DNA of 64,000 nt from Mermis nigrescens (taxonomy: Eukaryota > Nematoda > Enoplea > Mermithida > Mermithidae). A program made the translations under genes and the position numbers. This document shows, in pieces, positions 1-64,000 of this stretch (position 1 is its first letter; the number at the start of each line of letters is the position of its first letter). Location of the stretch: NCBI GenBank assembly GCA_036768485.1, contig JAVLUZ010000651.1, positions 682,001 through 746,000 of the forward strand, in the 5' to 3' direction. The notes under the pieces are model-generated. The model ran no database searches and was not told where the DNA came from. It worked only from the letters and a program-made list of their open reading frames with translations.

Positions 1-49
1 GTCTTTGGCTTTTTGCTAGTCAGAATGTCCATCGTATATATATCCAAAA

Positions 50-1453
50 TTAATTCGATCCTTGCTTGGAGTCCAAGCGACGTTGAATCCATTTAGCGAT
101 CCGGGCTTCTTTCTCTTTGAATTCAGGTGGCAGCATACCATATCCAGCAAACTTTTCATGAAGTAGATTTACCCAGGCGTCATAGAATTCGTGATAAGCT
201 GGTGTCCACTGATTGTGTGAGCAATAGCGAAAGTGCGACTGGAAATTTTCACGCATTTCATCAATGAGACACTGAAATTGACGTTCCACTTCTTTACCCA
301 TATCTTGTTGTGGTTGATTTTGTCGGAATTTGCTTCCGGTTGGCAGCTGGAAACATGGAATGGTACCCAACAAAGGTTTGTGTATTGCCTGGGAAATTGG
401 CGCCATTGGAAACTTGTAGGCTGGATCAGCCATTAAACTGGGCCGCCGCATTGGAGTGTATGACTGGACTTCAGCCTGTGGTTGAGGCTTTCCTTTTTGT
501 TTGTCTCCTAAGACGATAATCTTTGATTCATAAAGGCCTTTATCATCAACAATGGTAGTTTGAGTGTATGTGCTTTTAAAAACCTTTGAAACCCACATTT
601 TCAAGTGAGTTAGCTGAATAGAGGTCTTCATATTAAGGCTTCGGAATGCTGCTTGAAAACTATCATTGTGTTTGTCAACAATGGCATATATATCCATTAT
701 TAGCATAGCTCGCACAGCACCTTGAATGCAATAATGCACTGGCGCTTTTGATGAACGTGTGACGTCATGATCAAATAAATAGTGTGCCAAGCTGATGAAA
801 TCAAATTTCATTCCATCTAAGTGGAATGGAAACACTTTTTGAGCTTCTGCAAACTTCAAAACCTCTGCCAGATCAATGGTCATTCGTATTCCGTTTACTC
901 TTTTATCAGCATTATTGATAGCTTCTTCCGAGTCAGCTGTAAAATTATATCCAATGCGTACTATGCTTTCATCCAAAAGCAAACGTTGTAGTGCTTCTGG
1001 AATCTCCCCAAGAACATCAAGCTCAATAACGCACACCATTCCATCTGAGCGAGCAACAAAAATTCTTTCACAGATATGCTTTGGATTTGAGGCAACTTTC
1101 TCTTCAGCAGAAAGCTCCTTTTGTAAAATTTCAACAACTTCAGAATCCACTGCTGCTTCTTGATTCTTGGTTTCAATGAGAGCCATGTCAAAGGCTACTG
1201 CAATTATATTGGGATTCTTTGAATCATCTATGATTTTATTGACGGCCTTTTCAGTCGACATTTCATCAGGGATGCAAAAGAAACGTAGCTCGATGGGACG
1301 GCGACTAAATTGTTCAATCCATTCCTGTGTTATAGTGTCTACAAATGGTGCAAGAGGTTCTTGAGATGGCTGAGATTCATCTGTTGAGTCCTTTGGTTCA
1401 TGCTTCCAGGAAGGCGAGTGGACTGGTTCTTCATTGAGGTGTTGATCAGACAT
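50..1453 (-). CDS. ORF with degenerate RNase D/WRN-like 3'-5' exonuclease fold, downstream of integrase
   Basis: An intact 467-codon ORF, last in element E1, starting 177 bp after the integrase stop. Residues about 80-260 follow the DEDDy exonuclease fold: a strand with FDM (D89) as in Exo I, a second strand at 131-146, a helix plus IGYNFTAD (D174) as Exo II, then SLAHYLFD (221-228) and an Exo III-like helix at 241-259. Catalytic residues are incomplete: Ala91 replaces the Exo I Glu, and the Exo III Tyr and Asp appear to be Gln and Arg. It therefore looks enzymatically dead, perhaps an RNA-binding fold like that reported for EXD1. The N-terminal 40 residues are acidic and Ser/Pro-rich. The C-terminal third (about 330-467) is a Pro/Gln-rich linker and a helical tail with no family I recognise. 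The fold call rests on pattern alignment by eye. E2 carries a related ORF in the same position. Confidence 0.65.
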   Translation of the reverse strand: MSDQHLNEEPVHSPSWKHEPKDSTDESQPSQEPLAPFVDTITQEWIEQFSRRPIELRFFCIPDEMSTEKAVNKIIDDSKNPNIIAVAFDMALIETKNQEAAVDSEVVEILQKELSAEEKVASNPKHICERIFVARSDGMVCVIELDVLGEIPEALQRLLLDESIVRIGYNFTADSEEAINNADKRVNGIRMTIDLAEVLKFAEAQKVFPFHLDGMKFDFISLAHYLFDHDVTRSSKAPVHYCIQGAVRAMLIMDIYAIVDKHNDSFQAAFRSLNMKTSIQLTHLKMWVSKVFKSTYTQTTIVDDKGLYESKIIVLGDKQKGKPQPQAEVQSYTPMRRPSLMADPAYKFPMAPISQAIHKPLLGTIPCFQLPTGSKFRQNQPQQDMGKEVERQFQCLIDEMRENFQSHFRYCSHNQWTPAYHEFYDAWVNLLHEKFAGYGMLPPEFKEKEARIAKWIQRRLDSKQGSN

Positions 1454-1630
1454 TGTGTGATCTAAAAATTGAGGACACTTTGAGAAACACTGAGTTTAAC
1501 TTTACTTAAGGCGAGGTCTTAAATTATATGTGTGCACCTTTTGATGTTTTGATGTTTCTGTGGTCTTATCTTGTTTTGCTCTAAATGTTCGAACAGGTTG
1601 CATGTCAGTGGGATGTGGTGCTTTCTTGAG

Positions 1631-2992
1631 TCAATTTACATGTGCCCATTCATCTACTGTGTCCTTTACTGTGTCACGTAGTAGAACTGTTGGATATTTA
1701 ATCTGCATGATTTCATAAGGACCAATCCAAGGATGTAAAAATTTCTTTGTTTGACCTGGCTTGATAGCCGGAGAGAATTTAAATACCATGTTTCCTATTT
1801 CCAGAGCAATGTTTTTACTCCTTTTGTCATAATACTTTTTCTGTGATGCTTGAGCTTTCTGGATGTTAGCTTTTGCTATCTCCCATGCATTATACAATAA
1901 TCGAGTTGCTTCTGTGACATAATCATCAAGATCTACAGTATAAAGAGAAGGTTTTCGTGGTGTTGAGTTGTTTACTTCAACTGGTAGCCTTGGGATCCTA
2001 CCATAGAGCAAGTAGAAGGATGAGAATTTTGTAGAGTCTTGCTTAGAGGTATTATATGCGAATGTGACATATGGTAAAAACATGTCCCAATCATTATGAT
2101 TTTCATTTACATACATGGACAACATATTTGCCAATGTCTTGTTGAAACGTTCAGTGAGACCATCTGTTTGTGGATGATATGGCGTAGTTCGTACTTTATG
2201 AATGTTACACAGTATGCAGAGTTCTTGAATTAAGTCAGACATAAAATTGGTACCTTGGTCTGTTAATAACTGATTTGGTGCTCCATGCTTGAGAACAACT
2301 TCAGTCATGAGAACTTGAGCTACCTTCTTAGCTGTGATAACATTTAGTGATACAGCCATTACATATTTTGTGAGATACTCAGTGAAAACAATTATATATC
2401 TATTGCCAGATTCTCTTATTGGTAAAGGACCCAAAATATCTGTTGCAACACGATCAAAAGGTCCAGTGACTGGAATTGACACTAGATTTGCTTTTGTTGA
2501 GTGAGAAGGTGACTTTCTGTGCAGGCAAGGAGAGCAATTTTCACAACATTTCTTAATATCATTGTACATTTGTGGCCAGAAAAATCGTTCTTTTATACGT
2601 GAGTAAGTACGCTTGAAGCCAAGATGACCAGCAAATACTGAATCATGAAAATCCTTCATGATGTTTGCCTTGAGACATTGTGGTACCACTAGTAGGATAT
2701 GTTTATGCCTACTGTAAGGAGAACCAATAAAATAGAGCAAGTTTTCACAAACAGCATATTGAAATGCTACATGGCTTATTTGTTTTGCTTCTTTTTCATC
2801 ATCAGGTAAATCATATTTCATGAGATAGTTCATAACAGAGTTGCAAAACTTATCTTGCTTTTGTGCCTGCTCATTATTTGTGAGAGAGTTATATGTTTGA
2901 GACAGCCTCTTGAATGGCATTGCAGTACATGCGAGACAGAGCATCAATGTTAGTGTGTAATTTTCCAGACTTATGACACACTTCAAAGTCAT
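1631..2992 (-). CDS. Ty3/gypsy integrase (E1)
   Basis: Integrase inserts the element cDNA into host DNA. The ORF shows an HHCC zinc-binding module (H116, H123, C153, C156) and a DDE core: D185 in DILGPLP, D245 in TDQGTNF and E281 in TERFNKTL. D245 and E281 are 35 residues apart, as usual for this enzyme. Basic C-terminal sequence follows with a YDKRSKN segment and a GPYEI motif, as in Ty3/gypsy C-terminal domains. The first roughly 30 codons overlap the RNase H ORF in another frame and are probably not native; a single frameshift near 2,900 separates the two. Downstream of that point the frame is intact to its stop, so all catalytic residues are present. Confidence 0.9.
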   Translation of the reverse strand: MTLKCVISLENYTLTLMLCLACTAMPFKRLSQTYNSLTNNEQAQKQDKFCNSVMNYLMKYDLPDDEKEAKQISHVAFQYAVCENLLYFIGSPYSRHKHILLVVPQCLKANIMKDFHDSVFAGHLGFKRTYSRIKERFFWPQMYNDIKKCCENCSPCLHRKSPSHSTKANLVSIPVTGPFDRVATDILGPLPIRESGNRYIIVFTEYLTKYVMAVSLNVITAKKVAQVLMTEVVLKHGAPNQLLTDQGTNFMSDLIQELCILCNIHKVRTTPYHPQTDGLTERFNKTLANMLSMYVNENHNDWDMFLPYVTFAYNTSKQDSTKFSSFYLLYGRIPRLPVEVNNSTPRKPSLYTVDLDDYVTEATRLLYNAWEIAKANIQKAQASQKKYYDKRSKNIALEIGNMVFKFSPAIKPGQTKKFLHPWIGPYEIMQIKYPTVLLRDTVKDTVDEWAHVN

Positions 2993-3764
2993 ACTCCTGC
3001 AGTGAAAGACCCCAACAAGCTACCCGAGGTGAAGGATTAGGCTTTTTTAGGATATATTGAAGGGCTGCATGATCAGTCACTATGATGAATTTACTGTGAT
3101 ATATATAGGGACGAAAGTGTTTGATTGCCCATACAACTGCTAAAGCCTCTTGCTCATATGCAGGATAATGAGATTCAGCTTGATTGAGACTACGGCTGGC
3201 ATATGCAATAGGATGTTCCTGACCTTCAGAAACTTGAGCTAAGACAGCCCCAACTCCTTTACTTGAAGCATCAGTCTGAATAATGAATTGATTTGAGTAG
3301 TCTGGATATCTTAAAAGAGGTGCAGTTGTTAATGCTTTCTTTAATGTTTCAAAGGCTTCTATGCATTCTGCTGACCAAATATACCTAACTACTTTCTTGA
3401 GAAGAGAGTATAAAGGTGCTGCAATCAGAGAGAAATTTTTGATGAATTTTCGATAATAGCCTGCCAAGCCTAAAAAACTTTTGAGTTGATCTACATTTAG
3501 AGGATCTGGATAATTAAGAACAGATTCAATTTTCTTTTTATCAGGGCAAATTCCATCTGATGTGATCATGTGTCCTAAGTATACTACAGACTTCTGCAGG
3601 AAGTGGCATTTTTCATAGCGTAATTTGAGTCCAGCTTCTTTTAGCTTGTCCAAAACTTGAGATAAACGTTCTATATGCTCTTCAAATGTCTTACCAAAAA
3701 TTAGGATGTCATCAAGATACACCAAACAAATATTCCATTGTAAACCTGAGAGAATGAGGTCCAT
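2889..3764 (-). pseudogene. Reverse transcriptase palm/thumb and RNase H (E1)
   Basis: This piece carries the RT active site YLDD (residues 16-19), the gypsy connection region FLGLAGYYRKFI, and RNase H with TDASSKG (D165), a Glu in YEQEALAV and VTDHAAL (D231). It ends with the usual DALSR motif before the frame breaks into integrase. It overlaps the N-terminal RT piece (3,701-4,105) in another frame, so one frameshift near 3,800 splits RT in two. RT copies the element RNA and RNase H removes the RNA strand. All visible catalytic residues are intact; the break is in the frame only. Confidence 0.9.
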
Positions 3765-4366
3765 GAGCCGTTGGAATGTGGCAGGTGCATTGCATAATCC
3801 AAAAGGAAGGACACTGAATTCATATAAACCATTGTATGTGATAAAAGCTGTTTTTCCTTGTCTTCTTCAGCCACTGGTATCTGCCAGTATCCCCAGGCCT
3901 GATCGAGAGTTGTGAAAAAAGCACTATTGTTGAGAGTCTCTATGATGCCATCAATTCGTGGCAAAGGGTAACTATCCTTCTTTGTGAGTGCATTGAGTTT
4001 GCGATAGTCGACACATAATCGATAGCCTCCAGTCTTCTTGGGTACCAAGACAACAGGACTGGCCCAAGGACTTTGAGAAGGCTGTATTATTGACTTTTGT
4101 AGCATCTTCTCAATTTCAGCATCTACAGATTCTCTCTGTCAATGGGGAACTCTATATGCTTGCTGCTTCATAGGATGGGAATTATTCACCTCAATATGAT
4201 GTTTTGTAATTGCAGTTTTGCCAAGATCATCATCATTTTCAACAAATATGTTTGAGAATCTGTTAAGAACAGTTAAGAGAATTTGCTTTTGTATGTCATT
4301 AAGTTCTGGATTACCAGGAATGGAATCATATGTGATTATATGTTTATTTGTGGTGTCAGATGACAT
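3701..4366 (-). pseudogene. Reverse transcriptase N-terminal part (E1), one stop and one frameshift
   Basis: Residues such as SPWASPVVLVPKKTGGYR, VDYRKLN and the first catalytic region TTLDQAWGYWQIP are diagnostic of Ty3/gypsy RT fingers and palm. The segment 4,366-4,139 holds the protease-RT linker and ends at a TGA (4,141-4,139); the frame then continues unchanged to about 3,800. An Arg codon (CGA) is plausible at the stop. Past about 3,800 the listed frame becomes nonsense and the true frame is that of the next piece. A hAT element interrupts the gene 24 bp upstream of 4,366. Confidence 0.85.
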
Positions 4367-4389
4367 TTGAATAACACTGGATATATAAG

Positions 4390-6191
4390 TAGAGACCGGA
4401 TTTTTACGTGGAGAAAAAAGTCAATTTACATGGAAAAATACGTGGGAAATTATGTCAATTTACGTGGAAAATTACGTGGAAAAAATGCATCATATTCAAT
4501 TTTTATTTCAACTTTATAACTGAAAAGCAACAATTTCAATCAATTAGACATTTGTTGAACACAGTAATACTCAACATCTCAATATTTTCAAACGTCAAGT
4601 TGTGACGGCGGTCGGTCAACATTGATTTGTATTGCGAAAACGAACATTCAACATCCACGGAGACTAGGGGAGCAAACATGGTTTCTTAGCGAAACTGTGG
4701 GTTATCATTGGTAGCGAATTTCACAACGTCCGGATTTTTCTGGAGGCTGGCGTCAAACTAATCTTTAGCAAAACCAGTCAAAATTGAGCCTGTTTCTTTG
4801 AAAATGCGCCATTGTTCATCTTTTGTTAGGGTGCTCGATTCTAGCTTTTCGATAGCTTGAACCAAGAACTTGTAAACGGTGCAATTGAAAAGTTCATCCT
4901 TTACAATTTCGTCGTTGACCAGACGCTTGCTGATTTCGCAAGCTTTACTGTCGTCCGGAAGTTCATCCAAAAACGATTTGATTTTGTCGTAGTTTTCGCA
5001 CAAAAACGCTGCACAGCTTATTCAACTGCCCCATCGAGTAACCATAGCATCAGGTGGCAATGCTAGTCCTCCTGTGGTTTCTTTGTAAAGTTGAATGCGT
5101 GCCGGGCTTTCAAAAGAACTTTTCGCATTGAGCCAATAAATTCGTTTGCGTTACTATATTCGTTACGGACCAATTTGCACATGTGGTGCAACGAATGAGC
5201 CAAACAAGTAACATGTAAAAAATGGAAATAACGCCTTCAGATTTGTCACAGCAAGCACCATGTAAGCAGCTTGATCGCTCACAACTGAGATAACTTTGTC
5301 GTCCTGTATGCCGCCAGGCCACAAAACCCCGCGAGGCGTCAATCACAGAACGCATCACAGTAGAGTTGTTGGCTTTTTCCAGATTGTACATCTTCAACAA
5401 CATCGGCTTGATTAATTTTCCATTGAGAGGCATAACCAGAACATTGAAGACAAATCTTTGAAGCGCATCTGTTGTTTCATCCACGATGAAACAAGCGTTA
5501 CTATCGCCAACAGCCAATCGAATTTTTCGATTATTTCATCAAACACAGGTTTAATGTAATTTTTGCGTAAAGTACTTTTGTCTGGGATCTTCCTTTCGGT
5601 GTATTTGGCCAAAAAATTGCATAACGGCTCACTATTAACTTTGAACAATGGTATACCGGATTGAATAAAGGCACGCGTCAAATCAGATTCAAACTTTTTA
5701 TTTTGGCGAGTTGTTCATCTGCTTTCTGAAAACTAGATGCCAGGAACGTTTGCTGCGACGATTTCGATTTACGTTTGGCCGCCAATTCTCAATGCTTCAG
5801 TGTTTTTAGGTGTTGTTCGATCGCTTGATTCTGATGATTCAGGTCAACTTTTAGCACCGTATCGCAAACATCACACTTGATAATAGATCCATCTGACACA
5901 ATGAAGTCGGCTTTGTACTTTTGAGCTAACGATTTGATTTTAGTGGCACCAAGTTTGGACATTATTAAACTATTAAATCAATTATCTGTAAAGAAAAGTG
6001 TTAAAATACGTGGAAATTTTCAGAAATAAGAAAATACGTGGAAGTACGTGGAAAAAGGCAAAATACGTGGAAATACGTGGGGGAAAAATACTCCTAAGGC
6101 TCTAAAAATGCGTTTTTCTGACGTTTTAGAGTCCGCTGATTCCGAATCAAGTCTCAAAAATTACGTGGCCCACGTAAAAATCCAGTCTCTA
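4390..6191 (-). mobile_element. hAT-type DNA transposon inserted in E1 pol
   Basis: The termini are inverted: TAGAGACCGG at 4,390 and CCAGTCTCTA ending at 6,191; the match continues with one mismatch to about 20 bp. The 8-bp target duplication TATATAAG lies at 4,382-4,389 and 6,192-6,199, as expected for hAT. Both subterminal regions hold many ACGTGG motifs (4,398-4,480 and 6,000-6,090), typical of transposase-binding repeats. The E1 coding frame is open on both sides of the insertion, which supports a late, simple insertion. The element encodes a broken transposase on the minus strand. Confidence 0.9.
4758..5961 (-). pseudogene. hAT transposase with BED-like zinc finger, CGGBP1-like group
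   Basis: Translation from the ATG at 5,961 gives a short N-terminus with CDVC followed by HLKTLKH, a C2H2 BED-type finger. A TGA at 5,791-5,789 follows, then basic sequence (AAKRKSKSSQQTF). Further pieces carry RAFIQSGIPLF (5,681-5,412), FIVDETTDAL (5,517-5,110) and a short C-terminal helical part (5,003-4,758). These match the general hAT transposase layout of the CGGBP1-like group known from insects and other animals. At least three frame breaks are present, so it is inactive. The C-terminal dimerisation region looks shortened. Family assignment is by motif recognition. Confidence 0.75.
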
Positions 6192-6433
6192 TATATAAGC
6201 ACATAATCTAACTTGACCTACTTTACTACCTGCATGAATTGTGATAGGTGCATTGCTAGTGTTTATTATGTTAGCACTTATAATTCCATCTTCAGGATTA
6301 TTTAGAGATGTACTAATATGCGCATTGTATTTTTGAGGTATATGTGGGAATGGTCAAAATATTAAATTTTTTAGTAAGTCATATGGACGTCCAACTCGCA
6401 GTGATGCAATGCGAGCTGCATTTGGTTGAATGG

Positions 6434-7180
6434 TCAATGTTTTGACCAAGTGTGCAATTCCCCTTTTTCTTGAGGTACATATAACTTTTCAATTAGTGGC
6501 ATTGCATGCTGTCCAAATTGAGCTATGCCCTGCCTATAGTGCAGATGAATACTTGGGAATCGGCAAAGATAATCATTACCAATGAGAAAATCAGTAGGTG
6601 GGTTAGGTGCTCTGAGATATTCTGGCGGATTGCTTTGATTTGCTCTTTTAAATGAAATGCATAACCATACCATGCCTAAAACAGGTGATTTTGTGCCACA
6701 TGCTTGAGTTATATTTGTTAATGGAGATGCATGGAGACAGAGTTTGAGCTGTTCTTGAATCGATTGCTTAATAAGTGTAACTTCTGTGCCACTGTCAAGA
6801 ATAGTGACACATTCATGACTCAAATTTTCTGCTGGATTTTGTATTTGAGCAATTACACGAGGCAGATTGTATTTACCTGTTTCAATATTATTTGTAACAA
6901 CGTTACATTTTTGCTCATTTATAAAAGGTGTGAATGCTTGAGCAAGAAGATTTGTAAGTGGTTGATTGGCTTCTAAATTTTTAGGATTTTTATCAAACAG
7001 TTCTACATTTTGTGTCAATTTTTCCTTTTTTATTTGAGATTCTTCTTTTTCAGTCACTTTACATTCACTTAAATTCTTACGTGCCTGCTTGCAGCAAGAA
7101 AAACATTTCAGTGACCGCTTGAGACCAAAATACAAATATGTGATGTAACCTATCACAAAAATTATTATGAGGAAGACAAT
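6434..7180 (-). CDS. Envelope membrane anchor and cytoplasmic tail fused to aspartic protease (E1)
   Basis: One open frame joins two functions. After the TRIM junction at 7,181 it begins with about 25 hydrophobic residues (VFLIIIFVIGYITYLYF), then a basic Cys-rich stretch (KRSLKCFSCC), the layout of a glycoprotein anchor and palmoylatable tail. About 100 residues later comes the retropepsin active site LDSGTEVTLI (DSG at ORF residues 136-138) and the later FLIGNDYL motif (205-212). The ORF stop is at 6,434, but a second frame continues with protease-RT linker features to 6,200, so a frameshift lies near 6,440. The ORF's first seven codons (7,201-7,181) are TRIM sequence. The fusion places the protease directly downstream of an envelope rather than a Gag. 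High confidence for protease; moderate for the anchor being native to the glycoprotein. Confidence 0.8.
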   Translation of the reverse strand: MVFLIIIFVIGYITYLYFGLKRSLKCFSCCKQARKNLSECKVTEKEESQIKKEKLTQNVELFDKNPKNLEANQPLTNLLAQAFTPFINEQKCNVVTNNIETGKYNLPRVIAQIQNPAENLSHECVTILDSGTEVTLIKQSIQEQLKLCLHASPLTNITQACGTKSPVLGMVWLCISFKRANQSNPPEYLRAPNPPTDFLIGNDYLCRFPSIHLHYRQGIAQFGQHAMPLIEKLYVPQEKGELHTWSKH

Positions 7181-7701
7181 TGTAACGTGGCAGCCGGCCA
7201 ACCACGTTACTCAGTGAGCAAAATTTTACCCGCACCGGTTTCCCGGATCTTCCGCATTAACACGCGTGTGTAGTACTAACCAACTACTCGGGCTCTTGCT
7301 CACTTCTGCGCAATATATCCATTAAGAATATGTTTCACAACAACATCAACCCCACGGGTTTAACATCAAAGTAGACAATTTCCACTGATCCGTAGCTTCC
7401 TGCTACATTCCTCAGCCTTAAGAGGAGAACCGCGCAGACAACCTGAGTTCATCAAGCTCAGAGACCTCCAATTGTAACGTGGCAACCGGCCAACCACGTT
7501 ACTCAGTGAACAAAATTTTACCCGCACCGGTTTCCCGGATCTTCCGCTGTAACACGGCGTGTGTAGTACTAACCGACTACTCAGGCTCTTGCTCACTTCT
7601 GCGCAATATATTCATTAAGAATATGTTTCACAGCAACATCAGCCCCACGGGTTTAACATCAAAGTAGACTATTTCCACTGATCCGTAGCTTCCCCGCTAC
7701 A
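7181..7701. mobile_element. TRIM-like miniature LTR element, copy 1
   Basis: Two direct repeats, each starting TGTAACGTGGC and ending GCTACA, lie at 7,181-7,407 and 7,473-7,701 (227 and 229 bp) around a 65-bp internal piece. The ends are TG...CA, and a 4-bp duplication CAAT flanks the whole (7,177-7,180 and 7,702-7,705). This is the structure of a terminal-repeat retrotransposon in miniature. It codes for nothing. It sits exactly between the glycoprotein ectodomain and its membrane anchor. Confidence 0.85.
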
Positions 7702-7705
7702 CAAT

Positions 7706-7972
7706 TACATTAATAATGAGTTGTATTGGTGCATGAAGTAGTTTTCCTATCACGCTACCTGATCCAGTCGTACCATCTATTACTACTTGGTCCAAAGCTT
7801 CACCAGAAGCTTTATGCGCTTGTTCTATAATACTACCAGTTCCTTTCAAAAAATGTGATATTACTGACGGATCAAGGAGAGATCTGCTGAGTAATTTAAG
7901 AGGCGCTCAAGCTGTGATTCTAATACTGGTATGCGTGATAAATAGTGCCTGATTAGAGCAGCTGATTCATAG
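7706..7972 (-). pseudogene. Envelope-like glycoprotein, membrane-proximal piece between two TRIMs
   Basis: Reading the minus strand gives YESAALIRHYLSRIP, a frame break near 7,875, then a Gly/Ser- and hydrophobic-rich run ending HAPIQLIINV directly at TRIM copy 1. The frame matches that of the anchor on the other side of the TRIM. A helical stem followed by a GS-rich pre-membrane segment is typical of class III fusion proteins. Confidence 0.55.
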
Positions 7973-8489
7973 TGTAACGGGGCGCCGCCTCCCACCGTTA
8001 CGTGAGCAAAATTTTACCCGCACTGGTTTCCCCGATCTTCTGCTCTGATTCGCGTGTGTAGTACTAATCGACTACTCGGGCTCTTGCTCACAACTGCGCA
8101 AAGTATTGAATAATATTGAGAAACAATGAAACATCAACGTCACGGGTTAAACTTCAAAGTAGGCATTTCAAGCCGTGTTGTAGCACTCCTGCTACACTCC
8201 TCCCCTCTAGGAGAAAGCGTAAGTGCAGACAACTCCAGAGAACGAACTCTGGGACCTCCAATATGTAACGGGGGCGCTGCCTCCCACCGTTATGTGAGCA
8301 AAATTTTACCCGCACCGGTTTCCCGGATCTTCCGCTCTGATTCGCGTGTGTAGTACTAATCAACTACTCGGGCTCTTGCTCACAACTGCGCAAAGTATTG
8401 AATAATATTGAGAAACAATGAAACATCAACGTCACGGGTTAAACTTCAAAGTAGGCATTTCTAGCCGTGTAGTAGCACTCCTGCTAGCA
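7973..8489. mobile_element. TRIM-like miniature LTR element, copy 2
   Basis: Repeats at 7,973-8,196 and 8,264-8,489 start TGTAACGGGG and end GCTACA or GCTAGCA, around a 67-bp internal part. A 4-bp duplication ATAG lies at 7,969-7,972 and 8,490-8,493. The core (CAAAATTTTACCCGCACC, then CTACTCGGGCTCTTGCTCAC) is shared with copy 1 but the outer parts differ, so they belong to two subfamilies that inserted independently. The two internal parts share GCAGACAAC and GACCTCCAAT. Confidence 0.85.
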
Positions 8490-8591
8490 ATAGGTCTCAT
8501 AATTTTTTGATACAATAGGAGGCGCATCAAATGTGTAAGGTGTCTATTTTTTATGCCATGCAACCTCAAGGGGAATATGACTTACGTGAGT

Positions 8592-9104
8592 TCAGCCATT
8601 ATCTGAGTACCAAAGTCCATTAATTTTATGAATGCCTGATTCTTTGTGATAACAATCTACAATAGGTGCAGTGTGTATGAGGTCATGCGAACCAGGTATG
8701 ATGAACCAGATTTTATCTTTGAGTTTTACTGGTACAAAGGCGTAACAAGTATTTCCAACAGTGTAATTCCAAAAAATTATATCACGGTAAGCAGTATTAC
8801 ATTCCGAAATAATGAGTGCTTCTGCAAATTTAGCTGTGATGTTTTGTCTCTTTAGAAGAATTCGTGCACCTAATGTTGGATCAAGGCGTAAAATTTGCCA
8901 AATTAATTGAAGATAACGATCTGCTGCTTTACATAGTTCTATCCAAATGTCACGAAAATTCTGAATTTCAAATTCTACTATCTTAGTATATAGGTATTGC
9001 AATTTCGCATTAATAGGATCAGACTCAGCTGAGCCTGCATTATTAAAATTTAAATCATGTTCCTTTTGAGTGCTTGAAAAATTTGATGCCAAATCAGGCT
9101 TCAT
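8592..9104 (-). pseudogene. Envelope-like glycoprotein, C-terminal ectodomain piece
   Basis: A 170-codon open stretch with a helical beginning (LQYLYTKIVEFE), RLDPTLGAR, ISEC, FWNYTVGNTCYA, IPGSHDL and VDCYHKE. This is the best-preserved part of the glycoprotein. It ends at a TGA; the same frame then continues about 30 codons with one further stop to TRIM copy 2. Confidence 0.65.
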
Positions 9105-9210
9105 GCATAGTATCTTAACAAAAAACTAGAATTTGTAGGTCATTTTCTGATTTTTCCTGGCAATTTTGACTTTGATCGCAATTTTCTCAAAAGAGCTAAA
9201 AATGGATCTA

Positions 9211-9621
9211 TCACCTTTTGGCATGGCGCCCACGATATGTAGGCTTCTTAATCGTGAATGCTCCTTGTATAGCTTCAATAGTAACATAATTTTGTGCGAC
9301 GTGTGCCTCATATATTCCTGTGTCAATGTATGGACAAAAAGACTTGAGTGAATTATTTTTCCAAATTACTGTGTATCGAGATGTTAAGCAACTATTATGA
9401 GAAGCAAAGCAACCACTTAGATCTCCTAAGTCACTAAAAATAGTTTTTCCGTCATAAGTAGATACTGTACCTTCTTCTATCATCATATTCTGACTGATTT
9501 CACAGTGATCGTAGCAGCAGTATTTAAATTTTACATTAAGCACGTTTTTCGGTAGACCGTAATTGGTCAGAGAATTTTTTGAGAGGTGTATTATTGAAAG
9601 TTTTGTGTAAATACGAGTCAA
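9211..9621 (-). pseudogene. Envelope-like glycoprotein, central piece
   Basis: This piece contains the paired Cys motif YCCYDHC, EEGTVSTYDGKTI, SDLGDLSGC and a later FCPYIDTGIY, the strongest family marks in the gene. The order and spacing fit the central ectodomain of chuvirus-like glycoproteins. The first and last roughly 20 codons look out of frame. About 100 bp of stop-containing sequence separates it from the next piece. Confidence 0.65.
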
Positions 9622-9636
9622 TGCATTCTTTTTCGG

Positions 9637-10083
9637 TCACTGCGAATTGTTTATTTGTGTCAGCAACAATACCTTTAGAGAGAAAAATCCATAATTTGTG
9701 CAAACAGTTCGAATTTTCAGGTAACATTTGATACCCTTAACTTGTATAGGATGTGATCGCGGTGTAAAGAGTTTGGCTTTTATCTTTTTTATAGCTTTAT
9801 CATACAGCTCGGGCATGATACATTCGACTTCTTGTGGAACAGATACTGCATGCCCGTTAGCATTAGTTCCGCAAATATAGTATTCATTAGAAAAATTCCC
9901 AGACAAAGCAACATGAAAAACTACAGCAGGAAACAGTAGGGCAAGAATCGTTAGCATTTGATTATTCTTAGCGTTTTTGAGTATTATTGAGAGAATGACA
10001 ATCAAAAATATCATCATGGTGTAAAATATTTGGGAGAGTGGAACCCCACAAACGGTATACTGTAGAAGGCCGTGGCATACCAA
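9637..10083 (-). pseudogene. Envelope-like glycoprotein, N-terminal piece
   Basis: Two hydrophobic runs (MMIFLIVILSII, then LTILALLFPAVVF) look like a signal or signal-anchor. They are followed by the first ectodomain Cys (YYICGT) and further Cys in VECIMP and IKCYLKIRTVC. The ORF opens at a TTG, so the native start is unresolved; an ATG lies about 22 codons in. The frame shifts near 9,680, after which about 60 codons continue in the ORF 9,727-9,536. Confidence 0.6.
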
Positions 10084-10508
10084 GAGAGTCCATAAAAATC
10101 AACACCTCCTGAGGAAAACACAATCCCAAATTTTTGAAGCATTTTTCGGTGGCCACCGGTAGTACTTTGTGCAGGCGGCGGACGCCTATCACCTTCACAA
10201 CCTCTACCTTCCGGAATTAATCCAGGGTTACACAACAAAGAGTCAGGGCAGCATTTTTGAACTTCGTAGGTGGGGCCGGACAGTAGACCAAATGTCCTCA
10301 TGGAAGGTATACCGACTTGAGAGAACACTTGCGCAAGTTCAGGATCCTCATCTGTGTAAGGTGTCTCTGCCTGCTCAAGCTGGTCAGAATATTCATTCAT
10401 ACCCTCTCTGTCATCTTCCGCTTGCCTTTGCGCTGCTATGTGATGCGAAGAACGTTGCTTGTCTGCCCACTGAACGGTTTTATATTGTGAATATTTTTTT
10501 GTCGACAA
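10014..10508 (-). CDS. Unrecognised leader ORF upstream of the envelope-like gene
   Basis: A 164-codon ORF beginning MSTKKYSQYK, with an acidic middle (EDDREGMNEYSDQLEQ) and a Cys/Pro-rich later part. Only about the first 120 codons look protein-like; after about 10,140 the ORF overlaps the glycoprotein frame. It could be an N-terminal extension of the glycoprotein or a relic of Gag, but it has no CCHC knuckle or capsid motif. I do not recognise it. Confidence 0.35.
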   Translation of the reverse strand: MSTKKYSQYKTVQWADKQRSSHHIAAQRQAEDDREGMNEYSDQLEQAETPYTDEDPELAQVFSQVGIPSMRTFGLLSGPTYEVQKCCPDSLLCNPGLIPEGRGCEGDRRPPPAQSTTGGHRKMLQKFGIVFSSGGVDFYGLSWYATAFYSIPFVGFHSPKYFTP

Positions 10509-10750
10509 TTCGGACTATGCCGATAAGTTCAGGAAAACAAAACAAGTCGAGGTTGAGAACGTTTTATTATTGAGATTGCGAATTATACGAATCGTGAAAT
10601 AAGAGAGAGAGCAGCGCAAAGCGAAATCAAAGCAAAAACGAGCCCGACTGAATGCAATGCAACTACACAAATTATTTGTAGGACTTGGATGAGTGGGTTG
10701 AGCGCATGCGTCAGTAAAAGTTCGGAGATCTTTATCTAAGTGTGCCAAAA
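10509..10750 (-). promoter_or_regulatory. Putative E1 leader or LTR R/U5 region
   Basis: On the minus strand an arthropod-type initiator TTCAGTC lies at 10,652-10,646 and an AATAAA signal near 10,570-10,563, about 80 nt downstream. That is a plausible R segment. No second LTR copy is in the window, so the LTR boundaries cannot be confirmed. Confidence 0.3.
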
Positions 10751-13700
10751 GCTTATCGCGAGCAATAGTTTTTATGAAAAATATTCACAAATATCAAAGG
10801 TTATGTGTGGCATGAGTTTTTATGCTATAAATGTGATGTTTCGGAGAAAGCATGTGATGCGCTCATAAAAACAATAAAGAATTCGCTAAATGAGAAGTTA
10901 TATAGTATAGTGAACGAGATAAGTGACGAATAACTTTATTAGCTTCATTACATATTCATTAAAACTTGTAAATTGATAGATGCTTTTTTATGGGTCACCA
11001 ACCCTGCATGTAAATAAAATGACCAATTTTAAAAACTTGTACGCTTCAAGAAAGGGTCAGTAGAAAATATAAGGGTGAGGCGAGAGGGGCCTCTCCTCAT
11101 AGGAACACGGCATTCAAAAGCCATCGAATTTTCTTACATAAAGCCAAACACTGTAAGCTGTAATCTATAGTCTGTTTCACATAACCTCGTGCATAAATTA
11201 TAAGTTTTCAATGATATTAAGCCGAGGATTACGATAATTATATATCAGATCAATGCTATAATCGCAATCTGTCAGCTTATTGTCGGAGATAGGCTTAACA
11301 TTTATGAACGAAGTTGTGTGAAACAGACTATAGTTTAATTTAATTTACTACCTACTTTGTTTGTTAGTGCACGCATAGTAATACTGGCTTTTTATATGGT
11401 TTGAAAGTTTTTTGTAAAGCGTATTTGATTTTATCATTCAGCATCTCAGATGTGAAATTTAGTAGCTTTATCATTGCTGCCTGCCAACTCAATAATGGCG
11501 CCCGAATGGACTCAAATTTTCGACCATCAATCAGATCGTTTTTTTGTATACGCAAATTCTCATCTCCGCAAAATTTATAAGCTGAGCAATAATTCTAAAA
11601 ATCGTCGTATAGCCTAGGTGAATTAGCAATGGACGTCGTTTTCAGCGCTCAGTGAAGATTTTTTAAGGTTTTTTAACTTTAATCAGAACATGATACATGG
11701 CTAATTGGAAAGAGCATAAAATTTTCGAGCTGTCTGTATTCCGTCTAAGGTTCGTTTAATATAGGTACGCCTAGATTTAAGAAGTCATATTATCTAACTA
11801 TTTTAACTACAAAAAATTGCGAATAATATTTGTTTCACTTTATCTGACATGTTGCAACATCAACGCCTTTTTTAAAGTTGCGTAATTTGTTTGGAAAAAT
11901 TTCATACATACCTGCATTCCGCTCCGCAATCTTAGGGACGCCTGCCAATTTCGTTATTGCATGCTACAAAGTCATATCAATTTTTTGCGACATATTCTTT
12001 TACGAAAAAATTGCATTTTTCTAATCATTGGTTACTTTCTGATCAGTTAGCAAGAATCGGGTTACCATAGACCAAAATGATTATAAAATCTCGGGTTCCC
12101 GACATCGATTTACTTAGAAACATATTTTTTTAAAAGAAAAATCTCTTTCTGGCCACTGGTCACGTTTTGACCGCTCATCATCAAAACAAGCGAATAAAAT
12201 TGAGGTGAAATTCAGAAATGCCGCCCGTCTATCATCGAAAAACGGAGTATAAGTTACATTGATATGAAATATCCTATGTTATGACATAAAGTGAGTAGAA
12301 GGTAGGGACAGGTTCGCCACACTGATATAATTATGCCTTAACGACTTCGCCCATCAATTCCTTCTCGTTGCAAAAACTTCAATTTTATTATCGCAAACCA
12401 ATAAAAAAATAACAAAACGCATGAGTTTGAACAAAAAAACCATTTCAGGTAAATAAATAAATGTACTAATGACACCATGACCCTTGTACGAATAATAATG
12501 CCAAAAACGAGTAAAAATAAACGCACATTAACGCAGCGGCGTTACTATTATACTTTACGCTAGGTTGCTGACAGAAGAGCCTCTGTCGATCTACATAAGC
12601 CGAAATCGCTTTGTTACTTACGATAAATATGTAATAAAACGAAATTTGCAATGACGAAACAGCTCTAGCAATGTTTTGATAACCAGTGAAAATTTTTTGA
12701 AATTTTTCAAAAAAAAACAGAAATTTAGGCCATTTCATCACGCTCGATATTGACCGTGTTTCGGCATTCCGCAAGCCAAGATAATTTTCCGACCACGTAA
12801 CCACTCGGCTCTAATGACAAAATTTTTTTCAAAAACTTTCTTTCGCAGTACAGGAAAGGAATATTCGGTGAAAAAGTCGAAAACTGTTATTTTTCTTGTT
12901 TTTACCCGACGTTTTCAAGCTCGATTGTTTGAGAAAGTTCTTTTCGAATCCAGCGAATTCAAGCGCAAAGGAAATTTTTGGTTAAGACAGAAAATAATCA
13001 CACTACTACCTATATTTGAAGCTGTTCTATCAATCATCTTGCTTCTCCCCATTCGACTTTCTGAGCACGACTTATAACGCAAAATATTCATAAATTCGAG
13101 CCTTGACAACCGCGAACAAATTAAGTAATAGTATTCATAACTCATCCACCGTTTACAGAAATATATAATTCTTTGCCTATCAAAAAAATGCCGACGCGTG
13201 TCGAATTGCAAATCATTTTAATTTCAGCGTGCACTTTCCGCCATCAGAACTGAAATAGGCAAAATCAAGCAACAAACAAAAATACATCTAAAATAGCAAT
13301 CTAACGGCTGCGTCGATTGATTTTATAAATGAAAATTTTTCCGGCTTCAATGAATCTACCAGTGATTTTTTTTCAGATCAGCAGAAATTTCATAGAGGCA
13401 ATAATAATGACGATAGTCCGAAAGTTTGTAAACAAGTTTGAGCGACATTCCTAGTGAATTGCGTACAAAATTTTTTTAACGCGAAAAATCCGACGAAGAT
13501 GGTTTAGTTAAAAAGTCTAAATGAATGAAAATTTTGTATTCATAAAAAAATATAACATACTTAAGGAAAATGGCACCAAATCGTAGTAAAAACAAAAAAG
13601 TTTGGCAGAAATCTGACTTCAATGAAAAAGGCAAAAAACTTATTTCGTTTTATAATTGACGGATGAAATAACATAACGCGCTTAGTGGAATGCGCTCTAA

Positions 13701-13842
13701 TTGATATAGGTACTTATTTTACGGAACCATACATGATCTTGGGGGATTTAAGCCCCCTAACCAGAGAAAATTTTTACCCGCACAAAAATTTTTCCACCCC
13801 CTTCCCCCACCCCAGAATTGGCATTTTTTGAAATTTCCCAAA
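10751..13842. other. AT-rich non-coding stretch
   Basis: Apart from the MITE at 11,166-11,332 no gene, RNA or repeat structure is supported. The ORFs here are short, low-complexity and overlap on both strands. A short C-rich stretch with a GGGGG/CCCCC hairpin at about 13,741-13,760 precedes the LINE and resembles debris of the M1 MITE family. Confidence 0.5.
11166..11332. mobile_element. MITE, TATAGTCTGTTTCACA family, copy 1
   Basis: 167 bp with inverted ends TATAGTCTGTTTCACA and TGTGTGAAACAGACTATA. The TATA ends would fit a TA target and a Tc1/mariner origin. A second copy with the same interior (TCAATGCTATAATCGCAAT) is at 46,950-47,106. Confidence 0.75.
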
Positions 13843-14778
13843 AATTTTTATGTTACCTGTTTCCAACCTATTTCGGATCGAATCGCAACCTTAGAATTTG
13901 CTGGCACTATTCCGACTGTCTTAATTGGAGTTTATGCCCCAACGGAAATGAGCGACGACGTTGATAAGGACTTGTTTTATGAAAATCTACAACAGACATT
14001 GGATTCATTTCAAGATGGAAATAATTTAATTATTCTTTGTGGGGACCTGAATGCGCAAACCGGCGTAAATCGTCTTGGATGGGAGAAAACTCTTGGCCCC
14101 TTTGGATGCGGCAGCCTCAATGACAACGGTCTGCGCCTACTATCATTTGCAAACTTCAATAGAATGGTAGTGTGCAACACGTGGTTTCAACACCCTATCA
14201 ATCACAGGCACACCTGGTTTTCGAATAACAGAAGAGATAAAAGTATGCTTGACTACTTCCTGGTGCATAAGCGGTTCCACAGTGCTATCCATGATGTTCG
14301 GGCAATGCGCGGAGCTTCGATCGGATCAGATCACCACCTGGTCAGGGCCAAATTCCGATTGCATCTGAAGGCGCACAACAATATTCGCCCCACAGCTACC
14401 CTCGATTACTCGCACTTATCCGACCCCAACAGTCAGGCCAAATTTCAACTTCTTTTACAAAATAAATTTTCCCCACTATTAGCCAACAATGTTGATGAAA
14501 ACTGGAACTCAACAAAAAACGCCATTATCTACTCACTTAATGAAATTTGTCCCAAAAAACGACGAAAAATAAAACCTTGGATCTCAGATGATACTCTAAA
14601 ATTAGTTGAAGAACATGCAAAAATCAAGAATATTAATCACAAGCTGTACCTTTTCCTCAATAGACAAATTAAACGGCAGCTTAAGACGGATAAGGACGCT
14701 TGGTGGAATGTGAAAGCCCAAGAAATGGAAATAGCCAGCAAGAACCATGATTCGCGCTTACTTTACAGCATCCTGTGA
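13828..14778 (+). pseudogene. LINE apurinic-type endonuclease domain, N-terminally truncated
   Basis: The domain nicks target DNA to prime reverse transcription. Visible motifs are GVYAPTE, CGDLNAQTG (the GDFN-like motif), HTWFSNN, MLDYFLV and the catalytic GSDHHLV. The N-terminal strand with the catalytic Glu is missing. The first five codons are flanking DNA. The piece ends at a TGA (14,776-14,778), after which the same frame stays open for 37 codons into the RT domain, so the stop is a later point mutation. Confidence 0.85.
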
Positions 14779-16560
14779 AGTTGTAATGGAAAGTTTAAAG
14801 CAACGAGTTCAAACCTCAAAGATCACCATGGCAACCCCATCAAATCACTAACGGGTAAACTAGAAAGATGGAAAGAACATTTTAGCCAATTGCTTAACCG
14901 CCCACACCCCACAAGCCTAGACAAAAGGCTGATGGAGAACGTGGATCTGAAATTTTCAAGCACAATTAATGATCATCCTCCAAGTGAAGAGGAAATCAGA
15001 ATATCAATAAAAAGACTCAAGAACCGGAAGGCACCAGGTGTGGACAACATCCCTGCTGAAGCATTAAAAGCTGGAGGAGAGGCAATAGTCAAACAACTAA
15101 AAGGCGTATACTCGACCATCTGGAACAAAGGCACAGTGCCTCAAGACTTTAAGGACTCAATTATCGTACCAATTCACAAAAAGGGAGACCCAGCTACCTG
15201 CAAAAACTATAGAGGAATAAGCCTGTTAGCAACATCTGGAAAACTTCTGACCTCTATAATCCGATCCAGACTACTCAGTGTTAGAGAAACTAACTGCAGG
15301 GAAGAGCAGGCTGGTTTCAGGCCTGGAAGAGGTTGCACCGACCAAATATTCACACTTAGGCAACTAACCGAATCGCGCCTACGCTGTAAAAAGGACACAT
15401 TCTTGGTATTTGTGGATTTTGCATGCGCATTCGATAGCATAGACCATTCGTCCTTATGGTGCGCCCTCAAAAATGAATCAATCCCGCATGCCACACTTAG
15501 TATTCTCAAGGCCTTCTACGACGGTGGAAGGAGCAGGGCAAAATATTTGGGAAATGTGTCCTCACCATTCTCAATTACCACTGGCGTTAAACAGGGATGC
15601 ATTATTTCGCCTATGTTGTTCAACGTGACTATGGACTGGATTCTCAGAAAAACTTTTGACGACATGCCAGGTGTACAAGTCGGAGCTAATTTGTCTCTCA
15701 CTGATTTAGTATACGCCGACGACATTGTATTTTTTGCCGAAACAGCTCAAACCGCACAAAATACCTTGAATGCGTTACAAGTGAATGCCAACAAACTCGG
15801 CCTGACAATAAACAGCGAAAAAACTAAATTTATTCTCACGGGCACACAACCGGCCATATTACAACTTGATGGCAAACCAATCGAACGGGTGGATGCATTT
15901 AAATATTTGGGATCGGTTATTGATAGTGGACAAATAGTAGCGACTAGCGACATCAAAAACCGCATTGGGAATGCCATGTCAGCATTCACTTCACTAAAGA
16001 AGTGTTTGTGGAACCAAAAAGACATTACCATCACAACAAAAATGAGAATTTTTAATGCTTCCATCCGGACAATTTTGATGTACGGCTCTGAGTCGTGGAC
16101 TCTGCTCAAAAGCGATATGCACATATTAGAACGTTTTCAACTTCGATGTCTTCGCAGCATTTTGCACATAAATCTACGAGACTGATGGGAGAATGAAACT
16201 GTGCTGCAAGTATGTAAAAACCAAACCAGTATCGAACTCTACTTAAAGCGACAGCGGCTCAGGTGGTTTGGACATGTCTGCCGCATGAACAACACCCGAC
16301 TACCCTATCAGTTAATTAACTCCAAGCGGCCCACGGGGTGGAAAATCTCTCGAGACGCCCCTAAGAAAACATGGTTGACACAAGTGGCACAAGATGTTCA
16401 GCCGCTCCACTTCTCAATCATTGATGCCCAACAAGCAGCCTTGAACCGCGATCAATGGCGTGCTGTAATCCGTGATACACTGCCTTTGGCCGCCACAGCT
16501 CAACGGTCGTTGCCCTACCAACGTCATTGAAGCTTATGGTGTTTAAGTCAAGTCAAAGTC
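13843..16560 (+). mobile_element. 5'-truncated LINE, RTE-like
   Basis: Coding similarity starts inside the endonuclease and runs through RT to a short 3' UTR that ends in AAGTCAAGTCAAAGTC, the kind of short tandem tail seen in RTE elements. The 5' truncation is typical of target-primed insertion. It abuts E2 coding sequence at about 16,560, so it may have inserted in or replaced the 5' part of E2; no matching E2 sequence was seen upstream of 13,843. Confidence 0.75.
14779..16530 (+). pseudogene. LINE reverse transcriptase and C-terminal domain
   Basis: RT copies the element RNA at the nicked site. Motifs include RKAPGVDNIPAE, IVPIHKKGD, NYRGISLL, EEQAGFRPGRG, FVDFACAFDSID (first catalytic Asp), TGVKQGCIISP and the active site YADDIVFF. 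The C-terminal part has KRQRLRWFGHVCRM, common in RTE-like and related LINEs. The frame runs from the endonuclease with only two stops, both TGA (14,776 and 16,183). All RT catalytic residues are present. The RTE assignment is by overall motif style and the 3' tail. Confidence 0.9.
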
Positions 16561-17608
16561 ACATACTATAACTCTAATTATCGCAGCGATAATAATTTCA
16601 ATCGCCCGTATGTCACATATACTGCAGACAACCAACCCGCCTTGAATGTACCCCCACCGCAGCCAACCCTTACATCTCCTTGTGATGTGAACACGGTTAC
16701 TGCGAAAGAGCAAGAATCTAGCGCGCGTCCTAATTTATTCGCGTCGCAAGAATTTCTTGAAGAGTACAAACGTCTACAACGTCGTCTTGCAACTTACGAA
16801 AAAATTAATCTACCTCCATCTAAGACTTTCGATCCTAATATTCCTATCGTAAGCCATGCTGGGACAAATTTACCCACCATCCTAGTTAAAGTTCATGGCG
16901 TTGACGTGCCTGCTCTGATAGACACGGGTTCACAGGTCACCATGATGACCACGTCTGCATTTTTACGTCTTGGTTTTAATTTACCACCTAAGCAAGTTTC
17001 ACAAGTCGTACATGGTGTAGGCGAAATCACCGCAGTCGTTCGCTATATAGTAAATATGACTTTAACAATCGTGGAACAATCTATTTCTACCACAGTAGCT
17101 ATAATTGATCACTTGCCGGAAGACATGCTTTTAGGATATGATTTTTGCGAATCCGCACTCATGTGGGTTAATCCTATTGAGCGTTGTGCTTTTATAAATG
17201 GCATAAAGATTAATCTACTTTCATCTCACGAAAAATTGCAATTTCAGCGCAAAACCCAACGCAACTACCTCTGGTGTTGTGTGTGTGCATGTTTCGCTAC
17301 CTGAGCCTATTATTATACAACCTAGGCATGAATTAATTACACCTGGCTACATAAGTCACGGTTCTTGCAATTTTGATTTCGCATTATTCGAACCAAATCC
17401 CGATTTTATGGAAAAAACTTCACTTTTTGTTGCTCCGTCTATAGTCGATGCTTCACAACCTCTAATACCTGTTCGCGTTTGTAACATCTCTAAAACACCA
17501 ATTCGCATTGACTCTGGTGAAATAATAGGTTCTTTAACCACTGATGCCGAAGTCGTGTCACATGTTTCATCTTTGGATGATAGGACACCAGAACTTTTGC
17601 ATCAATAA
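16561..17608 (+). pseudogene. E2 aspartic protease and linker to RT
   Basis: The frame is open from the LINE junction (SNYRSDNNFNRPYV) through a Pro-rich stretch to the active site LIDTGSQVTMM (DTG at residues 94-96 of the ORF at 16,642) and the later MLLGYDF motif. A frameshift near 17,285 moves the frame to the ORF 17,279-17,608, with linker motifs such as VRVCNISKTPIRIDSGEIIG. A second shift near 17,600 follows. The protease would process the polyprotein. The start lies in lost upstream sequence, probably a Gag or envelope part. Confidence 0.85.
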
Positions 17609-19118
17609 ATAAAGCTTTAAACGGCTCCACCGTCAATTCTAGACAGCAGCAACAAATTCGTGAACTTTGCTTAAAATACGACTCAATTTTTGCATTAAAA
17701 AATGAACCTCTCGGACGTACCCCTTGATGAAACATCATATTGACACAGGGGATAATCCACCCGTTGTTGGAAAAACTTATCGTGTTGAGCATTCTAGAAG
17801 AGAATCTATGCAGAAAATTATAAATGAAATGCTTGCGGATAAAATTATTTGACTTACAACTAGCCCATGGGCGAGTCCATTATTTCTCATCGGAAAAAAG
17901 GACGGTTCCCTTAGGCCAGTCATCGATTATCGACGGTTAAATGACGTCACTAAAACGCAAGTTTACCCTCTTCCACAATTAGACGATTATTTCGATACTT
18001 TAGGCAGTGCTGCATATTTTAGCACACTCGACTTAAAATCTGGATATTGGCAAATTCCACTTGATAATAAATCTCGCAAAAAAACAGCATTTATATGTCC
18101 TGTTGGTCATTACGAATTTGAAGTTTTACCTTTTGGTTTAAAGAATGCGCCCGCAGATTTTCAAAGACTAATGGAGCTTGTGCTCGCAGGTCTAAATTGG
18201 AAATCTTATCTCGTTTACATCGATGACATAATTATTTTTTCACGTACTTTTGAAGAACATTTAAAAGATCTTGAAAATGTCTTCATCGCTCTTAAAAAGG
18301 CAAACTTAAGTGTCAAGCCTGATAAATGCCATCTTGCGCATGCAGAGGTAAAATTTCTTGGCCACAACATCAGTGCAATGGGCATCGCTCCCGATATGTC
18401 TAAAGTCACAGATTTAATCTCGTTTCCCGTACCAAAAACCGTTAAATCATTGCTGAAATTCCTTGGCTTAGTCCAATGGTTTAAGAAATTCGTTAAAGAT
18501 CTGGCTAAAATCGCTAAACCACTATTTCATCTTCTTCGTAAGGATATCGAATTTTGCTGGAAGGCTGAGCACCAAACCGCTTTTGAGCTTCTGAAGAAAG
18601 CATTTACATCTCCACCTATTTTGCAATTACCAAAATTCGATGATGAGCACCAATTTATTTTAACAACTGACGCAAGTAACTATGCGTTAGGTGCTATTTT
18701 GACGCAAAAACACTTACCATCCAAAAGTCGTTTTATTCTTAGCTACGCTAGTCGCGTGCTAAATTCTGCTGAATGTAATTATGCTACTTCAGAAAAAGAA
18801 GCGCTAGCGGTAGTGTGGGCCATCATGCATTATTGACATTATCTTTACGGTAAAAAATTCATTGTCGAAACTGATCATCAAGCGTTAACCTGGCTAGTAA
18901 ATGTTAAAGACCCATCGAGTCGATTACGCCGTTGGGGTCTCAAATTACAGGAATATGAATATGATATCGTTTACGTTCCTGGTGCATATAACTGCGCAGC
19001 TGATCTTCTTTCACGTCATCCTAAATATGATCATGCAGAATGCAAATATAAAGTAGAGCGCAAAAATATCGTTAACATTGCAAATTTAAAATCCAAAGAT
19101 TCTGAGTCAGATGATGAA
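17609..19118 (+). pseudogene. E2 reverse transcriptase and RNase H
   Basis: After a short linker and a frameshift near 17,715, one frame is open through the whole RT/RNase H with TGA stops only at 17,850 and 18,834. Motifs: SPWASPLFLIGKKDG, VIDYRRLN, STLDLKSGYWQIP, LPFGLKNAPADFQR, active site YIDDIIIF, FLGLVQWFKKFV, RNase H TDASNYALG, EKEALAVVWA, ETDHQAL and AADLLSRHP. Both stops sit where Arg (CGA) is plausible. Catalytic residues are complete. Confidence 0.9.
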
Positions 19119-20763
19119 TTGGTTCCACCTGACCGATCGTGCAATAATGCGCCTACTGCGCCAATTAATCATCCAAATGCACAAAATAATAATCCTACTG
19201 CGCAAACCGATCCTATTAATTCTAAACCACCTACATTTTGCGAACGCTTATTACTTAACAATGCAGAAAAAGCTGAAATGTTAACACCTGCGCGTTTACT
19301 CGCTGAGCAATGTGCAGATGACGAATTGCATAAAATTCGCATCACATTGAATGACTTAACAACGAAAAAATATCGTGACGAAATTTTTCTCGTAAACGAT
19401 GTACTTTTTTGTCATTTTCAACCTAAGCGTTCACCAACTGTCGTTCATCAAATCGTCATACCCAAATCTTTGCGTCGCTTCATATTAACGGAATTTCATG
19501 ACTCTATTTTCGGAGCTCATTTTTCATCGCGCAAAATCTTGCCCGCCATACAAATGCGTTATTGGTGGCCGCGCATGGAAAATGATGTGATCGCGTGGTG
19601 TAGGAATTGTGATGTGTGCTTACAACGTAAGGTTGCATTAAATTCCACATCCGTTTTGTTGCAACCAATCAAAGTATCCGCGCCTTTTGAACTCATTGCG
19701 TGCAATTGCTTGCATATGCCGTGATCTCCATCCGGAAATGACCAAATTGTAGTTTTTATGGATTATTTCACAAAATACGTGGAAGCTTTTGCTGTTTCTG
19801 ATATAAAAGCAACAACTATTGCAAATTTATTACTAAGAGAAATTATACCACGTTATGGAGTCCCCAAGAAATTTTTGACAGATCAGGGGTCAAATTTTAC
19901 ATCTACCCTTATTTCGGAAGTTTGTAAACTATTAAACATTCAAAAAATATTTACAACCCCATATCACCCCCAGTGTGATGGGTTGGTGGAACGTTATAAT
20001 CGTACATTGATTGATGGTTTGTCTAAGTTGAGTGCGCTGATCACAGTATGATTGGGAACAATTTCTACCCTTCGCATTATTTGCATACCGCGCGACTCCA
20101 CAATCATCAACTAATATATCTCCTTTTGAAATGCTTTATGGTCGTGAACCAGCATTTCCTTTTGACACTTTACTCATAAATGATTTCATGATAAATCCGA
20201 ATTTACCATCTGTTGCGGAAAAATACGTCATTGATTTAAAGCTGACTTTGCAGGATCTGCATGAAATCGCGTCTCAAAATTTATCTCAAGCGCGTAAGCA
20301 GCAAAAATCGCAATATGACAAAGCCGTAACGCACACAAATTTTAATCTCTCGGATATAGTCTACCTCAATAATACCTCAGTCATTCAACCTGAAATCGGT
20401 AAACTATCACCCAAGCGTGTTGGTCCATACCAAATTATTGACTTACCTACGCCTGAAACTGCAAAAATCGCATATGTCTATAACCCTCTCATTATTCATC
20501 ACGTTCACAGGAATAGACTTTTGCCTGAACCTAAATTACCTTATTCTGACTTAATTGTGGAAAAACATGCATATGTCCCTGGCAATTTTGTGTTGGTAAA
20601 GTTACCACATCGCCCGCTCGCCCCGGCAGTTGTCATAAGTTTTGAGGATTTACCGGGCAGGGAACAAAAAGCTAAGGACTGCGCGCCTGTACGTTTATTA
20701 AATGGTTCTAAAACAGCACATGCCGTACCATTATCTAATGTTTTTCCTTTTGCAGACCCATGA
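19119..20763 (+). pseudogene. E2 integrase
   Basis: The zinc module has H127, H134, C164 and C167. In the core, the first Asp position reads FELIACNCL, so Asp appears replaced by Asn; the second Asp (LTDQGSNF) and the Glu (VERYNRTL) are present. A TGA at 19,722 and a one-base frameshift near 20,040 break the frame. The C-terminal part (ORF 20,131-20,763) has MLYGREPAFP and a GPYQIIDLPT segment. The last codons overlap the next ORF as ATGA (20,760-20,763). Confidence 0.9.
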
Positions 20764-21797
20764 CTGCACAAGGTACCCCCAGCAAGGAGGCATTGTTGGA
20801 AGCAGCTGGTCGCCGATGCAAATTCGAGGGGCGTGTTCCCGCGTCCCTAGATGAGTTTCGTTTGGCGTTGACCAGTATGGCTTTAGAGCGGGGTTTGGTC
20901 ATACCCGACCCGCTGCCGCAACACGATAATCGTCGTGTTGGCAGTCTCGAATCACTTACCGCAAAATGGGTAAAGCATAAAGCAACACATAAAATCGCAA
21001 ATCACAGAAAGCGTATAAACGACCAACAACTCTGGTGGGAGAATCGGCTTGGTAGAAGTCCTTTGGTAACCCCTCGCGTACCAAAGAATAGACTTCTACC
21101 CACTGTCATAGTCTCCAATGACCAGACGTTGTTTGGCGCCATTTTGGCGTTAATTCAGCCATCGAATATGACTAATGACACTTTATTTCTAGGCTACAAC
21201 TCTGAATTTGTGAATGACAGAAAATACAGGCATTATAAGACCTGGGACCTGCATTTTCAGCAACTATGTCCCACTTACCAGGACCTCCATGGCCCATTCG
21301 TACGCTACGTCCAAGTTGCGAGCGCGACTGGCCATGTGTTCTGTTGGGATCTAGTGAAGTTTCTGCAACCTCCGTTCGGGCTTCACCAGTTGCTTGAAAC
21401 GCGCTTACCTAACGTTTATATGGTTTGTTACGATCCGACGCAAGATCAACTTGCGTATTTCCATGTCTACGGGCCAACCTTCGAGGAAATTGTAGCAATT
21501 CCGGATGCAGAAATTTGCAATAAACTGCACTGGAAAGACCCATTTATTGCAAATTTTATTGACATTCAGCCGTTGGCGAGAACATTTACTCGTCGTTTAC
21601 ACATTAAAGCGTAATCACACTCGTTAAAGCACTTGGCAGAATTCTTTTTTGACATGTATATTGATCCAAACGCGCCTGGAAACTTCGGACAGGCGTGGAG
21701 CTTACCTTTAACTCGGGACATGCAGCATTATTATAGCAATGGACGCCCTCATAACTATCGATGTTTTTATATTGATAGAAGGGTGCTCGCAGGATAA
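20760..21797 (+). pseudogene. E2 degenerate RNase D/WRN-like exonuclease-fold ORF
   Basis: It begins at an ATG overlapping the integrase stop. Basic N-terminal half, then an exonuclease-like pattern: FLGYNSEFV (N147, E149, where Exo I has D and E), YVQVASATGHVFCWDL as the second strand, LHQLLETRL and YDPTQDQL with D229 as Exo II. A TAA at 21,612 (CAA plausible) interrupts; in the same frame LKHLAEFFFD and WSLPLTRDMQHYYSNG then match the late helix and the PLT.DQ..Y region before Exo III, whose Asp is absent. It would be inactive as a nuclease. The parallel with the E1 ORF in layout and location is the main support. Confidence 0.6.
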
Positions 21798-22845
21798 TCG
21801 CATTACTGACGATAGAAAGCCCATGTCGGTTTCTTTCATAGGCGATGAGTTGTACATTAAAGCTAGTGGCCCGAAAGCCAAAGTACGTATACCATTGTCG
21901 ACTAGCAAGCCACCACAAGGGCAGTTGACCAGCGCAGCTGTTGACGCTGAAGTTGATTCAAATGGCGAAGAGTTAATCTTAGCTGAGGACTTTTATTGCC
22001 CGGCTCCGCAACCACAAGTAGCTATAGCAGCAGCCACCACCATTGCCTCAGTAACGGAAGCATTGGCTCACGCTAACGTGTTTGACAATCCTGACTTACA
22101 AGTGCAGGCTTTGCAAACCGTTGCCGACACAGTTTCGGGCCCGGTAAATGCGCCTGACATGGAACCTAAGTCAAAACCAACCAGTACAAGTACACCAGCT
22201 TCTGTGTTTTCTTCGCAAACCGATATTCCCTACAATTCGCCTATGCTGGGTGTAGAACCATCAATCTCCACTGAAGATGATGATTTATCTCCCAAACGTT
22301 TAGTGATGGCGTTATCTGACGCCGAGGTGGAAGGAGAGGCTAACGTGTCGCCACCGCGTGTAACACGCGGAGCAATGGCTCAAAAAGGGATTGTTGCCGT
22401 TTCGCAACCGATTGTCTCGCAATTGCTTGCGGCGGTTCAACAAGCACCCTTGGGTATCAGTGCACTCGGACCTTTGCTGACTCTTCAGCCGGTTTGGGCA
22501 GAGCAGCAAGCTGACCCTGATGTCATCATGACTGATATTATTGGTTTCCCGCCACAACCTCAACGTACATTAGCTGCACATGAAGTACCTCAAGTAGCTT
22601 TATACACGCAAGTCACGACTCAGCCCGTGTCACAAGGTACGACGGCACCGGATACTCGTTTCACAGCTCCTATGGCCATTCTAGTACCATGGCGAATTTG
22701 CAATCACAGGCTATGCAAAGCCAACCATCAGATAGGGAAGTCGCAATACCTGCGCACGTGCAAGCTATTCGCGACCAGATGGCCGCGAATGAAAGCGCTA
22801 GAATTCAAAATCGCTCGCGCTACGTACAGCATTTTTTCACAATGA
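21739..22845 (+). CDS. E2 linker ORF, Pro/Thr/Gln/Ala-rich
   Basis: The first roughly 20 codons overlap the exonuclease-like frame and are probably not native; the likely real part starts near 21,795 and continues that protein after a frameshift. Early sequence (MSVSFIGDELYIKASGPKAK) is compact, then long Pro/Thr/Ser/Gln-rich low-complexity sequence. After about 22,690 the frame looks non-native because the 382-codon ORF begins there in another frame. No known domain. Confidence 0.45.
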   Translation: MDALITIDVFILIEGCSQDNRITDDRKPMSVSFIGDELYIKASGPKAKVRIPLSTSKPPQGQLTSAAVDAEVDSNGEELILAEDFYCPAPQPQVAIAAATTIASVTEALAHANVFDNPDLQVQALQTVADTVSGPVNAPDMEPKSKPTSTSTPASVFSSQTDIPYNSPMLGVEPSISTEDDDLSPKRLVMALSDAEVEGEANVSPPRVTRGAMAQKGIVAVSQPIVSQLLAAVQQAPLGISALGPLLTLQPVWAEQQADPDVIMTDIIGFPPQPQRTLAAHEVPQVALYTQVTTQPVSQGTTAPDTRFTAPMAILVPWRICNHRLCKANHQIGKSQYLRTCKLFATRWPRMKALEFKIARATYSIFSQ

Positions 22846-23837
22846 TGGAAAATATGACGCGCGAACCACCTTGTACGGTCGCGCCAGTTGTTTTGCACAA
22901 CTTACGTTCCTATTTGGGTGAGGTCGCAGGATCGCATTTGTACGATCAGTTGGTCGAAGCTGCTCAAGTGTACTTCTATCGAGTGTACGCAATTCATTTG
23001 CAGTACGCGAATTTGACTGATTTGCCCTCGCGCCCATTAGTGTGGTCTACGCTTGCACAGCCTTTGGCTGATGCCAATCGTGAGCCCGCACCTAGGTTCA
23101 TAAGCGATATGAGCATCTTTAACCGATTATTTTATCCTGACCAATACTTCGTGTGCATTTGGTTTTTTATCACAACCGGAATGATGTTGTACGAGGTTCC
23201 CCTCGAGTATTTGGTCGTACACCCACATCTTGACGCACCAAGTGAGGTGATCAATGGCATTATACATCAAATTTGCCCGGATTTATATCCGCATAGAATG
23301 TCACCAGCGCCGGATCACCTAGCGCCAATTTTGATACCAACACGCCAGATGGTCGATATTTTCGATACTTTCCGAGAATTTCAGTCTTTATATGAGTCGG
23401 AGTATCGACACATGACGATCTTTTCTTCAATAGACGTCATGCGCGCTACAGCGCTTTTGGAATTCCTGGATAGAAAATTCCACTTTTTCGCATATGCCTA
23501 TGGCAATGCCGGAATAGGTTGGCGTATGACGGAACAGTTGCGTCGCATGTTACGCGTAGCGTTCCTTGGCAAATCTTACACGCCATCTCCACGTGAGGCT
23601 TTTCCGGAATTCCCAGACTTAACAGCACGAATCAAAAGTCCTCATGTTTTACACAACATGGTTAGGCAAATTCGGTTAGCTACCGACCCGGCACTTGAAG
23701 TTCCGGCCCAATTCGATCGTTTTCGAGGTCGTCAAAAATCAGTATTTTACCTCAAACATCGAATACAAGGCGAATTAGAAAAATTTGTAAAGAAAGGCAA
23801 CAGGCATCCACGCAGGACCCAAGCGGATCCGCAATGA
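22689..23837 (+). CDS. E2 382-codon ORF of unknown family
   Basis: Uninterrupted, in contrast to the rest of E2, and starting at an ATG in a good context (ACCATGG). Predicted mostly helical with a hydrophobic stretch at residues 150-175 (FVCIWFFITTGMM), which may be a buried core rather than a membrane segment because charged helices flank it. The C-terminus is basic (KKGNRHPRRTQ). Its stop overlaps the next start as ATGA (23,834-23,837). Location before a Gln/Arg-rich protein would fit a capsid-like role, but I see no major homology region. The C-terminal tail of the E1 exonuclease-like ORF may be a reduced relative. Confidence 0.6.
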   Translation: MANLQSQAMQSQPSDREVAIPAHVQAIRDQMAANESARIQNRSRYVQHFFTMMENMTREPPCTVAPVVLHNLRSYLGEVAGSHLYDQLVEAAQVYFYRVYAIHLQYANLTDLPSRPLVWSTLAQPLADANREPAPRFISDMSIFNRLFYPDQYFVCIWFFITTGMMLYEVPLEYLVVHPHLDAPSEVINGIIHQICPDLYPHRMSPAPDHLAPILIPTRQMVDIFDTFREFQSLYESEYRHMTIFSSIDVMRATALLEFLDRKFHFFAYAYGNAGIGWRMTEQLRRMLRVAFLGKSYTPSPREAFPEFPDLTARIKSPHVLHNMVRQIRLATDPALEVPAQFDRFRGRQKSVFYLKHRIQGELEKFVKKGNRHPRRTQADPQ

Positions 23838-24898
23838 GCCTTGATATGCCCAAAGTCGATCTTTCTTTGGAAGCACAAATTGCGATGCGTCAAACATGCA
23901 TGACGATCGAGCAGCGTGATCGTGAGAATTTGGCTACGGAAATGCCACGGCGTGCGACAAAGTTACGCGCCGCCGGTTCTCTTGCTGAGACTTCAGAAGT
24001 TCGTCACATGCCAGAAGACGAACACAAGGCAAAATTGAATCGTTTTTACGATACTAAATCCGAGCACACTTTGCGTTGGTTGAAGAATTTGGAAAAACAA
24101 CGAGTAAGAAGACTCGTTCAAGCTGAAGTTGCAGCTAAGTTAAAAGCGCGTTTAGGCCAAAGGGGATCGAGGCGGCAAGACCCGCAGTCATCCCGGCAGC
24201 GCTATGCGCAAACGCACCATCGTTCACAATCACAAGCACAGCAACAGACACAAGTAAAACCGCATGTACAGCAATACACAAGACCGCAGACCCAACCGCG
24301 GCAACAGCAGCAATTCACGGAATCGCGTGAGCGTTCCGAGGCGTATTCTCAGGCCGATGCTGGTCATCTGTCGCGCTCGCGACAGCAGCAGCCTTATGAA
24401 TATCGCCGTCCGCCACAGTCGAACCGCGGAACTCATCGGGGCCGGTCGCAATCCCGTCAACGTCAACAATGGGACCAGTATCAATCACTGTTGGAGCAAA
24501 GTCAACCAGCCACTAAGGGTTATCAGCCACAACCTCGACCGGGTCCACTTTTGCCAAAACCGTGGCCTGTTACGCAACAACAACAGCGTCCACGCGAACC
24601 TTCTTGACAGCGAACTTACGGTTTTACGCCAGAGCAATTATTTACTCCGACGCCACCCATACCGCGTCGTTACGCGGACGACTACGAGGACGATGACAAT
24701 TTTGAGGACGACGATCGACCCATCGATCCAAATCGCCGCTTACGCCAGCATATGTATGGGCGTAGGCAATCGCCATATCAGTATCGCGAGCGTTCAAATA
24801 TGCGTCGCGAACCGGAATCGGATCAGGAATATTTTCAACGACAACGACGTCGCGGAGAATCGTATGGCTCAAAGGCCAAGTACCGCGACCAATATTAA
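23834..24898 (+). pseudogene. E2 Gln/Arg-rich, nucleocapsid-like ORF
   Basis: Starts at the ATGA overlap. Residues 1-115 are charged and helical; from about 120 it is Gln/Arg/Ser/Pro-rich (RSQSQAQQQTQ, RGTHRGRSQSRQRQQW), resembling disordered RNA-binding proteins. A TGA at 24,605 interrupts; the same frame stays open to a TAA at 24,896, adding an acidic DDYEDDDNFEDDD block and an Arg-rich end. No zinc knuckle. A nucleic-acid-binding role is an inference from composition. Confidence 0.5.
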
Positions 24899-25686
24899 TT
24901 TACAAGTTCGACGTACTGAACTTTTGGAACTCTGCGACAGCGTCGACCTCGACCAGCAGCTTTTCATCAATTTTTTCGTTTTTCGTCCTGATGTGGATTC
25001 CAGGACTTTGTGTATTGTTTATTTCTTGTGTATTTTTTCTCTTGTCATTTTTCTCGTGCTGTAAATTTTTTCTTTGACGGTGCTCGTATTTTTCCCCGTT
25101 ATCTCGCATAATTTGCCATTTTTTCTCGTTTTACCTCTTGTTTTAATTCGTCAGTGACTTTAATTTTTTTTTGCTCAGCATAATTTTGCCTTATCATTCC
25201 ATGTCTTAAATTTTCTTGTGTTCAATTAGCGGTGTTACTACTATGGTACCTTAACGCTTTAACGGACAAGGGGTTAATTTATACCCAATCTACAAAATTT
25301 TTCAAATCAAAATTTTTCTCATTACCTGGGGACTGAAGGAGGCTACTTGGGCAGCATAATCGAGTATTATGCTATGTTGTCCAAGACCGGAGTTCATCAT
25401 TACTCGGGCAACAATATAGTTATCCCTAGCGCCATTGTGAGCGTTGCTCGAGAGTTTTCCTGAGTGCGAACGAGGTCATGCGTTGACCGGTTATCGATAT
25501 TTGTTATTTTTTTTTGTTCTTTTTATTTTCGTTTTTCACGTTTGCTCAGGATGAGGCGTTGCGGACGCCAGAGTAGAGGCGTTGCAAACGCCAGAGAGCC
25601 GAGTTGTAGAGCATCGCCGACGCTAGTGCCGTTGATGGTACCCCCGAAAAAATTCTCCACGTCGTGTCAAATTTTTTTCTATATGT
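24899..25686 (+). other. E2 3' untranslated region
   Basis: T-rich, non-coding, lying between the last E2 ORF and the purine tract. The ORFs seen here have no protein-like composition. Confidence 0.6.
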
Positions 25687-26230
25687 GGGGAGTGTAACTG
25701 CGAGAGTTACACGTGTAGGCGAACCTGCCTTAGCAGTTCGCGATAGCCATAACATAGCCAATACTAGTAGCTATCTATGATAGTGCACTGTGGGCTATGC
25801 CTTCGGTCTTCCCATTATTTCCCCAAATTTTCAATAATAAAAAACATTTAGATACTTGTCCGGTAGCATAGAGCTAAGTGTATGATAATAGTAATTGTTT
25901 AATGCATACCGCTTATGTGAATCAAAAACTTTCGATCTGAGATAAAAGTGATTCAGTATTATGTTAAATTGATCATTCTTTAATTTACTGTAATGGCCCT
26001 TGAGGCCAGTGAACGTAACGTTGTAGTTTAGAGTCTGGCTTTTTGGTTTTTTCGTTGGCCGGTTATTTCGACTGTACATTATTGTTTTTCTTTTGCGTAT
26101 TTTGTTTCCCGGCTATAGGCCGTGCGTTCTTTGTCGAATAAAAGCATAGAAAACCAACCCAGTGGTTTTGGTTATACCGAGGGTTAGGTCGGCCACCATC
26201 CCTACGTCGAGGACTTCCACCCATCTAGTG
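25687..26230 (+). repeat. Polypurine tract and probable 3' LTR of E2
   Basis: A GGGGAG tract (25,687-25,692) is followed immediately by TGTAACTGCGAG at 25,693, a good LTR start. An AATAAA signal is at about 26,139. The right end is not fixed because no second LTR copy is in the window. Confidence 0.6.
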
Positions 26231-26516
26231 GACTGATAGGTAAATTCCGTATGATAGTTTATTTTATTCGAAAATCATAATTTATCTCTCAAGCCAAAAA
26301 TTGATCAAAATATTATTAAATCTTTAAGGATGATTGATCAGCATAGAGCTCGTTGTTGTTGTTTTCATAGTTCAGCGTGCTACACAAATTAGGAACCAAA
26401 AACATTTCGAACCAGGCACTGATTGAAAATAAGCTAAATAATCAACTCGAGCTTGAGATAGGTCAACTGACTGACCTCCGTGGCAATTACCGAGACTAGG
26501 TAGGTAGCCTTAGGTC

Positions 26517-26698
26517 TTAGGGCGTAGCTGCTGAGATCACCCGACGTAAAAGCGGCCAGCAATATTAGGGCTGAGGGGATCGAAGCCATAAGGTCTGTAA
26601 GGGTCCAAAGATCAAAAGCCTTAGAGCCACGCGATCGGGGCCAGCACTAAGCGTAGACTTAAGTACCTACGTACCTAGGTAAATCTCGAAGGTAATGT
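26517..26698 (+). repeat. Dispersed repeat R3, copy 1
   Basis: This 180-bp block recurs almost unchanged in reverse orientation at 39,592-39,775 (shared GGCCAGCAATATTAGGGCTG and CTTAAGTACCTACGTACC). A diverged relative is near 62,200-62,330. No ends or coding. Confidence 0.7.
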
Positions 26699-26752
26699 AT
26701 CCGTCCTATGTCGATTCTTCGTAGACATAAGGCGGCTTTACATTTACAAATA

Positions 26753-27447
26753 CTATAAGATAGGACGTGATATAAGACACCCCGTGCTACAAGATAGGCA
26801 ATGCTATAAGATAGGAAGTGATATAAGATACCCCGAGCTGCAAGATAGGCAATGTTATAAGATAGTATGGGATATAAGATACCCTGTGCTATGAGATAGG
26901 CAATGCTATAAGATAGGTTTGGTATAGATACCCTGTCTGTGCCATAACATGCAGTGATATACATAAGATAGGAGATACCATCAGCTATAACATATCACGT
27001 GATATATGACACCCTTTGCTACAACAAACAAAAAAATTTTTAAAACATCAAAAATATGGTTTGACCGAAAAAATTTTTCAAAACATCCTAAAACATAAAA
27101 AATATGGTTTGACGAAAAAAATTTTCCAAAGCATCCCAAAACATCAAAAATATGGGTTTTATTAAAAAAATTTCCAGAACACCCCAGAACATCAAAAATG
27201 TGATTATTGCTAAACAATTTTCAAAACCATTCTGTAACGTCAAAAATATGGATTTGATCAAAAGAATGGTTGACAAAAGACATTTTAAAAAATTCAAAAA
27301 TAAAATATGGTTTGTACCAACAATTTTTTTAGAAATATCCCAAAAACATCAAAAGTCTTGAAGAATAAAAAATACAAGAGACATATTAATTCCATATAGC
27401 TATCAGGCCTAAGTCTCAGCCCAGGCAACGCCGGGCAGCTCAACTAG
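26753..27447. mobile_element. 5'-truncated Helitron copy
   Basis: Matches the 3' two-thirds of the Helitron at 27,759-29,061, including both internal minisatellites, and ends in the same GC hairpin and CTAG (27,444-27,447) followed by T. The 5' end is missing. Sequence from 27,448 to 27,758 holds nothing I recognise. Confidence 0.75.
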
Positions 27448-28154
27448 TTGGACAATAATATGAAGAGCTGAATAAATGTTTTAGCCTCACAAATTTTTTA
27501 ACCCGGACTTTGTACTGCGTTTTAGCAGCAAACCTTTTTATATTTACTTAAGCATACACAAAAGTGTTTAGCTTCATGTAAGACCCACTTCAATCTTTGA
27601 TCAAAAATGGTAAAGCTGTTCCTTGCTGAACACAGTTATCCTCATCGACTCAATTCTTTCACCAAATAAAACCAGAAACTATTTGAAACTTCATTTTAAG
27701 ACAAATTAAATCCGGATTTAAATCTGTTGTTCAAACAAAAATAACTTAGTTTATTTTATCTACTATATATTTTTGAAAGTTTGTTTGTTTGTATGTATGT
27801 ATGTATGTTCGTATGTTTGTGCCGGGTTGGCTCCGGCCCAATGAAATTTGGTGGGCTGATATTCTGGGCCGAGGTCGGTCCAATGGGGGAAGGAGCCGTA
27901 GCGATCTTGAAATTTCGACAAACGCACCCATTGGCCCTGGGCAGGGAGGGAGCAGGGTTTGGCCCCTGTGCTATAAGCCTCCACGATTTCGGGAGATGGC
28001 CGATTTTTTGCTATTTTTTTCAAAAATTAGTTTATACTGTTTGTATAGGGATACCCCGGCCAAGAGGAGCATGCCTGGCGACACTATGTACATTGTTATA
28101 TGTTATAGCATTGGTCGGCACTGTGAAACATCAAAATACGGGTTTAACCAAATG

Positions 28155-28465
28155 ATGCTATAACATAGGCAATTTTATAAGATAGGCATGGTATGAGATA
28201 CTATGTGCAACAAGATAAGCAATGCTATAAGATAGGACGTGATATAAGATACTCTGTGCTACAGGATAGGCAATACTATAAGATAGGACGTGATATAAGA
28301 CACCCCGTGCTACAAGATAGGCAATGCTATAAGATAGGAAGTGATATAAGATACCCCGAGCTGCAAGATAGGCAATGTTATAAGATAGTATGGGATATAA
28401 GATACCCTGTGCTACGAGATAGGCAATGCTATAAGATAGGTTTGGTATAGATACCCTGTCTGTGC
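28155..28465. repeat. 51-bp minisatellite inside Helitron
   Basis: About six units built on CTATAAGATAGG...GATATAAGATAC...GCTACAAGATAGGCA. The same array is in the truncated copy (26,753-26,945). Confidence 0.8.
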
Positions 28466-28554
28466 CATAACATGCAGTGATATACATAGATAGGAGATAC
28501 CATCAGCTATAACATATCACGTGATATATGACACCCTTGCTACAACAAACAAAA

Positions 28555-28850
28555 AATTTTAAAACATCAAAAATATGGTTTGACCGAAAAATTTTTCAAA
28601 ACATCCTAAAACATCAAAAATATGGTTTGACGAAAAAAATTTTCCAAAACATCCCAAAACATCAAAAATATGGGTTTGATTAAAAAAATTTTCCAAAACA
28701 TCCTAAAACATCAAAAATATGGTTTGACGGAAAAAATTTTCCAAAACATCCCAAAACATCAACAATATGGGTTTTATTAAAAAATTTCCAGAACACCCCA
28801 GAACATCAAAAATATGATTATGGCTAAACAATTTTCAAAACCATTCTGTA
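28555..28850. repeat. About 50-bp minisatellite inside Helitron
   Basis: Five to six units of AAAACATCAAAAATATGG followed by an A/T-rich spacer. The truncated copy has fewer units (27,038-27,250), so unit number varies between copies. Confidence 0.8.
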
Positions 28851-29383
28851 ACGTCAAAAATATGGATTTGATCAAAAGAATGGTTGACAAAAGACATTTT
28901 AAAAAATTCAAAAAATAAAATATGGTTTGTACCAACAATTTTTTTAGAAATATCCCAAAAACATCAAAAGTCTTGAAAAATAAAAAATACAAGAGACATA
29001 TTAATTCCATATAGCTATCAGGCCTAAGTTCAGCCCGGGCAACGCCGGGCAGCTCAACTAGTTTACCTATAAATCAGACGCTCAAGATTTTAAGCTACTG
29101 TTCAAATAAAGGAAAATTGTTTTGTATTTAGCAGAGTCCGTAGCTTAGTGTCAAAACTTTATCCTACATATGACGAGGAATTATTGGGTGTAGAAGTAAT
29201 TAAATTTAACAAATATCTTATAATTCGCGTATTTATTCCTTATATATAATGCTAAACGTTCCAGAGTCGTATTATGACGAGGAACAAATCCAGTGTTCAT
29301 ATACATGTATCGATTTATAAAGAAATATTGATTCTATTTGCTGAATGTATACCTACTTATTTGGATGCTTACGAGTTACGACC

Positions 29384-29647
29384 ATACGTGGGCAGCAAGA
29401 AAATTCTGGGAGGTGCAAGATTTCTTTGAAGGTCAAAAATGGTCTCTAAAAATGGTGGTATGGCGATAAAAACACCATTTTCGACGTTTCTCATCAAGCA
29501 CTATCCATTGGCATCAAAAAATTGCAAAAAAGAAACAAAAAAAAATTCTTCAAAAATTGAATTCTGGGGTGTGGGTATTTTGATTTCTGGGGGGTATTTT
29601 GGTTTCTGGGGGTGCATACCCCCAAACCCGCCCACGCCCAGGTGTGC
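29384..29647. mobile_element. M1 MITE, copy 1
   Basis: Starts ATACGTGGGCAGCA and has the M1 interior (CATCAAGCAC, TTGGCATCAAAA). Flanks TTACGACC and TTACGACG form an 8-bp duplication with one mismatch. Confidence 0.75.
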
Positions 29648-29655
29648 TTACGACG

Positions 29656-30930
29656 ATTGTGCACTACTTGTTAAATATTTTGTAAATATTCATCTGAAGA
29701 TGATGAGTTTATTTAGAACACAATTGGATCCACGTACAAAAAACCTGTTAGAACAATTTGTATTTTTATTGAAGATATACAATTATTTAATTAATTCTTA
29801 AAAATCGTATTCTGACATTTTTGTTAAAAATTCAGAATGCAAAAAATTCGTTCAATTACCAACAATACTTGAAGAGCTGATATTTACAATGACAAATTGA
29901 TAAGGTACATAAGTTTATCTTAAAGTGCATGTAAATTCACTAGAGATCTAACCAAAAGTATACCTTCTGACCAGTTGGATGACCGTACCTCCTTTGGTAT
30001 TTGTATTCAGATAATTCTAGATCACATTCCTCCCTCCACTTGACACCCTGGAACATAGGTACCTTGCTCCCTCAAAATTGATTGAAAAGATATCAAAGTG
30101 CATTTCCCTGTTTTTCTTTGATTGACCATTAAATGACCATAGATGACCACTAGATGACTTGTTTAATGACCGCACATTGTGTACACTACCACCAACCATA
30201 TGGCATTAGCACACGCATGTAACACTCTGGGTCGCCAACTACGCATATTGCCCTTGAGTGCAAATGGGTGGATGGCGACCCAGAGTGCCAGATAGTACTA
30301 CTGGCGAACTTCAATATTTATTCGAAAATTGAAAGAATGCGCCTAAAGTGGCTAGAAATCGCAAGTTTTGCACAAAATCGGGGAGAGGGGGATAAACAAT
30401 TTATGTTCATTTATATTTATATTTTTATATTTACGACTTTTGTTATGGGAATCGCCACCCCCTTGTTACATGTATGAATGACAGCATGGTAGGCATATAT
30501 AAAATGAAAGTCTCAGCATGTCTTTTTAGAACCATGAGTGGATGGAACCGTGTGCAGTTTACTTGCCTTTTCAAATTAAAACAGGAGACTGATTAGTTTA
30601 TATTTTGCTAAATCATAGTATTATGCTACTCAATTTGAATACTGTTTGCTGCATATTTTAAGGGTTTTTCATGAACAGTTTAGCATCATAAGTAATTAAT
30701 TATTAACACGATAAAACTATATACAGTGACATCATTCACTGCATAAATCTTAGGAGGTATCTGCATATACTATATATGTACGTTGGTATGATAAATTTAG
30801 CTGGCTTCCAGAATAATGATTCGATCCAAAAAATCTTGTATAATTGTTCCTCACGAAAGTTATTTTTATAATCGATTTTATCTCCAACTTCGCTAAACTA
30901 CGCCACTGACGTTGCAATGAATTCTTCCTA
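29656..30930. other. Anonymous AT-rich DNA
   Basis: No gene seen. The only structure is the 65-nt hairpin at 30,223-30,287. Confidence 0.5.
30223..30287. repeat. Perfect 15-bp inverted repeat
   Basis: CACTCTGGGTCGCCA and its exact complement TGGCGACCCAGAGTG enclose 35 nt. It may be a very small foldback element. Confidence 0.6.
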
Positions 30931-30957
30931 ATGTATCGACTTGCCTACGTATGTATA

Positions 30958-31153
30958 TGTAGGTCCGGGCGCAACCGGCTTGGTTCACACCTGGTTGCCA
31001 GGCAACTGGTTGGGTCGGCACATCGCTCAACGAAATTTTTCTTTTGATCATCCGCCAACCGGGTGTGGAAAGTTGTGTTACGTGAAAAAACGCAACCGGT
31101 TGCCCATCCGGTTGGCAACCGAACAACCAGTGGAAGAGTTGCGGGTTGTGGTC
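30958..31153. repeat. CAACCGG-rich inverted block
   Basis: Repeated CAACCGG/CCGGTTG motifs in both orientations, probably a MITE with subterminal repeats. M1 copy 2 inserted at its right edge. Confidence 0.4.
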
Positions 31154-31425
31154 ACACATGGGCGTGGTGGGGGGGGGGAATTAGGGGGTATGCACCCCCA
31201 AGAAGTTGAAATACCCCCCCCCTCAGAAATCAAAAGACCCCCAGAATTCAAATTTTGAATTTTTTTGCTTTTTAGCGATTTTTTGATGCTATTGAATTGC
31301 ACTCGATGAGAAACGTGGAAAAATGGTGTTTTTTTCGCCATACGACCACTTTTAAGATCATTTTTTGACCTTTGAAAATTTTTTTACCCCCTCCTTCCCA
31401 GAATTTCGGTGCTGCCCACCTATGG
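31154..31425. mobile_element. M1 MITE, copy 2
   Basis: Starts ACACATGGGCG and ends CCACCTATGG, flanked by a perfect 8-bp duplication TTGTGGTC (31,146-31,153 and 31,426-31,433). Confidence 0.85.
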
Positions 31426-31502
31426 TTGTGGTCGTTAGTTGTGTTCGGTACTGTAATTGTACTACGAGTGATATGCGTGGCGTATATGCGTACGTATACT
31501 CA

Positions 31503-31622
31503 GCGTAACCCGGACACTTTAAGGCAGAGCCGGACATTTTAAGGTGCCTTTGAGTATCCGGCCGGACACTTTAAGGTACGTAGTGTCCGGCCGGACATTT
31601 TAAGGCACGGACACTTAAAGGT
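31503..31622. repeat. CCGGACACTTTAAGG tandem repeat
   Basis: Five degenerate units of CCGGACA(C/T)TTTAAGG with intervening CCGGCCGG palindromes. Confidence 0.7.
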
Positions 31623-31640
31623 GAGACACCAGCCATTACC

Positions 31641-31891
31641 ACACATGGGCGTGGGGGGCTTTGGGGGTATGTACCCCCCAGAAGTTGAAATACCCCCAGA
31701 AATCGAAATACCCCTCAGAATTCAAATTTTGAAATTTTTTTTGCTTTTTTAGCGATATTTTGATGTCATTGGATAGTGCTCGATGAGAATCGTCAAAAAA
31801 TGGTGTTTTTTCGCGATACGACCACTTTTAGACCATTTTTTGACCTTTGAAAATTTTTTCACCCCCAAATTTTGGTGCTGCCCACCTATGG
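31641..31891. mobile_element. M1 MITE, copy 3
   Basis: Starts ACACATGGGCG and ends CCACCTATGG. Duplication CCATTACC / CCATTACT, 7 of 8 bases. Confidence 0.8.
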
Positions 31892-33913
31892 CCATTACTA
31901 CTCATAAAATTAAGCTACATAAGTCTGAATTACAGAAAAGAGTTCCTGCATTCGAACCAGCGTTATAAATTTAAAAAAATATCAGTCAACTATTTAAAGA
32001 ATTTAGGACAATTTCTGAGAAGTTCGACCAACTTTGTGATAAGTCAAAAATTAATCATACCTTAAAACAACACATACAGCACAGTTTTTTATTCTAAACA
32101 TCATGATGCTATTCATTTGACTTGAAAACAAAAATTCGCTGTGCTACAGTACGCCAAACATTGAATTTTTCGCCATTTTTCATTGCTTTTATTAAATTCG
32201 ATTTTTTCCACGAATAATAAATATCATTCATTCAAACAGCTTTCAATCGATAGAAGAATAAATTTTCAATTAGCTGAATGCAAAAACTTTTAATACATAT
32301 TAATTTACACTTTACACTACGGTTTACACTCAATAAGTATTCGTTGAAAATTACAAAAAATTTAATTTATTTTCGGTTCGTATAGGCCCTTTACATATAC
32401 AGCAAAAATTTTTGCCCTTTTTACACAGCTTGTGCCTTGGACTAAATACGAAAAAATTTTATAAAAAAAAGTACCCTGGACTACCAAAACAAGCGTCCGA
32501 TTGACCCAATATATCCGAATTTGCATATAAAAACAGTGCATTGCATAAGCATGGCCTTTTTTCAACGAACACTATCCGTAAAAACAGTAATCAATTGATA
32601 GAGAAAAATTTCTTATGTGCTGAATGCAAAAATTGTTATACACTTTACTTATCACTTTACACTGCAGTTTAAGCTTTATACATATTCTTTAAAAATTACA
32701 AAAATTTTAACAAATTATTCGGTTCCTGCGGACTGTTACAGTGAAAAGCAAAATAGTTTGCCCTTTTTATACAACACATCCTTAGTCTAAACATAGAAAA
32801 ATTTTAGCAAAATAAAAGTACCCTGAACTACCAAAACAAGCGTCCACAATTGACCCATTATACCCAAATTTGCATATAAAACAGCGCATTGCATGAGCAT
32901 AGATTTTTTCAACGAATAATCAATATCATTCATTGAAATAGCTACCAATCGATAGAGAAAAAATATCCTATTCGCTGAATGCAATAATTTTTATACATTT
33001 TACTTTACACTTCACGCTGCGGTTTAAACTTAATACGTAAGTATTTGTTAAAAATTACAAAAAATTTTAACTTATTTTCCGTTCCTGTAGGCCCCTTACA
33101 TGCATATACAGCAAAAATTTTACCCTTTCTACACAGCTTGTGCCTTGACTAAATACAGAAAAATTTTATCAAAAAAGTACCCTGGACAGACCCATAGGAA
33201 CCGTAAATATATTAAAATTTTTGTAATTTCTAAAAAGTATGTATTGAGTTTAAACTGTAATGTAAAGTGTAAAGTGTTGTGTATAACAATTTTTTGCATT
33301 CAGCTAATAGGAAATTTTTTCTCTATTGATTGGTAGCTGTTTCGACGAATGATATTGATTATTCATTGAGAAAAATCTGTGCTCATGCAATGCACTGTTT
33401 TATATGCAAATTTGGGTATAATGGGTCGTTTGAACGTTGTTTTGGTAATTCAGGGTACTTTTATTTTGATAAATTTCTTTTTATATTTAGACCATGGGTA
33501 AAAAGGGCAAAAACTTTTGCTTTTCACTTAAAAGACCCGCAGGAACCGTAAATATGTTAAAAATTTTTGTAATTTTTAACGAATGTTTACTAAGTTTAAA
33601 CCGCAGCATGTAGTGTAAAGTGAAGTTTATAACAATTTTTGCATTCAGCTAATACGAAATTTTTTCTCTATCGATTGATAGCTGTTTCAACGAATGATAT
33701 TGATTATTTGTTGAGAAAAATCTGTGCTCATACAATGCACTGTTTTATATGCAAATTTGGGTATAATGGGTCAATCGGACGCTCGTTTTGGTAGTTCAGG
33801 GTACTTTTATTTTGCTGAAATTTTTTTATGTTTAGACTGATGTTCTGTATAAAAAGGGCAAACTATATTGCTTTTCATGTAACAGACCCGCAGGAACCGT
33901 AAATATAGTACAA

Positions 33914-34677
33914 TACTAGCAAAGAAAATGCTCGATGGAACAAAAAAGATGAATATACTTGGAATTGTGGATTATTATGGATGTAAAAGGAGGGACTAGG
34001 AAAAATCCACCTAAAGTCGGAAAATCTGCTAAAAATCACATTTTCTCTAAGCAACGCAAAAAATCGATGTATATTCTGCGGCCAACAGATTAAAATAAAT
34101 ATTCAACCATAACAATGATTGAAACAGCAGCACGTTAGCTATGCAGTAGCTATGGGAAATGATATTAAGTAAACTAACAGTCTTCCAAGCCAATTGAATG
34201 AAATAGCAAACATCAGAAGACAATTGAAGACATGGTTGCTTAAAAACAGTAGGAAACACGTAAGTTGACTTGAAACAGACTTAATGTAGATACACTAGCA
34301 TGCCCGAAACGATTGTGTGCACTAATCAATCGGCTCCTGCTTTGCTTGCTATAATGCTCATAAAACAAAACAACTTTAAATACAATACCTCTTAGTTTTC
34401 TATCAATCAGGTGCCAGCAATTTAAAAAAGTAACCTTGATAGATTTCGTTTATACACTCTTATCTGAAACTTCGAACATTATTTAAAAAAGACAGTTTTT
34501 TAGAGGCCGCAGAATATACATCGATTTTTTGCGTTGCTTAGAGAAAGTGTGATTTTTAGCAGATTTTCCGACTTTAGGTAGATTTTTCCTAGTCCCCTCC
34601 TTTTACATCCATAATAATCCACAATTCCAAGTATATTCATCTTTTTTGTTCCATCGGAGCATTTTTCTTTGCTAGTA
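33914..34677. repeat. 764-bp foldback block with 170-bp inverted ends, copy 1
   Basis: Arms 33,914-34,082 and 34,505-34,677 are near-perfect complements, beginning TACTAGCAAAG and ending CTTTGCTAGTA. The centre is not inverted. Copies are at 42,046, 52,106 and about 62,663. Confidence 0.9.
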
Positions 34678-34985
34678 CACTACTTTTAATTAGCGTGATT
34701 TCAGTACATCAGTCAGTAAACACAATCAGTAACATGCCACAATAATGACAACAGTCCAAGAACGCGGAAAACAATATTGTTCTTAACATCAGCATTATCC
34801 TTTTTAAACAAGACAACCTTATTGACACCATCCATTTTCAAATTAAAACTGCATTAAGTTATTTCTTCTTAATGTGCAGTTCACTTATAATCAAGCACAA
34901 AAATTTAACCAACGAATTCACATTGCAAATCCTCACTCAATCAATACACAAGCACAATGTGTTGTGACTTTTGAAATTGAAAACA

Positions 34986-35063
34986 CCCAATTTTCAAATT
35001 GAAAATTGGATCAATTTTCAAATTGAAAATTGGGTCAATTTTCAAATTGAAAATTGGGTGTTT
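34986..35063. repeat. Triplicate AT palindrome
   Basis: Three units of CAATTTTCAAATTGAAAATTG, each itself palindromic. The inverted copy 3 has two units at 51,743-51,800. Confidence 0.8.
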
Positions 35064-35869
35064 GAATTTGCGATGAAGAAAATAATCAAAAGATAGTCAC
35101 TTGCTTTATTTAAGCCGAGTAATAAAATAACGACCGTCCACCAATTCCAAACTAAACGCAACTAATCTGATCACTATGAAAAAGTTTTGAAAAATGAGCT
35201 TGCTAAGCGAGAGTTGTAAACCAAGAGAAACTTAAAGTTAAAACCTACCATTAAATTATTAAGAGAATTATAAAAGATTTTAAACTTTAAGAAAATGGAA
35301 AAGGCGGGATGCTGGTAAATTAGAAGGCAAAGTTTTTCGGCAAAAATTCAAAAACTTCACACAAATATCAAATGTAAGGAACACTAACGCTTTGATTTGG
35401 TAGTAAAATAAATTTGTAGTATAGACTACATATCAACAACAAATGAATAGTGCAAACTTTACACAACTACTAGGTGTAGAGAATACTAACAGTTTACGGC
35501 TTATTAATGTACATGATTACAATAAAGCTGCATATCTTTGTCGACTTCTGTGCACAGTAGTGTGGTTGCTGGTTCATTTTAAACCACTTTTGCAGGCAAT
35601 TTACATCAATTAAACGATAGCCCTCCATGTACAAGATTTTGTGAAACATATTATAAACAAGGCTAAGAAAGATTTAACTTTAATGCAACCCATTTAAGAC
35701 AAAATTACATCTCTTCAATGATCTAAGGACACTGAACATAATTTTTAAATCACTTTAGATTACTTTTGAGGGTAAACAAACTCACTTAATTGATGTCTCA
35801 CATATGAATCCTTGAAAATTTCTTGACTTCAGTTACAAAGTCTCTGCAAGTCTATCGAATTAGGGTTAA

Positions 35870-37680
35870 CACGTAACGTAAACTTTACACAAATACATAG
35901 CGTAAAGAATATTTTAGTCGGATTCGTAATTTTGATATTGCTCCGATATTTCTTTCAACATTTATGGAAAAATGAGTCTCCATAATGTTTTAAAGACAAT
36001 AAACATTAGGTTTAAACCACTTTGCAAAACTGCTGAGTGTAAGCAAGCGCGCCCAATTGACGTATATATTTCATTCCCTGTAAATTTTTATATCTCAGGA
36101 AAAAATTTCGATTTTTGCAATGCTCTAGAACAAAGGCTAACATGCAGTGTAAAAAATTACTCGGATATTATGATCAACATTCATGAAAAAATTATGTCTC
36201 TACAATGGTCTGAGGACATATAAACAATGAATGTAAACTACTTTACATCACTGTTGGATGTAAACAAACGCGCCTACGTGACGTCTCCACATTTGATCCT
36301 TTGAAAACTTTCTAGGCTCCAAGAAAGAATTAGGTTTCAGGAATGCTCAAAAACGAAGATAAATATATATGTTGTGTAAACTTCATGTAAACACCTAGTG
36401 TAAAGAAGATTTTAGTCAGATTCGTAATTTTGATATTGTTCCGATATTACGATTAATATTTATGAAAAAATTAAGTCTACATAATGTTCTATGGGCAAAC
36501 TAACAATTGGTGTAAACTACTTTACAACACCGTAGAGTGTAAACATATGCGCCAGACTGGCATATCAAATTTGATTCCTGGTCCATTTCTAGACTTGATA
36601 AACGTGTCCCTGACTCGTAACCGGAGAAGCAGGCAGAAAAAACAAGACAGAAACGCATTTAAAACTCCAAATTTTTGACTTTACACTCGCTAAATATTAA
36701 TGTATAGACAATTTGCTTTGACATGCACCCGATATAAAGCACTTTATTTTTATTCTATTAGACTTATCCCGACTTCTGGACGGAGAAAGTGGCGAACAAA
36801 AAACGCAACAAAAACGTATTTTCCACCATTTAGAACACTGTAAACTTTAAAATTCCGTACCGAACTCCCCATTGAGTTTAAAGAAATTCGGTTTGGTACA
36901 ATTTGTAGCTTTTAAATCGTAGTACATTTCTGTGTGCCAAAATTCTGTTGCAAAAATTATTTGGCATGATTTATCAATCAAACTTCGGAAAAAACGTGTT
37001 TTTAGCCCGTTTTTTACCTCTGATTTCGAACTTTACACCCCCATAAATAACTCAATATTGCGTTTTTTTAAATGCGGTTTGCTGCGATGTTTAGCCCCTG
37101 TGAGGCACTTTATTAATGCTGTCTTCGATTTGCACTGACTCATAAGCGGAAAAATTTGGCAGAGAAATCTTAGTTAAAATCCATTTTTTTACACCATCCA
37201 CTAGAGTGTAAACTTTAAACCCCAGGATCTAACTCACCATAGAGCATAGAAGACTTTGCTTATATGCAGAATGTAGCCCTTGATCCGCTCTACATTTCTG
37301 TCAGAAAACATTCTAAAAACCTCATAACCGGAGTTAGTATCGGACATAGGAAGGTTGAAAACTCGACCAAAAAGTGCTTTTTCACCCCCAGATTTTCGCA
37401 CTCTTTACACTGCCGTTCGATAAATAATGCGAATTTCAAAAAACAAAAAAAGTGTCATCTGTAGAATTCATCCCTCTATTATCCTATTCTGTTCAATTCT
37501 TCGAGTCATCAATACTCAGTTGTCCACATGCCGCAGTAAAAAGGTCCCAAAATTTGTCCTATGTTATAACGTTACACAAAAACTTTACACCTTCTTTACA
37601 CAGTCAATTTTGGGTTTCAAGAAAAACAAAAAAACACGGGCAGCGAATTTTTTTATTATCTTTCTTTTAAAAAAAACCGC
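35870..37680. repeat. Diverged internal repeats of about 270 bp with GTGTAAA motifs
   Basis: At least three units (starting near 35,877, 36,150 and 36,420) share TTCGTAATTTTGATATTG, TTTATGAAAAAATTAAGTCT and a TAAAC...TTTACA pair. Later units (36,690-37,600) are more diverged. Confidence 0.6.
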
Positions 37681-38515
37681 ACTTTCCAGAAGTGTCCCGT
37701 TATAGCTGTAGGGGGGTGCCCAGGTGTTGGGGGTACCCAAGTATATTATAGGTAACGCGCTAACGCGCTACCTATGATTTTTTTGTAATTTTCGAAGAAT
37801 ATGTATTAAGTTTAAACTGCAGTGTAAAGTGCTAAGTAAAGTGTATAACAATTTTTTGCATTCAGCATATAAGAAATTTTTTTCTCTACCAATTGATTAC
37901 TGTTTTTACGGATAGTATTCGTTGAAAAAAGGCTGTGCTTATGCAATGCACTTTTTTATATGCAAATTTGGGTATATTGGGTCAATTGGACGCTTGTTTT
38001 GGTAGTCCAGGGAATTTTTTCTGATAAAATTATTTCTGTATTTAGTCCAAGGCACAAGCTGTGTAAAAAGGGCAAAGATTTTTGCTGTATATGTAAGGGG
38101 CCTACAGGAACCGAAAATAAGTTAAAATTTTTTGTAATTTTTAACGAATACTTATTGAGTTTAAACCTCAGTGTAAAGTGTTAATTAATATGTATCAAAA
38201 GTTTTTGCATTCAGATTATTCAAAATTTATTCTTCTATCGATTGAAAGCTGTTTGAATCGATGATATTTATTATTCGTGGAGAAAATCGAATTTTAACAA
38301 AAGTAATGAAAAATGGTAAAAATGGCGAAAAATTCAACGTTTGGCGTACTGTAGCACAGCGAATTTTTGTTTTCAAGTCGAATAAATAGCATCATGATGT
38401 TTAGAATAAAAAACTGTGCTATATATATTTTGTTTTGAGGTATGATTAATGTTTGACTTATCACAACTCACCATTATCGAAGATTGAACTTCTCAGAAAT
38501 GGTGTCTTAAATCGC

Positions 38516-38964
38516 GTTTGAGCTGCTTTATTTATACCCGTAAAGTTTGGTTGAAAAAAATTTCAGATTAAAAAACCTCGATTTAAACATAAGCGTGAGC
38601 TTTGATCTTATCGATTTATGCCTCCAAAAAAGCTATGCCTTATTCCATTTCTTGCAATTAAACATCTTTCTGGATTTCCAAATGTCAATCTCATTCAATG
38701 TAGGTAATTTCATATAAAAACAAGTCAAGTCGTAGATCTTTTTCTAGCGAGAACGTTTTGAAGGTGCGTATAGAGAAACGTCTTTGGGTCGCTAAACAGA
38801 CGAGTGCAAGGTCATAATATCCTCAAATTTAGGTAGGCAGTCTGTTTCACAGACTGGGAAATGGGCTACCATAAATCAATACAATTCCAGGTTATATTCA
38901 ACAAGGAAGCATGTATTAGGAGTAGGTGTACCTATGAAATTATTTAGGACAGATGCATTACCTA
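38516..38964. other. Anonymous AT-rich DNA
   Basis: No gene or clear repeat seen, apart from a GTCTGTTTCACAGAC palindrome near 38,840 that resembles the end of the TATAGTCTGTTTCACA MITE family. Confidence 0.4.
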
Positions 38965-38966
38965 TA

Positions 38967-39399
38967 CAGTGAAGACCATACCTGGGTGTGGGGGGTTTGG
39001 GGGTATGAACCCCCTAGAAACCAAAATACCCCCCACAGAATTCAAATTTTGAAATTTTCTTTCGTTTTTTTCGCAATTTTTTGATGCCAATGGATAGTGC
39101 TTGATGAGAAACGTCGAAAAATGGTGTTTTTATCGCCATACCACCATTTTTAAGGCCTTTTTTGACCTTCAAAATATCTTGCACCCCCCAGAATTTTCTT
39201 GCTGCCCACGTATGGTCAAGACCACAAGTAACGTTCCTCAAGCGCATGTCCTAGGTACAGGCACCTAGCAGTATAAGTGACAGGCATCGCACAGGCATTT
39301 TTCCCTCAACGCGCAGGCTTACCAACATAAAATGTTGGCCGACTCACAAGCAGGTCACAGGCGCCTGTCCTCGAGGAACGCTACTTGTGGTCTTGACTG
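38967..39399. mobile_element. Tc1/mariner-like hairpin MITE split by an M1 insertion
   Basis: Outer ends CAGTGAAGACC at 38,967 and GGTCTTGACTG ending 39,399 are flanked by TA on both sides. The long inverted repeat (ACCACAAGTAACGTTCCTC and its complement) is recovered once the M1 copy at 38,978-39,215 is discounted. Confidence 0.7.
38978..39215. mobile_element. M1 MITE, copy 4, nested
   Basis: ATACCTGGG...CGTATGG flanked by TGAAGACC and TCAAGACC (7 of 8). It lies within the terminal repeat of the hairpin MITE. Confidence 0.75.
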
Positions 39400-39591
39400 T
39401 ATGTATGCACTTGTTTAGCATTGCTAATCAAGCAATCGCTTTCACACATCATCCCCAGGATCTGGTCGCCAAAACGACGACCACTTCTATGCGAAATAAA
39501 TGTAGATATCTCCGCGAAACCCTTTATATAAATTATTATGTTTGTAAATGTTCGGGCCTGCATCTACAAGAGCGACACAGACCGGCCTAAC

Positions 39592-39775
39592 ATTACCTTC
39601 GAGATTTACCTAGGTACGTAGGTACTTAAGTCTACGCTTAGTGCTGGCCCCGATCGCGCGGCTCTGGATGGCTTTCGATCTTTGGACCCTTAGAGACCTT
39701 ACGGCTTCGATCCCCTCAGCCCTAATATTGCTGGCCGCTTTTATGTCGGGTGATCTCAGTAGCTACGCCCTAAGG
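39592..39775 (-). repeat. Dispersed repeat R3, copy 2
   Basis: Reverse-complement match to 26,517-26,698 with few differences. Confidence 0.8.
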
Positions 39776-39789
39776 GTGACCGGACAAGT

Positions 39790-40075
39790 GGACTCAGACT
39801 TCTCGACTCGAGACAACTGGACTCAGACTTTTCGACTCGAAGACTACTCGACGCAAGGATAACTCGACCCAAGACAACTCGACTCAAAGACAACTCAACG
39901 CAGACAACTCGCCGTAGGACAACTCACCTCAAGATAACTCGACGCAGACAACTGGCTTCAAGACAACTCGCATTCGTATAACTCGACGCAGACAACTCAA
40001 CGCAGACAACTTGCCTCGAGATAACTCGACGCAGATAGACAACTCGCCTCAGATAACTCGCCGCAGACAATCCTG
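39790..40075. repeat. ACAACTCGACGCAG minisatellite
   Basis: About 18 degenerate units of 14-16 bp built on GACAACTCGACGCA or GATAACTCGACGCA. Confidence 0.85.
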
Positions 40076-40439
40076 CGCATCAAGCAATTTCATGTTTTCT
40101 ATTAAAAAATCCCATTTAGACGCATTTTTAACCATTTTTAGACACTTATTGGTAAAAAACGCAATTTTTTCCAACGATCTTAGGCTAATGCCCTTTCAGG
40201 ACCAACTGCCCTACCGTCAATCTTCCACTGAGTATGAGGATATATGTATACAATAGACCTAAAGTGCTCAAAAAGTTACAAACAACGGGAAAAAGTGAAA
40301 TCCGGAAACAGAGGTTGAAACGGAAACGATCAGTAAAAAGCGGAAAAGGAAAGATGTCGAGAATATCCCTAACCCCTATTTTTGCAAAATAGAACCCACT
40401 AAGCTGGGATCGGGGGTCCGAAACGGGTTTAACAAAATG

Positions 40440-41235
40440 AAGCTAACACTGGTTCTGTCGGGGGTTTCTCTGCCCTGGGGTGGTCCAAAGTGCTGGGACC
40501 AGGGTTTCCCGAGCAGCCCCTATCAAGGTTAAAATACCCATGCAAGTTTCCAGCGAAATGTCTGCCGCAGGATTCAGCAGCCTGAAAACGAGGTACATAT
40601 ACCTCATTATTCACTATACCAGAAGTTCCGTCGGGGGTTTCTTTACCCTGGGAATGGTCCAGATCAGACATGCACGTGGGGGTTAGGACCCCCAGAATGG
40701 GAAAATTGAAAATTTTGTCGGGAAAATGAAGCAAAATGAAGGCCGAAAACGGATGAAAATTGAAAATTTCCTTTAAAAGTGCTTCAAATTGACTAGAAAC
40801 TGTGTAATAACGTAGTTTTAACGCTATTTTAGCGTTTATGCACGTTTTTGAGCTCATTTTGGCCCAAAAAAAAGCTCCATTTTTGACCCCCACAGACCGA
40901 CTGACCCCCCAGATCGGCCATGCTGTGCATCTATGGTCCAGACCACCGGAACCTGGGTTTTCCAAGAGGGCAGGTCCCATCAAGATAGAGATATCTAACC
41001 TCGTTTCTGGCAAAGCATCTCCTGCTTTAGGAGGGCTCAGGGGCTCTAAAACGGGGTATTCATTATTTACAATGTTAAGCTAACCACGAGTTTCGTTGGG
41101 AGATTCTCCATCCTGTGGGGTGGTCCAAATTGTCTAAACCAGGGTTTCCCGAGCAGACTCCATCAAGATGGACGTACCTAAGGCCGTTTAAAATATCTCC
41201 CGCTTAAGAAGGGTTCATGACTCGGAAACCCATCG
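40440..41235. repeat. About 175-bp tandem repeat with a MITE insertion
   Basis: Three units share TGGTCCA...CCAGGGTTTCCCGAGCAG (40,484; 40,935-40,980 in changed form; 41,120). The first unit boundary is split by the MITE at 40,666-40,936. Confidence 0.65.
40666..40936. mobile_element. M1-related MITE in tandem repeat
   Basis: Starts AGACATGCACGTGGG and ends GCATCTATGG; flanks TCCAGATC and TCCAGACC form a 7-of-8 duplication (or GGTCCAGA, perfect 8, if shifted two bases). A related fragment lies at about 41,790-41,935. Confidence 0.7.
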
Positions 41236-41621
41236 TTTTTGTTTCCGGATTATACCCATCGTTTCCGTTTCAGGATTTTACCAATCCCCTAAAACAACAC
41301 TCGGCACCAGCTGTCTGACGCAACCCAATGAATGCTCTGCTAATAAATCTATAATCTGTTTCATTTATCCGAGAGCTTTTTCAGTAAATGTTTTTGGAGG
41401 CTACAGTAACCCCTTCTTTCTTATTTACTGTACATAGTTCGCTAGATCTCACTTTATGTAGTTACGTAGCAGAGATGGGTTTTTCAATAACATTTTTGCC
41501 ACATAACTTATTCTCGTCTTCCAGCAAATTAATCAACTTACAGATAAAAATCGCGCATTCAGCTTATCCATAGTTGACACTTTAAACACAATATACTAAA
41601 ATGTTAAGAAACGCCGCGATC

Positions 41622-41692
41622 TCCCTCATAGCTCAATGGTAAAACGTCTGCTTGTCGTGTCGAAACAACTGGGTTCGATTCCACCCGATAGC
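41622..41692 (+). pseudogene. tRNA-like sequence
   Basis: An A box (TAGCTCAATGG) and a B box (GGGTTCGATTCC) at normal spacing, followed by a T run. Acceptor and T stems do not pair well, so it is a tRNA pseudogene or a SINE head rather than a working tRNA. Confidence 0.4.
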
Positions 41693-42045
41693 TTTTTATT
41701 TAGCGCACTTACTGTAGTATGTCCCAGTACTGATTAAAGGCCTAGATTAAATTTATATAGGCGGATTAGTGCATTAAAAATGGAAGAATTCCAGCCACTC
41801 GCCCTCACTGAGCTGATCTGCCGATTTTAGCGCTCATATCAGTTTTTAGGTCATTTTGCTCCAAAAAAGCTCAATTTTGACCGCCTCAGACCGACTAAAC
41901 CTCCCTAGCATATCAGCCATGCTGTACACCTAAGATTATGAGACAAGTCAAATATTTTGTTTCGATAGCGTATTGTGTGTACTGCAAGTACAAGCATTTT
42001 TTCGAAATGTAAAAAAAGTCAGCACATATGTATGTATATATAATA

Positions 42046-42803
42046 TACTAGCAAAGAAAAATGCTCCAATGGAACAAAAAAGATGAAGATACTTGGAATG
42101 TAAATTATTAAGGATGTAAAAGGAGGGGACTAGGAAAAATCTACCTAAAGTCGCAAAATCTGCTAAAAATCATACTTTCTCTAAGCAACGGAAAAAATCG
42201 AAGTATATTCTGCGGCCAACAGATCAAAATGAATATCTAACAATAAAATGATTGAAAAAGCAGCACATTAGCTACGCAGTAGCTATGGGATATGATGTTG
42301 AGTAATCTAAGAGTCTTTCTAAGCCAATTGAATGAATGGTTTAAAACAGTAGGAAACACTTAAGTTGACTTGAAACAGACTAAATGTATGTACAATAACA
42401 TGCCCTTAAGGATTGTGTGCACTAATCAATCGGCCCCTGCTTTGCTTGCTTTAATGCTCAAAACAAAATAAAACAACTTTAAATACAATACCACTCAGTT
42501 TTCTATCGATCAGGATACGAAGCTAGTCAGCGTTGCTACTTGCCAGCAATTTAAAAAAAAAGATTACAGATTTCGTTTATACACTCTTATCTGAAACTTT
42601 GAACATTATTCAAAAAAGACACTTTTTTAGAGGCTGCGGAATATACTTCGATTTTTTCCGTTGCTTAGAGAACGAATGATTTTTAGCAGATTTTGCGACT
42701 TTAGGTATATTTTTCCTAGTCCCCTCCTTATACATCTTTAATAATTTACATTCCAAGTATATTCATCTTTTTTGTTCCATCGGAGCATTTTTCTTTGCTA
42801 GTA
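42046..42803. repeat. Foldback block, copy 2
   Basis: Arms start at 42,046 (TACTAGCAAAG) and end at 42,803 (GCTAGTA). Same structure as copy 1. Confidence 0.9.
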
Positions 42804-43166
42804 CCCTACTTTTAATTAGCATGATTTGAGTACATCAATCAGTAAACACATACAGTAGCATACCACAATAATGACAGCAGTCCAAGAACGCGGAAAACAA
42901 TATTGTTCTTAACATCAGCATTATCCTTTTTAAACAAGACAACCTTACATTATTTAAACAGATCAAAGTTTTTCAGCATAAACTTTACGCAAATATCAAG
43001 TGTAAGGAACACTAACGCTCAGATTTGGAAGTAAAATAAATTTGAAAAATGAGCTTGCTAAGCGAGAGTTGTAAACTAAGAGGAGCTTAAAGTTTAAACC
43101 TACCATTAAATTATAAAGATAATAATAAAAGATTTAAAGCTTTAAGAAAAAGAAAAATGTGGTAAA

Positions 43167-43967
43167 TTAAAACAAATTTAAAGGATATGATGAAACATTA
43201 TTATTGAGAATAGGACGATCACGTGCTATGTATAATGACTCCTTGATTAAAAGATCAAAAGAGTTGGATGCTCGACTGATAACCTTGAAGCAATCTGATG
43301 TAATTGGATGATTGCTATTTGAGATATGTTTGTGAATAGCAGATAAACTATCACCCTGAATTGGCTTTCCTGTAGCAAATGAGATGCCAGTATGCTCTGC
43401 CATTCTACTCCCAAAATGTCGGCGAGTTTCACCGATGTAACTAGCCATACAGCTAGAACACGTATACTTATATACTAAATTTGAGAGTAGCTTAGCAGGT
43501 ACAGCATCCTTGTTCTTGAAAAACCGGCTGATACACATAACAGGTTTGTAAACAAACCTTACTCTAATCTGAGGGTAAAATGCAGATATAACCTTTAGAA
43601 TTCTGCTGCGTACATTGTAGCCATGCACACCAGTGTAGGGCAAAACAAGAGAATAGCATAGTTTATCACACCCGAATTTTATGTCATCACTCTTACTATA
43701 AACTTTTGCCATAAAGTCTGATATGACCTTATCAATCAAGCTAAGCGGATACTCATTTTGCAGTAGAGTCTGCTTCAGCTTGTCAATATCAGAGACAAAA
43801 GTCTGATATGAGTTACAAATCATGTGAATACGACTCACAAGTGTCTTTATTAAACCAACTTTATAGGCAAAAGGAATGAAGCTAGACAATTTGGCATAAA
43901 GGCCAGAAAATGTGGGTTTCTGATATGATGATGTGACAATATCATCGGACTTCCTTTCAACAAGCAC
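43167..43967 (-). pseudogene. Penelope-like element: RT thumb and GIY-YIG endonuclease
   Basis: 266 open codons, 5'-truncated. The N-terminal part (LDVLVER, SSYQKPTFSGLYAK, SFIPFAYKVGLI) is the region after the RT core of Penelope-like elements. The C-terminal part is a GIY-YIG nuclease: YKYTCSSCMASYIGETRR with a CxxC linker, a conserved Arg, a His in MAEH, Glu in LIKESLYI and Asn in RPILNN. The enzyme would nick target DNA to prime RNA copying. RT catalytic motifs are missing because the copy breaks at about 43,985, where an inverted partial copy begins. Residues of the nuclease appear intact. Confidence 0.85.
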
Positions 43968-43981
43968 ATCAAGGAAATTTA

Positions 43982-44335
43982 ATTTGCTACAGGAAAGCCA
44001 ATTCAGGGTGATAGTTTATCTGCTATTCACAAACATATCTCAAATAGCAATCATCCAATTACATCAGATTGCTTCAAGGTTATCAGTCGAGCATCCAACT
44101 CTTTTGATCTTTTAATCAAGGAGTCATTATACATAGCACGTGATCGTCCTATTCTCAATAATAATGTTTCATCATATCCTTTAAATTTGTTTTAATTTAC
44201 CACATTTTTCTTTTTCTTAAAGCTTTAAATCTTTTATTATTATCTTTATAATTTAATGGTAGGTTTAAACTTTAAGCTCCTCTTAGTTTACAACTCTCGC
44301 TTAGCAAGCTCATTTTTCAAAACTATTCCTTCATA
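43982..44335 (+). pseudogene. Inverted partial Penelope-like 3' end
   Basis: The plus strand repeats the last 70 codons of the endonuclease (SNSNHPITSDCFKVISR...) and the 3' UTR (CTTAGCAAGCTCATTTTTC), reverse-complementary to 43,040-43,390. The two copies meet head to head, an arrangement common in Penelope-like elements. Confidence 0.85.
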
Positions 44336-45964
44336 ATCAGTCGAATCTAAAATAAATTTGTAGTATAAACTACATATTAACAACAAATGAATAGTGCAAA
44401 CTTTACACAACTACTAGGTGTAGAGAAAACTAACAGTCAGATTCCCAATTCTGATTTTACGTATAACATTTTGAAAAAAAAATCAAACTTTCGTCAGGCT
44501 CTAGAACTAAAGTTAATATGCACTGTAACTTTACACAACCACAGAGTGTAAAGAAAATTTCAGTCGGATTCGTAATTCTGATATTACTCTGATATTGCGA
44601 TCAACATTTATTAAAAAATTAAGTCTCCACAATGGCCTGAGGACAAATAAATATCAGATGTAAACCACTTTACACCACTATAGGGTGCAAACAAAGTGGC
44701 AAGTCACATTCGGTTTCTGGTTAATTTTTAGACTTGAGATGATGTCCAGACTCATAACCCAGAACTTGGCAGAAAAAACAAGGCAGAAACACATTAAACT
44801 CCCCCATTTTTCGACTTTATATTTACCGAAATAGCTAAATATTGATGTAAACAAACGCAATTCGCTGTGACGCGTACCCTTAAGAAAGTACTTTATTTTT
44901 ATCCTATTCGACCTCGCCAGACTTCTGAACAGAGAAAGTGGCAAACAAAAAAATGGACAAACCTGTATTTTCCATTGTCCACCACATTGTAAACTTTAAA
45001 AATCTAAACCTAATGCCCCATTGAGTGTAAATAAATTCAGTTCGGGCCAGTTTGTAGCCCTTTGATTGTAGTACGTTTGTATGTGCCAAACTTATGTTCC
45101 GCAAAATATTTGATATGATTTACCAATCAAAATACGAAAAAAACCTGTTTTTTCGCCAATTTTACACCTCAGACTTCGAACTTTACACCCCCATAAATGA
45201 CACATTATTACGTTTTTTTGAATGCGGCTTGCTTCGATGTGTAGCCCTTTGGACGAGGCACATTTTAAAGATAATTACCACGTTACTGTCTACTAAGTGG
45301 AGAATATGGCAGGAAAAAAACATTTTTTTGTCCCAGACTCTTTAAAATAAAACGCCTCGAAATTTGAAAATATTACTTTTTCGAAAAAAATTAAAAACAC
45401 TTCCCAAGATTTTATAACTGTCTACCTTTTAAAACCAATCAGACTGCATAGAATGTAAAAATGAGTTAGATATGCTTCTGCACATGAAAACAGTAAAAAA
45501 CCGTCTACTTTACACAATATTGCGTTAAAAGAGAAAACAATTGCTGTTCGAGATTTTGTGACCCTTCACATTATAAAACTAATTGGACTGCACAAAAACC
45601 AAAATTGAGTTAGATAAGCTGAAAACAAGCAAAGAGTAAAACACCCGTATACTTTACATTTTTATGCAACAACCATTAAGTGTAAAGAAATTTTAAGGTC
45701 AGATTCGTAATCTACAGCTCAGGGGCAACATTTTAAAAAAATTGGCCCTCCGCAAATTATTTGATTTTTCGGTTTACACTTTACACACTCATTGCTAACT
45801 CGGTATTGAGTGTAAACAAAAAAGACGGACATCGAGTTTTTTAATTATTCATTGATTAAAAAAACCGCACCTCCCAGATGTGTGCCGTAATAGCTGTGAG
45901 GGGGGACACAAACTTCGCACTCGCTGTGAAAAACATATAAGAAAAAAGGATGGCCAAGTATATT

Positions 45965-45990
45965 ATAGGTAGCGCTATCGCGCTACCTAT
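45965..45990. repeat. Terminal GC palindrome, copy in type B
   Basis: 11-nt arms ATAGGTAGCGC and GCGCTACCTAT around a 4-nt loop, followed by GAT and non-repeat DNA. Confidence 0.85.
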
Positions 45991-45999
45991 GATTAAGAA

Positions 46000-46175
46000 A
46001 GTCATCAATACGAGAAAAAAGCAAATAAGAAAAAAGAAAAGAAAAAGGAAAATGAGAAAAAAATAAAATCAATAAGTAAATAAATAGATAAATAAAAGAG
46101 CAAATACTAAAAAAAGAAAAGAGAAAAATTGAAAAAAGAGAAAAAGAGAGAAGAAAGAAAGATAGATATAGAGGT
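46000..46175. repeat. Purine-rich low-complexity tract
   Basis: Almost all A and G on the plus strand (AAAAGAAAAGAAAAAGG-like). Confidence 0.9.
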
Positions 46176-46949
46176 GCATCATGCTATTAGTTAGAAAGAA
46201 ACAAAAAGGACACGTGAAATAGCACAAGTGTACCTAAAAAAATTATATTATGAGAAATTACATATTCTATGAGGCGCAAAAGTCTAATTGGAAAAAAACA
46301 ATAGGTAGGATTATAAAACGAAAACTTACATAGAAAAGAAAAGGGAAAATGGAACGGAAGAAGGAAAAAATCATATTAACAGACGAGGTCATCAGAGAGG
46401 AACATCAGAGGTATGTACAACACACGTCTAATAGTTATGTAAAGCACGTTGATCATTTTTTTCAATCCGCAATTCTTAGAGAGCCACTCAACAATGAATG
46501 CACGTACTAGCAATATTTTGAGGTTAAATAACATCAATCTGGAAATGATCAAAATGCTGTAATATTTTGGGAAGCATGTACGATGCGAGCGAATGAGAAA
46601 CTTACAGAAAGTCACATGGGCGCAAATTTACGGCCAATAAAATTAGGATAACTTGCTTGATATGCATAGCTCGATTAATGAAATGATAAGAGATAAGAAA
46701 CACAGATCGCAGCGTCTTTCATGCCTTTTTCGGCATCAAATAGGAGGTACTGACGATGATTGCTGTGTACATATAACATACCGACGCTGCGACAGTGTTT
46801 ACATATGGGTAAGTAACTATAAAATACCTACGAATTATATATATACATAAATGCATTTCAGTTGAAAAAATCAAATGACAAACTTTTCAAATCGGTTCAT
46901 AAAAGCTTGTGCACATAAAACGGCGTAAAGAAGTGGCCGCAGAGGCACC
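46176..46949. other. Anonymous AT-rich DNA
   Basis: Short ORFs on both strands, none protein-like. No repeat recognised. Confidence 0.4.
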
Positions 46950-47106
46950 TATAGTCTGTTTCATATGAGTTTGGGCATAAATTTTAAGAATTTTTTCGGA
47001 AGTAAGCCGATGGATTACGAAAATCAATGCTATAATCGCAATTTGTCGACTTTTTGCCGGACATAGTTTTTGAAATTTATGCCCAAACTTGTGTGAAACA
47101 GTCTAA
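46950..47106. mobile_element. MITE, TATAGTCTGTTTCACA family, copy 2
   Basis: Same family as 11,166-11,332, with inverted ends and matching centre; the right end is mutated (AAACAGTCTA). Confidence 0.75.
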
Positions 47107-47249
47107 AAGACTTCGTTTGCGCATAGATACCATTAACCCTTAAAAATGTTATTAAGACGATGTTATTGGATTTGATAAGCATGAGCATGGGAGTGCTTGT
47201 GTAAAACCATAACCTTTCGTAGGAGCTAACCAAAGGATATGTGTTGGGC

Positions 47250-48065
47250 CAGATGGACAATCGGTGTCACGACAAAACGTCCCAGTACAAAACATTCCCA
47301 ACAAATGTCCCTACGACAAAACGTCTTCGGACGAAACGTCCCCAACAAAACGTTTCCAGCAAAACGTCCATACGACGACAGAACGTCTCCACACATTATT
47401 TTTTACGTTAAATATTCAAGGTAAATGAAAAGCAGGTATACATGGTAAATTATTGGTCATTCTTTATTTTATAACAGTTTCTTCGCCCATGTAACGCCGA
47501 AGGCTTTTTTGGCTACTTTTACTTTCCAAATGGAGCACATTAGTACCGCATTCCGCGAGTATTTCACTTCGTTCTTGCTTTAGGTCTGTGTGCAGTTGGT
47601 ATTATGTATTCGATTGCTTCATGCTCCTTTTAATTTAATTTACATATTACAGTTTTTATTGCTTTACTCATTTTATTGCTATTTACTTATATCTACGTCT
47701 TTTTTATTTGTCACTCTTTCATTTTTCCAATTCGTCTCTGATTTGCCTTTTCAATTTTTAAGGTACATATTTTATTGTTTAATTTTTTTACTTCGTACGT
47801 GACGTTGTTTGTTTCTCTAAACGTCACAAAATGGTCGTGATTCTCGACATTCCAATAACCTGTAAAAGATTACTCCATTCGACTGCGCACATCTGATACG
47901 CATTATACAGAAAATTTGTGTCAGTGACGTTCTGCTGGGAACGCTTTATCCTAGGGTTGTTTTACTCTGAACGTTTTGTTGGGGACGTTTAGTTGTGGGG
48001 ACGTTTCGTCGTGCGGACGTTTTATTAAGGATGCTCTGTACGGGGACATTTTGTCGTTCCGGAAA
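47250..48065. mobile_element. Foldback-type element with CGACAAAACGTCC arms
   Basis: About ten degenerate units of 12-15 bp (ACGACAAAACGTCC) at 47,268-47,392 face about ten inverted units (GGGACGTTTTGTCG-like) at 47,925-48,055. The 530-bp middle is T-rich with no credible protein. Confidence 0.6.
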
Positions 48066-49025
48066 CCCACCCAGGTAGGCACATGTTTTATTGCTTAGGC
48101 TGTTTCGCTTTAGGATGAGCTAGGGTGCATAAAGACATTTTTCTGGTTGGAAAAAGCCCCCATGAAACTCATTGCTTCTGTGTGCGGTAATCGAACTTTC
48201 AATAGAAAAACGAAATCATAAACGTTGTTTTTAGAGGAGCAGCCACTCAACTTTATCTGAAAAATTTACCTGTACGTAACATGTCCTGATTTTCTTCAAA
48301 AACGATTTGCATGTAAAATTCCGCTTTCCTGAAAAAGTCAATTTCATACAAAAACAGTCTGCCTGCACCATTATATAAACATGTCATTGCATGTGATTTA
48401 TATACGAGGTAGCATATGTGTTGATAGAGCCATGATAAAGCATAGCGTATACTCAAAGATGGCGCTCCTCGCCCATTTAAACCCGAGATTGTTTAGGTTT
48501 TATAGCACTTTTATATTAAGAACAAAAACGATTAAGTTTCCTTTCTCATAATTTGGGGCAGAATTTATTCGGTTTTTGTACCATAATTTTGCCTGATTTT
48601 CCCTAAAAAAATTATTTTGTTGTGGACTACAGACTAGATATCTACATACATATGTAGAGACTCAAAAGAGGAGTGCCCAGCCCATACATTGGCAGCGCTT
48701 AAATGTTGGGGGTGATTAGAGAGGTCCGAAATTTTTTTAGGGATGAAAAGGGCATAAAAAGTGACTTTAGCGGCGAAAACTATTTTTTGACATTTCTTAT
48801 CAACCTCTAGTTATTGATGCAAAAAAATCACGGAGCAACTTTGATCCTGTTCGGTATTAATCTTGAAATTCCAAGTTAATTCCAAACACCTGATTACGAA
48901 TAATTCCGACGTTAAGCGTTAAGTGCAGGGATGTTGACTGCTTGCAACCTGATAGTGAAGCTTCCACTGTTCCACCTGCAGTTTTCCAACCGGGTACAAT
49001 ATACGTAGAAGATTGTAGGTATATT
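48066..49025. other. Anonymous DNA
   Basis: No gene or repeat I can support. Confidence 0.4.
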
Positions 49026-49029
49026 ATCT

Positions 49030-52000
49030 TAGGTAGCGCGTTAGCGCGTACCTATAATATACTTGGGTACCCCCAACACCTGTGCACCCCCCTACAGCTA
49101 TAACGGGACACTTCTGGAAGGTGCGCTTTTTTTAAAAGAAAGATAATAAAAAAATTCGCTGCCCGTGTTTTTTGTTTTTCTTGAAACTCAAAATTGACTG
49201 TGTAAAGAAGGTGTAAAGTTTTTGTGTAACGTTATAACATAGGACAAATTTTGGGACCTTTTTACTGCGGCATGTGGACAACTGAGTATTGATGACTCGA
49301 AGGATTGAACAGGATAGGATAATAGAGGGATGAATTCTACAGATGACACTTTTTTTGTTTTTGAAATTCGCATTAGTTATTGAACGGCAGTGTAAAGAGT
49401 GCGAAAATCTGGGGGTGAAAAAGCACTTTTTGGTCGAGTTTTCAACCTTCCTATGTCCGATACTAACTCCGGTTATGAGGTTTTTGAAATGTTTTCTGAC
49501 AGAAATGTAGAGCGGATCAAGGGCTACATTCTGCATATAAGCAAAGTCTTCTATGCTCTATGGTGAGTTAGATCCTGGGGTTTAAAGTTTACACTCTAGT
49601 GGATGGTGTAAAAAAACGGATTTTAACTAAGATTTCTCTGCCAAATTTTTCCGCTTATGAGTCAGTGTAAATCGAAGACAGCATTAATAAAGTGCCTCAC
49701 AGGGGCTAAACATCGCAGCAAACCGCATTTAAAAAAACGCAATATTGAGTTATTTATGGGGGTGTAAAGTTCGAAATCAGAGGTAAAAAATGGGCGAAAA
49801 AACACGTTTTTTCCGAAGTTTGATTGATAAATCATACCAAATAATTTTTGCAACAGAATTTTGGCGCACAGGAATGTACTACGATTTAAAAGCTACAAAT
49901 TGTACCAAACCGAATTTCTTTAAACTCAATGGGGAGTTCGGTACGGAATTTTAAAGTTTACAGTGTTCTAAATGATGGAAAATACGTTTTTGTTGCGTTT
50001 TTTGTTCGCCACTTTCTCCGTCCAGAAGTCGGGATAAGTCTAATAGAATAAAAATAAAGTGCTTTATATCGGGTGCATGTCAAAGCAAATTGTCTATACA
50101 TTAATATTTAGCGAGTGTAAAGTCAAAAATTTGGAGTTTAAAATGCGTTTCTGTCTTGTTTTTTCTGCCTGCTTCTCCGGTTACGAGTCAGGGACATGCT
50201 TATCAAGTCTAGAAATGGACCAGGAACCAAATTTGATATGCCAGTCTGGCGCATATGTTTACACTCTACGGTGTTGTAAAGTAGTTTACACCAATTGTTA
50301 GTTTGCCCATAGAACATTATGTAGACTTAATTTTTTCATAAATATTAATCGTAATATCGGAACAATATCAAAATTACGAATCTGACTAAAATCTTCTTTA
50401 CACTAGGTGTTTACATGAAGTTTACACTACATATGTATTTATCTTCGTTTTTGAGCATTCCAGAAACCTAATTTTTTCCTGGAGTCTAGAAGTTTTCAAA
50501 GGATCAAATGTGAGACGTCACGTAGGCGCGTTTGTTTACATCCAACAGTGATGTAAAGTAGTTTACACTCATTGTTTATATGTCCTCAGACCATTGTAGA
50601 GACATAATTTTTTCATGAATGTTGATCATAATATCTGAGTAATTTTTTACACTGCATGTTAGCCTTTGTTCTAGAGCATTGCAAAAACCGAAATTTTTTC
50701 CTGAGATATAAAAATTTACAGGGAATGAAATATATACGTCAGTTGGGCGCGCTTGCTTACACTCAGCAGTATTGCAAAGTGGTTTAAACCTAATGTTTAT
50801 TGTCTTTAAAACATTATGGAGACTCATTTTTCCATAAATGTTGAAAGAAATATCGGAGCAATATCAAAATTACGAATCCGACTAAAATATTCTTTACGCT
50901 ATGTGTTTGTGTAAAGTTTACATTACGTGTTAACCTTAATTCGATAGACTTGCAGAGACTTTGTAACTGAAGTCAAGAAATTTTCAAGGATTCATGTGTG
51001 AGACATCAATTAAGTGAGTTTGTTTACCCTCAAAAGTAATCTAAAGTGATTTAAAAATTATGTTCAAGTGTCCTTAGATCATTGAAGAGATGTAATTTTG
51101 TCTTAAATGGGTTGCATTAAAGTTAAATCCTTCTTAGCCGTGTTTATAATATGTTTCACAAAATCTTGTACATGGAGGGCTATCGTTTAATTGATGTAAA
51201 TTGCCTGCAAAAGTGGTTTAAAATGAACCAGCAACCACACTACTGTGCACAGAAGTCGACAAAGATATGCAGCTTTATTGTAATCATGTACATTAATAAG
51301 CCGTAAACTGTTAGTATTCTCTACACCTAGTAGTTGTGTAAAGTTTGCACTATTCATTTGTTGTTAATATGTAGTCTATACTACAAATTTATTTTACTAC
51401 CAAATCAAAGCGTTAGTGTTCCTTACATTTGATATTTGCGTGAAGTTTTTGAATTTTTGCCGAAAAACTTTGCCTTCTAATTTACCAACATCCCGCCTTT
51501 TCCATTTTCTTAAAGTTTAAAATCTTTTATAATTCTCTTAATAATTTAATGGTAGGTTTTAACTTTAAGTTTCTCTTGGTTTACAACTCTCGCTTAGCAA
51601 GCTCATTTTTCAAAACTTTTTCATAGTGATCAGATTAGTCGCGTTTAGTTTGGAATTGGTGGACGGTCGTTATTTTATTACTCGGCTTAAATAAACCAAG
51701 TGACTATCTTTTGATTATTTTCTTTATCGCAAATTCAAACACCCAATTTTCAATTTGAAAATTGATCCAATTTTCAATTTGAAAATTGAAAATTGGGTGT
51801 TTTCAATTTCAAAAGTCACAACACATTGTGCTTGTGTATTGATTGAGTGAGGATTTGCAATGTGAATTCGTTGGTTAAATATTTGTGCTTGATTATAAGT
51901 GAACTGCACATTAAGAAGAAATAACTTAATGCAATTTTAATTTGAAAATGGATGGTGTCAATAAGGTTGTCTTGTTTAAAAAGGATAATGCTGATGTTAA

Positions 52001-52896
52001 GAACAATATTGTTTTCCGCGTTCTTGGACTGTTGTCATTATTGTGGCATGTTACTGATTGTGTTTACTGACTGATGTACTGAAATCACGCTAATTAAAAG
52101 TAGTGTACTAGCAAAGAAAAATGCTCCGATGGAACAAAAAAGATGAATATACTTGGAATTGTGGATTATTATGGATGTAAAAGGAGGGGACTAGGAAAAA
52201 TCTACCTAAAGTCGTAAAATCTGCTAAAAATCACACTTTCTCTAAGCAACGCAAAAAATCGAAGTATATTCTGCGGCCTCTAAAAAGTGTCTTTTTTAAA
52301 CAATTTTCAAAATTTCAGATAATAAACGAAATCTATAATGTTTCCTTTTTTAAATTGCTGGCAAGTAGCAACACTGACTAGCTTCGTATCCTGATTGAAA
52401 GAAAACTTAGTGGTATTGTATTTAAAGTTGTTTTATTTTGCTATGAGCATTATTGCAAGCAAAGCAGGGGCCGATTGATTAGTGCACACAATCGTTACGG
52501 GCATGCTAGTGTACCTACATTTAGTCTGTTTCAAGTCAACTCACGCGTTTCCTACTGTTTTGAACCAACAATTCTTGCAATTGTTTTGGATGCATCGATG
52601 TTTGCTATTTCATTCAATTGGCTTAGAAAGACTGTTACTCGATATCATTTCCCATAGCTGCTGCATAGCTAACGTGCTGCTTTTTCAATCATTTTTATAG
52701 TTAAATATTTATTCTAATGTGTTGACCGCAGAATATACTTCGATTTTTTGCGTTGCTTAGAGAAAGTGTGATTTTTAGCAGATTTTACGACTTTAGGTAG
52801 ATTTTTCCTAGTCCCCTCCTTTTACATCCATAATAATCCACAATTCCAAGTATATTCATCTTTTTTGTTCCATCGGAGCATTTTTCTTTGCTAGTG
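49030..52896 (-). mobile_element. Composite element, type A, copy 3 (inverted)
   Basis: Palindrome at 49,030-49,054, GTGTAAA-rich body, triplicate-palindrome relic (51,743-51,800) and foldback block (52,106-52,896). It matches 33,914-37,775 in reverse with few differences, so the two insertions are recent. Confidence 0.8.
52106..52896. repeat. Foldback block, copy 3
   Basis: Arms start TACTAGCAAAG at 52,106 and end TTTGCTAGT at 52,895. Confidence 0.9.
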
Positions 52897-53039
52897 TACA
52901 TAGTGTGTAGCAGAGCTACTATGTACAAGAACAACAAAAAGCGAAATGGATATTTTGAAGTTAAACCCCTGAGTTTGATGCTATATTGTTTCCAAATTAT
53001 ATCAAATCTTATCGCAGAACGTGAGTAATAGCCGTAGTC

Positions 53040-53840
53040 CACTATAGGCCGGTAGCATGGTTTCTTGACTAGAGTTGCGGGCACAGTTTAAGGTGTGACC
53101 ACTCTAGCCTGAGTTGTTAAATCAAGTATTTAGCTCTAAAAATTAATCAAAAATAGCTTGGAGCGTCCAAATTTCGAAAGTATATGATCTTAACGTATTT
53201 CTAGCGTGCTTGCATAAGCTCTAAAGCTCCTTTCGCTTTTTAACGCTATTTTCCAACTTTAACATGCGGGACCGGGGGTGCGGCCGCACCATAGGTGGGC
53301 GGCACCAAAGTTCTGGGGGTGCAAGATTTTTTCAAAGGTCAAAAAATGGCATAAAAAATTGTGTTAAGGCAAAAAACACAATTTTTCAACGTTTCTCATC
53401 AAGCACATATTCATTGGCATCACAAAACTGCGGAAAAAAAAAATTTCAAAAATTGAATTCTAGGGGTGTATTTTGGTTTATGTGGGGTATTTTGGTTGCT
53501 GGGGTTTGCATCCCCCAAACCTCCCCCCATGCCCAGGTATGGGCCGCACCACCTGCACCCCCTGACTACTGGCCTGGACTCCAGGCCCGCAGACAGGATT
53601 CCTTGACCAGGGCGTGAGCACTGTTTAAAGTGTAATCACACAAGTATAAGTTGTTAAATCTCGTATTTAGCTTTGGACACTAATGAAAAATATGTTGCTT
53701 GAAGCGGCTAAATTTCCTAACAAATAACATGATCTAAACATATTTATAGCGGTTTTTATAAATTATTAAGCTCCTTTTGTTTTTTGGTGCCACTTTTCTA
53801 ACTTTAGCATGCGAGACCGGGGTGTGGCCGCACCATCTGC
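53040..53840. repeat. Diverged tandem pair of about 240 bp, one filled by M1
   Basis: Units at about 53,045-53,290 and 53,585-53,840 share GTTTAA(A)GTGT, GTTGTTAAATC, TTTAGCTCT and a GACCGGGG...GGCCGCACC end. The first is interrupted at GCCGCACC by M1 copy 5; the second shows the uninterrupted site. Confidence 0.75.
53291..53542. mobile_element. M1 MITE, copy 5
   Basis: ATAGGTGGGCGGCACC...GCCCAGGTATGG with perfect 8-bp duplication GCCGCACC (53,283-53,290 and 53,543-53,550). Confidence 0.85.
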
Positions 53841-54079
53841 ACTAGCGTCGGCAAAGTTCAGGCAACAGACCTGAACTCGAACTTGAGCGCACCCCACTCT
53901 CCTCGAAAAAATGGGTTCGGGTGAACCCTGAAATCAGGGTGAAAAGTGGGAGCACCCAGTTCAAATTGAGTTCACATGTTAAATGTGTTAATACCAAGCC
54001 TATGTCATCTAACGAATGCAGTTAATCGATTTTGACACTTACATACATAAACACGTTGGCGTAGGGGGAGTATTGTGCC

Positions 54080-55470
54080 CCGATTCCTCGCGCGTCCCTT
54101 TTCCTCGCGCATCACATTTCCTCGTGCGTCCCATTTCCTCGTGCGTCCCATTTTCTCGTGCGTCCCATTTCCTCGCGTGTCCCATTACTTCAAAAATCCC
54201 ATATCCTCACGCTTCCTTTCTCCCCAGAAGGCAAAAATAGTCAACATGAAAACCGAAAAAAACGGAAATACCCCTCCCAGAATTTGATTTTTTTATAATT
54301 TTTTGTTTTTTTTTCGCAATTTTTCGTTGCCAATGGATAGAGCTTGACGAGAAACGCCAAAAAATGATGTTTTTTCGCAATACCACCATTTTTTAGTCCA
54401 TTTTTTTGCCTTCGACTAAATCGTTTAGATTATAAAATTTTACTTCAGCATGCTTCATAATTGAGCAAATTAAAACGACAAAATTTAAGTGTCGTAATGA
54501 AGATATACTAATAAAAAGCATACTACGAGTGGTTTCGTAACTGCCAATCAGATGAGAAACGTAGCGTAGATATCTTTGAATTTCAATCAGTAAAATGTCA
54601 AACCTGCGCCGACTGGTATCAAAGCCCATTCCTGGGAAAAACCAAACTTTGCGCGAGCGATGTTGATGTCCAGTTGGACGTATTGGTTAAGTCAAGCTCA
54701 CGGAGCTGCTCCATTTTCCAACTGAAAAATATTGGCGTGAGGGGAGTTTGGTGGGTATACACTCCCAAGAATCTGTAAGCCCCCAAATCCGCCACACCCT
54801 TAGACATTGATTTTTCTGCAATTTTTTGATGCCAATGGATAGAGCTTATTGAGGAACGCTAGAAAACGGTGCTTTTTTTGCTCTACCATAAATTTTATGG
54901 CAATTTTTTGACTTTAAAAATTTTTACACCCTCCTCCAGACTTTTTGAGCTGCTCACCTATGGTTCGTACCCGTATAATCAAAAAAGCCCCAAACGAAGC
55001 CCAACAAACTTCCCAAAATCAAAATTTATGAATATTTACATTCCCTCTCTAATTTTTTATGTTGATGGATAGAGATCGTCAAGAAATACCAAGAAATGAC
55101 ATTTTTGTCCTACAATTAATTTTTATTCTGACCTTTGAAGATTTTGAACTTCATCGTCACCTCCTGGATTTTAGTGCTACCACTTCATTATCATTTGTCG
55201 AGCAAGTACGCACAAGAAAATGGGACACACGAGGAGATGGGACACGCGAGGATATAGGACGCACGAAGAAATGGGACGCACGAGGAAATGGGATGCGCGA
55301 AGAAAAGGGACACGCGAGGAATCGGGACGCACGAAGAAATGGGCTTGTCTACAGTAATTAATATTCATGCTATATCATTTGGCGAGGAAATGGGACGCGC
55401 GAGGAAATGGGACGCACGTGGAAACGGGATGCGCGAAGAACAGGGACACGCGAGGAAACGAGATAATACC
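54080..55470. repeat. Inverted 17-bp minisatellite arms (CGCACGAGGAAATGGGA)
   Basis: About eight units of TTTCCTCGTGCGTCCCA at 54,085-54,220 face about fourteen inverted units at 55,205-55,455. The interior holds M1 fragments (54,230-54,415; 54,725-54,965; about 54,990-55,190). Confidence 0.7.
54725..54965. mobile_element. M1 MITE, diverged copy
   Basis: GGCGTGAGGGGAGTTTGG at one end and GAGCTGCTCACCTATGG at the other, with the family interior TTTTTTGATGCCAATGGATA. Duplications not clear. Confidence 0.6.
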
Positions 55471-55474
55471 GGGG

Positions 55475-56560
55475 GAAGGTGGGTGGGGGAGGTTTACGCC
55501 CCCCCCAGAAGTTGAACCCCTCTGTAAGAGTAAGGGATAACGCGTGTATTAATTATGAAAGTAGAACTAACGAGAAGACTTTCACGACATATTAATTTAA
55601 TATTCGTATTAAATTCCCAAAAATAAACTAAACAAAATCAAATGAACGGCGGACACTGAACTAAATCAACACGACTGAACAAGTCAACATATATATTGAA
55701 TTTATAAATCTTCTTAAAGCACAGTGATGCGCGATTAAGCAAATGGGCTTGCTAAAAATAGATTGAAAAAGCTTGAAGCAATAAATTAGCCTTACGAGAA
55801 AGATAAGCAAACATGTGGCGAAAAGTAAGAACTGGTTAACTCAAACATAGACAAAGAGACAATCGTGCGGATCTTGTAAACTTAGTAAATTAAATTAAGA
55901 AAACAATTAAGCGGAAAAAAGTAATAAACTTTAATCAAAGGTAAATTTAATGAAGAATTGGCTAAGTTTCCTGTGGAAATCGGGTGTCTTGATTTCTTAG
56001 GGCAGAAAAAGGGTAGGCTAGTCACGTAGGACATTTCTTGTGTTTTTAAGCTGGGTTTCTCTGTCACGCCTCACATATTACTGTAGACACGTGTTTTTTG
56101 TACAAGGTCCGTTTGTACATGTACAAAGATGATCCCTAAAAGTCTTTGTATGTACATTTAGTACACACAAATTTTTGGGTACTATAATATGGTACAGTGG
56201 CGATTTTAGTGTGGTAAAAACAGAGTTGTTCGACCTTTAGTAGTGTATTTTAGCTAATTTTTGGGTTTCTGAGGGCTAAAATTACTAATAATCGTTTCAA
56301 AACAGCGCGAAGCGCCAAAAAATGGACATTTCTCCTTTCAAAATGCAATTTCTGCCATTATAAAGGTATATAGAACACACAATTACTCATTTCGGCGCGA
56401 AGCGTTGAAATTTTTTGCGAATTTTAGACCTTTTTTACAGTTTTTGTCTTCTCAAAAATTTTTGTTCATGTAAAAACACAATCCTAAAAAGTCTTTGTAC
56501 ATCGGGAAAAATCTTTGCCGAATACAAAGAAAAACCGTGCTGTAGACCCCAGAATTCTAT
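55475..56560. other. Anonymous DNA with GCGCGAAGCGC motifs
   Basis: No gene supported. Two blocks with GGCGCGAAGCGC-like sequence (near 56,307 and 56,395) recur near 63,890, indicating a dispersed repeat of unknown type. Confidence 0.4.
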
Positions 56561-56584
56561 TTTTAGTAGCATTTTTGACAATGT

Positions 56585-56830
56585 TTGACAATTTCACCCA
56601 ACCAGACCTCCAGAATTTTCTTGTTGCCCATTTATGATTGGGGGTTCACAGTACACCGTCCAGAAGTTGAAGATTTTTGGCGATTTCACCCAACCAGCCT
56701 CCCACCCAATTTTCTCGCTGCCCTTATATGCTTACATATCGAAATGAAATTCAGAAACACACGGGTATAAAAAGGTCTAGACCACCACATATGGGCAGCA
56801 CCAAAATTTGGGGGGGTCAAATCCGCCCAT
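56585..56830. repeat. M1-like fragments
   Basis: Three partial ends (GTTGCCCATTTATG, CTCGCTGCCCTTATATG and CATATGGGCAGCACCAAA) resemble M1 termini. Confidence 0.4.
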
Positions 56831-56923
56831 CGAAAAATTTTTTTCAGTCTGAAATTGGACTAGAAATTCGTGCAGTATACGTTATTTTGCCTCTAAATCA
56901 TCTAGTGCATGTATTTCATCATC

Positions 56924-57404
56924 ATAGGTAGCGCGATAGCGCTACCTATAATATACTTGGCCATCCTTTTTTCTTATATGTTTTTCACAGCGAGTGCGAA
57001 TGAAATTGGCTATAACGGCACACATCTGAGAGGTGCGGTTTTTTTAAAGGTAGATAATAAAAACTTAGTGCCCCCATTTTTTTTTCTTGTGTACACTCAA
57101 CACCGAGCGCGTCGTGAGTGTGTAAAAAGTTTACACCAAAAATTCAAATAATTTGCGGAGGGCCAATTTTTTTAAAAATGTTTTCCTAATTAGTAGGTTA
57201 CGAATCTGGTCTCAAAATCTCATACTCATTGGTTGTTGCATTGTGAGTGTAAATTAGACGCGTTTTTTACAGTTTTCATGTGGCCAAGCATATCTAACTC
57301 AGTTTTACATTCTATGCAGTCTGGTTTTAAAAATGTAGACGGTTAAAAAATCTAGGAGACTTTAATTTTTCTTTTAAAGTAATTTTCTCGAATTTAGGAG
57401 GTTT
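56924..57404 (-). mobile_element. Type B composite element fragment
   Basis: Begins with a perfect palindrome (11-nt arms, GATA loop, 56,924-56,949), then ACTTGGCCATCC and the GCGAGTGCGAA block as in the 42-46 kb copy, and is cut off at the next element. Confidence 0.7.
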
Positions 57405-59660
57405 ATTGTTAGCGTACCTATAATATACTTGGGTACCCCTAACACCTGTGCACCCCTGCAGCTACACTTCTGGAAGGTGCGGTTTTTTTTAAAAGAAAGA
57501 TAATAAAAATTCGCTGCTTGTGTTTATTTGTTTTTCTTGAACTCAAAACTGACTGTGTAAAGAAGGTGTAAAGTTTTTTATAAAGTTATAACATGGGACA
57601 AATTTTGTATTTATAATGCGGCATATGGATAACTGAGTATTGATGACTCGAAGAATTGAACAGCATAGGATAATAGAGGGATGAATTCTACAGATGGTAC
57701 TTTGTTTTTTGGAAATTGCATTAGTTATTATCGAATGGCAGTGTAAAGAGTGCGAAAATCTGGGATTAAAAAAATTTTTGGTCGAGTTTAACCCGCTTAT
57801 GTCCGATACTAAGTCCGGTTATGAGTTTTTCAAAATGTTTTCTGACAGAAAATGTAGAGCGGATTAAGGGCTACATTCTGCATAAAAGCAAAGTCTTCTA
57901 TGCTCTATGGTGAGTTAGATCCTGGGGTTTAAAGTTTACACTCTAGTGGATGGTGTAAAACGATTTTAACTAAGATTTATCTGCCAAATTTTCCCACATA
58001 TGAGTCAGGTGAATTGAATGCTGCAGTAATAAAGTGCTCTCAGCTACACATCAAAAGCAAACCGCATTTAAAAAACGCAATATTGAGTTATTTATGGGGG
58101 TGTAAAGTTCGAAATTAGGAGGTAAAAATGGGCGAAAAACACGTTTTTTTTTCCGAATTTTGAGTAATAAATCATACCAAATAATTTTTGCAAGAGAATT
58201 TTGCAATACAGGAATGTACTACGATTTAAAAGCTGCAATTGTACCAAACTGAAATTTTAAACTCACGGGGAGTTCGGTACGGAATTTAAAGTTTACAGTG
58301 TTCTAAATGATGAAAATACGTTTTTGTTGCGTTTTTTTGTCTCCACTTTCTCTCCGTCTAGAAGTCGGGATAAGTCTAATAGAATAAAAATAAAAGCTTT
58401 ATATCGGGTGCATGTCAAAGCAAATTGTCTATACATTAATATTTAGCGAGTGTAAAGTCAAAATTTTGGAGTTTAAAATGCGTTTCTGTCTTGTTTTTTC
58501 TGTCTGTTTCTCCGGTTACGAGTCAGGGACACGTTTATCAAGTCTAGAAATGGACCAGGAACCAAATTTGATATGCCAGTCTGGCGCATATGTTTACACT
58601 CTACAGTGTTGTAAAGTGGTTTACACCAATTGTTATTTGCAAATATAGCCATTATGGAGACTTAATTTTTTCATAAATATTAACGTAATATCGGAACAAT
58701 ATCAAAATTACGAATCTGACCAAAATTTTCTTTAAACTAGGTGTTTACATGAAGTTTACACTTACATATGTATTTATCTGTTTACATTCATGAAACCTAA
58801 TTTTTTCCAGGAGTCTAAAAATTTTCGAAGGATCCAATGTGAGACGTCACGTATATCCAACAGTGATGTAAAGTAGTTTACACTCATTGTTTATTTGTCC
58901 TCAGACCATTGTAGACATAATTTTTCTCATGAATGTTGATCATAATATCCGTGTAATTTTTTACACTTGTGTGTTAGCCTTTGTTCTAGAGCATTGCAAA
59001 AACCGAAATTTTTTCCTGAGATATAAAATTTACAGGGAATGAAATATATACGTCAGCGCGCTTGCTTACACTCAGCAGTATTGCAAAGTGGTTTAAACCT
59101 TATGTTTATTTGTCTTTAAAAACATTATGGAGACTCATTTTTCCATAAATGTTGAAAGTAATATCGGAGTAATATCAAAATTACGTATCCGACTAAAATA
59201 TTCTTTAAGCTATGTGTTTGTGTAAAGTTTACATTACGTGTTAACTTTAATTCGATAGAATTGCAGAGACTATGTAACTGGAAGTCAAGAAATTTTCAAG
59301 GATTCATATGTGAGACATCAATTAAGGAGTTTGTTTACCCTCGAAAGTAATCTAAAGTGATTTAAAAATTATGTTCAAGTGTCCTTAGATCATTGAAGAG
59401 ATGTAATTTTGTCTTAGATGGGTTAAATAAAATTGAATCCTTCTTAGCCGTGTTTATATTATGTTTCACTAGCTAAGTATAACGTTTAATTGATAAATTG
59501 CCTGCAAAAGTGGTTTAAAATGAACCAGCAACCACACTACTGTGCACAGAAGTCGACAAAGATATGCAGCTTTATTGTAATCATGTACATTAATAAGCCG
59601 TAACGGAAATACACCATTTGGAATGGAAAAGACTTAGCATGAATACATATGTTAAACTTA

Positions 59661-61500
59661 TTATCATAGGTAACGCGATAGCGCTACCTATAATATACTT
59701 GGCCATCCTTTTTCTTATGTTTATCACAGCGAGTGCGAAATTTGTGTCCCCCCTCACAGCAACAACGGCACACACCTGAGAGGTGCGGCTTTTTTTAATC
59801 GATGGATAATTAAAAACGACGTCGTTTTTCTTGTTTACACTCAATACTGAGTTAGCAATGAGCGGGAAGCAAAAAATTAAATAATTTGCGGAGGGCCAAT
59901 GTTTTTTTAAAAAATGCTGCTCCCCCAGCTGTAGATTACGAATATGATCTTTTTTTAAAATTACTTTACACTCAATGGTTGTTGCACAAAAGTAAAGTAT
60001 ACGTGTTTTTTACTCTTTTGCGTGTCCTTCAGCTTATCTAACTCAATTTTATTTAGTCCAATCGGTTCATAATGTAGAGGGCTGTAAAATCTTAAATCGA
60101 TTCTTTTTTCTTCTATAACGCAATATTTCTTGATCTGTGATCGTTTTAGTGTAAAGGGTTCGAGACGAAAACGATATCTTCTTCAACTACCCGCCAGTAG
60201 GCCGAACATGCTAATTATGCTTAAAAGGTGCCCGACCTAGCGTTACAGATCCCAGTTTAATTTGTTTTATACACCCAATATTGGTGTATTAGCACAAGTG
60301 TAAAGTTGAGACCAGAAGCATTTTTGCACCCAGGGCGTCGTGGATGATGAATTTTTAACAGCTTCCAAGGTCAGAATAACGAATCTGACCTTTAAATTTT
60401 TCTACAGCTAGTGTTTTTTAGGTGTAAAGAGGTGAACTTTGAATTAAACCATCTATTTTCTAATGATAGATAACTCCGTATTGCATATTTTTGATCAGAT
60501 TTTTCGTATTTCAGAGGTTTTTGACTCGTCTTAAATAAATAATTATTTTTATCATCATAAATGCACTATTCTTAAACTTCAAGAATGATGAATATCTTTT
60601 CAAGACAGGATAGTCAAGCTGAAATCTGCTGATATGTCGAGTTGGCGCAGTGGTTGACAACTCCGTTCTCGGATGCGGTATTAAATAAAGAATGATGGGT
60701 TCAACTTCTGAATGCTGACTTTTTTCATTTTTTAATTCTCTAAGTTCAAGTACTTCATTTGACTCATATGTCTATTTCAGGTTCTGGTAGATAAATAATT
60801 TTTTTTCGTTTTTTGAATTTCTGCCTCAGTTCTCGAATGGGAGTGTAAAGAGTAAAATCTTGGGTGTGAAAAGACACATTTTGGCCGAGTTTTCGACATG
60901 ATTATAATCTGCCAACAAATCAGTTATAGTTTTAGGAAATTTTTTCTGACAGAAATGTACTTCGATCAAGGGCTATCGAAGTTACCAGAAAACTTTTCTA
61001 CAATCAATACGCAGTTAGTACCAGGGCTTTGAACTTTACTCTAGTGGATTATAAAAACAGATTTTGTCCAAGATTTCTGTGCCAAAAGTTGGGGTTAATT
61101 AAATAAAATAGAAATAAAGTAACTTCTAATGGCTACAGACGTCGAGGCGTGCCGCGTTCAAAAAAACGTTATATTGAGTTGTTTATGGGGTAAAGTTCGA
61201 AATCTGGAGGTGTAAAGCGGGTGAAAAAACAGGTTTTCTCGTATTTTGATTGATAAATCATATCAAATATTTTTATGGAACATAAGTTTGGGAACAGGCT
61301 ACAAACCTTACTACAATCAAAAGGGTAATAATCGGCCCGAACTGAAAGGTTCAGATTTTTAAAGTTTACAATGGTGGACAGTGGAAAATGTGTTGTACAT
61401 TTTTTGCTCAAAGGTTTTCACTGTCTGTGGTTCAGCGAGGCTCTGAATAGATGGTGTTAGTAATATTCTAGTTTTTTTTCCATGCAAATTTAATCGAATT
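59661..61500 (-). mobile_element. Type B composite fragment nested in copy 4
   Basis: Palindrome at 59,666-59,691, then GGCCATCC and sequence reverse-collinear with about 44,500-45,990. It lacks the foldback end and Penelope coding. Confidence 0.65.
60636..60719 (+). pseudogene. tRNA-like sequence, type II (Leu/Ser-like)
   Basis: 84 nt with an A box (TGGCGCAGTGG), a B box-like GGGTTCAACTTC, partly complementary ends (GTC...GAC) and a T run after it. The length suggests a long variable arm. Mismatches in the B box and stems suggest a pseudogene or SINE head. Confidence 0.45.
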
Positions 61501-61929
61501 CACTGTTGGGATTCTTCTTATTAATTTCTTAGTAGTTTTGTAAAGTTTGCCTAATTCATTTGTTGTTAACATGTAGTTTATACTACAAATTTATTTCGCC
61601 ATCAGTTCCGAGCGTTAGTGTTCACACTTGTTATTTGCGTGAAATTTTGGAATTTTTGCCGAAAAACTTTTGTTTTTTAATTTACCAACATCCACCTTTT
61701 CAATTTTCAGTTTAAAATCTTTTTACCATTCTTCATAATTTAATTGTAGGTTTAAACTTTAAGTTTCTCTTGGTTTACAACTCGCTTAGCAAGCTCATTT
61801 TACAAAACTTTTTCATAGTGATCAACGCGTTTAGTTCGGAATTGGTGGACGGCCCTATTTTATTACCCGGCTTAAATAATCCAAGTGACTGTCTTTTGAT
61901 TATTTTCTTTATCAAAATTCAAACACCCA

Positions 61930-62550
61930 ATGAAATCATAAAAATTATTTCATAATTTTTATGATGACTGGCTGGTTTAGAGCTCGTTTTTGTTGTTTCA
62001 CCGTTCATCATGCTCGTAGGAACCAGAAAAGGAATAGTTTTTCGCCATAGGTATTCTCTGGCGAAAACAAGTTAACAAAGCTTTTTGCGTTAATTATTAT
62101 TTTGGTCCAAAAATATCAACTGACCTAGGCAAAATTCCGGGGCTACTTAATCACTACTGCGTTAGGTTTTCTAGGCATAGCTAAACAGCTCCGTAGGCAG
62201 CGGACGAATTTAGGTCCGAGGAGACCGTAGTTATTCAGGTCGTGTGGTTGAGTCCGGCGTCGTCTCTAGCAACCTGACCAGCGCTAAGTGTAGCCAGGTA
62301 CTTAAGTAAGTCCCGGAGGTACGTTATATGTCGTTTCCAAGTTAATTAAATCTGAAATGACCTCTATAACTTACAGGACTGTTTAGAATGAACATATGAG
62401 CTACTTAGCTAATAAAAATAGTAAATCCTATACTCCGACAATCAAGAGCATATCTAACTCAGTTTTAAATTCTATGCAGTCTGATTGATTTAAAAGGTCG
62501 ACGGGTTATGCTCCAGAGCTTCATTTTCTCAACTCCTCGAGGCAATTAAT
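61930..62550. other. Anonymous insertion with R3-like sequence
   Basis: Starts with an AT palindrome (CATAAAAATTAT and its complement at about 61,940-61,965). Contains a diverged R3 relative (62,200-62,330) and a 60-bp scrap of type B sequence (62,450-62,505). Confidence 0.45.
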
Positions 62551-63454
62551 TTCATGTTAAGAACAATAATGTTTTTCGCGTTCTTGGACTGCTGTCATTA
62601 TTGTGGTATGTTACTGTATGTGTTTGCTGACTGATGCACTGAAATCATGCTAATTTAAAGTAGGTGTTTAAAGAAAATGCTCCGATGGGATCGAAAAAGA
62701 TGAATATACTTGGAATTGTGATTATTATGATGTAAAAAGGACTAGGAAGAATCTACCTAAAGTCGCAAAATCTGCTAAAAAATCACACTTCCTCTAAGCA
62801 ACGCAAAAATCGAAGTATATTCTCTATGGTCAACAATATTAGAATAAATATTTAACCATAAAAATGATTGAAAAAGCAGCACGTTAGCCATGCAGCAGCT
62901 ATGGGAAATGATATCGAGTAACAGTCTTCCTAAGCCAATTGAATGAAATAGCAAACATCGATGCATCCAAAACAATTCGCAAGAATTGGTTGGTTCAAAA
63001 CAGTAGAAACGTGAGTTGACTTTGAAACAGACTAAATGTAGGTACGCTAGCATGCCCGTAACGATTGGGGTGCACTAATCAATCGCCCCTGCTTTGCTTG
63101 CTATAATGATCATAGCAAAATAAAAACAACTTTAAATACAATACTACTAAGTTTTCTTTCAATCAGGATACGAATCTAGTCAGTGTTGCTACTTGCTAAA
63201 AGCAATTTAAAAAATGGAAACATTATAGATTTCGTTTATTATCTGAAATTTTGAAAATTATTTAAAAAAGACACTTTTTAGAGGCCGCAGAATATACTTC
63301 GATTTTTTGCGTTGCTTAGAGAAAGTGTGATTTTTGCAGATTTTGCGACTTTAGGTAGATTCTTCCTAGTCCCCTCCTTTTACATCCTTAATAATCCACA
63401 ATTCCAAGTATATTCATCTTTTTTGTTCCATCGGAGCATTTTTCTTTGCTAGTA

Positions 63455-64000
63455 CATACATACATATATTACACTTTCATTCACTGTTTCGTCGCACGAG
63501 CACGTTTGAATTATCATATTTTCCACTTGCTCCACATTTCTTAGGAGGTCTGAAATCGTCCAAAAAGAGCGCCTGTGTTGAAAAATCAGTGTTTTCTAGC
63601 AGAAATCACATGTATACCTATGTGTAAGGGCGGTGGTTGGTACACTTTGTATAAAAAGATTTTGCCGATCAGTAACACGTTATTTCTGTTGAAACTTTAT
63701 TATCCTTCCTTCAGTAGAGCATTTTGCCGATTTCTGAATCGCTTTTGACAATAAACAATTCAATAATTTATCAATATAGCGAGAAGCCCAAGAAAATTTA
63801 TGAATTGTACCTCCCTTATACGCATTTTTGCATTATTGTCCAATTCTGGTGCGGCCTAAAGATCAATACGTAATAAAATCAAATCAATGCGGCGCGAAGC
63901 GCTGGAAAATCTTGAAAATTTAGCTCTCTAAAACGCATTTTTGCATTACAAAAATTGTCCAAGTCGGTGCAGAAGATGAGGATTTTCAATCATAGTAAAG
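63455..64000. other. Anonymous DNA
   Basis: No gene seen. A GCGGCGCGAAGCGCTGG block at about 63,888 links it to the repeat near 56,300-56,410. Confidence 0.4.

What the first reader, a model, noticed from the sequence alone, without database searches (positions are those of the whole stretch)
6434..10083. Envelope-like glycoprotein fused upstream of the retroviral-type protease
Seen: one open minus-strand frame runs from a hydrophobic anchor and Cys-rich tail into a DSG aspartic protease, and just upstream are pieces of a Cys-rich ectodomain. Known: envelope genes in LTR elements normally lie 3' of integrase; chuvirus-like envelopes are reported mainly in BEL/Pao elements. Inference: E1 has the order env-protease-RT-integrase, with the envelope where Gag should be. 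This could be a capture that replaced or follows Gag, and would need a distinct expression or processing route.
Basis: partly seen in the sequence, partly recalled or inferred. Interest (0 to 1): 0.9.

Follow-up and report, generated by a model that had tools for sequence, protein, structure and literature searches.

The report
Envelope inside a retrotransposon's Gag-Pol protein
An invertebrate genome carries many copies of a virus-like jumping gene whose cell-entry-type envelope protein is built into the middle of its one long polyprotein, between the shell protein and the enzymes, instead of being a separate gene at the end; the copy in this window is a broken one that has also lost its shell part.

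Summary
The minus-strand frame 6434-7210 joins an envelope membrane anchor and tail to a retropepsin. Upstream pieces are a chuvirus-type (Monjiviricetes) fusion glycoprotein (PF24664, E 3.8e-11). There is no element junction at 7.1-7.2 kb: two TRIM-like and one hAT-like insertion, each with target-site duplications, split one colinear Ty3/gypsy-type element; their sites are empty in a close relative (L033). Env did not replace Gag: the window copy lost about 1.35 kb (leader, capsid, CCHC) by internal deletion. In relatives from the same genome Gag comes first. Four examined copies, and one independent database protein, have one open frame of 2,397-2,930 codons in the order Gag-Env-protease-RT-RNase H-integrase. 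LTR pairs up to 100% identical and near-identical multicopy families point to recent activity. A hydrophobic segment lies just before the ectodomain and another between ectodomain and protease, so I infer a flavivirus-like threading: Gag in the cytosol, Env in the ER lumen, Pol in the cytosol. This is inference; no RNA or protein data exist here. The gene order has a precedent: giant planarian Burro elements (Arkhipova and Yushenova 2019). This is a compact, multi-lineage variant, apparently outside flatworms.

The parts
10500..10952 (-). 5' LTR of element E1 (TG...CA type)
   Evidence: 98.2% identical over 453 nt to the L033 LTR, which is itself paired with a second LTR in L034 at 94.3%
10500..10501 (-). 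deletion point where leader and Gag capsid/CCHC region are missing
   Evidence: L033 aligns on both sides but its bases 7202-8548 have no counterpart in the window
10041..10505 (-). segment between Gag CCHC and the Env signal
   Evidence: 95% identical at protein level to residues 413-567 of the L033 Gag-Env frame
9364..10038 (-). Env signal segment and N-terminal ectodomain
   Evidence: tblastn to L033 residues 571-795, 79%; hydrophobic segments in the matching L033 place
8490..9360 (-). Env ectodomain; PF24664 match at about 8604-9014
   Evidence: PF24664 E 3.8e-11; tblastn to L033
7973..8489 (.). TRIM-like insertion 2 with its own LTR pair, TSD ATAG
   Evidence: site empty in L033
7702..7972 (-). 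Env stem, with a frame break inside
   Evidence: tblastn to L033 residues 264-354, 92-94%
7181..7701 (.). TRIM-like insertion 1 with its own LTR pair, TSD CAAT
   Evidence: site empty in L033
7124..7180 (-). Env transmembrane anchor
   Evidence: residues 11-29 of ORF 6434-7210; hydropathy peak at the same place in relatives
6566..6814 (-). retropepsin (LDSG motif)
   Evidence: weak Pfam gag-asp_proteas/Asp_protease_2; stronger in some relatives such as L037, E 2.3e-5
4390..6191 (.). hAT-like insertion with 8-bp TSD TATATAAG
   Evidence: site empty in L033; class assigned from TSD length and inverted ends, no transposase Pfam hit in the two pieces looked at
2889..4389 (-). reverse transcriptase and RNase H (broken frame)
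   Evidence: RVT_1, RT_RNaseH
1631..3019 (-). integrase
   Evidence: Integrase_H2C2 E 7.8e-22, rve E 5e-8
50..1495 (-). ORF 3' of integrase, possibly a degenerate 3'-5' exonuclease
   Evidence: DNA_pol_A_exo1 only E 0.085 (L033 copy E 0.022), none in L037 and L043 at E 10; alignable with ORFs at the same place in L037, L041, L043, L047

Best explanation
E1 is a decayed copy of a family of about 10-11-kb Ty3/gypsy-type LTR retroelements that encode one polyprotein, Gag(CA-CCHC)-Env-protease-RT-RNase H-integrase, followed by a separate 3' ORF. The Env is a chuvirus-type (class III by family) fusion glycoprotein. Shown: order, single frame, LTRs, near-identical copies, 16-Cys ectodomain, flanking hydrophobic segments. 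Inferred: the segment between CCHC and ectodomain works as an internal signal sequence, so that Gag stays in the cytosol, the ectodomain enters the ER lumen (signal peptidase freeing its N end), the anchor stops transfer, and protease-RT-integrase lies in the cytosol on the Env tail, to be released by the retropepsin in the particle. Env would thereby carry Pol to the budding membrane and give the particle an entry protein.
For: Pfam order Gag, zinc knuckle, PF24664, retropepsin, RT, RNase H, integrase in single frames of L041 (2397 aa), L043 (2429), L047 (2490), L049 (2930) (in L043 the CCHC motif is by pattern; retropepsin scores are weak in L041 and L047) and P0001 (2499 aa); Gag-Env-PR in L035 and L037, Env-PR-RT in L033 and L039, Env-PR in L045. 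All 30 of 30 loci of the anchor-protease search, the window copy included, have Env 5' of the protease match, and 7 of the 68 PF24664 places, picked without reference to protease matches, give 7 of 7 with protease/RT after Env. In the ten fetched copies Env matches lie only 5' of the protease. In six lineages plus P0001 (7 of 7) a hydrophobic segment lies just before the ectodomain and one 107-148 residues before the protease motif; the ectodomain is 521-536 aa with exactly 16 Cys in 7 of 7. L037, L041, L047 and P0001 have no Met within 21 residues on either side of the start of the signal core. Third codon positions differ most in 14 of 14 comparisons. LTRs 94-100% identical, 4-bp TSD in two copies, PBS- and PPT-like sequences; six places encode the L047 anchor-protease piece at 99-100%.
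Against: No RNA, protein or topology data. L033, L035, L043 and L049 do have a Met at or within 4 residues of the start of the signal core, which could start an Env of its own. Sequon excess does not single out the ectodomain: 49 against 31 shuffled in the ectodomain, 76 against 53 in Pol, 58 against 55 in Gag. No 2A motif and no known step that would set a Gag excess over Pol. Furin-like sites occur in 3 of the 10 scanned frames, none between signal and anchor. The two-segment picture is not exact: the segment before the ectodomain is double in L033, L037 and L039, L049 has more upstream, L035 and L037 have one near the frame start, L045 one after the protease motif. The structure prediction of the window piece failed (mean pLDDT 40.8), so class III is by Pfam family only. 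Two of four copies with readable flanks show no TSD.
Confidence: 0.7

Rival explanations
1. Same gene order, but expression uses splicing or internal initiation: some mRNAs skip env to give Gag-Pol, others start near the Env signal to give Env-Pol.
For: A single-frame retrotransposon with distinct RNA pools is known (BARE, title and start of abstract in the listing). L033, L035, L043 and L049 have a Met at or within 4 residues of the start of the signal core. The best donor-like 9-mer between CCHC and signal is the same in L035 and L041.
Against: In 6 of 6 frames the best donor and acceptor in the expected regions are not unusual for the frame (share of background windows scoring as high: donors 0.17-0.96, acceptors 0.19-1.0; donor weights recalled, crude). 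L037, L041, L047 and P0001 have no Met near the signal core (nearest upstream 28, 34, 89 and 22 residues). In the five full frames Env has no stop of its own before Pol.
Confidence: 0.27
2. Env is kept as a membrane anchor or trafficking module for intracellular particles rather than as a fusogen.
For: Fusion in cis to Pol would hinder a free Env trimer (inference); no conserved furin-like site.
Against: 16 Cys and many invariant residues of the ectodomain kept over lineages 31-55% identical to the first row suggest conservation of the whole fusion protein, not only of an anchor.
Confidence: 0.15
3. One reading: Env replaced Gag.
For: No capsid or CCHC Pfam match in the window pieces upstream of env.
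Against: L033, 95-98% identical over the aligned stretches, has Gag, and the window has a clean gap there; Gag precedes Env in all four full frames and in P0001.
Confidence: 0.02
4. Chance junction of two elements (an env from one, pol from another) or an assembly artefact.
For: The window region is full of nested insertions.
Against: Insertions have TSDs and empty sites in L033; many other loci and an independent database protein show the same order.
Confidence: 0.01

Closest known systems
Burro giant gypsy-like LTR retrotransposons of planarians (Grohme et al. 2018, not read; Arkhipova and Yushenova 2019, PMC6431247, section 7 and passages read)
   Same: One polyprotein with Gag at the N end, env in frame between Gag and protease, then RT-RNase H-integrase; env hits fusion glycoproteins of arthropod and fish mononegaviruses; dUTPase-like region between protease and RT (here only a trace, E 0.098 in L041).
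   Different: Burro exceeds 30 kb, with a 4,873-aa ORF1 carrying MATH/TRAF, BIR, ankyrin, BCL2-like and SUMO-like parts; here about 10-11 kb, 2,397-2,930 aa, none of those Pfam domains at E 0.1 in seven frames scanned (L035, L037, L041, L043, L047, L049, P0001), one CCHC, a separate 3' ORF, and a host whose COX1-like copy does not read by the flatworm code. Kinship with Burro was not tested: no Burro sequence was at hand.
Anakin, BEL/Pao elements with chuvirus glycoprotein in mosquitoes (PMC7642597, passages read)
   Same: Retroelement with a chuvirus-type glycoprotein.
   Different: BEL/Pao family; Gag-PR-RT-RH-INT are listed as the element's own domains and Gly as an added part; the passages that I saw do not describe an in-frame Gag-Env-Pol chain.
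Bdelloid rotifer LTR retrotransposons Juno, Vesta, TelKA (PMC5408684, passages read)
   Same: Retrovirus-like LTR families with an extra ORF3 that in some is a DEDDy exonuclease, and a dUTPase between PR and RT.
   Different: The env-like gene (paramyxovirus F type, TelKA clade only) is an ORF3, not part of a Gag-Env-Pol chain.
Flavivirus-type polyproteins (recalled)
   Same: Works-like only: cytosolic capsid, internal signal, lumenal glycoprotein, anchor, cytosolic enzymes in one chain.
   Different: No homology; positive-strand RNA viruses.

Membership tests
Ty3/gypsy (Metaviridae-like) LTR retroelement | Order PR-RT-RNase H-integrase with gypsy-type domains | tested here: met
Ty3/gypsy (Metaviridae-like) LTR retroelement | LTR pair, TG...CA ends, short TSD | tested here: met
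   LTR pairs in 5 of 10 fetched copies (L033, L037, L039, L043, L047), short partial matches in 2 (L041, L045), none found in 3 (L031, L035, L049); 4-bp TSD in 2 of 4 with readable flanks
Ty3/gypsy (Metaviridae-like) LTR retroelement | Gag with capsid and CCHC | tested here: met
   L033, L035, L037, L041, L047, L049 by Pfam (several CCHC hits under the cut-off); L043 capsid by Pfam and CCHC by pattern; lost in the window copy
Ty3/gypsy (Metaviridae-like) LTR retroelement | Place among named gypsy clades by RT phylogeny | not tested
   No set of named reference RTs was at hand; a small tree of 9 rows left 5 of 6 inner branches open
Chuvirus-type (Monjiviricetes) fusion glycoprotein | Match to the family model above the curated cut-off | tested here: met
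   window piece 42.1 bits against 27; relatives 41.5-61.4 bits
Chuvirus-type (Monjiviricetes) fusion glycoprotein | Class III fold | tested here: inconclusive
   model of the 177-aa piece pLDDT 40.8
Chuvirus-type (Monjiviricetes) fusion glycoprotein | Close relatives among free-standing glycoproteins | tested here: not met
   no hit at E 0.001 among 4593 candidates of 0.55-1.75 times the length; none confirmed in viral contigs (97 pattern matches)
Burro elements | env in frame between Gag and protease in one ORF | tested here: met
Burro elements | Giant size with MATH, BIR, ankyrin or BCL2-like parts | tested here: not met
   full frames 2397-2930 aa, no such Pfam hits at E 0.1; the 606-aa extra stretch of L049 has no Pfam hit at E 10
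Burro elements | Common descent by pol phylogeny | not tested
   no Burro sequence available

The most novel reading that the evidence does not exclude
A widespread class of compact invertebrate retroelements or retroviruses has adopted a membrane-threaded Gag-Env-Pol polyprotein: an internal signal and the Env anchor pass the chain through the ER membrane, so every Pol molecule is made tethered to the Env tail. Entry protein and enzymes are then made one to one and brought to the budding site together, without subgenomic env mRNA. With Burro in planarians and these elements in a genome that reads like a non-flatworm, the arrangement would be either old or repeatedly gained.
Probability: 0.48. 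Interest if true: 0.78.

Novelty: new variant of a known kind. Interest (0 to 1): 0.62.

Why it matters
Retroviruses and env-bearing LTR elements, as I know them, keep env as a separate gene 3' of pol, so that Env enters the secretory pathway and Gag-Pol stays in the cytosol. A single chain that holds cytosolic Gag, a lumenal glycoprotein and cytosolic enzymes breaks that rule and makes definite, testable predictions about topology, processing and stoichiometry. It also offers a compact relative or parallel of Burro, in several lineages of one genome with recent copies, and shows that chuvirus-type glycoproteins are held by gypsy-type elements as well as by BEL/Pao.

Tried and rejected
Env replaced Gag: rejected. 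Junction of two elements: rejected. Separate env start or splicing: crude splice scans gave no support, but several lineages have a Met at the signal core, so left open; my first wording, that no lineage has a nearby Met, came from a scan that stopped at the core start and was mended, for which I lowered the main confidence from 0.72 to 0.70, raised the rival from 0.25 to 0.27 and lowered the novel case from 0.50 to 0.48. 2A recoding: none in nine frames. Sequons as a proof of lumenal topology: not discriminating. Structure prediction of the window piece: failed, so no fold search was made. Solved-structure search with the window Env piece: only three weak hits, E 0.35 or more, to chains not named as glycoproteins. 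Protein search with the 258-aa anchor-protease piece: no hit, candidates being limited to 0.55-1.75 times its length. Free-standing relatives of the Env: none. RT piece in viral contigs: none. NCBIfam: nothing useful. Rfam on the window: nothing. RT tree: too few rows and open forks. 3' LTR of the window copy: not in the 701 bases beyond the window; the element is followed to 44 nt before the LTR place of L034, then other repeats begin. L031, the other close copy, holds duplicated env/gag stretches and was compared by BLAST only.
Full report
What is in the window. On the minus strand an element that I keep calling E1 runs from its 5' LTR (10952-10500) to beyond the window start. In transcription order it has a remnant between Gag and Env (10505-10041), the Env signal and ectodomain (10038-8490), the Env stem (7972-7702), the anchor (7180-7124), a Cys-rich tail, retropepsin (6814-6566), RT and RNase H (4389-2889), integrase (3019-1631) and a further ORF (1495-50). 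The Env piece 8592-9125 matches PF24664 Monjiviricetes_fusion at E 3.8e-11. The other Env pieces have no informative Pfam match alone and are recognised by their alignment to a relative.

Insertions. Two insertions of 521 and 517 nt (7181-7701, 7973-8489), each with its own pair of LTR-like repeats and a 4-bp target duplication, lie inside env; I call them TRIM-like. A third of 1802 nt (4390-6191) with an 8-bp duplication and inverted ends lies in pol; I call it hAT-like from those marks. In L033, a copy 95-98% identical over the aligned stretches, all three sites are empty. Hence env, protease, RT and integrase of E1 belong to one element, and the 7.18 kb edge is not a junction of two elements. 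TRIM1 with one target duplication is 525 nt, and the phases on both sides agree.

Gag. The window pieces upstream of env have no capsid or zinc-knuckle match. L033 has them (Retrotrans_gag E 6.9e-7, Ty3_capsid E 7e-6, zf-CCHC E 2.7e-4), upstream of env in one frame with its start, and the window lacks L033 7202-8548 (1347 bases: part of the leader and Gag residues 1 to about 413) while aligning on both sides. So Gag was deleted in this copy.

Relatives in the genome. The window's genome (524 Mb, 860 contigs) has 147 scored matches, of 354 candidates, to the anchor-protease piece; 31 of the 147 lie in open frames of 2,000 aa or more (my count from that table; some may be haplotype or assembly duplicates, and most were not examined further). 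I fetched ten copies. Pfam on nine of the ten (L031 was only compared by BLAST) finds env before protease in all nine; L041, L043, L047 and L049 hold everything from capsid to integrase in one frame of 2397, 2429, 2490 and 2930 aa. L033 has one stop inside env between two frames, and L035, L037, L039 and L045 have frame breaks elsewhere. In the ten copies, about 15 kb each, Env matches lie only 5' of the protease. All 30 of 30 loci, L001 being the window copy itself, have Env-like sequence 5' of the protease. That sample was chosen by the anchor-protease query, so I also searched the genome with PF24664: 68 scored matches of 775 candidates; 0 of 14 control genomes, a weak control since the eight that another call names are prokaryotes. 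I fetched 7 of those 68, two with mid-sized frames and five others: 7 of 7 have protease or RT matches after Env (in L054 after a gap of 1.7 kb, in L053 across a frame change). The other 61 were not fetched.

Independent case. A protein search with the Env-protease region of L041 gave P0001 (2499 aa, source lgn, one contig of 9,296 nt; 39% identity over 99% of the region) and P0002 (1854 aa, gypsy type without an Env match). P0001 has the same order, with capsid, CCHC, PF24664, anchor, retropepsin, RT, RNase H and integrase. RTs of the Env-bearing lineages are 56-78% identical to each other and 39-51% to the Env-less P0002 and to E2 of the window (17853-18836), in agreement with, but not proving, a single Env-bearing clade; the tree of nine rows was unresolved.

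Element hallmarks and activity. Paired LTRs were found in 5 of 10 copies: L033 456 bp 94.3%, L037 about 947 bp 99.3%, L039 about 947 bp 99.4%, L043 484 bp 100%, L047 492 bp 100%. Four-base duplications ATTA and AATC flank L037 and L039; none is seen for L033 and L047, and L043 begins at its contig end. Sequences like primer binding sites and polypurine tracts lie where expected. Six places carry the L047 anchor-protease piece at 99-100% identity. So the family has probably moved recently.

Env under constraint. Six lineages, 31-55% identical to the first row, align over the whole Env. The ectodomain is 521-536 aa with exactly 16 Cys in 7 of 7 lineages with P0001. In divergent pairs the third codon position differs most in 14 of 14 comparisons of Gag, ectodomain and tail-protease; synonymous sites are near saturation, so dN/dS, defined in 10 of the 14 at 0.09-0.42, is rough. 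Between L037 and L039 the Env shows 4 synonymous and 7 non-synonymous changes, too few to judge.

How it most likely works. In each lineage a hydrophobic segment precedes the ectodomain (double in L033, L037 and L039) and another follows it, 107-148 residues before the protease motif. L037, L041, L047 and P0001 have no Met within 21 residues on either side of the start of the first segment's core, which speaks against a start codon of Env's own there; but L033, L035, L043 and L049 have a Met at or within 4 residues of it, so an own start is possible in those. Splice-site scans and a search for 2A found nothing notable. I therefore propose an internal signal, a lumenal ectodomain, a stop-transfer anchor and cytosolic Pol on the Env tail, with signal peptidase and retropepsin cutting the chain. 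The order and the segments are shown; membrane threading, cleavage and entry function are inferred. The sequon test gives no easy proof: the excess over shuffles is 1.6-fold in the ectodomain, 1.4-fold in Pol and 1.05-fold in Gag. How the element keeps Gag in excess over Pol is open.

What is known. Arkhipova and Yushenova 2019 (PMC6431247, section 7 and passages read; [quoted passage not shown] The principle is therefore published. Different here: compact size, no BCL2, BIR, MATH or ankyrin hits, direct PF24664 matches, an extra 3' ORF, several lineages with intact frames, and a host that seems not to be a flatworm: in a COX1-like copy (L059) 3 of 11 AAA codons (283, 284, 338) align to Lys of a solved COX1 in motifs that I recall as conserved, against the flatworm code as I know it; the copy lies in a nuclear contig and carries TGA codons. 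PMC10084718 (passages) reports no clear capture of such glycoproteins by gypsy or copia elements. Anakin (PMC7642597, passages) is BEL/Pao. Ten paper searches, whose listings I saw, showed me no compact Gag-Env-Pol element of this kind; most subscription papers are not in that library.

The 3' ORF. ORF 50-1495 aligns with ORFs at the same place in four lineages and has only sub-threshold matches to DNA_pol_A_exo1 (none in L037 and L043). DEDDy exonuclease ORFs are known from bdelloid elements (PMC5408684, passages). I leave it as a possible parallel.

Noticed in passing
window 16531-25064 (+): A second gypsy-type element (E2) with retropepsin, RT and H2C2 integrase and, 3' of pol, several long ORFs (20739-21614, 21712-22845, 22584-23837, 23699-24607) without any Pfam match; RT 43-51% identical to the Env-bearing lineages, and no membrane anchor was apparent by eye before its protease.
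   Followed up: partly
window 7181-7701 and 7973-8489: Two related TRIM-like mini-elements (LTR-like pairs of about 220-230 bp around about 65-70 bp of inside) sit about 270 bp apart in the same env, about 76% identical to each other.
   Followed up: partly
window 50-1495 (-); L037:8914-9999, L041:8896-9792, L043:7946-8956, L047:8834-9619: An alignable ORF 3' of integrase in several lineages, with a faint 3'-5' exonuclease signal in the window and L033 copies only.
   Followed up: partly
L049:6675-8492 (-): A 606-aa stretch between the Gag zinc knuckle and the Env signal with two further hydrophobic segments and no Pfam match at E 10.
   Followed up: partly
L041:5673-6395 (+), L043:4667-5332 (+): Between protease and RT a trace of dUTPase (E 0.098) in L041 and of spumavirus A9 protease (E 7e-4, just under its cut-off) in L043.
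   Followed up: no
L031: The other close copy of E1 has env and gag stretches repeated in tandem upstream of its protease.
   Followed up: no
window 13705-16185 (+): LINE-type ORFs, an endonuclease-like one by eye and an RT one (RVT_1 E 2.1e-41 for 14779-16185), end just upstream of E2.
   Followed up: no
window 43167-44015 (-): ORF that looks to me like a Penelope-type end with a GIY-YIG-like stretch (recalled motif; no Pfam match).
   Followed up: no
window 11161-11337: An imperfect palindrome of about 180 bp (73%), a relative of which lies at 46949-47105.
   Followed up: no
L059 (G000:C61:36162539-36163888): A COX1-like copy inside a 48.8-Mb contig, reading with TGA as Trp and AAA as Lys: probably a nuclear copy of mitochondrial DNA.
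   Followed up: partly
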